In this document: piece by piece, positions 1 through 34,378 of the stretch | Layout: every line of letters starts with the position of its first letter | How positions within the stretch are numbered: position 1 is the stretch's first letter | Assembly: GCA_003558065.1 (NCBI GenBank) | Contig: PWMU01000136.1 | Span: forward strand, 1 to 34,378 | Origin: Opitutia bacterium | Lineage (GTDB): Bacteria > Verrucomicrobiota > Verrucomicrobiia > Opitutales > T3Sed10-336 | Direction: 5' to 3' | DNA: 34,378 bases | The notes under the pieces: generated by a model | Database searches by the model: none | Told to the model about the DNA's origin: nothing | Seen by the model: only the letters and a program-made list of their open reading frames with translations | Position numbers and translations under genes: made by a program

Positions 1-1745
1 TCGGCGGTGTAGAGCAGTCCCGCCCGCTCCAGTTCGCGGAAGAGGGCGTTGACGTAGTCCTTGCCTTCGGCCTTGAGCAGTCCGTGGGTGGAAAGCGCGT
101 CGAGGCCGGCCTGCTTGATCGCGGCGGCGTTGCTTCCGAGCAGACATTGGATGATCCGGGCGCGTCCGAAGCGGGGCCGCCATTCGGTGCGGCCGAGGCG
201 TTCGGACATGCGGGCGACGCCGCTCAGGGCCTTTTTGGCGACCAGGGTTTCCTCTTCACTTCCCTCCCGGAGGGCGACGCTTTTCGCCGAACGGCAGACG
301 TCGCATTCGCCGCAGGCCTGACTCTCGGCCTCACCGAAGTACCGGAGAATCCACTGCTGGCGGCAGGTTCGCTCGTCGTAGGCGTACTGGATGACCGCGC
401 GCAGTTTGGCTTCGTCGCGCTCGCGCTTCCGCGCGAGCAGCTCCGCGTCGATCTCCAGGCTGCCGAAGGCGACATCCGGGCGGAGCAGCCGCGTCCCGCG
501 TATGCGTTTTCCGGGTACATCGAAACGTTCCAGGGCGCCGTGGCGGCCGAGGATCGCGAGCGACGTGGAGACCGCGATGGGATTGACCTTTCCGGGGAGC
601 TGTTCGGTCAGATGGTCGATCGAGAGGACGACCTCGTTGCGTTCGTCGGCGGCCCCGCGCAGGGCCTCGTAAACCGCCCGTACCGTGGATTTCTCCGGGT
701 TGCGGCCCTCGATGAAAAATTCCTGGGTCCGCTTGTCGGCGAAGTTGAAAAGCAACAGGCATTCGGACGGAAGGTTGTCGCGCCCGGCGCGCCCGGCCTC
801 CTGGTAATAGGCCTCGACGCTGCCGGGCATCTCGAAATGGACGACGAAGCGGAGGTCGTCGCGGTCGATACCCATGCCGAAGGCGTTGGTGGCGACGACG
901 ATATCCGACTCCTTGCGCATGAAAGCGTTCTGGATCCGTTCGCGCTCCCCGTCGTCCATGCCCCCGTGGTAGGCGAGGGCCGGGAAGCCGTCCTGCCCGA
1001 GGTTCGCGGCGACGGCTTCCACCTTTTTCCGGGTGGCGCAGTAGATGATGCCTTTACGGTGGGTGTGCAGGAGCGTTTGGATGAACCGGTACTTCTCGTC
1101 TTCGGAGGCGGTCTGCATCACCTTGAAACTCAGATTGGGGCGGGCGAACCCCGACACGAACACGGCCGGATCGCGCAGTTCCAGGTGGGTGCGGATGTCT
1201 TCGCGGACCTCGGGTGTGGCGGTCGCGGTGAAGGCGGCCACCGTCGGCCGGCCGAGGGCTTTGAGGGCTTTTCCGAGCCGGATGTAGTCGGGACGGAAGT
1301 CGTGGCCCCACTGCGAGAGGCAATGGGCTTCGTCGACCGCAAAGAGGGAGATCCGTATCCGGGAAAGGGCGTCGAGAAACGCGCGGCTGCGGAAGCGTTC
1401 CGGCGCGACGTACACGAGTTTGAGCTTTCCCCGTTCCATGGCCTCGAGCGTATCGCGCTGTTCGCCGGCGCTCTGGGAGCTGTTCAGCAGGGCGGCGGGG
1501 AGTTCCCGGGCCCGGAGGGCGTCGACCTGGTCCTTCATCAGGGCGATCAAGGGCGAAACGACCAGGGTGACGTCCGGCAGAAGGAGGGCGGGAAGCTGGT
1601 AGCAGAGGGACTTTCCGCCTCCGGTGGGCATGATTACCAGGGTGTCCCGCGACTCCATGATCGCCGTCACCACCTCGTCCTGGGGCGAACGGAATTCAGG
1701 GAACCCAAAATGCCGGTCCAGGGCCTCTTTCGTATCCATGCTCAT
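1..1745 (-). CDS. recQ: ATP-dependent DNA helicase RecQ (partial, C-terminus beyond window start)
   Basis: 3'-5' DNA helicase of superfamily 2, acting in recombination and replication-fork repair. Read on the minus strand, the first 581 residues show the whole helicase core: an FRxxQ motif near residue 18, Walker A MPTGGGKS (39-46), Walker B DEAH (138-141), TATAT motif III and the QEAGRAGRD motif VI. These are followed by the RecQ zinc-binding region (CRQQW ... CGECDVC) and the start of the winged-helix RQC domain, which ends at AGLLYTAE on the window edge. The frame stays open to base 1, so the gene is cut by the window, not truncated. ATG codons at 1745 and 1739 are in frame and neither has a clear ribosome site. 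It is divergent from the yceH-like gene. A long plus-strand reading frame opposite it is an antisense shadow. Confidence 0.96.
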
Positions 1746-1925
1746 CTTCGGTGTTGATTGAACAAACGATCAGTGAGTGAGGCAAGTGTGCTTTGGCTTC
1801 GAGAGCGGATTTTTGGTTGCCGGGGCCGTGCCGCTCGATCCTGCCGGCTCGACCGGCCGCCGGCCGTGTGGCACGACTTTTTGATTGTGGCTTCCCGGAA
1901 GCGTCGGTAAGGGTAGAGAGCTCTG

Positions 1926-2633
1926 ATGGAACCGACAGAATCCGATGCTTCACCGGCCGCTTTGCCGTTCCTGTTGACCGCGGAGGAAGGCCGCGTGCTC
2001 GGGTGCCTCCTGGAAAAGGAGATGGCGACGCCGGAATACTATCCGATGACCCTCAACGGGCTGACCCAGGCCTGCAATCAGAAGTCCAATCGCCGTCCGG
2101 TGATGGAGCTGTCGTCCGAAGAGGTAAGGGAGGCGCTCGATTCGCTGCGGGAAAAGAAACTCGCCATGATCGTTTCGGTTGCCGATTCGCGGGTTCCGAA
2201 GTTCAAACGGGTCACCGAGATCCTCGGGGATCCGGAGGCCGCCGAGCGTGCGATTCTTTGCGAATTGCTGGTTCGCGGACCTCAAACGGCCGGGGAGTTG
2301 CGCAACCGCTGTGACCGGCTCCGGCCGTTTGCCGGAATCGACGAAGTGGAGAAGTTTCTCAACTTCCTGACCGAGGCTCCTCCCGGACCGTTGGTGAGAA
2401 AACTTCCCCGTCAACCGGGTCACAAGGAGTGCCGCTACGTTCAGCTTCTTACCGGCGAACCGGAGGAGGGCGGGATCGACGCCGGGGAGGCTGCCGTGTC
2501 GGGAAGTGCGCCAGCAAGCGGCGCTTCACAGCTCGGCCGTATCGAGGCCTTGGAAAAGGAGGTTGCCGACCTGCGTGCCGAGACCCGGGATCTTCGGTCG
2601 GCCCTTGAGGCCTTTCGGCGGCAGTTTGAGTGA
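1926..2633 (+). CDS. YceH family protein (UPF0502/DUF480)
   Basis: A 235-residue protein of the YceH (DUF480) family, made of two winged-helix domains. Its biochemical role is not established. The sequence starts with the family signature: a LTAEEGRVLGCLLEKE helix, then TPEYYPMTLNGL and ACNQKSNR (about residues 17-60). A second repeat follows with LLVRGPQTAGELRNR. The last 35 residues (RIEALEKEVADLRAET...) form a probable short coiled coil, usual in this family. The ATG at 1926 is preceded by a purine-rich stretch (gggtagag). Upstream lies a 180-base divergent spacer shared with recQ. Length fits the family, which suggests the gene is intact. It could bind nucleic acid through the winged helices, but that is inference. 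Confidence 0.9.
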   Translation: MEPTESDASPAALPFLLTAEEGRVLGCLLEKEMATPEYYPMTLNGLTQACNQKSNRRPVMELSSEEVREALDSLREKKLAMIVSVADSRVPKFKRVTEILGDPEAAERAILCELLVRGPQTAGELRNRCDRLRPFAGIDEVEKFLNFLTEAPPGPLVRKLPRQPGHKECRYVQLLTGEPEEGGIDAGEAAVSGSAPASGASQLGRIEALEKEVADLRAETRDLRSALEAFRRQFE

Positions 2634-2855
2634 ATCTTCGGCGTTTCCCTCGGTGAGAGGCGGTTGTGTCCGATCCGGTTTTTTTTAACGTGGAGCAGGC
2701 CTCCCGTGCGGGGAGGGGAAAGAGCGACGTTTGGTATTGCAGGGCGATGAAGTGTATAGCTTAATGAGCAGCAGGGAAATCCCCGGTTTTGGTGCGATGG
2801 TTTCGGCACTTCCCCGTGCGCGCTCGTGGCAGGGGGGCGGCTGTCGGCCTGAGAG

Positions 2856-4259
2856 GTGAAGACGGTGAATCGATCCAGACAGAATCAGAGAGAAGTCCGG
2901 CCGCCAGGGCGTTTGGATGTGACGGAGCAACGGGCGCAATCGGATGACGCCGGGGGGGATGACCCTGCCCCGGTTCGTGATTTGGAGCAGGCCCGACGGG
3001 AGCTGGCACGACATGCGGTCCGGCAGGCGGCGGTTGCGGAGTTGGCGGAGGATGTCCTCCGGGGAATCGATCCGGACAGCCTCCTGGAAAAGGCGTGCGC
3101 ACGGCTGGCTTCGGTTCTGGAGATTGAGTTCGTCAAGGTGCTCGAATGGCTGCCCGGGACCGGGGTTTTTTTTCTGCGTGCGGGCCTTGGCTGGAAAGAG
3201 GGGCTGGTGGGAAGTGCGAGGGTTGAGGCGGGCCTGAACTCCCAGTCAGGGTTTACCTATTTGAAACAGAAACGGGTCATCGTCAAAGACCTCGCCAAGG
3301 AAACCCGTTTTATCCCAACGCCGCTCCTCCAGGAGCACGGGGTGGTGAGTGGTTTGAGCGTGTTTATTCCGGGAAAGGGATCGGGTTGGGGGGTGCTGGG
3401 TGTTCATTCCAACCGCGGACGCCGTTTTTCCGACGGGGACATTCTTTTCGTGCAGTCGGTCGCCAGCTTGCTCGCCAATGCGATGGCGACAAAGGAGATT
3501 GAAGTCGAGCGGAGGCGCTTTCGGCACATCCTTGAGAATACCACCGATTTTGTGGCCGTCTGGAAAGCGGATCTGAAAAGCGTTTTTCTGAACCGGGCGG
3601 CCAGGGGGTTGCTCGGGTTTGACGAGGAATACGGGGACTCCGGCGAACTGCCTCCTTCCGCCTTTTACACGAGGGAGACGATGAAGGAGATTGTCGAGCC
3701 GGCATTTCGGATTGCCGCGGAAGTCGGCTTTTGGTTGGGCCAGACCCGAATGGTCGATCGCTTCGGAGCGGAGATCGTGGTTTCCCAGGAGATTCTTGCC
3801 CATAAGGACCGCGAAGGGAATATCGAGTTTTTTTCCATGATCGGCCGTGATGTTACCGACGAACAGGAACAGCAGGTGCAGCTGCTTCGGGCATGCCGCC
3901 TGCTCGAGCTTCAACAGGAAGCGTCGCCGGATGGAATTCTTGTGGAGGATTGCGAACACAGGTTAATCAGTGCCAATCCCTGTTTCATCGACATGTGGGG
4001 CATTCCGGCCGGGGACCTGCCGGTTGGTCAAGAAGGGGTGATTCCGGGGCGGGTGGCCCCGAAAGTTGCGGATCCGGAGGGTTTCCGGGAGCGGATCGAT
4101 GCGTTCCTGAGCTCAGGCGAAATGGAGTGGCGATCCGAGGTGGCTTTGGCCGACGGACGGAGATTCGAGGGGTTCTGTGCCGCCATTTACCGGGAGCCGG
4201 AGGACGAGATCTACGGGTGGGTCTGGTTCTTTCGAAATCTCGGTCAGAACAACGCCTGA
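2856..4259 (+). CDS. GAF-PAS-PAS sensory protein without output domain
   Basis: A 467-residue soluble sensor-like protein with no membrane segment. After about 55 charged residues with a short helical stretch comes a GAF domain (about 57-213: ...LEKACARLASVLEIEFVKV..., GWGVLGVHS, ILFVQSVASLLANAM). A PAS domain with PAC follows (about 217-340: RRFRHILENTTDFVAVWKAD, then MIGRDVTDEQEQQ), then a second PAS (about 345-462, starting LLELQQEASPDGILVED). It stops after the second PAS core with FFRNLGQNNA. No histidine kinase, GGDEF, EAL, phosphatase or HTH domain is present, and the next 300 bases contain no plus-strand continuation. Either it signals through a partner encoded elsewhere or it is the remnant of a longer kinase. 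It overlaps the small minus-strand gene downstream by 16 bases, tail to tail. Confidence 0.85.
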   Translation: MKTVNRSRQNQREVRPPGRLDVTEQRAQSDDAGGDDPAPVRDLEQARRELARHAVRQAAVAELAEDVLRGIDPDSLLEKACARLASVLEIEFVKVLEWLPGTGVFFLRAGLGWKEGLVGSARVEAGLNSQSGFTYLKQKRVIVKDLAKETRFIPTPLLQEHGVVSGLSVFIPGKGSGWGVLGVHSNRGRRFSDGDILFVQSVASLLANAMATKEIEVERRRFRHILENTTDFVAVWKADLKSVFLNRAARGLLGFDEEYGDSGELPPSAFYTRETMKEIVEPAFRIAAEVGFWLGQTRMVDRFGAEIVVSQEILAHKDREGNIEFFSMIGRDVTDEQEQQVQLLRACRLLELQQEASPDGILVEDCEHRLISANPCFIDMWGIPAGDLPVGQEGVIPGRVAPKVADPEGFRERIDAFLSSGEMEWRSEVALADGRRFEGFCAAIYREPEDEIYGWVWFFRNLGQNNA

Positions 4260-4513
4260 ACCGTTCCTGGAAGCAGGGGGGCGACCCGCTCCACGATAAA
4301 GGTCATGAATTCCGGTTCGTTGCGATTGGCCGCCCAGGATACGGTCTTGATCACGAAGGCGAGAATGCAGGTCAGGGGGAAGAACACCTGGTTAAAGCGA
4401 GTCGATCCCTTGTAGTACATGAACAGGCAAAAAATAAGCAGGATGAACAGCGCAACGTGCTCAACAATATCCAGCACCGTAAGCTCGGTGAGGTGTCTAA
4501 AAAACATTTCCAT
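4244..4513 (-). CDS. Small hydrophobic membrane protein, function unknown
   Basis: An 89-residue protein I do not recognise. It has two likely membrane segments, about residues 20-37 (VALFILLIFCLFMYY) and 43-60 (QVFFPLTCILAFVIKTV), with a short positively charged loop (KGSTRF) between them. The C-terminal third is polar. An AGGA ribosome site lies nine bases ahead of the ATG. A consensus TTGACA -35 box lies at 4592-4587 on the minus strand, but the matching -10 is poor. The stop codon lies inside the end of the GAF-PAS gene, so the two genes converge and overlap by 16 bases. The composition (clean hydrophobic blocks, usable ribosome site) argues for a real gene rather than a chance frame. Confidence 0.62.
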   Translation of the reverse strand: MEMFFRHLTELTVLDIVEHVALFILLIFCLFMYYKGSTRFNQVFFPLTCILAFVIKTVSWAANRNEPEFMTFIVERVAPLLPGTVQALF

Positions 4514-4531
4514 GACGATTTCCTGATTTCT

Positions 4532-4552
4532 GATTCCGAGTATATTGGAATC
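4532..4552 (-). promoter_or_regulatory. Inverted repeat ahead of the small membrane protein gene
   Basis: GATTCC, nine bases, GGAATC forms a 6-bp inverted repeat 19 bases upstream of the ATG at 4513. On the minus strand its spacer contains TATACT, which resembles a -10 box. It could be an operator overlapping a promoter. Support is limited to sequence symmetry and position. Confidence 0.25.
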
Positions 4553-4584
4553 ACCCGGGGAAATCTACCCCTTGAGCGCAAATA

Positions 4585-4645
4585 TGTGTCAAAAAAAGAT
4601 AAAACCGGGAACTGCGGGAGTCCGCCTGAAATGCGCCTTTCCGGG
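4585..4645 (-). terminator. Possible terminator of the DUF1460-NamZ gene
   Basis: Downstream of the stop at 4650, the minus strand has a short hairpin (GCGG-ACTC-CCGC, 4 bp). After about ten further bases comes a T-rich tract (TTTTATCTTTTTTT, around 4591-4604). The stem is weak and not next to the T-tract, so this is a low-confidence call. Confidence 0.22.
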
Positions 4646-4649
4646 AGAC

Positions 4650-6896
4650 TCAATAGAGCAGATACCTCTCGCGAGTTTCCAGAAAAGCGTTTACATCGGC
4701 TTGCCAGCTTTCGATGATTTCGTCCGCGCCGGCACCCTCGAGGAGGGCGTTCCTGACTTCGTCGGTGCCCATGACCCGGTTGAACATGCGTATGCGTCCC
4801 CGGGCGGTCTCGTCTTGCGAATCGCCCAGCGGGTGCTCGTCCTGGTACATTGACTGGAGTGTATCCATGATGTGGATCCCCAGGGAGACCGGCCGCATCC
4901 TGGACGAATCCGTGATGTGGATCTGGACGCCGTGGCAGCTTTCCCCCTCGTAGGTGCCGTAGCGGGGTACTAACACCAGGGGACGGAATTCGACGCCCGG
5001 CAGCTCGCGCGCGCGAAGTTCGCGGGCGAATTCGCCGGAATCGATCCAGGGGGCGCCGACGACTTCGAAAGGCAGGGTGAAGCCGATCCCGACGCTGACT
5101 GTATGGAGTTCGCCGATGGTGCCGGTGGCCGCCATGTGATAAGCGGTTTCGGGGCGGGGGACGTGCTGGGAGGGAAGCACCCACTTGAGTCCGGTTTCCT
5201 CGAAGGTCGCCGAGCGCCTCCACCCTTTCATTTCAATCACTCGCAGATCGCACCCGATTTCGAACTCGGTGTTGAAATACCGGGCGAGTTCCCCCGGAGT
5301 CATGCCGTAAAGATAGGCGATCGGGTAAAGGCCGACAAACGAGGTTCCTTTCTCGGGATCGAGGATGTTCCCGTCAACCAGCGTACCGCCGAAGGGGTCG
5401 GGCCGGTCCAGGACAAAAAACGGGATGCCGGCGTCCCGGGCGGCTTCCATGGCGTAGGCCATGGTGTAAATGTACGTGTAGGACCGGTTGCCGGTGTCCT
5501 GGATGTCGTATACGAGTGCATCGAGCCCTTCGAGCCATTCGGACTCGGGGCGCCGCGTTTCCCCGTAGAGGGAATAGACCGGAAGGCCTGTTGCTTCGTC
5601 CTCGTGGGTTCCCACTCGTTCTCCGGCGTAGTACTGTCCGCGCACCCCGTGTTCCGGAGCGAAGAGTGCCGCGAGTTCGACGTCGGGAGCCGCGCTCAGA
5701 GCATCGATGTTCTGACGTCCGTCACGGGTAATGCCCGTCGGGTTGGTGATGAGGCCCGCCTTTTTCTCTTTGAGTGGCCCCCCGTCCTCAAGGAGGACGT
5801 CCAGTCCGGCAAGGACGGGTTGATAAGGGTCGTCCAGTTTGCTTTCGGCCGGCGGCACGACGCGGGGGGCATCTCTCCCGTCGATCCGGCGGAGGTGGTC
5901 CAAAGCATCCTCGCGCAGGCGCAGGAATTTGAAACCGTGGAAGCGGGCGTTACCTTCGGCGTCCCGCTCCTCGATATCGCGGGAGCGCCGTTCAATGTAC
6001 CGATCAATCGGCTCTTCCCGCGCTTCGGGGCGGGTGGAGTGGATGAACCGGACCTCCCCGTCGTCACCGAGCCCGATCATGCCGACATGACTGACCCAGT
6101 AGCCGCCGTCGCGCCCGGTGACGACGTTGACGAAATCGCCGTCTTTCAAGTGGGGCTTGGCTTGTTCGATCTGTTCGAACGGAAGGAATGTTTCCTCGAT
6201 CTCCTCGACCGGGATGTCCCGCTCGATTTCGTAGCGGTTTTTCAGAAAGCCGGCGCGATCGACCCGCTGGGTGAAGGCAGTGACCTCGTCCCCGCCGATC
6301 CCATCAGTGATATCTTCGACCAGCCAGGCATTGTTCCGGTTCCAGTCGGCTTCGGTGTAATGATTGCGGGTGGCGACGCCGATCCGGCCACCGTCGTAGC
6401 GAAGGCGCTGGAGCAGCGCGAAGAACGTCGGCCAGTCGCGGCCCAGCGCCATGGCGTAAATGTGTTCGATGAAGACGACGCAGTCACCGTGGCTCAGATC
6501 GTAAAGCGGCAGGGGGTCGTGGGTTTCAAAGGGCAGTTCCCCGAGAAGGTGGAGTTGGTAGGGTTGCCCGATGTTCTTGCGGGCCAGGTGAACGACACGG
6601 TCCCGGAGATCCGGCCTCCTTTCCTGAAGGTAACGCAGGTACGCGTCCACCTGTTGCTCGTCGAAGTCGTAAAGAGGCTTGGCCTCCAGGCGGGCGATCT
6701 CCTCGGGATCCAGCCCGAGGTTTTCGCAAATCTCGGTTTCGGCTTCGGAGAGGAAGTACCGGGCCTCCGGTTCCTCCGGTTCGGACAATTCGGTGTCCTC
6801 CGGGTACGGGGCGGCGGTTTCGAAGGTGGCGCACCCGGCGAGAAGGGCGCAGGACAGGATCAGGGGAAATCGCGGCAATTGGGTGCAAGGTTTCAT
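4650..6896 (-). CDS. Lipoprotein: DUF1460 amidase-like domain fused to NamZ-type exo-N-acetylmuramidase (DUF1343/GH171)
   Basis: A 748-residue exported peptidoglycan-processing enzyme by domain content. The ATG at 6896 is chosen over the open frame's earlier ATG because it begins a lipoprotein signal (MKPC...LLAGC, acylated Cys22). Residues about 80-340 match DUF1460, an NlpC/P60-like fold related to N-acetylmuramoyl-L-alanine amidases. The likely nucleophile is Cys139 (HGDCVVF) and the likely histidine is His270 (WVSHVGM). Residues about 360-748 match DUF1343, the exo-beta-N-acetylmuramidase family founded by B. subtilis NamZ: ITNPTG, LFAPEHG (Glu415, the likely catalytic acid), YDIQDTGNRSYTY, DRPDPFGG and YGMTPGELA. 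One polypeptide would therefore remove stem peptide and terminal MurNAc. It is divergent from the carbamoylputrescine amidase gene. Family assignments rest on motifs; the activity is inferred. Confidence 0.9.
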   Translation of the reverse strand: MKPCTQLPRFPLILSCALLAGCATFETAAPYPEDTELSEPEEPEARYFLSEAETEICENLGLDPEEIARLEAKPLYDFDEQQVDAYLRYLQERRPDLRDRVVHLARKNIGQPYQLHLLGELPFETHDPLPLYDLSHGDCVVFIEHIYAMALGRDWPTFFALLQRLRYDGGRIGVATRNHYTEADWNRNNAWLVEDITDGIGGDEVTAFTQRVDRAGFLKNRYEIERDIPVEEIEETFLPFEQIEQAKPHLKDGDFVNVVTGRDGGYWVSHVGMIGLGDDGEVRFIHSTRPEAREEPIDRYIERRSRDIEERDAEGNARFHGFKFLRLREDALDHLRRIDGRDAPRVVPPAESKLDDPYQPVLAGLDVLLEDGGPLKEKKAGLITNPTGITRDGRQNIDALSAAPDVELAALFAPEHGVRGQYYAGERVGTHEDEATGLPVYSLYGETRRPESEWLEGLDALVYDIQDTGNRSYTYIYTMAYAMEAARDAGIPFFVLDRPDPFGGTLVDGNILDPEKGTSFVGLYPIAYLYGMTPGELARYFNTEFEIGCDLRVIEMKGWRRSATFEETGLKWVLPSQHVPRPETAYHMAATGTIGELHTVSVGIGFTLPFEVVGAPWIDSGEFARELRARELPGVEFRPLVLVPRYGTYEGESCHGVQIHITDSSRMRPVSLGIHIMDTLQSMYQDEHPLGDSQDETARGRIRMFNRVMGTDEVRNALLEGAGADEIIESWQADVNAFLETRERYLLY

Positions 6897-7037
6897 GATA
6901 AATGCTTCGAATGGAAAAAAGGTCGGGTAAAGGGAAGTTATCAGATCCTTGTTTCGAGAATCGATAAAAATGAGTTCGCGGTCGGGACAACGGTTTTTCG
7001 CTGGAATCAATGCGTTGATCAAGTACCTTCAACCCCT

Positions 7038-7898
7038 ATGAACGTAAAGATCGGTCTGGTTCAGTCGCGTTGCGGTTCCGTCAGGGAGGAAAATCTTGAG
7101 CGTTCCCTCAAAGGCATCGCCGAGGCGGCCGGCCGCGGCGCGAAGATTGTTTGCCTCCAGGAGCTGTTCCTCACGCCGTATTTCTGCCAGGATGAGGACG
7201 CCGGACGGTTCGCCCTCGCCGAAGCGGTGCCGGGGCCCACGACCGAACGGCTGGCCGCCGCCGCCCGCGAGCACGACTGTGTGATTATCGCCTCCCTCTT
7301 CGAAAAACGAGCCCCCGGGATCTACCACAACACCGCCGTGGTGATCGACGCCGACGGGACGTATCTGGGGAAATACCGCAAGATGCATATTCCGGACGAT
7401 CCGAATTATCATGAGAAATTCTACTTCACGCCGGGGGACCTCGGGTACCGGTCCTGGAACACCCGGTACGGGAAAATCGGCGTCCTCGTCTGCTGGGACC
7501 AGTGGTACCCGGAGGCCGCCCGGTTGACCGCGCTCTCGGGCGCGCAAATTCTCTTTTATCCGACGGCGATCGGGTGGATGGAGGAGGAAAAGGACTCCCA
7601 GGGCGCCTCCCAGCACTGCGCGTGGGAAACGGTCCAGCGGGGGCACGCCGTCGCCAACGGCTGCTATGTCGCGGCCGTCAACCGCACCGGTCGCGAGGAC
7701 GCGCTGGAGTTCTGGGGGAGCTCTTTCGTCTCGAACCCCTTCGGTGAGGTGACCGCCAAAGCGTCCGCCGACCGGGAGGAAGTTCTGGTGGCCGACTGCG
7801 ACCTGGGTGGGATCGAAGAAATCCGCTGCAATTGGCCCTTCTTCCGCGACCGCCGCATCGAGACCTACGGCGATCTTCAGAAACGGTTCCTGGATTAG
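7038..7898 (+). CDS. aguB: N-carbamoylputrescine amidase
   Basis: A 286-residue carbon-nitrogen hydrolase (nitrilase superfamily) that converts N-carbamoylputrescine to putrescine, CO2 and ammonia in arginine-derived polyamine synthesis. The catalytic triad is visible as Glu42 (CLQELF), Lys115 (YRKMHIPDDP) and Cys152 (VCWDQWYPEAAR). The CWDQWYPEAAR context and the HIPDDPNYHEKFYF block are typical of the AguB subgroup. The ATG at 7038 gives the family length. A much longer open frame running in from 5103 is antisense to the NamZ-fusion gene and is not coding. The usual partner, agmatine deiminase (aguA), is not in the window. An aldo/keto reductase gene follows after 64 bases. Confidence 0.92.
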   Translation: MNVKIGLVQSRCGSVREENLERSLKGIAEAAGRGAKIVCLQELFLTPYFCQDEDAGRFALAEAVPGPTTERLAAAAREHDCVIIASLFEKRAPGIYHNTAVVIDADGTYLGKYRKMHIPDDPNYHEKFYFTPGDLGYRSWNTRYGKIGVLVCWDQWYPEAARLTALSGAQILFYPTAIGWMEEEKDSQGASQHCAWETVQRGHAVANGCYVAAVNRTGREDALEFWGSSFVSNPFGEVTAKASADREEVLVADCDLGGIEEIRCNWPFFRDRRIETYGDLQKRFLD

Positions 7899-7923
7899 AG
7901 GAAGCCGCCTTCCGGAAACGCCA

Positions 7924-7951
7924 TTGCCTCTTCCTCCATTCTGCGTATAGA
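7924..7951 (+). promoter_or_regulatory. Possible sigma70-type promoter for the aldo/keto reductase gene
   Basis: TTGCCT (7924-7929), 16 bases, TATAGA (7946-7951), 11 bases ahead of the ATG at 7963. The two boxes match only partly and the leader would be very short, so this is tentative. Confidence 0.22.
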
Positions 7952-7962
7952 ACTTCACGACC

Positions 7963-8919
7963 ATGAAACACCGACAACTTGGAAAGACCGATCTGATCGT
8001 ATCGCGCATCTGTTTCGGATGCTGGCAGCTTTCGCCGAGGTTCTGGGGCGATATTTCGCAGGATGAGTGGAAGAACGCGCTCCACCGGGCCCTGGAGCTG
8101 GGGGTCAATTTCATCGATACCGCCGACGCCTACGGCGACGGCATGGCGGAGTCGGTTCTCGGGGAGGACCTGAAGAAGGAAGGACTCCGCGACGAGTTCG
8201 TCATCGCCACCAAGTTCTACTGGAACTTTGAGAAGGACGAACGTCATCCCGATACCCGATACGAGTACATTCTGCGCGAATGCGAGGCATCGCTGAAACG
8301 TCTCAAGACCGATCACATCGACCTGTATCAGATTCACGCCTGGGACTCGCTGACCCGCCCGGAGGAGGTCGCGGCGGCTTTCGAAAAACTTAAGAAAGAG
8401 GGGAAAATCCGCTGGGCGGGGGTCAGTAACATCAACGCCGACCAGATGCGCATGTATTCAAAATTCTGGGATGTCGCCAGCCTCCAGCCCAAGTACAGCC
8501 TGTTGACGCGCGAAGTCGAAGGTCACGAGCTGCCGTACTGCCTGGAGAACCGTATCGGTGTGCTGGTCTTTTCACCGCTCTTCCGGGGACTGCTGACCGG
8601 GAAGTACTCCCGCGACCGGAAGTTCGAGGATGCCCGCGGCCAGGATCCTCATTTCCAGGGGAAAGCCTTCCAGCGGCTGCTAGACGGCCTCCAGGAATTG
8701 AAACCGTTCGCGGACAAGTACGGTTTGACCCTCGCCCAGCTCGCCATTCGCTGGGTTTTGACTCATCCCGCCGTTACCTGCGCCATCGTCGGGATCAAGA
8801 CCCGCGAACACATCGAAACCATCGTCCCCGCGGCCGAAGACATACTCCCCCAGGACGACTGGCACTACGTCGCCTCGCGCATGGAGAAAGCGCTTGGGGA
8901 AGCGCGAAAACTCTTCTGA
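7963..8919 (+). CDS. Aldo/keto reductase
   Basis: A 318-residue NADPH-dependent oxidoreductase of the AKR superfamily, with a TIM-barrel fold and a cytoplasmic location. The catalytic tetrad is complete: Asp52 (FIDTADAYG), Tyr57, Lys84 (IATKF) and His125 (YQIHAWD). The N-terminal MKHRQLGKTDLIVSRICFG and the late IVGIKTREHIE segment (cofactor phosphate binding) are typical. The substrate cannot be read from the sequence. The family closest by eye is the 'general stress / L-glyceraldehyde 3-phosphate reductase-like' group. It follows aguB on the same strand and could be cotranscribed with it, but there is no functional link to polyamine synthesis that I can name. Confidence 0.93.
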   Translation: MKHRQLGKTDLIVSRICFGCWQLSPRFWGDISQDEWKNALHRALELGVNFIDTADAYGDGMAESVLGEDLKKEGLRDEFVIATKFYWNFEKDERHPDTRYEYILRECEASLKRLKTDHIDLYQIHAWDSLTRPEEVAAAFEKLKKEGKIRWAGVSNINADQMRMYSKFWDVASLQPKYSLLTREVEGHELPYCLENRIGVLVFSPLFRGLLTGKYSRDRKFEDARGQDPHFQGKAFQRLLDGLQELKPFADKYGLTLAQLAIRWVLTHPAVTCAIVGIKTREHIETIVPAAEDILPQDDWHYVASRMEKALGEARKLF

Positions 8920-8991
8920 TAGCCTGCTCCGTGGTCGCCCGGGGGAGCCGCCCGTCCGCTGAACGGTGGGGGCCGCACGTCTTTAACTCTT

Positions 8992-9006
8992 GCACCCCGG
9001 AGGTGC
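8992..9006 (+). terminator. Weak stem-loop after the aldo/keto reductase gene
   Basis: GCACC-CCGGA-GGTGC is a perfect 5-bp stem with a 5-base loop, followed by TTGCTTTC. It lies in the 147-base gap before the AsmA-like gene. The T-tract is poor, so termination is uncertain. Confidence 0.28.
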
Positions 9007-9066
9007 TTGCTTTCACATGGAGAGTTTCCGGGTGCCGGATCCTTTCCGGATCAACCGATAATTACC

Positions 9067-9816
9067 ATGACAGCGCGCAGGCAGGCGGGGTGTTTGACCA
9101 GGCTTATCACGTTTTTAGTCCTGCTCACCCTTGGTTTGGTCCTGATGTTTATGTTTTTCCTTTCCCATATCGTACAATACGGCATTACCGCCAAAACGGG
9201 TTTTCCCACGCACGTGGAGGAACTCAGGAGTAATATGCTGCGCGGATCCCTGTATGCGAGGACCTTCGAGATTCGCAACCCCGGCCATTACGAGCATTCC
9301 GGTTTCATCGATATCGACCGGCTGGACATCAAGGCGTCCCCGGCGTCGTTTTTCCGGGATCGCGTGGTCGTGGAGCGGTTCGAGATCGAGATTCCCAGGC
9401 TCACGGGAGTTCGCAATGCCGACGGGCTCGTGAATCTCGAGGAGTTTCGTACCGTGATCGAGGAAATGTTCGACGAGCGGAAGGAACAGATGCCAGGGAA
9501 AGAGGGTGTCATTGAACGCTTCAGGCTGAAAATTGACAAGGTCGTCGTCCTTGATTATTCTGGAGATGGTTCCGGAAAACCCGAGGAGTACGACGTCAAT
9601 CTCCTTCTGGAGTTGACGGAGGTGACTTCGTTGAGGAGTGTGGCACCGGAGGTCTTGCGTCAGTTCGCCGCCGCCGGAGTATCCTTCGAATCCGATGCTG
9701 TTTTCGCGGGTGCCGTTCCGGAAAAGCATATTTCCCGCGTCCGTTCCGGGATCGGAGCAGGGGAGGGCGCGGCGGAGGAAACCAGCGACCCGCAGTCAAT
9801 GAACGGGAAACCGTAA
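9067..9816 (+). CDS. AsmA-like membrane-anchored protein, function unknown
   Basis: A 249-residue protein with one N-terminal membrane segment (about residues 12-34, LITFLVLLTLGLVLMFMFFL) and a probable periplasmic remainder. The run 'FEIRNPGHYEHSGFIDIDRLDIKASP', then 'FFRDRVVVERFEIEIPRLTGVRNADGLVNLEEF', has the alternating strand pattern of AsmA/DUF748-type proteins: a layer of target-describing beta strands and an N-x-DG-x-x-N turn. Those proteins act in envelope lipid transport or outer-membrane assembly. The role here is inferred only from resemblance, and the protein is far shorter than classical AsmA. The ATG at 9067 is preferred over the upstream frame start because it leads directly into the membrane anchor. 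Likely monocistronic, since a terminator candidate follows 17 bases after the stop. Confidence 0.7.
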   Translation: MTARRQAGCLTRLITFLVLLTLGLVLMFMFFLSHIVQYGITAKTGFPTHVEELRSNMLRGSLYARTFEIRNPGHYEHSGFIDIDRLDIKASPASFFRDRVVVERFEIEIPRLTGVRNADGLVNLEEFRTVIEEMFDERKEQMPGKEGVIERFRLKIDKVVVLDYSGDGSGKPEEYDVNLLLELTEVTSLRSVAPEVLRQFAAAGVSFESDAVFAGAVPEKHISRVRSGIGAGEGAAEETSDPQSMNGKP

Positions 9817-9833
9817 TAACCAAAACAGTCAGT

Positions 9834-9856
9834 GGCGGTCCCACCGCCGTTTTGTT
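9834..9856 (+). terminator. Rho-independent terminator candidate before grpE
   Basis: GGCGGT-CCC-ACCGCC is a perfect GC-rich 6-bp stem, followed at once by GTTTTGTT. It starts 17 bases after the stop of the AsmA-like gene. An upstream CAAAAC could pair with GTTTTG, which would extend the stem past a bulge. Confidence 0.5.
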
Positions 9857-9876
9857 CCATCATTATCAATCGAGCT

Positions 9877-10581
9877 ATGTCCGAAGAGAAAAACCGAAAC
9901 GCTACAGAGGAAGAGGAGTCCCCTTCCGCCAAGGCTGTGTCCGAGGCGCAGCCCGGGACGGAGGAGGCTGCCGGGCAGGCGTCGTCCGGGGAAGCGGACG
10001 AACCCGCTGAACCGTCCGTCGAAGAGGAGTTGCAGGCGGCCCGGGAGGAAAGCAAAACCCACTACGACCAGTATATCCGCTCCGTGGCGGAACTGGAAAA
10101 TTATCGTCGCCGCTCTTTGCGCGAGAAGGAGGAAACCCGTAAGTATGCGACCAGCAGCCTCTTGCAGGATCTCCTTCCGGTTCTCGATAATTTTGAGTTG
10201 GGTCTCCAGTCGGCTGAAAACCACCCCGAGGCCAAGGGGATTGCGCAGGGTTTTGAGATGGTCCACCAGCAGATCAAATCCATTCTGAAGGAGCATGGCG
10301 TCGAAGAGATCAATCCCGAAGGGAAAACCTTCGATCCGCATCGCCATGAGTCCACCGGGTACGAACCGAACGAGGAAGCCGGCGAAGGGGAGGTGATCCG
10401 GGTGGCTCGAAAGGGCTACGCTCTCAATGACCGGTTGCTCCGCCCGGCCATGGTCGTCGTATCGGCCGGACCAGCCGGTGAACCCGGCACGGATGCGGAA
10501 GGAGCGGAACCGGAACAGGAACCCAAGGAAACGAAAGCCGGCGAAGAAAATCCGTCCGCAAACCGTTCCGAAGAGGAATAA
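9877..10581 (+). CDS. grpE: Nucleotide exchange factor GrpE
   Basis: A 234-residue cofactor of the DnaK chaperone that releases ADP after substrate folding. The acidic low-complexity N-terminus (residues 1-45) precedes the long coiled-coil region ([32 protein letters not shown]). The GrpE head follows, with [46 protein letters not shown] and the late [17 protein letters not shown] signature. The start at 9877 (MSEEKNRN) fits better than an upstream in-frame codon, which lies inside the terminator hairpin. dnaJ follows after 19 bases, the usual heat-shock pair. dnaK and hrcA are not in the window, and I see no CIRCE element upstream. Confidence 0.95.
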
Positions 10582-10600
10582 CCCGTTTGGCGGCGAATCC

Positions 10601-11770
10601 ATGAAGAAAGCCGATTATTACGAATTGCTGGGAGTATCGCGCGACGCTTCCGCAGACGAAATCAAGAAAGCCTACCGCAAGAAGGCGGTGGCATTTCACC
10701 CGGACAAGAACCCGGACGATCCCGAGGCCGAAGACCGCTTCAAGCAGGTCTCCGAGGCGTACGAAGTGCTCAAGGACGCCGACAAACGCGCCGCGTACGA
10801 TCGCTACGGCCATGCCGCCTTTGACGGCGCCGGCGGTTTCGGCGGCGGCGGTCGCGCCGGAGGCGGCGGCTTCCACGATCCCTTCGACATCTTTCGCGAG
10901 GTCTTCGGCGGTGGCGGCGGCGGTGCCGGCGGCATCTTTGAGGAATTCTTCGGCGGCGGTGGCGGAGGCGGATTCGGAGGCGGACCGCAACGAGGAGCCG
11001 ACCTGCGCTACGACCTTGAGCTCACTCTCGAAGAGGCCGCGACCGGCGTCGAGAAGGAGATCAGCTATCGCCGGCCGGTCGCCTGCGATCATTGCCACGG
11101 GTCCGGCGCCGAGCCGGGATCCAAAACCATGGTTTGCCCCACCTGCGGCGGACACGGCCAGGTTACGACCTCGAGGGGATTCTTCAGCATCCGGCAGGTG
11201 TGCCCGGACTGCGAGGGCTCCGGGCAGAAGGTCGAGAAAGTGTGCCGCGAATGCCGGGGTGAGGGACGTGCCGTCGCGACCAGCTCGATCAAGTTGCGGA
11301 TACCAGCCGGTGTCGACGACGGGTCAAAACTGCGCTCGAGCGGCAACGGCGAGGTCGGGGCCAAGGGCGGTCCGCCGGGAGACCTTTATGTTGTCGTCCA
11401 CATCAAGGCGCATGAGGTTTTCGAACGGCGCGATGACGACCTCTATTGCGAGGTTCCGATCAAGTTCACGCTGGCGGCCCTGGGCGGAAATATCGAGGTG
11501 CGCACGCTCAGCGGCAAGGCGAACCTCAAGATTCCCCCCGGCACCCAGTCGGGAACCGTCTTTCGCCTTCGAAAGAAGGGAATGCCCAATCTGAGGAGCG
11601 GCAATTACGGGGATCAGCTCATCCGTATTCACGTCGAAGTACCGACTTCTCTGGACTCCGAACAACGCCGTATCCTGGAAGAGTTCGCCGTCGCCAGCGG
11701 CGACGCCGAAGAGCCGGCCGGTCCGGCGGGCAAAGGTTTTTTCGACAAGGCGAAGAAGTTTTTTGAATAA
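10601..11770 (+). CDS. dnaJ: Molecular chaperone DnaJ
   Basis: A 389-residue Hsp40 cochaperone that stimulates DnaK ATPase and delivers unfolded clients. It has a J domain at 1-70 with the HPD motif (FHPDKNPDD). A Gly/Phe-rich linker, about residues 75-130, is very glycine-rich and coded by GGC repeats. The four CxxCxGxG zinc-finger repeats are all present ([32 protein letters not shown]). The C-terminal client-binding domains contain [40 protein letters not shown] at 10601 starts the standard [12 protein letters not shown]. It sits 19 bases after grpE, in one probable operon. It is a complete type I DnaJ. Confidence 0.96.
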
Positions 11771-11823
11771 CGTTTGTCGTCGAGGTTTCGATAGAGCTTC
11801 CCGCACCTCCCAGCACCCGTCGC

Positions 11824-12672
11824 ATGCTCACCCTCCTGGACGTCCTGAAGCGGACCACCGATTACTTCCGGAAAAACGGGGTCGAGAACGCCCGTCTGGA
11901 TGCGGAATGGCTGCTTGCCCACGTGCTCGGGCTGGGGCGCCTGGATCTCTATCTCCAGTTTGAGCGGCCCATGGAGGAAGCGCAGCTCGTGGCTCTGCGG
12001 CCGCTTGTGAAACGCCGGGCCGGCCGGGAGCCTTTGCAGTATGTGCTCGGCCGGACCGAGTTTTACGGGCTCCGGCTCAAAACCGATCTCAGGGCCCTGA
12101 TCCCCCGTCCGGAAACGGAACGCCTGGTGGAGTTGGTTGTGGAGAAGACCGATTCGCGGCCGGCGCGTATTCTCGACCTGGGCACAGGTACAGGGGCGCT
12201 GGCGCTGGCGCTGCTCAAGCAATGGCCCGAAGGTAATGCGGTGGCGGTGGATTCCAGCACGGATGCTCTTGAACTTGCCGCCGAAAACGCCCGAGAGCTC
12301 GGAATGGCGGATCGGATTTCGTTTCTCAGGTCCGATTGGTACCAGGATCTCGACGAAACTCAACCCTTCGACCTGATCGTTGCCAATCCGCCCTACCTGA
12401 CAGAGGAGGAATGGACCACCGCCGCTCCGGAAGTCAGGGAATTCGAGCCGCGCGCGGCTCTCGCGGCCACAGGCGAAGGGCGCGCCGACCTCGAGCACAT
12501 CATCACCGGCGCCTTTCAACGTCTGAATCACAGCGGTCTCCTGGCTCTGGAAACAGGTATCAATCATCACGATACGCTGACCGGCCATGCACGGAAAACC
12601 GGCTTCTCTTCCGTGGAGTCCCTGCCCGACTACCACGACCGCGACCGGTACCTGTTTCTCCGAAAGGATTGA
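11824..12672 (+). CDS. prmC: Peptide chain release factor N5-glutamine methyltransferase PrmC (HemK)
   Basis: A 282-residue S-adenosylmethionine-dependent enzyme that methylates the GGQ glutamine of release factors RF1 and RF2, aiding translation termination. An N-terminal helical domain (1-90) carries the AEWLLAHVLG pattern. The catalytic domain has IPRPETE (93-99), the SAM-binding DLGTGTGALALAL (118-130) and the substrate-glutamine motif NPPY (188-191). Length is normal. It follows dnaJ by 53 bases on the same strand. prfA, its frequent neighbour, is not in the window. Confidence 0.95.
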   Translation: MLTLLDVLKRTTDYFRKNGVENARLDAEWLLAHVLGLGRLDLYLQFERPMEEAQLVALRPLVKRRAGREPLQYVLGRTEFYGLRLKTDLRALIPRPETERLVELVVEKTDSRPARILDLGTGTGALALALLKQWPEGNAVAVDSSTDALELAAENARELGMADRISFLRSDWYQDLDETQPFDLIVANPPYLTEEEWTTAAPEVREFEPRAALAATGEGRADLEHIITGAFQRLNHSGLLALETGINHHDTLTGHARKTGFSSVESLPDYHDRDRYLFLRKD

Positions 12673-12735
12673 CTGTCTGCGCCCCGGCTGCTTTCTCATT
12701 TGCGGGAAGAGCGGCGAGGCAAATCCCGTAAACGA

Positions 12736-12837
12736 ATGGATCCGAACCTGGAAGAGCTGATCAATGGAGCGCGTGCGGCTTGCGGCGGATTTGTCCCGTT
12801 CGACGCCTTGACTTCCTCCGGGCCGGAAGTGGATTGA
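12736..12837 (+). CDS. Possible 33-residue ORF, perhaps a relic of a methyltransferase N-terminus
   Basis: The 204-base gap after prmC holds an ATG frame reading MDPNLEELINGARAACGGFVPFDALTSSG and ending at a TGA. The first 25 residues faintly resemble the N-terminus of MidA/DUF185-type methyltransferases, which begin with a short helix followed by an 'I/V-PF-xxFM' segment, but the similarity then stops. The gene may be a decayed fragment, a small peptide or chance. No ribosome site is obvious. Nothing else is visible in this gap. Confidence 0.2.
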   Translation: MDPNLEELINGARAACGGFVPFDALTSSGPEVD

Positions 12838-12876
12838 TGGTTTTTTAGAATCGCGGCAGATTACAACTTCGATTGC

Positions 12877-15831
12877 ATGATGATGATGATCCAACGAGAG
12901 AAAGGCGTGCGGCTTGCTGATTCGCACGGGTTTGTAACGGCGGCTGAAGCACGCGGTTCCGGTTCAACCGCCACGGGTGAAGCCGGGGCCCGGCGTGCTT
13001 TAACCGACGGCGGCGGGGGCGAGGAAAGTGGGCTCCGATCCGGTGCCCGGCCGAGGGGGTTTGCGTTCACCCTGTTCGTGGGCGCACTGCTGGCTTTCAC
13101 GGCAGGCGTTGCTGTCGCACAGACGACCTCCGCTGTCCGGGTCGACGGAATTGAGGAAGGAGGGAAGTACCCGCCCCCCGTAACGCCTGAGGTGGTCGTC
13201 CGGGGGAATTATACCGTGGAGGCGAAGAAGCTCAACGGCGAGCCGTACGAGGGAAGCGGGATCGTCGAGCAGGGACTGCATGAGCTGGAGGTAACGGTGT
13301 CGGACCAGGAGGGTCGCCTGTATTCCTCGACGACCCGTTTCTTCGTTCTCGATCCCGAGGAGCGAGCGCCCACCTACACCGTCGACATGGTAAGCTACCA
13401 CGTGGGACGCCTGGCCGATTATCCTCATGTCATGCCAACGCTCACCGCCAACCGGGAACTCGTCGTGGGAACATCAAGCGGGTGGCCGGAGGATCCGGAA
13501 ATCCCGGAGCACGACCTTTACGGATTCCGTATTACCGATCCGGAAGCCGAGGAACCGAAACTCCGGCTGGTACTGGTCAGCGGCAACCACCCGCGCGAAC
13601 AGACCGGGAGCTGGGCGCTTCAGGGAGCGCTCGACTTCCTGGTGAGCGACGACCCGCGTGCCGAAGACTTGCGCGGTTGGGCGACCTTCTTTGTCTACCC
13701 AATGGTCAACCCGGACGGGCGGTTCCTGGCCTCGGGCCGGTCCAATCCGGAAATGCTGGAGGAGGACGTGAGCGATCACAACCGGGTCTGGAACACGTCC
13801 GGCCGTTTCACGACCACGGATATTTTCGTCGAGGCGATCACGACCGACACCGGCGGCACCGCCGATTACCTGCTCGATTTTCATTCCGCCGGCAGCACCT
13901 TCTTTTATACGGGTGCGGATTTGATGGACAGCGCGTATGCCCGGACCATGACGGCGCGGGAACCGGATGTCCGGCCCCGACTGAGTTCGGGACATCCCGG
14001 GATGACCCGTCTCTGGGCAATGAGCGAGGAAGGGCTCAACGCGCCGTTCGCCTTTACCCCCGAACTTGCGGGAAGCGAGACCGCGAAGCGTTCGATGGAG
14101 ATCGGACGTTCCTATATGCTCGCCTTTCACGACATGATTACGGGGGAATCCGCCCTGGCCGCCCTGGCGGAAGCGTTGACGGCCGAGGGAGGGGAGTTCG
14201 CTTTCGGCCGCTTGTACCGTGAACGATTGCCCGGGAGGAAAGAAGCGATGGAAGCGGTTCTCGAACAGGAGTCCGACCGGGTAGACCGGATCCTGGCCGC
14301 GGTGTACGAGGCCTACGAGGACATGAGCGAGTACCGGGAAGCACTTGGACTGAGCGAATCTGCCGGGGACTCCATCGCGGCGGCACGGGAGCTCCTGGAG
14401 GAATCCCGATTGGTCTTGGCGACCTGGATTGAGGAGGAGCTGACGAGACGGGTGGACCGCCTGGAACAGGCCGTTTTGGATCCGGGGTCGATGATCGACG
14501 AGGTGCGGAAGCTGAACGAGGCGCTCGCCGGCGGATTGGAGGATCTGCGGGACGCGGAGATGGCGGAGACCGCTTTGGCCGTTGCGGACGAAGGGTTTCA
14601 GGGACGGGACGTGGGCTTCGGGGAGGTTTACCGCAAAAGTGTCTTGCAAACCCGAAACAGTCTGGAGGCTTTGCTCAGGGAGTCAGGGATGAGCAGGGAG
14701 GCGATTAGGGGAGAGGCTGAACGCCTCGATGACCGCGTGGCTCGGTATTGGAGGGTTCGGTCCGAAAGTCCGTCGCCGGCCGTGGCCCCGGTGCGGATTA
14801 CGGGCGTTCCGGAGGTGATCGAGGTGAGCGGCGCACGGGGTTGGGAGGACGGGCTTTTGGTGAATGTTGAAGTGGAGGAGGATGGCCTGGTTCCCGGCAA
14901 CGGTGTTGCGATGCATTTCGATGGCGAAGACTCGCACGTGGTGACGGGGTTTCATCCGGGAGAATCCAGCCTGGGGCAAGAGTTTACCTGGGAGTTCTGG
15001 AAACGGTATAGCAGCTTTGAGGACGATACCGGTTCGTCGGGCAGCAGAGACACCGAGCCGAGATTCTACACGCAGTTGACCGGCTCGGACGGGCAGTTCA
15101 GGACGGCGATCGGTGACAGTTACTGGAATTCGGTTACTCTGGACGAGGAGGACCGGTGGTATCATATCGCAGTGGTGTTCGAGAAGGGAGAGGTGCGGAC
15201 GTACGTCGACGGGGAGCTTCGCGACACCCGCTCGGACGTGGAGTTTTCGGGTGACAGTCCCAGTCCGTTCGCGATCGGCAGAGGTTATGACGGAGAACGC
15301 TGGCTCGACGGTTACTCCAGGGAGCATCGGGTTTGGAATACCGCGCGCAGCCAGGGTGAGCTGCGGCGCAATCGATTCCGCGGCCTGGATGGAGATGAGG
15401 ACCATCTTGTCGGTTACTGGAAACTGAGCGAAGGCGAGGGAGATAGGGCTCGGGACTATTCGGGCAACGAGTACCACGGCACGGTGGAAGGCGCCACATG
15501 GAGCGGACGGGCTCTTCCCGGGTATCGGATTTCCCAGCCGGTTTTGTTCACGGAAACCGCAAATGTGAATCAGGTTGTCGTCAGTTGGGAAACCGGAAGC
15601 GGCAATGGTAACGGCAATGGCGATGCCAGCGTCACCGTTCTGGCCGGGTTGAGCGAGAGCGATACGGTGCTTCCCGACCAGTGGCACCCGTCGACCAACG
15701 GAGAGGCTCTGGAAATTTTTGAAGAACGCAACCACCCCGCGGGCACCCATCTGTGGGTGAAACAGAAGCTGTCACCCGGGACTTCCGAGGTGCCAACCAG
15801 ACTTCATCACCTCACTCTTCGTTTCGATTAA
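12877..15831 (+). CDS. Secreted M14 zinc carboxypeptidase with C-terminal LamG/concanavalin-like domain
   Basis: A 984-residue exported metallopeptidase. A hydrophobic signal segment (about residues 62-82, FAFTLFVGALLAFTAGVAVAQ) sits after an unusually long, basic N-terminal stretch. The true start may be later than 12877, but I see no better in-frame codon. An Ig-like strand domain (about 85-160) is followed by the M14 catalytic domain with the complete zinc and catalytic set: His238 and Glu241 (NHPRE), His336 (LDFHSAG) and Glu396 (FTPELAG). Residues about 425-650 are charged and helical, probably a coiled spacer. Residues about 690-835 form a LamG-type lectin fold (FTWEFWKRYSS, WYHIAVVFEKGEVRTYVDG, VGYWKLSEGEG). 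A glycine/asparagine-rich linker precedes the last 65 residues. Substrate unknown. It lies alone between prmC and the ceramidase/sulfatase run. Confidence 0.85.
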   Translation: MMMMIQREKGVRLADSHGFVTAAEARGSGSTATGEAGARRALTDGGGGEESGLRSGARPRGFAFTLFVGALLAFTAGVAVAQTTSAVRVDGIEEGGKYPPPVTPEVVVRGNYTVEAKKLNGEPYEGSGIVEQGLHELEVTVSDQEGRLYSSTTRFFVLDPEERAPTYTVDMVSYHVGRLADYPHVMPTLTANRELVVGTSSGWPEDPEIPEHDLYGFRITDPEAEEPKLRLVLVSGNHPREQTGSWALQGALDFLVSDDPRAEDLRGWATFFVYPMVNPDGRFLASGRSNPEMLEEDVSDHNRVWNTSGRFTTTDIFVEAITTDTGGTADYLLDFHSAGSTFFYTGADLMDSAYARTMTAREPDVRPRLSSGHPGMTRLWAMSEEGLNAPFAFTPELAGSETAKRSMEIGRSYMLAFHDMITGESALAALAEALTAEGGEFAFGRLYRERLPGRKEAMEAVLEQESDRVDRILAAVYEAYEDMSEYREALGLSESAGDSIAAARELLEESRLVLATWIEEELTRRVDRLEQAVLDPGSMIDEVRKLNEALAGGLEDLRDAEMAETALAVADEGFQGRDVGFGEVYRKSVLQTRNSLEALLRESGMSREAIRGEAERLDDRVARYWRVRSESPSPAVAPVRITGVPEVIEVSGARGWEDGLLVNVEVEEDGLVPGNGVAMHFDGEDSHVVTGFHPGESSLGQEFTWEFWKRYSSFEDDTGSSGSRDTEPRFYTQLTGSDGQFRTAIGDSYWNSVTLDEEDRWYHIAVVFEKGEVRTYVDGELRDTRSDVEFSGDSPSPFAIGRGYDGERWLDGYSREHRVWNTARSQGELRRNRFRGLDGDEDHLVGYWKLSEGEGDRARDYSGNEYHGTVEGATWSGRALPGYRISQPVLFTETANVNQVVVSWETGSGNGNGNGDASVTVLAGLSESDTVLPDQWHPSTNGEALEIFEERNHPAGTHLWVKQKLSPGTSEVPTRLHHLTLRFD

Positions 15832-15835
15832 CGAA
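15818..15835 (+). terminator. Stem-loop over the stop codon of the M14 peptidase gene
   Basis: TTCGTT-TCGATT-AACGAA is a perfect 6-bp stem with a 6-base loop that includes the TAA stop. It is followed by CCGGTTCC, not a T-tract. It may stabilise the mRNA end or be chance. Confidence 0.2.
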
Positions 15836-15879
15836 CCGGTTCCATTCCCGGCAGGTTTCCGTTCGAAAATCAGGGACTC

Positions 15880-17205
15880 ATGAGGCTGGAAAACGTAACC
15901 AGAATACCGGTCGGTACCGCGAGGATCGACATTACTCCGGATTACCCGATCCGTCTGAGCGGTTATGCGATGCGTGAAGGTGAGTGTGAAGGGATCGAGC
16001 AACGGCTGTGGGCCCAGGCTATGGCGATCGGAGACGAGGGTGAGGCGGCTTCGTTACTCCTGACCGTCGATAATACGGGAGTGCCGGAGCAGGTGACCGG
16101 CGCGGTCTTTGAACGCGTGGCGGCTCAGGCCGCGGTGGCGCGGGAGAATTTTTCTATCTGCTCAACCCACACGCATCACAGCCCGATGCTCTCCGGGGTG
16201 CTGCCCAACCTCTTCAGCCGGGACCTTTCTTCCAACGAGGAAGCCGCCATTGAACGGTATACAGGGGAACTGATGGTCAGGCTTGAAGAAGTGGCGCTCG
16301 CGGCGCTGTCCGGCCGGAGGCCGGCGTGTCTCTCCTGGGGGCGGGGAACGGTGGATTTTGCAAAGAACCGGCGGACGGAAGGAGGTCCCGTGGATCATTC
16401 TTTGCCGCTTCTCTGTGTGCGATCCCCCGAGGGAAAGCTCCGGGCCGTCTTCACCCGGTACGCCTGTCACTGCACCACGGTGGCCCCGCGCTTCAATAAG
16501 CTTCACGGCGACTGGGCGGGCGAGGCTCGTGCGGCATTCGAGGCGGCTCATCCGGGAGCGATGGCGATGATCGCCATCGGCTGCGCGGGCGACGCGAACC
16601 CGGATCCCCGCCGGGGCCTCGAATTCGCGCGGCGGCACGGGGAGAGCGTCGCCGCGGAGGCGAGTCGGCTGTTGGGAACGGATTTAAAGCCGCTCAACGC
16701 GAAGCCCGGGGGAAGGGTGAGTCGCGTCGACCTTCCCTTTGAAAGGTTGCCGGACCGCCGGGAATGGGAAAACCGGGCGACCCAGCCCGGTATTGTCGGT
16801 TATCACGCCCGGAAGAATCTGGACCGCCTCGACAGGGGAGAAACCCTGCCGGCGACGCTCCCCTGCGGCGCGCAGGCATGGATTTTCGGCGACGAGCTCG
16901 CGATGCTGTTTCTTTCGGGGGAAGTGGTGGTCGATTACACGCGCCGGCTCGAAAACGACTTCGACAGGGATCGGCTGTGGATCAACGCTTATGCCAACGA
17001 CGTCCCGTGCTACATTCCCTCCCGGCGCATCCTGGACGAGGGCGGTTACGAAGCCGAGGAGTCGCAGTGGTTCTACGACCGCCCCGCCCGGTTTGCGCCC
17101 GAAACCGAAGATGTGATCGTCGCCGCCGTTCACGGCCTGATACCCGAGTTCCGCCTCGGCCCCGGGTGTGACAGGGCGGCTGCCTCATCAGCAGGACAAA
17201 CATGA
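15880..17205 (+). CDS. Neutral/alkaline ceramidase-like N-terminal domain hydrolase
   Basis: A 441-residue protein with the catalytic fold of neutral/alkaline non-lysosomal ceramidases (Ceramidase_alk). The signatures are VGTARIDITPDYPIRLSGY at the start, then STHTHHSP (about 95-102, zinc-binding histidines), FTRYACHCTTV (about 193-203) and IGCAGDANPDPR (about 231-242). True ceramidases carry an extra C-terminal domain and a signal peptide. Both are absent here, so the substrate may be another amide or lipid-linked compound, possibly cytoplasmic. Homologues of this short form are common next to sulfatases in Planctomycetes and Verrucomicrobia. The stop overlaps the sulfatase start in ATGA, so the two are translationally coupled. 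An AGGG ribosome site lies four bases before the ATG. Confidence 0.82.
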   Translation: MRLENVTRIPVGTARIDITPDYPIRLSGYAMREGECEGIEQRLWAQAMAIGDEGEAASLLLTVDNTGVPEQVTGAVFERVAAQAAVARENFSICSTHTHHSPMLSGVLPNLFSRDLSSNEEAAIERYTGELMVRLEEVALAALSGRRPACLSWGRGTVDFAKNRRTEGGPVDHSLPLLCVRSPEGKLRAVFTRYACHCTTVAPRFNKLHGDWAGEARAAFEAAHPGAMAMIAIGCAGDANPDPRRGLEFARRHGESVAAEASRLLGTDLKPLNAKPGGRVSRVDLPFERLPDRREWENRATQPGIVGYHARKNLDRLDRGETLPATLPCGAQAWIFGDELAMLFLSGEVVVDYTRRLENDFDRDRLWINAYANDVPCYIPSRRILDEGGYEAEESQWFYDRPARFAPETEDVIVAAVHGLIPEFRLGPGCDRAAASSAGQT

Positions 17206-18677
17206 ACAAATCGGGGAAACGGCGGAATTTTTTGCTGATCATGACCGATCAGCAGCGCGGGGATTGCCTGGGAATCGACGGGCACCCGGCGCTGTTGACG
17301 CCCAATATGGACAGCATTGCCGGGGCGGGCGCGCGGTTCCGGCGCGCCTACAGCACCTGCCCGGTTTGCATTCCGGCGCGCCGGTCCTTCCTTACCGGCC
17401 AGTTTCCGGCCACCCACGGGTTGACCGGTTACGAGGACGGACACGAGTGGGATCCGGCTCATTCGCTTCCCAATGTTCTCCGGAATGCCGGGTATCATAC
17501 CTACCTCGCCGGCCGGGACATGCACCAGTACCCCGTGCGCAAGCGTTATGGGTACGATCATATGGTCGGCATGAACGATTACCGGCGCTGGCTGGACCGG
17601 CGGATGCCGGTGGACACCCATCAGCCGGAAGGGGGATTTCTGGGAGATTATTATTCGAGCGGCGTCATGTCGTCGGACTGGACCGCGCGTTCCTGGCACC
17701 TGGACGAGTGCCTGCACCAGACGAACTGGACGGTCAACGAGGCTATGAAGTTTCTGCAGAACCGCGATCCATCCGCGCCGTTTTTCCTGACCGTGTCCTT
17801 CCTTGCTCCCCACCCGCCCCTGGTTCCCCCGGCGTTTTACATGAAGCGCTACTTGCGGACGGAGCTGCCCGGTCCGTGGATCGGTGACTGGGCGGCGCCT
17901 CCGGATCACAACGGACTGGGGTACGGGCCGGAGCATTACCGGGTGAATCTGAAGGGCGAGGCGCTGCGATCGACACGGGCGGCCTATTACGGCTTGATCA
18001 ACCATATAGACGATCAAATCGGACGCCTGCTGAGTCCGTTCACGGGCGTCGATCCTTCCGATACGGTCGTTATCTTTTCGAGCGATCACGGGGAGATGCT
18101 TGGCGACCATTACATGTGGCGGAAGAACGTGCCTTACGAAGGGTCGGCGCGTATTCCCCTGTTGATACGGGCTCCGGATGGATACGGCTTGAAACCGCGC
18201 GAGGTCATCGATCTTCCCGTTTGCCTGGAAGATATCATGCCCACGATCCTCGATCTGGCCGATGTCGAATGCCCGGAGGGAGTGGACGGACGGAGCCTGG
18301 CGCCGTTGATGCGCGGGAAGGAAACGGACTGGCGCGACTGCCTGCACATCGAACATACGGCCGGCCGCCGGGAGGGAGGCGATCTCGCGCATCTCGCCCA
18401 TCATACGTTGACCGACGGGAAGGAGAAGTACATCTGGTTTGCCGGGGACGGAACCGAGCAGCTCTTCGATCTGGAGAGCGATCCCCGCGAATTGAAGGAT
18501 CTGGCGGTAGACGCTTCGTCCGGGGAAAGGCTCCGCTCCTGGCGGAATCGGTTGATCGAGGAACTGGATGGGCGTGCGGAGGGTTTTACGGACGGCTCCC
18601 GCCTGATAGCGGGCCGGGACTACCCGGTTTTTATGAAGGAACGCGTCTCAATGACTGAAAGACGCAAAAGGCGATGA
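17202..18677 (+). CDS. Type I sulfatase (arylsulfatase family)
   Basis: A 491-residue sulfate ester hydrolase of the alkaline-phosphatase superfamily. The formylglycine-precursor core CxPxR is intact: Cys56-Ile-Pro58-Ala-Arg60, with RSFLTG following. Metal and substrate residues are recognisable: Asp16 (MTDQQRGD), Lys104-region AGRDMH, His204 (LAPHPP), Asp295-His296 (SSDHGEMLGDH) and Lys308. There is no signal peptide: the chain begins MNKSGKRRNFLLIMTDQQ, which is the start of the catalytic domain. The enzyme is therefore probably cytoplasmic, unusual for polysaccharide-degrading sulfatases. An activating formylglycine-generating or anaerobic maturase gene is not in the window. An AGGA ribosome site lies six bases upstream. 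Both ends overlap neighbours in ATGA, so it is the middle gene of a coupled trio. Confidence 0.93.
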   Translation: MNKSGKRRNFLLIMTDQQRGDCLGIDGHPALLTPNMDSIAGAGARFRRAYSTCPVCIPARRSFLTGQFPATHGLTGYEDGHEWDPAHSLPNVLRNAGYHTYLAGRDMHQYPVRKRYGYDHMVGMNDYRRWLDRRMPVDTHQPEGGFLGDYYSSGVMSSDWTARSWHLDECLHQTNWTVNEAMKFLQNRDPSAPFFLTVSFLAPHPPLVPPAFYMKRYLRTELPGPWIGDWAAPPDHNGLGYGPEHYRVNLKGEALRSTRAAYYGLINHIDDQIGRLLSPFTGVDPSDTVVIFSSDHGEMLGDHYMWRKNVPYEGSARIPLLIRAPDGYGLKPREVIDLPVCLEDIMPTILDLADVECPEGVDGRSLAPLMRGKETDWRDCLHIEHTAGRREGGDLAHLAHHTLTDGKEKYIWFAGDGTEQLFDLESDPRELKDLAVDASSGERLRSWRNRLIEELDGRAEGFTDGSRLIAGRDYPVFMKERVSMTERRKRR

Positions 18678-20668
18678 GCCGGCGGGCGCGACGTTGCTTC
18701 ACCCGCGTGACGGGCGCGGTTCTTCTGGGGCTTGCCTGGGCCGGCGGGAGTCTCGCGGCCGAGCTTCTCGTGTACGAAGCCTTTGAATACGAACGGCGCC
18801 AGGGACATGTGAACGCTGAGATTCCGGGCGAGGGGATCGACGGGTTGGACGGGGGATACGGGTGGGACGGCGGATGGTCAATGACCGCGCCGGACAATCT
18901 GAACTCGGGAATACCGGAAGGACACGGCGATTTCGGCGAAGGGGAAACGTGGGGCACGAATCTCGGCGCGCGTACCGGGCCGCTTTCGTATTCGGATGTG
19001 TTTGGGAACTCGCTCACGGTTTCCGGAAATCAAGTGCGTACGTCTTTCGGGAACAGTTCGTGGGAACGGCGTTCCCTCGCGCAACCGGTCGGGGAACCGG
19101 GCAGCACCGTGTGGATGAGCTTTCTTGCCCAGGCGCACGCGGACTCCACGGCCAGTCGCCGGTGGGCTTTTGTAGAACTGTCGAAGAACGGAACGAACCG
19201 GGCCTGGTTCGGGAACGTGACACCGGTTGTATCCGGCAATTGGGCGATGCAGCTTCCGGACCATCCGGAGGGAAGCCTGTACGCGGACGCAGGGGAGGAC
19301 TACAAAATGTCCGAGCCGACCCTGTATCTCGTAAAGCTTGCTTTTCCCGAAGATTCCGCCGGACGGACCCGCATTTCCGTGTGGTTGAATCCGGCGAACC
19401 TGGTTCACGAGAAAGCGCTGCGGACTCCGGTTTTCGAATTCGAAACCGCTTACACGGAATACGATCAAGTCGGCGTGGCGGGACGGTTTTCGACGGATTT
19501 CGACGAGATCCGGATCGGGACGAGCTTCGAGGCGGTGACGCCGACGGGGGTGACGCCTCCCTCGGCTCGGGGATTGGCCATTCAGCGCGACCGAGAGGAG
19601 ATGGTGCTTTCCTGGCCGGCCGAGGGTGCGGAACATCTTGCGCTCTATTCGTCGAATGATCTCGGAACGTGGACCGAGAGTCCCCATCTTCCGGTGACCG
19701 GGGACGAGAGGAGACGCGTGACCGTGCCGGCGTCTGCCGGGCGGCAATTTTTCCGCCTTCAGGAAATACCCTCGACGCTTTCACCGCCCCGTCTGGCAAA
19801 CCTGGAACGCTCGGGATGGGAGCCGCGGCCTGTTGCCGCCGGTCTTGTTTATTACGAGCGTCACTTTGAGAATCTGTTTGGCGATCCACAGGTGGTGAAC
19901 GTTTTGGCGATCGACCTGGATCATCCGGACGTGCGGATCGAACTGACCGCGACCGACGTCTGGGAACAAACCCGAATGCCGATTCAGGATTTCGCGCAAC
20001 ATGCCGGAGCGATCGCGGCGATCAACGGCGGCTTCGCACCGGCCCGGGTCCATGAGGAAGTCGGGTACGGGATCATGAAGTTCCGTGGCGAGGTATGGCC
20101 GTTTGTCAACGATCCCTCGTTCCACGAGGCTTATGAGGCTCTTGGGAGGAATGCAGTGGGTATTGACAGTGACGGGAAGTGGCATTTCGCCTCGCGCGGC
20201 GAGGAGGGGTGGGAACTCGGCGCCACGTGGGATTCGGACTGGCCAGGTATGGTCGATGCAATGGCCGGCGGAAGCCAGCTGGTGCGTAACGGGCGGGTTT
20301 ATCCCCTCGTGGTTCCGGAGGAAACGCGTGGAGCCTATCTGGAAGATGACAGGCTGCACCAGTTGACGTTCAACCGGCACCCCCGCACGGCGATCGGCAT
20401 TACAGAGGAGCGGGTTGCGGTCCTGGTGACGCTCGCCGGACGCTTCCCGGGAACAGCCGCGGGCATGACCCTGCAGGAGCTTGCCGAGCTGATGCTGTTC
20501 ATTGGGTGCCGCGACGCGCTGGAGCTGGATGGAGGAGGTTCGACCACGATGTGGATTGGGCGGGAACCGTTCGGGGGCGTCGTTAATTATCCGACCGACA
20601 ACGGTCAGTTCGACCACGAAGGCGCCCGCTCGCTGCGGCTTGCGGTGCTCGTCATGGAGAGGGATTGA
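18674..20668 (+). CDS. Exported three-module protein: lectin-like module, FFRLQ module and phosphodiester glycosidase (NAGPA family)
   Basis: A 664-residue secreted protein. It has a signal peptide at 1-29 (cut after SLAA). A lectin-like beta-rich module (about 30-290) starts YEAFEYERRQGH and ends GRFSTDFDEIRIGTSF. A small module at about 300-363 (LSWPAEG ... FFRLQ) is common at the ends of Verrucomicrobia secreted proteins. A C-terminal NAGPA/DUF2233 domain (about 380-664) carries the INGGFAPAR, RHPRTAIG and LDGGGSTTMW motifs. That family hydrolyses sugar-1-phosphodiester bonds; the human member uncovers mannose-6-phosphate. The glycosidase domain aligns without gaps, at high identity, to the lipoprotein encoded at 26142. 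The N-terminal part aligns with the 28584 and 29612 products. The start overlaps the sulfatase stop (ATGA). The reaction is inferred from family. Confidence 0.88.
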   Translation: MSRRARRCFTRVTGAVLLGLAWAGGSLAAELLVYEAFEYERRQGHVNAEIPGEGIDGLDGGYGWDGGWSMTAPDNLNSGIPEGHGDFGEGETWGTNLGARTGPLSYSDVFGNSLTVSGNQVRTSFGNSSWERRSLAQPVGEPGSTVWMSFLAQAHADSTASRRWAFVELSKNGTNRAWFGNVTPVVSGNWAMQLPDHPEGSLYADAGEDYKMSEPTLYLVKLAFPEDSAGRTRISVWLNPANLVHEKALRTPVFEFETAYTEYDQVGVAGRFSTDFDEIRIGTSFEAVTPTGVTPPSARGLAIQRDREEMVLSWPAEGAEHLALYSSNDLGTWTESPHLPVTGDERRRVTVPASAGRQFFRLQEIPSTLSPPRLANLERSGWEPRPVAAGLVYYERHFENLFGDPQVVNVLAIDLDHPDVRIELTATDVWEQTRMPIQDFAQHAGAIAAINGGFAPARVHEEVGYGIMKFRGEVWPFVNDPSFHEAYEALGRNAVGIDSDGKWHFASRGEEGWELGATWDSDWPGMVDAMAGGSQLVRNGRVYPLVVPEETRGAYLEDDRLHQLTFNRHPRTAIGITEERVAVLVTLAGRFPGTAAGMTLQELAELMLFIGCRDALELDGGGSTTMWIGREPFGGVVNYPTDNGQFDHEGARSLRLAVLVMERD

Positions 20669-20886
20669 GCGGGCGGATGAGGCTGTTCTTCCGCGAAGCG
20701 CCTGCAAAACCTGCCGGTCGTCGCGGTATGGAACAAACATTGTCGGTGCATTCGCGGTGATGGGATTGTCCCTGCATGTAAGCGACATGGTTTCATTCCC
20801 TGTCCTACGCCCGAGTCAATCGAATGAACGTTGCGTAAGATTTGGATTGTTTCGAACGGCGTGCATGGCAACCATTCAATGAATTA

Positions 20887-22071
20887 ATGAAGGGGTTTTG
20901 TAAGTATGTGCTGTTTCCTGTGAGCGGAGCCGTCTGGCTCTGGGCGGCGGTTGTCGTCGCTGCGATCGAGTTGCCGGAGGGCGCCGAGCGCGAGGCGATC
21001 CATCCGGGGGCCTGGGCATTTTCATGGACAGGGGAAACGGCCGAAGGGCCGGTGGCAATACACGGGTTTTACTGGGTGCGTGGGAACGAGGAATTGTCAA
21101 TGGTCGCCACCGCAGGAAGGGACCAGGTTCGGGGCACCGAGGAGACGAGCCGGCAGGCGGAGCGTCATGCCGGCGCATCGGTCCGGCCGCTCGCGGCGGT
21201 AAACGCGGATTTCTTTGTGGTGAGGGGGCCGGGGTACGGATCCGTTCACGGACCGTTTATTCGCGACGGTGAACTGCTCTCACTCGGCGATTCGCCGGCG
21301 GCGGCGATACTGGAGGATGGTTCGCTCGCGATTGCGGAGCTTGAGATCAGCGTCTGGCTGGAGACGCATGACGGCGCGCGGATCCGGATCGACCGGGTGA
21401 ACCATGAACGAGGGGAGAACCAACGGGTATTGTACACGCCTTCCTGGAATGGCAGTACCGCAACCGGGGAGGAGGGCGTGGAGGTCCGGCTGAAGGGACC
21501 CGGTCACCTGAAGCCGGACGGCGAAATCAGGGTCGAGGTGGCGGAGGAGCCGCGGGCGGAAACAGGCGACATGGCGTACGGTGCGGGCGAGTTTGTGCTT
21601 TCCGCCGAAGGTGAAGGACTCGCCCAGATTATCGATTTGCGTCCGGGGGACCGGTTCAAGCTGCATTCGCGGATGGATTCCGCGTTGCCGATCGTCCACG
21701 CGGTCGGGGGACTCCCGGTGATGATTCGCGACGGGGAGGTTTTGGATTTCGAAGGGGCGGATCCGGATGATTACATTCCCGGGCCCGGCGATCCGAATGC
21801 GCGGCATCCCCGCACCGCCATAGGAACCGACGGCCGGCATATTGTGGCCCTGGCGGTGGACGGTCGGGCGCCCGGGCACAGCGATGGAATGACCGTTCCC
21901 GAACTGGGCCGGTTCATGCGGCAGCTCGGTTGCACCGACGCGATCAACCTGGACGGCGGCGGTTCGACCACGGCATGGGCGGCCGGCCGGGCTTTGAATC
22001 GTCCCAGTGACGGATCCGAGCGTCCGGTGGGCAACGCGTTGGTTTTGGTTGTGACCCAGCGGGAACAATAA
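20887..22071 (+). CDS. Phosphodiester glycosidase family protein (NAGPA domain)
   Basis: A 394-residue exported protein with a hydrophobic N-terminus (KYVLFPVSGAVWLWAAVVVAAIE, signal or anchor). The NAGPA domain spans about residues 60-394, with AVNADFFVV (first strand and metal-site region), AVGGLPVMIRDG, RHPRTAIGTDGRHIVALAVDGR, HSDGMTVPELGRFMRQLGC and NLDGGGSTTAW. It has an insertion in the middle and is clearly more distant from the 18674 and 26142 enzymes than they are from each other. This suggests a different sugar or leaving group. The ATG at 20887 gives a good signal; a TTG upstream at 20842 is possible. No ribosome site is visible. The 218-base gap before it holds only a short hairpin (CATGT-AAGCG-ACATG at 20775-20789). 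Confidence 0.85.
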   Translation: MKGFCKYVLFPVSGAVWLWAAVVVAAIELPEGAEREAIHPGAWAFSWTGETAEGPVAIHGFYWVRGNEELSMVATAGRDQVRGTEETSRQAERHAGASVRPLAAVNADFFVVRGPGYGSVHGPFIRDGELLSLGDSPAAAILEDGSLAIAELEISVWLETHDGARIRIDRVNHERGENQRVLYTPSWNGSTATGEEGVEVRLKGPGHLKPDGEIRVEVAEEPRAETGDMAYGAGEFVLSAEGEGLAQIIDLRPGDRFKLHSRMDSALPIVHAVGGLPVMIRDGEVLDFEGADPDDYIPGPGDPNARHPRTAIGTDGRHIVALAVDGRAPGHSDGMTVPELGRFMRQLGCTDAINLDGGGSTTAWAAGRALNRPSDGSERPVGNALVLVVTQREQ

Positions 22072-22083
22072 GGACGCTCCTTA
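22069..22083. terminator. Stem-loop between convergent genes
   Basis: TAAGGA-CGC-TCCTTA is a perfect 6-bp stem that includes the stop codon of the 20887 gene. Read on the minus strand it is followed by TTGTTCC, a weak T-rich tail, so it may end the minus-strand transcript as well. Support is moderate to low. Confidence 0.33.
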
Positions 22084-22102
22084 AACAACGTTCGTCGATT
22101 TC

Positions 22103-23452
22103 CTACTGTCCACGCAGCTTCGGTACCAGACTCCTTCCGTCCCGTTCACCGAGATCGACGCTGAGGAATTCAGCGGCTGTGGGCGCCACATCTTCTAATC
22201 CGATCTCGTCGAGGACGGTCCCCGGTTCGATCCCCGGTCCCCACGCGACAAAGCCGGTGTAATTGTTCGGGGATGCGGGCGTCGGCCGGCTGCCGTGTTG
22301 GCCTCGATTGACGGACAGCCGGGCGGGTTTTTTCCAACTCGCGTGAAACGCGTGTCCCTCCGTCGCGTTGAGGGCGAAAACAGCGCGCGGATCGGCGCCG
22401 ATCTCATCCAGTTTGTCGCGGGAAAGGATCGTGAATCCCCGCCGGTCCTCCTCTGGCAACGCGTCCAGCATCGCGAGGATCTCCTCCTTTTCGTCCCCGT
22501 CGGAATCGTGGAGAAAGGCGGAGCCGCCGTAGGCCTCGAATCGCGGCCCCTCCGGATCGCCGAGGCCGGCTTCGTCCAGCCAGACATTGGGCCGCAGATG
22601 AGTCCGGATATCGTCCATTCCGTGGTCGCCGGTAACGATAAACACGGTTTTGTCGGCGATCCCGGCCCGTTCGACTGCCGCGACGATTTCCGCTAGTCCC
22701 ATGTCGGTCGACGCGACAATACCTCTCACCGCGGCTCCATCGCGCCCGAATCGGTGCTGCGTGGTGTCGGTGTCGTTGAATCGCAAAGCGAGGAAATTCG
22801 GGCGGTGTTTTTCAATGAACGTAACGCCTATTGCCATCATCCGTGCATCGCGGACGGTCCCGGTGATGTACCGTTCGTAGTTCCGCGAGTGGCCGGGACG
22901 GTCCGCGCCGTCGCCGGCGGAAATGAGGCCTTCCGTCGGGGGGACGGTTTCCGCGTCGGAAAAGTCGATGAAGCGGAGGTTGTGGATAGTGTGATCGGGC
23001 GGCCCGTGGCCCGAGCCGGGCCACACCACGGCGGCCGTCACGCCTCCCGCGGCATGGACGGCGTGAAGGATCGATGAATCCTCCTCCAGGCGGTAGGGCA
23101 TGCTGTTGTTAAAAACGCCGTGCCGCGCGGGAAGCCAGCCGGTGAGCAGCGTAACGTGGCCGGGCCTCGTCGTCGAGGGAAACGGGGGCAGCGCCCGGCG
23201 CGCGTACGCCCCTTCGCGTGCCTTTTCCTGGAGCAAAGGCGCCGGCCATCCCTCGTCCTGGTACCATTGTGGGTTGAATCCGTCGATGGATATGAGGATC
23301 AGGTGTTCGGCGATCGGCGTGTCATCGGCGGGCAGGGGAGCGGCGAGGCCGCCGAGAAGAAGGATTGTGGCGAGCGCCGGCGCAAGTGTCATTCCCGGCA
23401 ACCGAATAATGTTGAGCAAGCGTTGGCTGATCTGCTGTATCATGAAATTCAT
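22103..23452 (-). CDS. NPP-type phosphodiesterase/nucleotide pyrophosphatase (alkaline phosphatase superfamily)
   Basis: A 449-residue exported enzyme of the ectonucleotide pyrophosphatase/phosphodiesterase group, which cleaves phosphodiester or phosphoester bonds with two zinc ions. A signal peptide is visible (APALATILLLGGLAAPLPAD). Metal and nucleophile residues include Asp57 (ISIDGFNPQWY), the probable nucleophile Thr95 in PSTTRPGH (equivalent to the PTKTFPNH motif), TGDHGMDD and HAFHAS. It lacks the nuclease-like and somatomedin domains of animal members. Two in-frame ATGs, at 23452 and 23443, are possible; I chose 23452. It starts 17 bases after the stop of the amidotransferase-like gene and is the last gene of the four-gene minus-strand set controlled by the divergent LacI-family gene. 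Substrate is not determinable, but sugar phosphodiesters fit its neighbours. Confidence 0.88.
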   Translation of the reverse strand: MNFMIQQISQRLLNIIRLPGMTLAPALATILLLGGLAAPLPADDTPIAEHLILISIDGFNPQWYQDEGWPAPLLQEKAREGAYARRALPPFPSTTRPGHVTLLTGWLPARHGVFNNSMPYRLEEDSSILHAVHAAGGVTAAVVWPGSGHGPPDHTIHNLRFIDFSDAETVPPTEGLISAGDGADRPGHSRNYERYITGTVRDARMMAIGVTFIEKHRPNFLALRFNDTDTTQHRFGRDGAAVRGIVASTDMGLAEIVAAVERAGIADKTVFIVTGDHGMDDIRTHLRPNVWLDEAGLGDPEGPRFEAYGGSAFLHDSDGDEKEEILAMLDALPEEDRRGFTILSRDKLDEIGADPRAVFALNATEGHAFHASWKKPARLSVNRGQHGSRPTPASPNNYTGFVAWGPGIEPGTVLDEIGLEDVAPTAAEFLSVDLGERDGRSLVPKLRGQ

Positions 23453-23469
23453 TACCTTGAAACCTGCGA

Positions 23470-24273
23470 TTACTTCGCGCTCTGGCCGTTTTTCCCGGAA
23501 ACCAGGTCCAGGCATTTCAGCCAGAAGTTCCGGTACTCGTCCCAGAATACGAAATTGCACCCCCAGTGCGGGGCGGGGTCCGACGTGAAAGCGAGAACCT
23601 TTCCATCACCGGTACGCCGTGTGGCCAAAAGCGGGTGTCCGGTCTCGGCGAACTCCATCAGCACCTCCCCTTCGGCGGACGGACGGGTTTCGTTGTAGCC
23701 GAGTATCGGCGGACAGGAACTGAAATCGATACCGTCGAGAGGTTTTCGTCCCGCGTCGGTGACGACGGGCTGGAAACCCTCGGTGGATTCGGTGAGGTCT
23801 TCATGCTCGAGACACCGGACCGGCAGGATATCGGCCAGGCGTGTTCGCCCCCAGCCTCCCTTGCCGATTTCCCCGGTGAATGAATACCATCCGCCAAGAA
23901 ACATCATTCCTTTCCCCGCCTCGACGGCTTCGACCGTCAGCCGGATGCGGTCCGGGAAGGTCAGAATATTTTTCCCGAACTGCTCCCGGTCGAAAAAGCC
24001 CGGCGCCAATTGAAAAAGTTTCGCTTCCACATCGCTGAAAATGATCACGTCGTACTCTTCCAACACCTTCTCGTACCCGCCTGGACCGAGCTTGTAGAAA
24101 TCCCAGGAAGGCACGGAGTTCACCTGGTGCTTCCCGGTGGATTCCAGGGCGTTCTTCAACCATTTTCCGTAATTGAAAATCTCGAGCCCCTTGGGCCCGG
24201 CGTGGAAGGGAGTTTCGTAGAAATACGGGCCACTCAGAATCGCCCAGTCGCCAACATAGTATACTTGTGCCAT
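23470..24273 (-). CDS. Glutamine amidotransferase-like protein (GATase1_like/DUF1355)
   Basis: A 267-residue cytoplasmic protein of the DUF1355 group, which has a class I glutamine-amidotransferase fold but an unknown function. The start QVYYVGDWAILSGPYFYETPF is typical, with YDVIIFSDVEAKLFQLAP, GMMFLGGWYSFTGEIGKGGW and the late LAFTSDPAPHWGCNFVFWDEY block. No obvious GCxG nucleophile elbow is present, so it is probably not a working amidotransferase. Homologues often sit beside carbohydrate transport or degradation genes. A GAGGAAA ribosome site precedes the ATG. It lies 45 bases downstream of the symporter gene and 17 upstream of the phosphodiesterase gene, in one probable operon. Confidence 0.85.
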   Translation of the reverse strand: MAQVYYVGDWAILSGPYFYETPFHAGPKGLEIFNYGKWLKNALESTGKHQVNSVPSWDFYKLGPGGYEKVLEEYDVIIFSDVEAKLFQLAPGFFDREQFGKNILTFPDRIRLTVEAVEAGKGMMFLGGWYSFTGEIGKGGWGRTRLADILPVRCLEHEDLTESTEGFQPVVTDAGRKPLDGIDFSSCPPILGYNETRPSAEGEVLMEFAETGHPLLATRRTGDGKVLAFTSDPAPHWGCNFVFWDEYRNFWLKCLDLVSGKNGQSAK

Positions 24274-24318
24274 AAATTTCCTCGTTTTGATGATCGCAGA
24301 GCCTGTCGATGCCGGGAT

Positions 24319-26145
24319 TCATGCGGCCGGTTTGCCGGAGTTTTCTTCAGTCCCGAATTCCCTTTCGCCGCCTTCGGGTTCAAAAGCGGGCTGCCTCCAG
24401 ATCCGGAACAACAACCACGTGGTCGCGAGCGCGCAAACTACCGCCGATGTCGTGAAAACTCCCCACGCCCCGACGAAGAGCGAGTTGGTCGCAAGGACCA
24501 GTCCCAGGCACGCGGCAATCCCCAGAACACAGTCGAACACGAGGTGCCCGGTCGCAGGGCCGGAGGGCCGGTTCCCGGACAGTTCGCGGATGGGCTTCCA
24601 GAGACCGGGCGGGCGGCAGCGTTCATAAAAACGCAGCAGCGTTTCTTTCGATTCCGGCGGCGTGAGAAGAGTGACCCCGATCAGCACAACAAAGCTCAGA
24701 ACAAAAAGGATGCCCAGTCCCTGCCAGATCGGCTGACTCTGGAAGTCCAGGACGAACCAGATCAGGATCGCCAGCGGCAGTCCGAGCGCAACGGCGGAAA
24801 ACTCGCCCCACACGTTGAATCGCCACCAGAAGAACCGAAGCCAGGAGAGGGGCAGCAGAAACATCACCATCGCTGAATTGATGAACAGGAACCACCCTAT
24901 CATTCCTTCCACAAAAAGAATCGCGACAAACGCCGCCAGGACGAACAGGCACAGCGTCACCAGGCGGCTGATCCAGATCTCCTGTGTCCGGCTCAGCTTG
25001 TTCCCGTTTTTCGTGCGACCGTTTTTCAATACGAAGTCATTGACGATGAAACTGCTGCCCCAGTTGATCAGGGAGCTCTGCGTGGACATATACGCGGCGG
25101 CTTCCACTGCGAGCAACAGGCCCACGAAGCCGAGAGGAACCGCGGTCATGGCGGCCAGGGTGCCCCACGCGTGGACCGGGTCTTCGAGCATGACGGCGTT
25201 TTCGGGCGTGTGCCCGTAGTGTTCGGCGAGGTCGGGGGTCCAGAAAAGCGACATGGCCACAATCCCCAGTCCGATGATGGGAAGCGTGCGAAAGGTCAGG
25301 GCGAGAAACGCATTGAACAACTGACCTCCGACCGCGTGCCGCTCGTTCCGGGCGGCCATAAAGCGCTGGGCGGTCATTCCTTCCCCGGCGGTGGGCGATC
25401 CCGCAAAGAAAAGCCCCTGAAGCAGTAGCATCATCAACGTCACCACTTCGATATTCGGGGCGGGCGGGGCGATCTTCAGTCCCTCGGGCCGTATTTCCCG
25501 TACGCGCTCCGTAATCTCCAGCCATCCCCCGTGCTGGTCGACGGCGAACCAGAGGAAAATGCCGCCCCCGATCATCAGGATCGCAAACTGGACCGCGTCG
25601 GTGTACACGACGCCGACCAGCCCGCCCATCATCGTATACACGACGGCGATCCCTCCGAAGATCAACAGGATCTGCACTTCGGTCAGCGGAACTAACGGCG
25701 AAATCACCTGGGCAAAGAATCCCGTGCTGTAGCCGATGAGAAGGACGGCGAATCCGAAGCAGCACAGCAGAGCGTAGAGCTTGCGCACGAACTGAGCGGG
25801 AGCGCCTCCGTAACGCAGCGTGATCAACTCCGCTGTCGTGACGATCCGCATACGCCGCCAGAGACGCGACCAAATAATGGCCACCAGCGGCATCCACACG
25901 ATCCAGCTCGCCCACCAGAGCCAGTTTCCCGCGATGCCGAACGCGAGAATCAGCATCACGAAAGCGCCCGATCCCGATTGGTAGGTCGCGGTATTGGAAA
26001 GGCCGATCGACCACCAGGGGAGATTGCGGTTGCCGGTGAAGAAGCCGCGGGCTCCGTGCCTGGACGCACGGCGGGCGAAAAAGAGTCCGACGCCCAGTGA
26101 GAGGGCACACAGAACGGTCAATACGGCGTAGTCGGCAAAAGTCAT
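24319..26145 (-). CDS. Sodium:solute symporter family transporter
   Basis: A 608-residue inner-membrane protein with about 13-14 hydrophobic segments, matching the SSS (solute:sodium symporter) family. The GFFTGNRNLPWWSIGLSNTATYQSGSGAF stretch (helix 1b-2), VVYTMMGGLVGVVYTDAVQF (helix 5-6) and a long cytoplasmic loop before the last helices are characteristic. Substrates of this group include sugars, sugar acids, nucleosides and small organic acids. The specificity cannot be read, but the surroundings favour a sugar or glycerol-like product of the phosphodiester glycosidases. The ATG overlaps the stop of the preceding lipoprotein gene (ATGA at 26142-26145), so translation is probably coupled. 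The C-terminal tail is acidic. Confidence 0.92.
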   Translation of the reverse strand: MTFADYAVLTVLCALSLGVGLFFARRASRHGARGFFTGNRNLPWWSIGLSNTATYQSGSGAFVMLILAFGIAGNWLWWASWIVWMPLVAIIWSRLWRRMRIVTTAELITLRYGGAPAQFVRKLYALLCCFGFAVLLIGYSTGFFAQVISPLVPLTEVQILLIFGGIAVVYTMMGGLVGVVYTDAVQFAILMIGGGIFLWFAVDQHGGWLEITERVREIRPEGLKIAPPAPNIEVVTLMMLLLQGLFFAGSPTAGEGMTAQRFMAARNERHAVGGQLFNAFLALTFRTLPIIGLGIVAMSLFWTPDLAEHYGHTPENAVMLEDPVHAWGTLAAMTAVPLGFVGLLLAVEAAAYMSTQSSLINWGSSFIVNDFVLKNGRTKNGNKLSRTQEIWISRLVTLCLFVLAAFVAILFVEGMIGWFLFINSAMVMFLLPLSWLRFFWWRFNVWGEFSAVALGLPLAILIWFVLDFQSQPIWQGLGILFVLSFVVLIGVTLLTPPESKETLLRFYERCRPPGLWKPIRELSGNRPSGPATGHLVFDCVLGIAACLGLVLATNSLFVGAWGVFTTSAVVCALATTWLLFRIWRQPAFEPEGGEREFGTEENSGKPAA

Positions 26146-27149
26146 TCCGGTACCGCGTTGTCGTTTTCCTGGAGTACGAGAACGGCAAGCCTCAGGCTGC
26201 GCTCGCCTTCGTGGTCGAACCGGCCGTTGTCGGTCGGGTAATTAACGACACCTGAAAACGGTTCGTCCCCGATCCACATGGTGGTCGAACCTCCGCCGTC
26301 GAGCTCCAGGGCGTCGCGGCAGCCGATGCGCACCAATAGTTGCGCGAGTTCATGAAGGGTCATCCCGGCGGCTTTTTCCTCGAAACGTCCCGCCACGGTA
26401 GCCAGGACCGCGATTCGATCGGCGGTGATGCCGACCGCTGTACGGGGATGGCGCCGGAAGGTCAACCGCGAAAGAACGGGGTCTTCGAGGTAGGCGCCTT
26501 TCGTCGTTTCCCGCACGACGAGAGGATGAACCTCGCCGTCTTGCACGAGACGACTGCCTCCCGCCATGACCTGTTCCATTTCCGGCCAATCGTTATCCCA
26601 GCTGGATTCCAGTTCCCAGCTCTCTTCGCCGCGCGAGGCAAAATGCCAATTCCCGTTTCTGTCGATCCCCAGGGCGTTTCGCCCGTGGGCCTCCCAGGTG
26701 TGGTGGAATGCGGGGTCGTTGACAAACGGCCAGACCTCTCCCCGGAATTTCATCATCCCGTAGCCGACCTCTTCGTGACGACGGGCGGGGGCGAAACCTC
26801 CGTTGACGGCGGCAACGGCATCGGCCCGCGCCGCCAGCCATGACGTCGGCATCCGCGTCACCCCCCAGACATCGGTTGCGGTGAGTTCGATCCGGATATC
26901 CGGATGATCCAGGTCGACCGCGAGGAGGTTCACGACCTGGGGCGCTCCGAACAGCTCCTCGAAATGGCGCTCGTAGTAAGTGACCCCGGGGCGCACCGGC
27001 TGAGGCGTCCATCCTTGCTCCTCCATTCCCGGAAGCCCCGCCTCCGAAGGAAGGCATCCGCTGAGCACAAAACAGCCTGCGATGCAAAGGAGAAATCCGC
27101 TGCCGAGGGCGAGTCGAGGCCCTGGGGAGTTGTCAATGACTTCTTTCAT
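26142..27149 (-). CDS. Lipoprotein phosphodiester glycosidase (NAGPA family)
   Basis: A 335-residue enzyme anchored to the membrane by a lipoprotein signal (FLLCIAGCFVLSGC, acylated Cys32). After it comes a complete NAGPA/DUF2233 domain: VNGGFAPAR, RHPRTAVGITADRIAVL, RIGCRDALELDGGGSTTMW and VVNYPTDNG. By eye it matches the C-terminal part of the 18674 protein at roughly two thirds or more identity over about 285 residues with no gap. The two are therefore recent paralogues sharing a probable substrate. Here the enzyme is membrane-bound and lacks the lectin-like module. It is first in the LacI-flanked operon and overlaps the symporter gene. Confidence 0.9.
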   Translation of the reverse strand: MKEVIDNSPGPRLALGSGFLLCIAGCFVLSGCLPSEAGLPGMEEQGWTPQPVRPGVTYYERHFEELFGAPQVVNLLAVDLDHPDIRIELTATDVWGVTRMPTSWLAARADAVAAVNGGFAPARRHEEVGYGMMKFRGEVWPFVNDPAFHHTWEAHGRNALGIDRNGNWHFASRGEESWELESSWDNDWPEMEQVMAGGSRLVQDGEVHPLVVRETTKGAYLEDPVLSRLTFRRHPRTAVGITADRIAVLATVAGRFEEKAAGMTLHELAQLLVRIGCRDALELDGGGSTTMWIGDEPFSGVVNYPTDNGRFDHEGERSLRLAVLVLQENDNAVPE

Positions 27150-27180
27150 ACTCGACGGGATCGTTCAGGGAGACTCAACC

Positions 27181-27260
27181 GAAACCTTCAGATTGGAAAC
27201 CAGAGGCGAATCCGCAAGAGTAAATATTATAAAATATTATAATATAAGCTTGCTGGTTTC
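27181..27260. promoter_or_regulatory. Divergent control region with AT-rich tandem repeat and inverted half-sites
   Basis: The 140-base gap between the lipoprotein glycosidase and the lacI-type gene is the only strongly AT-rich stretch nearby. It holds a perfect tandem 10-bp repeat AAATATTATA (27222-27231 and 27232-27241) that runs into the 12-bp palindrome ATATTATAATAT (27234-27245). The tract is flanked by an 8-bp inverted repeat, GAAACCAG (27196-27203) and CTGGTTTC (27253-27260). A further GAAACC lies at 27181-27186. GAAAC/GTTTC half-sites resemble those bound by many LacI-family proteins. TATAAT hexamers exist on both strands. Likely promoters and operators for both genes; exact sites are not proven. 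Confidence 0.45.
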
Positions 27261-27289
27261 GGCCCGGCATCTTACCTTCCGGAGGTAAA

Positions 27290-28336
27290 ATGCCGATCGA
27301 ACGGACAAGAAAAGTGTCGCAACAGGACATCGCACGCGATCTCGGCGTTTCGCAGGCGCTGGTTTCGATGGCCCTCGGCGGCCAGAGCGAGGGCGTCCAT
27401 CCGGAAACCTTCCGGCGAATTCGCGCCCGGGCGGCCAGCCTGGGCTACCGCTCCAGAGGCGGAGCCAACGGGAGCGGGCTGACCCAGGTCGGCTTTGTCC
27501 TGCGCCCGGGGCACACCCTTTACAGTCAGAGCAGTGTCTTCAGTCACATTCAGCACGGACTCCATTCGTTTTTGGAGAAGGAAGGAATCAGCACGCTGTT
27601 TCTCGGGACCGTCACCGGGATCCGCGAGAATCATTTTCGGAGCCTTGCCCGGCACAGGCACACCCTGTTGGGTGCCGTTGTGATGGGAGAGGTGGACCCT
27701 GAGTTTGTCCATCAGCTCAAGACTCATTTCTCCCGGCTGGTTACCGTTGCGGCCAGCTGTCCAGGGTACTGTCACACCGTGAGAAACAACGAAGCGCAGA
27801 CCATGGAACTGCTTGTGGAGCACTTGACGGGGCTGGGGCATCGCTCGTTTGCGTGGATCGGCGGCAACATTGGCAGCAGGACGCTGGATCGGCGGTGGGA
27901 GGCGCTTCAGCAGGCCCTGCACCGCCGCGGCCTCGAGTGCACCGGGGAATGTATCGAGTTGTTCGGAAATCCCAAGCAGCGCGAAGGTCAGGAGGCGGCC
28001 CGGCGGTTGCTCGACCGCTTCGGAAAGAATCCTCCCACCGCCTGGATCACCTACAACGGGCGAATGGCCCGGGGGGCGGTCAATCATTTGCTCGCCCGGC
28101 AGATCGAGGTACCCGGCGCGATCAGCGTCGCCGCCTGTGACGGAACGTATATCTGCGAGGACGAGGAGCCCACCCTGACCGGCGCGTACGCCGATCCCGA
28201 AAAAATCGGTGCGGTCGCCGGGAGGCTACTGTTGGAATCGACGGGCAAGGAAGACGAGGCCTACAATGAAGTCACACTCCCCGCCATCCTGCAGGTGCGC
28301 GACTCTTCGGGTCCGCCTCCGGATCGGGCGGAATGA
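27290..28336 (+). CDS. LacI-family transcriptional regulator
   Basis: A 348-residue DNA-binding repressor or activator. The N-terminal LacI-type helix-turn-helix (SQQDIARDLGVSQALVSMALGG, about residues 10-31, with VHPETFRRIRARAASLGY hinge helix) precedes a periplasmic-binding-protein-like effector domain (about 65-345: VGFVLRPGHTLY, HLTGLGHRSFAWIGG, ISVAACDGTYICEDEEPTLTGAYADPEKIG). The ATG at 27290 is fixed by a GGAGG ribosome site four bases upstream. Divergent from the glycosidase-symporter operon, it most likely controls that operon in response to a sugar-like ligand. The residue after the HTH signature fits the family and nothing is truncated. Confidence 0.95.
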   Translation: MPIERTRKVSQQDIARDLGVSQALVSMALGGQSEGVHPETFRRIRARAASLGYRSRGGANGSGLTQVGFVLRPGHTLYSQSSVFSHIQHGLHSFLEKEGISTLFLGTVTGIRENHFRSLARHRHTLLGAVVMGEVDPEFVHQLKTHFSRLVTVAASCPGYCHTVRNNEAQTMELLVEHLTGLGHRSFAWIGGNIGSRTLDRRWEALQQALHRRGLECTGECIELFGNPKQREGQEAARRLLDRFGKNPPTAWITYNGRMARGAVNHLLARQIEVPGAISVAACDGTYICEDEEPTLTGAYADPEKIGAVAGRLLLESTGKEDEAYNEVTLPAILQVRDSSGPPPDRAE

Positions 28337-28373
28337 AAGGGCGGCCGTGCCTTGGTTTCGAGATTGTAACCGC

Positions 28374-28397
28374 GGCGGCATACGGCTGCCACGGTTT
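28374..28397 (+). terminator. Possible terminator of the lacI-type gene
   Basis: GGCGGC-ATACG-GCTGCC (6-bp stem with one G-T pair) at 28374-28390 is followed by ACGGTTTTG, 37 bases after the stop codon. The T-tract is short and not adjacent to the stem. Confidence 0.32.
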
Positions 28398-28462
28398 TGA
28401 GGCAGGGTGGTGTCACGGAAGCGGGGGTCGGAAGGCCGCCAACTGCAAAAGGGTCGCGATTG

Positions 28463-28492
28463 TTTGATGAAATTAATAAATTCTTATATTTC
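28463..28492 (+). promoter_or_regulatory. Candidate promoter for the PEP-CTERM gene
   Basis: A locally AT-rich patch (TTTGATGAAATTAATAAATTCTTATATT) in an otherwise GC-rich 247-base gap. TTGTTT to TTATAT at 18-base spacing, or TTGATG with a downstream TATATT, could serve as -35/-10 boxes. Box matches are only partial. About 90 bases of leader would precede the ATG at 28584. Confidence 0.3.
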
Positions 28493-28583
28493 TGCCTTGA
28501 CGTTCGGGCCCGGCATTCGCGATTGTCGTCTCCGCAGCCTGCTCCTGCTGCCAACAGTTAAACCAGAACGAGACTCTCTTCAT

Positions 28584-29615
28584 ATGAAAGACCTACCTCC
28601 TTCCGTCCGGCGCTCAGGTTCGCTGGCTGTACGAATCGGGCGTTCGCCCTCTTCGGGTGCCCGGCGTTCCGTTGGGCTCCGCTTGCTTGCTACGATTCCG
28701 GCCGTTCTGGCCATGGCTGCCGGCCCGGCTACGGCGGCGATTATCGCCTACGAAGGCTTTGATTACGACCGCCGGCAATGGTTCGACGGTGACGATGAAG
28801 GCCAGGGGATCGCCGGGCTCGACGGTGGCACCGGATGGGGCGGGGCCTGGGAATCGCTGCCCGACCGTTTGAATGCCGGCATTCCGGAAGGGGAAGACGA
28901 TTTCGGCGCCGGCGCCGGCGCCCGGACCTCACCGCTTTCCTACACGGACAACTTTGGAAATCCGTTGGTGACTACAGGGAATCAGGTGCGCACGGCTTTT
29001 GGGAACAACTCCTGGGACCGGCGTCCCCTGGCCAATCCGCTCGGTGAAGCCGGCAGCACCGTATGGGTCAGTTTCCTCGGGCAGGCGCACGGCCAGGCCG
29101 GCAGCAATCGCTGGGCTTTTATCGAGCTGGCCGTCGACGGCGGCGACCGGTTGTGGCTCGGGAACGTGAATCCGGTCTCTTCCGGCAACTGGGGAATTTT
29201 CCTTCCTGACCGTACGGCGGAATCGGTGTCCGAAGATGCCGGCGAGGATTTTCCGATGGACGAACAGACCCTTTTCCTGATGAGGCTCGATTTCGGGAAT
29301 GATCCGTCGGAATCGACGGATGTTACGGTTTGGATGAATCCGCCGGACCTGAGGGATGAAACCGCTCTGCAAGATCCCGTGTTTCAGCTTGATACCGACT
29401 TCGCGGAGTACAACCAGGTCGGGGTTGCGGGACGGTTCTCCACCGACTTCGACGAGATTCGCATCGGGACGAGTTTCGATTCGGCGACGCCGATTCCAGA
29501 GCCTTCGGCGTACGCGTTGATTTTCGGGCTGGGCGTGTTCGGGATGCTGCTGCTGCGCCGGCGCGCGGCGGGCCGAAACGATCAACAAATCGACCGGAAA
29601 CAGGGATCGCCATGA
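28584..29615 (+). CDS. PEP-CTERM protein with YExFDYxRRQ lectin-like module
   Basis: A 343-residue exported protein. A long signal region ends near ATAA (about residue 52). The beta-rich module follows (YEGFDYDRRQ, GWGGAW, GNQVRTAFGNNSW, RWAFIEL, GRFSTDFDEIRIGTSF). The chain ends with a PEP-CTERM sorting tail: PIPEPSAYALIFGLGVFGMLLL, then RRRAAGR. Exosortase recognises such tails and delivers the protein to the envelope surface, often with exopolysaccharide production; no exosortase gene is in the window. An in-frame start further upstream (28407) would add a nonsense-like leader. The ATG at 28584 leads better into the signal peptide, though no clear ribosome site precedes it. Its stop overlaps the next gene in ATGA. 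Confidence 0.82.
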   Translation: MKDLPPSVRRSGSLAVRIGRSPSSGARRSVGLRLLATIPAVLAMAAGPATAAIIAYEGFDYDRRQWFDGDDEGQGIAGLDGGTGWGGAWESLPDRLNAGIPEGEDDFGAGAGARTSPLSYTDNFGNPLVTTGNQVRTAFGNNSWDRRPLANPLGEAGSTVWVSFLGQAHGQAGSNRWAFIELAVDGGDRLWLGNVNPVSSGNWGIFLPDRTAESVSEDAGEDFPMDEQTLFLMRLDFGNDPSESTDVTVWMNPPDLRDETALQDPVFQLDTDFAEYNQVGVAGRFSTDFDEIRIGTSFDSATPIPEPSAYALIFGLGVFGMLLLRRRAAGRNDQQIDRKQGSP

Positions 29616-30709
29616 AACAAATGAAATGCATACGTGTAGCGGCCGCCGGCGCGCTCCTGTTGGTGTGGAGCGGCGGGGAAGCGACCGCGGAGTTGCTGAT
29701 TTACGAGCCGTTCGACTACGAACGGCGGCAGGGCCATGCCGGCGCCGATATTCCCGGTGAAGGCATCCAGGGCCTGGATCCCGGCGGCATCGGATGGGAC
29801 GGGGGGTGGTTCAAAACCGACTCGGACAACCTCAACTCCGGAATCCCGGAAGGTCCGGGGGATTACGGAGACGGCGAAGACTACGGCGTTTCCCTCGGTG
29901 CGCGGACCGAACCGCTTTCTTATTCGGACGAGCACGGCAACCGGTTGGTTTCCGAAGGAAACCAGATCCGCACCGCCTTCGGGAATCGTTCGTGGGAGCG
30001 CCGGTGGCTCGACGAACCGATCGGAGAACTCGGGGGCACGGCCTGGCTGAGCTTCATGGCCCAGGCGCACGGGGATTCCACCGGCAGACCGCGCTGGGCC
30101 TTCGTTGAATTGGCGAGCACCGGACAGTTTTGGGTCTGGCTGGGTAACGTGACCCCGGTTGAATCCGGCAACTGGGCCTTTCAGAGGCAGACCGGCTCCG
30201 GCGAAGGAGAGGGCGAGGATTTCGGCGATGCCGGAGACGAATTTCCGCAGTCGGTCCAGACCATGTACCTGGCCAAACTCGAGTTTCCAACGACCTCCAC
30301 CGGCCATACACAGGTTAGGGTTTGGTTGAATCCTCCCGACCTCACCGATGAAGACGCTTTGCCCGAGCCGGTGTTTGAGTTCGACACCGCCTATGCCGAG
30401 TACAATCAGATAGGTGTGGCCGGCCGGTTCTCGACCGACTTCGATGAAATCCGGGTCGGTACCACCTTTGACTCGGTGACGCCCACTGAATCCGTGGCGC
30501 CCCCGGAGGTCGTGACGATGGACATTGTGCATGACGGCGGAGACGTCGTTCTTTCCTGGCCTGCTGCCGCCGAAGGGTATCAGCTGTACTCATCTGAGGA
30601 TCTCGATGAATGGAGCGAAGTGACCGAAGAGCCGGTGGTGCGGGATGAGAGAAACACGGTGACCGTTCCGGTCGACGGGAGTGACCGGCAATTCTTCCGC
30701 CTTCAATAG
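29612..30709 (+). CDS. Exported YExFDYxRRQ lectin-like protein with FFRLQ C-terminal module
   Basis: A 365-residue secreted protein, paralogous to the one just upstream and to the N-terminal half of the 18674 protein. The signal peptide spans 1-26 (AAAGALLLVWSGGEATA). The module covers about 28-290 (YEPFDYERRQGHAGADIPGEGIQGLD, SGIPEGPGDYGDGE, RFSTDFDEIRVGTTF). The chain then ends with the LSWPAAAEGYQLYSSEDLDEW ... RQFFRLQ module, with FFRLQ directly followed by the stop. The PEP-CTERM tail of its neighbour is absent. It is translationally coupled to the PEP-CTERM gene (ATGA) and preceded by an AGGG ribosome site. Function unknown; carbohydrate binding is a guess from fold-like pattern. Confidence 0.82.
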   Translation: MKQMKCIRVAAAGALLLVWSGGEATAELLIYEPFDYERRQGHAGADIPGEGIQGLDPGGIGWDGGWFKTDSDNLNSGIPEGPGDYGDGEDYGVSLGARTEPLSYSDEHGNRLVSEGNQIRTAFGNRSWERRWLDEPIGELGGTAWLSFMAQAHGDSTGRPRWAFVELASTGQFWVWLGNVTPVESGNWAFQRQTGSGEGEGEDFGDAGDEFPQSVQTMYLAKLEFPTTSTGHTQVRVWLNPPDLTDEDALPEPVFEFDTAYAEYNQIGVAGRFSTDFDEIRVGTTFDSVTPTESVAPPEVVTMDIVHDGGDVVLSWPAAAEGYQLYSSEDLDEWSEVTEEPVVRDERNTVTVPVDGSDRQFFRLQ

Positions 30710-30789
30710 GGTTGATCCTCTGGGAGAAGTTTCAAGAGTCGGTTGCGGAACGGGGATTTCAGTTGATAGTCACAGAGGGAAGCTTCGAG

Positions 30790-31551
30790 ATGAACCACTA
30801 TGCGAATGGATCCTGCTCTAGGTTGCGCCGATGTCCGGTCGCATTCGGGGCCTTGGGCCAGACGGACCTGAAACGGACGAGGGGCTTTACGCTGATCGAG
30901 CTGCTGACGGTGATTGCGATTATCGGAATTCTTGCGGCTATCCTTATTCCGGTGGTCAGCCGTGTGCGGGAGTCGGCCATCGCCTCGAAGTGTCAGGCGA
31001 ACCTCCGCGAAATCGGAGTTGCGGCGCATATGTATGCGGCGGATAATGATGACTATTTTCCTCCAACGCGACCCAGTAATTTGAGTTGGCTCGAACCCGA
31101 GGTGCGTGACGAGTTTGATTTTTATCTCGGTGGCGGGTACCAGGTGTTTTACTGCCCGAACAGCCTGCGCTATGAAAATGATCCCGCCGTTCACCACGAA
31201 GCCTGGAACGAGCCGGCACACCGAGGCGGATACGGCATCGGTTATTACTATCTGGGTAATCCGAGCGTTCCGGGTTTTGGGCAGCCGACCACCTACTGGG
31301 TCGACTCGCGCGGGACCAGAACGATTGAGGATGAGTACCTCGTCCGGGCAACGGATCCCGATGTTTCATTGATTGCGCTTGCGGCGGATCAATCCGGCCA
31401 GATCGGACGAGTGGGGTCGAACTGGGTGATGCGCCACCCGGTTTCGGAAAGCGGGAACATGAATGTGCTCTATGGCGACGGCCATGTGAAAAGCAAGGCT
31501 GCACACGAGATCAAACTCCGCTATCACCCTCCCGAGCCAATTGGATGGTGA
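30790..31551 (+). CDS. Prepilin-type N-terminal cleavage/methylation protein (type II secretion pseudopilin-like)
   Basis: A 253-residue protein with a type IV prepilin signal: RTRG|FTLIELLTVIAIIGILAAILIP, cut after the Gly by prepilin peptidase, with Glu at +5. A globular domain follows. Near the end is a DGH motif (MNVLYGDGHVKSKA) of the H-X9-DG family, common and greatly expanded in Planctomycetes and Verrucomicrobia. Here His-to-DG spacing is 13 residues (RHPVSESGNMNVLYGDGH), four longer than the usual nine. The start at 30790 (MNHYANG) is preceded by an AGAGGGAAGC purine-rich site. An upstream start at 30712 is possible but would add 26 residues. It follows the 29612 gene by 80 bases. 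Role inferred: pseudopilus or surface fibre component. Confidence 0.82.
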   Translation: MNHYANGSCSRLRRCPVAFGALGQTDLKRTRGFTLIELLTVIAIIGILAAILIPVVSRVRESAIASKCQANLREIGVAAHMYAADNDDYFPPTRPSNLSWLEPEVRDEFDFYLGGGYQVFYCPNSLRYENDPAVHHEAWNEPAHRGGYGIGYYYLGNPSVPGFGQPTTYWVDSRGTRTIEDEYLVRATDPDVSLIALAADQSGQIGRVGSNWVMRHPVSESGNMNVLYGDGHVKSKAAHEIKLRYHPPEPIGW

Positions 31552-31576
31552 GCTTTTCGCCACTGGCCTTTCGCGT

Positions 31577-31607
31577 GTGACCGAGGCGATGCCGGGACTC
31601 TGGTCAC
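31577..31607. other. Long-loop stem between convergent genes
   Basis: GTGACC (31577-31582) and GGTCAC (31602-31607) could pair with a 19-base loop in the 83-base gap between the prepilin and metallophosphoesterase genes. No T-tract follows on either strand, so terminator function is doubtful. Confidence 0.2.
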
Positions 31608-31634
31608 CGGCGGACGCGGGCGTATCACGAAGGG

Positions 31635-32078
31635 TCAACCCCGGAGTGGGACGACCCGCCAGAGGGGCTCCCGGGCTTTATCCAGTTCGAGCCAGGCGTA
31701 GCTGGGCGGCGCGCCTTTGTTGGCGCGGTGAATGCAACCGGGGTTGAGGTAGCGGATGCCTTGAATGGTCTCGTCACGGGGGACGTGCGTGTGTCCGTGA
31801 AGCAGGAGGTCTATGCCCTCCGGCGGGTGCCGGGGCGGTATGTGCACCAATCGGAGCCGGTAGCCGCTTCGTTCCAGATCGACCCTGACCGGCCATTCCG
31901 GGACGAAATCGTTGTTGCCGCGAACGAGGGTAACCGGCGGACCGATCGACTGGACCTCATAGTAGATATCAAAATGGCAGACATCGCCGAGATGCAGAAT
32001 TTCGTCCGCCTTCGCCAGCTCTTCGTGTAATTGGGCCGGAAACTTGTCGTGAGTATCAGCTATGACGGCGATGCGCAT
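31635..32078 (-). CDS. Metallophosphoesterase, YfcE/MJ0936-type phosphodiesterase
   Basis: A 147-residue calcineurin-like phosphoesterase of the small YfcE group. The metal-binding series is complete: D8 and H10 (IADTHDKF), LHLGDVCHFD, RGNNDF and the LLLHGHTHVP block. The product is probably a broad phosphodiesterase or phosphatase acting in the cytoplasm; the natural substrate is unknown. It is compact, so the gene seems intact. It converges on the prepilin gene and is divergent from the glycosyltransferase gene, with a 68-base spacer. Confidence 0.92.
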   Translation of the reverse strand: MRIAVIADTHDKFPAQLHEELAKADEILHLGDVCHFDIYYEVQSIGPPVTLVRGNNDFVPEWPVRVDLERSGYRLRLVHIPPRHPPEGIDLLLHGHTHVPRDETIQGIRYLNPGCIHRANKGAPPSYAWLELDKAREPLWRVVPLRG

Positions 32079-32146
32079 GATGGTATCCGAACTTTTCCCG
32101 GCAGGTTTTTCTCAAAACCCGGGTGACAACGGCCGATTAGAGGCTA

Positions 32147-32947
32147 GTGTCGGGGATCGTGTCAACTCATGTGAAAATCAGTGTACTCGTTCCCGCCTAC
32201 AACGAGGAAGAGTTGATCCGCGCGCTTCTGGATTCGGTCAAGGAGAGTTTTGCGGAGCTGGGGAGAGGGGATTACGAGATCATCGTGTGTGACAACAATT
32301 CGAATGATGCAACTGCGGAGCGGGCGCGGAAAGGGGGAGCCAGAGTCGTCTTTGAGTCCCATAATCAGATCGCCCGTGCCCGGAACGCCGCCGCCGCCGT
32401 GGCTCGCGGGAAATGGTTGATCTTTATCGATGCGGATTCCCGGCTGACTTGCGAGCTTCTCCGGCGAACCCTGGAAAACCTGGATTCCGGCCGGATTTGC
32501 GGCGGTGGTGTACGGGTTCGAATGGACGGCGGTCGGCAACCCTGGCCGATTCGCTTCGGACTCTGGCTCTGGAACACGGCGTCGGTCCGCCTCAAAGTGG
32601 CGGCCGGGGCTTACGTGTATTGCCTGTATGAGGCCTGGTCTGAAAGCGGCGGTTTTGATGAGCGTTACTACGCGGGCGAGGAAATTGCTTTTTCCCGGCG
32701 GCTGAAACGCTGGGGTCGCCTGCGGGGGCTCCGTTTCGCCGTTATCACCGATTGCGAACTCCCCACTTCCCCCCGCAAAGCCGAGCAGTTTACCCTGTTC
32801 CAGATGATGGCTCAGGTCCTTCTCTGCTGTATTCCCGGCTCGCTGCGACGCCGCGAGCGTTGCGGCTTCTGGTACCGGCGACCGGCGGGAGGGGGATCCG
32901 GAAGGGCTTCGGAACCCCGGGAGCAGAAGGAAAGGGGCAGTTCGTGA
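32147..32947 (+). CDS. Family 2 glycosyltransferase
   Basis: A 266-residue GT-A fold glycosyltransferase. It shows ISVLVPAYNEEELI at the start, EIIVCDNNSNDAT (about 44-56), ARARNAAAAVARGKWLIFIDADSRL with the metal-binding DxD (FIDAD, about 97-101), and GGFDERYYAGEEIAFSRRLKRWGRL as acceptor/catalytic region. The C-terminal 40 residues are basic and low in structure. The start codon is GTG; 32147, 32159 and 32171 are all in frame. The last gives MKISVLVPAYNEEE, the usual family start, so the true start may be 24 bases downstream. Donor and acceptor are unknown. Confidence 0.9.
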   Translation: MSGIVSTHVKISVLVPAYNEEELIRALLDSVKESFAELGRGDYEIIVCDNNSNDATAERARKGGARVVFESHNQIARARNAAAAVARGKWLIFIDADSRLTCELLRRTLENLDSGRICGGGVRVRMDGGRQPWPIRFGLWLWNTASVRLKVAAGAYVYCLYEAWSESGGFDERYYAGEEIAFSRRLKRWGRLRGLRFAVITDCELPTSPRKAEQFTLFQMMAQVLLCCIPGSLRRRERCGFWYRRPAGGGSGRASEPREQKERGSS

Positions 32948-33072
32948 ATGCCGCAGCCGCAGGGCCGCGGGCCGGGACGCGCTGACTGCGATTGGGGAAC
33001 GGGTTTGAACGGACGGACTCCGTCGGCCGCGACGGGAATCCTTCCGGCGGGAAGGGGGTCTGCGCACAGGAT

Positions 33073-33101
33073 TTGACAAACCATGCGCAGGCGGTTGAAA
33101 T
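33073..33101 (+). promoter_or_regulatory. Sigma70-type promoter for the small membrane protein gene
   Basis: TTGACA (33073-33078, exact consensus), a 17-base spacer, then TGAAAT (4 of 6 -10 bases) at 33096-33101. It lies about 120 bases ahead of the GTG start at 33223 in a 275-base gap with no other gene. The first part of this gap (32948-33070) shows no feature beyond a short hairpin GACGG-ACT-CCGTC. Confidence 0.4.
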
Positions 33102-33210
33102 TAGCGCGTCAGATAAACGGGTTGAGTATCCGGTGCCAATGCTTGCTAATGCCGTCAAACTTCGGGGCCGCCTGCGTCAGGGAGAGGACCGCTACGCTCA
33201 AAGCTTTATC

Positions 33211-33217
33211 GAGGAGG
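33211..33217 (+). promoter_or_regulatory. Strong ribosome-binding site that fixes a GTG start
   Basis: GAGGAGG, then TAAAA, then GTG at 33223. It is the best Shine-Dalgarno match in the window and it selects a short product over the longer open frame from 32992. Confidence 0.7.
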
Positions 33218-33222
33218 TAAAA

Positions 33223-33420
33223 GTGAAGGATCAGCCGTGGCGTTCCGCAGGCGGATTCGACCGCCTCCTGGGGGGGTTTTGGACGTTGATGCTGATCAAA
33301 TGCCTTCTGTGTACCTGGGCGGTCGGGTACTGGGAGATGCCGATAAGTTCCTTCTGGGTTTGGCTGCCCTCCCTGGTTTTTGGCGCCTTGTGCACCCTCC
33401 TGTATCTGTCCCGGGAATAG
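33223..33420 (+). CDS. Small membrane protein, 65 residues, function unknown
   Basis: I do not recognise this protein. After a short basic start (MKDQPWRSAGGFDR) it has two membrane segments (about 16-33, LLGGFWTLMLIKCLLCTW; and 42-61, SFWVWLPSLVFGALCTLLYL), joined by a short loop (AVGYWEMPI) and ending in SRE. The GTG start is set by the strong GAGGAGG site. An open frame reaching back to 32992 gives a disordered N-terminus and no ribosome site, so it is rejected. A consensus -35 box promoter stands upstream. The pattern of two helices with short tails is common for toxin-like, regulatory or holin-like small proteins, but I would not assign a role. Confidence 0.6.
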   Translation: MKDQPWRSAGGFDRLLGGFWTLMLIKCLLCTWAVGYWEMPISSFWVWLPSLVFGALCTLLYLSRE

Positions 33421-33463
33421 TTGCCAGCCTGCGTCTTGGACGCGGGCGGGGATCCGGCCGATT

Positions 33464-33574
33464 CGGTCGTGTCACGACCGCTTGCGGGTGGCAGTGTGCT
33501 GCCTGTCAGGGGACACGGGGCATTCGGACATCACCGGACGCTGCGCGGGAGAACCGCTTGACTTCCCCGTGTCC
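33464..33574 (+). promoter_or_regulatory. Candidate structured RNA leader ahead of the GcvR-like gene
   Basis: Three successive elements fold from the 173-base gap: a 7-bp hairpin CGGTCGT-GTC-ACGACCG (33464-33480), a 5-bp hairpin GGCAG-TGTG-CTGCC (33490-33503) and a three-way junction. The junction's closing helix is a perfect 10-bp pairing of GGACACGGGG (33511-33520) with CCCCGTGTCC (33565-33574). Inside are two arms, TTCGG-ACATCA-CCGGA (33523-33538, one T-G pair) and GCGG-GAGAA-CCGC (33545-33557). The end is 19 bases before the start codon, at riboswitch-like distance. I do not match it to a known class. GC content makes chance pairing a real concern. Confidence 0.35.
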
Positions 33575-33593
33575 GGGTTCTACGGCTTAAAGC

Positions 33594-34136
33594 ATGAATA
33601 CTCCGATTGTCATGACCATTATCGGCGAAGATAAGCCGGGTCTGGTCGATTCGATCTCGGAAGTTGTCGCGGAGCACGGCGGCAATTGGCTCGGTAGCCG
33701 GATGGCGCATTTAGGGGGGCATTTTGCCGGCATTCTTCGTCTGGAGATTCCCGAAGAGGCGAGAGATGCGCTTCTGTCGTCGTTGCGGGAACTGGAAAGC
33801 CGGGGGATGACGGTGGTTGTCCGCGCCGACGAAACCAAACCCGTTTCCGTTCCAAGCCGTGCCGCCCGCCTGGAAGTGGTCGGGCACGATCGTCCGGGAA
33901 TTGTTCGCCACATTTCCCGAGCTCTCGCCTCCCATTCCGTGAACGTGGAGGAATTGACCACTGAATGCTACAGCGCTCCGATGAGCGGTGAGGTCTTGTT
34001 TCGCGCGAATGCGTTTCTCCAGATTCCGAAGGCCTGTAACCTCAAGCGCCTGCGCGGAGACCTGGAAAACCTCGCTGAGGAATTAATGGTGGATTTGTCT
34101 CTGGAAGAGCCGGTCGAGGATTTGGCCGAGGCATAA
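33594..34136 (+). CDS. GcvR-like protein with two ACT domains
   Basis: A 180-residue cytoplasmic regulator of the glycine-cleavage-system repressor (GcvR) type. Domain one (about 1-75) starts PIVMTIIGEDKPGLVDSISEVVAEHGGNWLGSRMAHLGGHFAG. Domain two (about 90-175) starts RLEVVGHDRPGIVRHISRALASHSVNVEELTTE. Both have the ligand-binding 'GxDxPGIV' turn of ACT domains. Family members sense glycine or another amino acid and modulate a partner; the partner (GcvA in E. coli) is not in the window. The start has only a weak ribosome site. The gene is preceded by the candidate structured RNA leader and converges on the histidinol phosphatase gene. Confidence 0.9.
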   Translation: MNTPIVMTIIGEDKPGLVDSISEVVAEHGGNWLGSRMAHLGGHFAGILRLEIPEEARDALLSSLRELESRGMTVVVRADETKPVSVPSRAARLEVVGHDRPGIVRHISRALASHSVNVEELTTECYSAPMSGEVLFRANAFLQIPKACNLKRLRGDLENLAEELMVDLSLEEPVEDLAEA

Positions 34137-34142
34137 GCTTAT

Positions 34143-34160
34143 CGGGCTCGGTTGCGCCCG
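34143..34160. other. Hairpin between convergent genes
   Basis: CGGGC-TCGGTTGC-GCCCG sits just after the GcvR-like stop. A second GGAG-TGAAA-CTCC hairpin follows in the 68-base convergent gap. No T-tract; role uncertain. Confidence 0.25.
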
Positions 34161-34204
34161 GATGGAGGGCGCGGAGTGAAACTCCCGCCGGGCGGGGCGG
34201 TGTC

Positions 34205-34378
34205 TCAGGAGCCGTTGGGGATCGGGACTGCCCGGCGCTTTTGTTGCTCGAAGTAGTGGACGTGCCTGAATCCCTTCCCCGCGAGCAGCAGCAGGATTTC
34301 GTCGAATTTCTGCCCGACGGAATCCGGCTTGTGGGCGTCCGAACCAATTGTGAGCCGCGCGCCCGCCTCGGCCGCCCA
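34205..34378 (-). CDS. PHP-domain histidinol phosphatase (C-terminus only)
   Basis: The last 57 codons of a gene that continues past the window's right edge. The minus strand reads ARLTIGSDAHKPDSVGQKFDE, then GKGFRHVHYFEQQKRRAVPI and a TGA stop. The SDAH motif belongs to the metal site of PHP-fold phosphatases. The overall segment matches the C-terminal end of HisJ/HisK-type histidinol-phosphatases, which make histidinol in histidine biosynthesis. The N-terminal HGH metal motifs are outside the window, so the assignment to the PHP family is secure but the exact substrate is inferred. Convergent with the GcvR-like gene. Confidence 0.85.
   Translation of the reverse strand, partial: WAAEAGARLTIGSDAHKPDSVGQKFDEILLLLAGKGFRHVHYFEQQKRRAVPIPNGS

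Follow-up and report, generated by a model that had tools for sequence, protein, structure and literature searches.

The analysis of the window, by which we mean the whole stretch of 34,378 nucleotides, reveals an AmiA-like (DUF1460) amidase and a NamZ exo-N-acetylmuramidase, both complete, within one chain. We propose that this protein is probably a bifunctional lipoprotein that digests peptidoglycan fragments in the cell envelope, with the amidase acting first and NamZ second. The DUF1460 domain, presumably an NlpC/P60-type cysteine amidase, would cut the bond between MurNAc and the stem peptide, and the GH171 NamZ domain would then take the bared MurNAc off the non-reducing glycan end, so that peptide and MurNAc (or anhydroMurNAc) are set free and a shortened glycan with a GlcNAc end is passed on to other enzymes. 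We infer that both activities are present, that the steps follow this order, and that proximity speeds the pathway. The enzymatic nature of NamZ was recognized only in recent years, and the fusion provides a single protein in which the idea of peptide removal before NamZ action is testable, a modest advance and not a new kind of system.

Architecture and conservation of the fused protein

The open frame 4650-6896 (minus strand) encodes a single protein of 748 residues whose translation begins MKPCTQLPRFPLILSCALLAGC (Table 1). As the earlier note had claimed, it joins the DUF1460 amidase to NamZ, with three Pfam matches above cut-off: PF07313 (E 6.3e-27, 94.8 bits against a cut-off of 27), NamZ_N (E 1.3e-78, 263.5 bits), and NamZ_C (E 9.3e-44, 150.3 bits), the cut-offs being the curated ones in all three cases. 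No NCBIfam model matched the fused protein at E 1e-5, and the beta-lactamase-type PF00144 was absent from its Pfam matches even at a limit of E 1. A longer start is possible by rule (TTG at 7022); the ATG at 6896 agrees with the signal peptide and with the homolog L040. The lipobox described earlier is borne out by the motif LLAGC at residues 18-22, with Cys22 shared by the other fused protein and a separate Sumerlaeota amidase (3/3), and would anchor the fused protein in the membrane. The NamZ half, read from its sequence, lacks a separate signal peptide, and the junction is without an ATG.

Table 1. Coordinates of the fused gene and its parts in the window
Feature	Position	Strand	Remark
Fused AmiA-like (DUF1460) amidase and NamZ exo-N-acetylmuramidase gene	4650..6896	-	748 aa, stop codon included
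Signal peptide, residues 1-21, lipobox LLAG/C at its end	6834..6896	-	read from sequence
Cys22, presumed lipidated	6831..6833	-	invariant 3/3 (fused pair and separate Sumerlaeota amidase L067)
Tether, acidic/proline-rich, residues 23-60, fast-evolving	6717..6830	-	sequence and dN/dS
Whole amidase unit, residues 61-352, with C-terminal extension GFKFLRL...APRV	5841..6716	-	extension common to standalone relatives
AmiA-like (PF07313) core, residues 106-291	6024..6581	-	Pfam
Cys139, predicted nucleophile	6480..6482	-	invariant 27/27
His270, predicted catalytic histidine	6087..6089	-	invariant 27/27
His286, predicted third member of Cys-His-His triad	6039..6041	-	invariant 27/27
Junction, residues 331-360	5817..5906	-	start-like codons: only TTG (332) and GTG (347); no ATG
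NamZ_N (PF07075), residues 381-582	5151..5756	-	Pfam
Glu415, PEHG motif, predicted catalytic	5652..5654	-	invariant 82/82; equals Glu92 of Bacillus mojavensis NamZ
NamZ_C (PF20732), residues 591-748	4653..5126	-	Pfam

The active sites were examined by aligning each half with its relatives. C139, H270, and H286 are without variation in all 27 aligned amidases, as are E415, H416, and D467 in all 82 aligned NamZ sequences; C139, H270, and E415 thus stand where the earlier note placed them, and the third histidine, H286, had been overlooked. E415 aligns with residue 92 of Bacillus mojavensis NamZ (numbered from the first Met), which we take to be the position of the proposed catalytic glutamate in Bacillus subtilis NamZ, the glutamate of the PEHG motif being presumably catalytic in this family. 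A Cys-His-His triad has been ascribed to DUF1460 (PMC10318531), with which H286 as the third member is consistent. The window amidase resembles the DUF1460/AmiA-like family (PF07313) in its profile match and in these residues but represents a diverged subfamily, marked by a GQPYxLxLLGE motif, the C-terminal extension, and the NamZ fusion; it is distant from the characterized DUF1460 amidase (24.7 bits in a single-sequence search). Solved relatives of the amidase half are 2im9, 2p1g, and 4h4j/4q5k/4q68, the last three presumably being Bacteroides uniformis AmiA, and an 18-sequence amidase profile recovered 2im9, 2p1g, and 4h4j, each at E 7.7e-21 or better. The NamZ half (residues 360-748) has 4k05 as its closest solved relative (E 3.7e-98) and shares the whole of NamZ_N and NamZ_C with GH171 NamZ (B. 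subtilis YbbC/NamZ; PDB 4k05, 4jja), from which it differs in sitting behind an amidase and in having no signal peptide. AlphaFold models of the whole protein (7 sequences; mean pLDDT 60.0) and of the amidase part (3 sequences; mean pLDDT 56.8) are of low confidence and give no indication of the mutual orientation of the sites; an alignment in which the separate Sumerlaeota amidase was paired with NamZ (20% identity) was left out of the modeling.

A congeneric genome, that of Verrucomicrobia bacterium isolate T3Sed10_319, carries a second fused copy (G368 = L036 = L040). This copy has the same three Pfam domains, shares 79% identity across residues 22-748, and aligns without gaps at the junction. 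Between the two genes, dN/dS was 0.087 over NamZ_N and 0.089 over the amidase, and reached 0.148 over NamZ_C, 0.18 over the junction, and 0.44 over the signal and spacer (residues 1-60), ratios that are rough because synonymous sites are near saturation. These values point to purifying selection on both halves.

Rarity of the fusion and a parallel with AmiE-like domains

The DUF1460-NamZ fusion was found in 2 of 372 order-sample genomes, the window's genome and its congener only; AmiA-like proteins as such occurred in 11 of these 372 and in 30 of the 288 genomes of the phylum sample. Within the family (8 genomes), two fusions were accompanied by standalone NamZ or none in the rest, and in the congener G305 neither half was matched. 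Sumerlaeota-group genomes carried AmiA-like proteins in 23 of 40 cases, none fused to NamZ as judged by frame length, and by these counts the architecture is rare. The two longest AmiA-like frames of that group each contained two AmiA-like matches, and one frame with two AmiA-like domains was seen in a Sumerlaeota-group genome at L168:1312-3420 (minus strand). An AmiA-like protein was also present in 11 of the 12 genomes with a close NamZ, in frames too short to include NamZ. Distant fusions could be missed, because the named-genome scan used short query peptides and covered the best 80 of 299 matches. No description of a DUF1460-NamZ fusion was found in the literature searched, which says little about print overall. 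Elsewhere in the window's genome, L006 (G000:C188:898-1143) is a brief AmiA-like match that scores under the cut-off and carries an in-frame stop.

Several phylum-sample NamZ frames exceeded 740 residues. Fifteen of these were taken and ten were Pfam-scanned (L175, L177, L181, L182, and L183 were left out); all ten, from Verrucomicrobiota, combined PF00144 with NamZ (L169, L170, L171, L172, L173, L174, L176, L178, L179, and L180), and these ten were accordingly rejected as further DUF1460 fusions. NamZ is likewise the C-terminal half behind a presumed amidase in these proteins, but that amidase is a serine enzyme whose fold is unrelated to that of the DUF1460 amidase. The joining of NamZ to a presumed amidase in a single chain is therefore not peculiar to this protein; only the DUF1460 version is rare. 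One DDPept-DUF1343 protein is already tabulated in a 2008 survey (PMC2605481).

The PF00144 domains of the fusions match NamZ-neighbor proteins at 27.8-42.7% identity; such matches occur in 42 of 78 loci, most of them Bacillaceae by record title, and the neighbor match at L068 is itself PF00144 by Pfam. The matching gene in B. subtilis is amiE, which encodes a MurNAc-L-alanine amidase and shares a single cluster with nagZ and ybbC (PMC5061867). That cluster, murQRP-amiE-nagZ-ybbC(namZ), likewise brings an amidase together with NamZ in one muropeptide pathway; it differs from the fusion in its separate proteins, its other amidase family, and its MurQ route. A MurQ route was considered and rejected, the MurQ model giving no match above cut-off in seven family genomes, the window's included, where its best match was a GKRP-like SIS protein. 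NamZ is thus joined to two unrelated presumed amidases, which suggests that peptide removal prepares the NamZ substrate. A further reading, put forward only tentatively, is that at least two evolutionary joinings of NamZ to a MurNAc-L-alanine amidase (cysteine DUF1460 and serine AmiE-like) mark a tightly coupled hand-off; the fused protein would then be a single-chain unit that accepts a peptide-bearing MurNAc end and releases the peptide and then the sugar, possibly with a novel DUF1460 specificity for ordinary MurNAc.

Kinship and gene neighborhoods of the two halves

In the NamZ tree, the half from the fusion clusters with Sumerlaeota, KSB1, and Calditrichota sequences in a 15-member group (support 95/88), outside of which lie the three other NamZ proteins of the window's genome. 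The amidase half clusters among enzymes from the same order and from Sumerlaeota (21 rows, support 89/92), and Sumerlaeota thus include kin of both halves; deeper branches are only moderately supported in both trees. NamZ was located within 1.5 kb of the amidase and on the same strand in 3 of 20 Sumerlaeota-group loci (L067, L159, and L160, from three genomes). These side-by-side pairs differ from the fusion in being two genes and in their order, NamZ and then amidase, and the fusion therefore did not arise by loss of one stop codon. At L067, lipobox-like signals stand at the start of both proteins.

The direct neighbors of the fused gene within the window include no peptidoglycan families. 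An operon reading was rejected on this ground, and the suggestion of the earlier note that the protein serves feeding on other cells' peptidoglycan finds no direct support there. Standalone relatives of the amidase, examined in nine 16-kb loci (46-54% identity in the matched stretch), are surrounded by an M20 peptidase (8/9), a TonB receptor (7/9), the anhydroMurNAc kinase AnmK (7/9), and GHL10 (4/9), in counts whose family seeds were drawn from those same loci; a GH3 enzyme, a NagK-like kinase, and an alanine racemase occurred as single cases. This is a muropeptide-use neighborhood, and it ties the amidase subfamily of Verrucomicrobiota and Sumerlaeota to muropeptide genes and their use. AnmK lies beside two GHL10 genes in both fusion genomes, distant from the fused gene, and was present in one of five tested family members without the amidase, numbers that are small and come from related genomes. 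At one muropeptide locus, a 999-residue protein (L121:12719-15718, minus strand) combines Amidohydro_3 with a Peptidase_S13 D-Ala-D-Ala carboxypeptidase.

A mobile-element origin was also considered and rejected: viral contigs yielded no amidase relative, and among 72,556 plasmid records no match covered 80% of the fused protein. Amidase-only plasmid matches stayed below 30% identity among the 20 of 596 matches listed. DUF1460-type matches were seen in 558 Klebsiella plasmid records, at about 26-28% identity among the matches listed, and NamZ relatives of about 41-42% identity on plasmids of Haladaptatus, Halorussus, and Natrononativus (H22, H23, H24, and H26), which we take to be haloarchaea. 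Murein is absent from archaea, and these plasmid relatives are a possible sign of bacterial wall sugar scavenging.

Substrates of the two halves and rival readings

The succession of amidase and NamZ is supported by the neighboring Sumerlaeota pairs, the PF00144-NamZ fusions, and the B. subtilis cluster. Counting against coupling are the weak co-occurrence in the phylum sample (NamZ in 22 of 30 amidase-bearing genomes versus 148 of 258 others), the lone position of the fused gene, and the reversed gene order in Sumerlaeota. The characterized DUF1460 amidase cleaves MurNAc-L-Ala, and Xu et al. reportedly found in 2014 that it is specific for GlcNAc-1,6-anhydroMurNAc-peptide; NamZ requires an ordinary non-reducing MurNAc, that is, the other end from anhydroMurNAc. 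The two halves may consequently not share one substrate. The coupled step proposed in the earlier note is upheld in its complete domains, conserved residues, and comparative support, and is weakened by substrates that may differ between an anhydro end and a non-reducing end.

This difference underlies the alternative that both domains are active on different fragments, the amidase on GlcNAc-anhydroMurNAc products of lytic transglycosylases and NamZ on MurNAc-GlcNAc ends left by other enzymes, with the fusion securing only a common place and dose. We take it seriously while considering it rather unlikely: the reported anhydro-end specificity, AnmK near standalone amidase relatives in seven of nine loci, and its presence in both fusion genomes speak in its favor, whereas the independent fusion of NamZ to an AmiE-like domain, the Bacillus relative of which is a MurNAc-L-alanine amidase in a NamZ cluster, speaks against it, and the specificity of the window amidase may differ at 24.7 bits from the characterized enzyme. 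A version in which one half has lost catalysis and binds or positions fragments for the other is improbable, given that every predicted catalytic residue is present and invariant and that dN/dS is low in both halves; it draws what credit it has from catalysis being predicted for either half and from models too weak for site geometry.

In a draft assembly of 197 contigs, two neighboring genes might be merged by an assembly error or a misreading of the frame, but this is hardly credible here and is in effect refuted by the same full-length fusion, with its gap-free junction, in the second genome; the stretch ahead of NamZ, moreover, offers neither an ATG nor a signal peptide. It is also very unlikely that the protein serves in cell separation or wall remodeling, hydrolyzing the intact wall of its own cell and not fragments. 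Exo-acting enzymes open few bonds in the sacculus, which tells against this role; GHL10 genes adjoining AnmK in both fusion genomes favor it, DigH being a member of GHL10. Glycans free of peptide are degraded by DigH, and the protein gathers at the septum (PMC12288456). The comparable enzymes AmiE and NagZ were found to be inactive on intact peptidoglycan (PMC10653849), a finding that favors fragments as the substrate in the preferred reading of amidase followed by NamZ.

Elsewhere in the window, a large cluster extends across 12877-31551, with NAGPA phosphodiester glycosidase genes at 18674-20668, 20842-22071, and 26142-27149 alongside sulfatase, phosphodiesterase, ceramidase-like, sodium:solute symporter, and LacI-type regulator genes. 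Its gene content resembles that of a locus dedicated to a substrate that is sulfated or phosphodiester-linked.

Follow-up and report, generated by a model that had tools for sequence, protein, structure and literature searches.

When a gene joins a lectin-like module to an enzyme domain, and counterparts of both halves are encoded separately close by, do the separate proteins act on the same target? This question is raised by a locus within the stretch of 34,378 nucleotides of Opitutia DNA analyzed here (the window). Its central gene, 18674 (18674..20668, + strand; genes are named by their first coordinate), is a single frame that runs without interruption for 664 aa. The predicted product begins with a putative signal peptide without a lipobox (residues 1-28; 18674..18757), deduced from a hydrophobic stretch reaching GSLAA/E. 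The following lectin-like module (residues 29-291; 18758..19546) is recognized by its identity to the modules of two neighbouring genes, 29612 (65%) and 28407 (59%). It is succeeded by the FFRLQ module (residues 292-363; 19547..19762), a generic beta-rich unit found mostly at protein C-termini, a 10-residue linker, EIPSTLSPPR (19763..19792), and a NAGPA (phosphodiester glycosidase family) domain (residues 374-664; 19793..20665; PF09992, E 2.5e-28). All of these segments lie on the + strand, and GC3 is uniform along the modules.

Three stand-alone relatives are encoded in the window. Gene 29612 (29612..30709, + strand), identified by its frame and its alignment to the fusion, encodes a predicted secreted protein composed of the lectin-like and FFRLQ modules. 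Gene 26142 (26142..27149, - strand) encodes a stand-alone NAGPA protein, a putative lipoprotein with a lipobox (LSGC, residues 29-32) read from the sequence. The third, 28407 (28407..29615, + strand; probable start near 28584), was absent from the first-pass annotation. Where 29612 has the FFRLQ module, it carries an exosortase-sorted PEP-CTERM tail (PF07589, 24.9 bits against a cut-off of 20.7), and it shares a 4-base overlap with 29612. Two exosortase genes (PF09721) found in the genome could account for processing of this protein.

The first-pass annotation had equated the first two modules of the fusion with the whole mature 29612 protein and the third, without gaps, with 26142, and pairwise alignment bears out both statements. 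Residues 11-363 of 18674 align locally with residues 8-365 of 29612 at 61% identity (215/352; score 1096, at most 61 in 60 shuffles). Residue 365 is the final residue of 29612, which ends, as had been noted, in QFFRLQ followed by the stop codon. Residues 374-664 match residues 39-329 of 26142 without gaps at 72% identity (209/291; score 1149, shuffles at most 56), so that both real scores are about twenty times those from shuffled sequences. This similarity is well above family level, the same domain being only 34% identical to that of 20842, a distant second NAGPA protein encoded downstream of the fusion (20842..22071, + strand) with a normal DGR motif. The junction had been placed just after FFRLQ, which is correct for the boundary of that module; the enzyme homology starts 10 residues later, past the linker. 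A junction at the former lipobox cysteine (FFRLQ/xIPS versus C/LPS) was also considered and rejected, since the linker fragment by itself scores no higher than shuffles. Nucleotide identity between the copies is only 64-70% over aligned codons, and thus the fusion and the stand-alone copies are old.

That the fusion is natural, as previously proposed, was confirmed in a second genome of the same genus (G001). Its contig 447 carries an orthologue of identical architecture, 72-73% identical in the lectin-like part and 81% in the enzyme part, with FFRLQ and a similar linker (TVPSSLPSPR) in place. The orthologue is immediately preceded, with a four-base overlap as at 18674, by a sulfatase gene whose product is 78% identical to that of 17202; the contig stops within the enzyme domain of the fusion. 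As dS is saturated (>1.2) for these pairs, the comparison was restricted to dN, which amounts to 0.20 for the lectin-like and 0.13 for the NAGPA half (0.13 for the neighbouring sulfatase); both halves are therefore under purifying selection. The FFRLQ module is far less constrained (34% identity, dN 0.76), which fits the expectation for a spacer. The 18674 fusion is thus real and old, and its product is probably functional. A scan of genome contigs with the full fusion yielded no more than a distant NAGPA match in a Bacteroidales MAG. Neither the lectin-like module nor the NAGPA domain was detected, at the thresholds used, in another genome of the genus (G002, 96% complete), and the locus is therefore accessory.

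Within this genome the close lectin-like subfamily comprises three copies, all in the window, plus one distant match. A profile search of samples of 384 class and 388 phylum genomes brought up nothing nearer than distant relatives, among them several small PEP-CTERM proteins, and no close stand-alone copy was found in these samples or in the relatives searched (G001 being 82% complete). Pfam and NCBIfam name no family for the module, and the PEP-CTERM tail was the only Pfam match above cut-offs in the lectin-like proteins. A structure model of mature 29612, built from the three window sequences, has a mean pLDDT of 52.6, the core and the FFRLQ module scoring higher. In this low-confidence model the core (approximately residues 86-265) resembles galectins and further lectins of the ConA-like type (Foldseek E 6e-5), and superimposes on the galectin-8 N-domain with a Z score of 12.9 (143 residues, 2.9 A). 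A galectin/ConA-like jelly roll is therefore a tentatively supported prediction for the core, despite sequence identity of about 10% and the lack of a Pfam match; the earlier term "lectin-like" holds at the level of the fold and does not extend past it. For the fusion in its entirety, the AlphaFold model (pLDDT 42) was too poor for use.

The assignment of 18674 and 26142 to the NAGPA family stands on their PF09992 profile matches (99.8 and 110.4 bits, respectively; curated cut-off 25), which cover nearly the entire profile. In the phylogenetic tree the domains of 18674 and its G001 orthologue group with that of 26142 in a single clade (support 100/100), from which the other nearest paralogues are separate. 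Neither of the two outcomes that the first-pass annotation had named as refuting the fusion, similarity at family level only or grouping with distant genomes, was thus observed. Within the clade the two fusions pair as sisters (89-90/82-83), and the enzyme domain of 18674 is accordingly closest to that of the G001 fusion and not to 26142. This topology implies that duplication of the enzyme predates the split of the two species. The nearest domains outside the clade, on contigs C105 and C195 and in genome G004 (43-45% identity), are all stand-alone, and it follows that the lipoprotein probably keeps the older architecture.

The clade is further distinguished by two changes, which are new and constitute the most interesting point found here. 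We aligned 31 NAGPA domains of this genome and related ones, 28 of them outside the clade. An acid at the first position of the (D/E)G(R/Q) motif, usual although not stated by Pfam to be required, is present in 26 of the 28; 18674 (residue 588), its orthologue and 26142 (residue 253) have alanine, changing DGR to AGR. Two positions ahead of the invariant DGGGS, where 21 of the 28 have asparagine, 18674 (residue 617) and 26142 (residue 282) have glutamate; the G001 copy ends short of this site. The same replacements set the pair apart from solved members of PF09992 (NAGPA, DUF2233; 3OHG, and 6PKU/6PKY for NAGPA), with which they share the profile and the NGG, HPRTA.G, GR and DGGGS motifs. These changes suggest that the fusion and the lipoprotein have a common unusual active site, and hence probably the same substrate. 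To our minds they are the best evidence that the two proteins act alike.

Taken together, we propose that 18674 encodes a secreted, lectin-tethered NAGPA enzyme which shares a glycan with an anchored twin and with free lectin-like proteins; we rate the chances of this proposal, taken whole, as about even. The galectin/ConA-like module would bind the glycan, the FFRLQ module would serve as a generic spacer, and the NAGPA-family hydrolase domain would act on the glycan so bound. The gene may go back to an in-frame junction, in an ancestor of the genus, between a lectin-like gene that ended in FFRLQ and a duplicate of the NAGPA gene stripped of its signal peptide, with 26142 retaining the ancestral stand-alone form. 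One enzyme would then exist in two forms: as 26142, lipid-anchored to the cell and working with the symporter encoded beside it, and as the fusion, released and kept on its substrate by the lectin-like module. The 28407 protein, PEP-CTERM-sorted to the surface, and the 29612 protein, secreted into solution, would act as extra binders, probably of the same or a similar glycan; a ligand common to the three lectin-like modules is plausible.

The strongest competing explanation, which we consider possible but somewhat unlikely, is that the lectin-like and enzyme modules were copied and shuffled at a single locus and their paralogues later diverged in ligand, so that the fusion says little about the free proteins. 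The lectin-like copies are indeed old enough for this: their modules are 57-65% identical and, judged by distance (dN), separated earlier than the split from G001, their branching order not being settled by the tree. The FFRLQ module is a generic and promiscuous C-terminal tail, with weak matches in some ten further proteins encoded by the genome, nearly always 4-9 residues ahead of the stop codon (one protein has an extra internal copy), and consequently carries no target information. NAGPA domains, too, frequently have other extracellular modules attached, both in this genome (L002, L008, L009) and in the literature: in large Bacillota proteins they occur together with extracellular binding domains (PMC12419801), and they are also found in ShfP-type calcineurin-like proteins (PMC11188070). 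Because such NAGPA proteins, and enzymes appended to lectin-like modules in general, are already known, 18674 is an ordinary sort of modular enzyme, in which NAGPA is likewise combined with binding modules in a secreted protein. It differs from the Bacillota and ShfP-type proteins in the partners and their order (lectin-like, FFRLQ module, NAGPA) and in having no second enzyme. What speaks for a shared target against shuffling is the occurrence of the rare motif changes in both the fusion and the lipoprotein, and the confinement of the lectin-like subfamily, which unlike the FFRLQ module is not promiscuous, to a single locus of the genome.

The motif changes themselves admit a second explanation, which we judge unlikely, namely that 18674 and 26142 are a catalytically altered or dead pair, serving in glycan binding or with altered specificity and not as phosphodiester glycosidases. 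Loss of the DGR acid may equally mean reduced or no activity in both proteins, since nearly all other domains keep it and the solved bacterial and vertebrate structures have Asp at the same site. On the other hand, every other strongly conserved motif position is kept (HPRTA.G, GR and DGGGS among them), dN is low, and a glutamate has been gained beside DGGGS, as though the acid had moved. The shared loss marks a part of the NAGPA family in which the name does not guarantee activity. A bolder conjecture, to which we attach little weight, is that the clade represents a NAGPA subfamily in which the loss of one acid and the gain of the other created a new specificity or mechanism, one form being tethered to the cell and the other to the substrate via a dedicated, unclassified galectin-like module.

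Fission of an ancestral fusion, which would make the stand-alone genes its pieces, appears quite improbable. The co-linearity of 29612 with the entire front half of the fusion is what fission would leave, and the unsettled order of the lectin-like copies would accommodate it. However, the outgroup NAGPA genes are all stand-alone, the lipoprotein has a lipobox signal of its own, 28407 is without the FFRLQ module, and FFRL modules normally stand at protein ends. An assembly chimera or annotation artefact, for which one could cite the 197-contig draft state of the genome, is refuted by the independent G001 genome with the same fusion, linker and upstream gene, and is also at variance with the even GC3 across the modules.

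The first-pass annotation had regarded the fusion as a Rosetta stone, predicting that the stand-alone lectin-like proteins and the lipoprotein act on the same target. A composite gene with its parts present as separate genes does exist, yet this inference is only partly supported and is weaker than had been stated. In the classical Rosetta stone, as described in PMC2248599, the parts occur as separate genes of a different genome, orthologous to the joined ones. In the present case both are paralogues within a single genome, one of the shared modules is promiscuous, and the only other genome with the fusion (G001, 82% complete) showed no stand-alone lectin-like or lipoprotein copy. The idea of a common target gains independent support for the two enzymes from their shared derived motif changes, but gains none for the lectin-like proteins.

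Enzymes that combine a carbohydrate-binding module (CBM) with a catalytic domain, and the surface glycan-binding proteins of polysaccharide utilization loci (PULs), use a binder to tether the enzyme to its substrate, and free binders are encoded nearby. The 18674 locus appears analogous in its tethering plan and its nearby free binders, but the genes scanned included no assigned CBM and none of SusC/D type. It connects a lectin-like family that has no classification so far with bacterial enzymes for which few natural substrates are known; we found little literature on the function of bacterial NAGPA proteins. With one fusion, one lipoprotein and two free binding proteins, the locus offers a compact test set, and knowing which glycan the small lectin-like proteins bind would open a practical route to the substrate of the enzyme.

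The fusion and lipoprotein genes belong to separate operons. Upstream of the fusion are a ceramidase-like gene and then the sulfatase gene (17202..18677, + strand), with four-base overlaps at each join, that between sulfatase and fusion included; in G001 a DUF4438 gene stands ahead of the sulfatase in place of the ceramidase-like gene. The lipoprotein gene shares a 4-base overlap with a sodium:solute symporter gene (24319..26145, - strand); further along that strand come a GATase1-like gene and a type I phosphodiesterase gene. A LacI-family regulator gene (27290..28336, + strand) lies between the lipoprotein and lectin operons. A palindrome between the lipoprotein and LacI genes (27224-27245) was considered as an operator common to the lipoprotein and fusion operons, and this was rejected because no other copy occurs in the window.

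Similar surroundings were found for the nearest stand-alone NAGPA relatives. Those on C195 and in G004 adjoin FFRL-tailed DUF4623 proteins, and the G004 gene also adjoins a gene for a PEP-CTERM protein, in which no detectable relation to the lectin-like module was found. The relative on C105 directly follows a sulfatase gene, with a LacI gene beyond. The repeated location of NAGPA genes beside those of secreted surface proteins and sulfatases supports a role in glycan processing independently of the fusion.

The FFRLQ module of the 18674 fusion protein (window positions 19547-19762) shares 34% identity with the module of the orthologue in the same-genus genome G001 and 53% with that of the stand-alone lectin-like protein 29612. 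This closer similarity to 29612 could reflect either rapid evolution or within-genome gene conversion. At their C-termini, many secreted-looking proteins of the source genome carry a generic module that terminates in F(F/L/Y)R(L/V) (loci L055-L063, on contigs C73, C135, C109, C192 and others). No Pfam family was matched by this module in those of the proteins that were scanned, and a role in sorting is possible.

Within the NAGPA (phosphodiester glycosidase) domain, the conserved acid of the DGR motif is replaced by Ala in the 18674/26142 clade (20435-20437 and, on the minus strand, 26391-26393), and Asn beside the DGGGS motif is replaced by Glu (20522-20524 in 18674). In two genera, a DUF4623 protein with an FFRL-type tail forms a conserved pair with a stand-alone NAGPA gene, the DUF4623 gene lying immediately upstream of the NAGPA gene or one gene away from it (L031:10375-13983 and L033:2144-6405). 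Another NAGPA protein of the source genome (locus L002, contig C88) carries Ig-like repeats and a terminal domain reading like a metallophosphatase, and is similar to the NAGPA-calcineurin combinations described in PMC11188070.

A palindrome, ATATTATAA-aata-TTATAATAT (27224-27245), lies between the divergently transcribed NAGPA lipoprotein and LacI genes and is a candidate operator; no further copy was found anywhere in the window. The window also encodes an M14 zinc carboxypeptidase (12877-15831), which carries a Laminin_G_3 module and is extended at its C-terminus, and, immediately after 29612, a pseudopilin-like DUF1559 protein (30712-31551). Proteins similar to the latter are encoded near NAGPA genes on contig C105 of the source genome and on contig 405 of genome G004.
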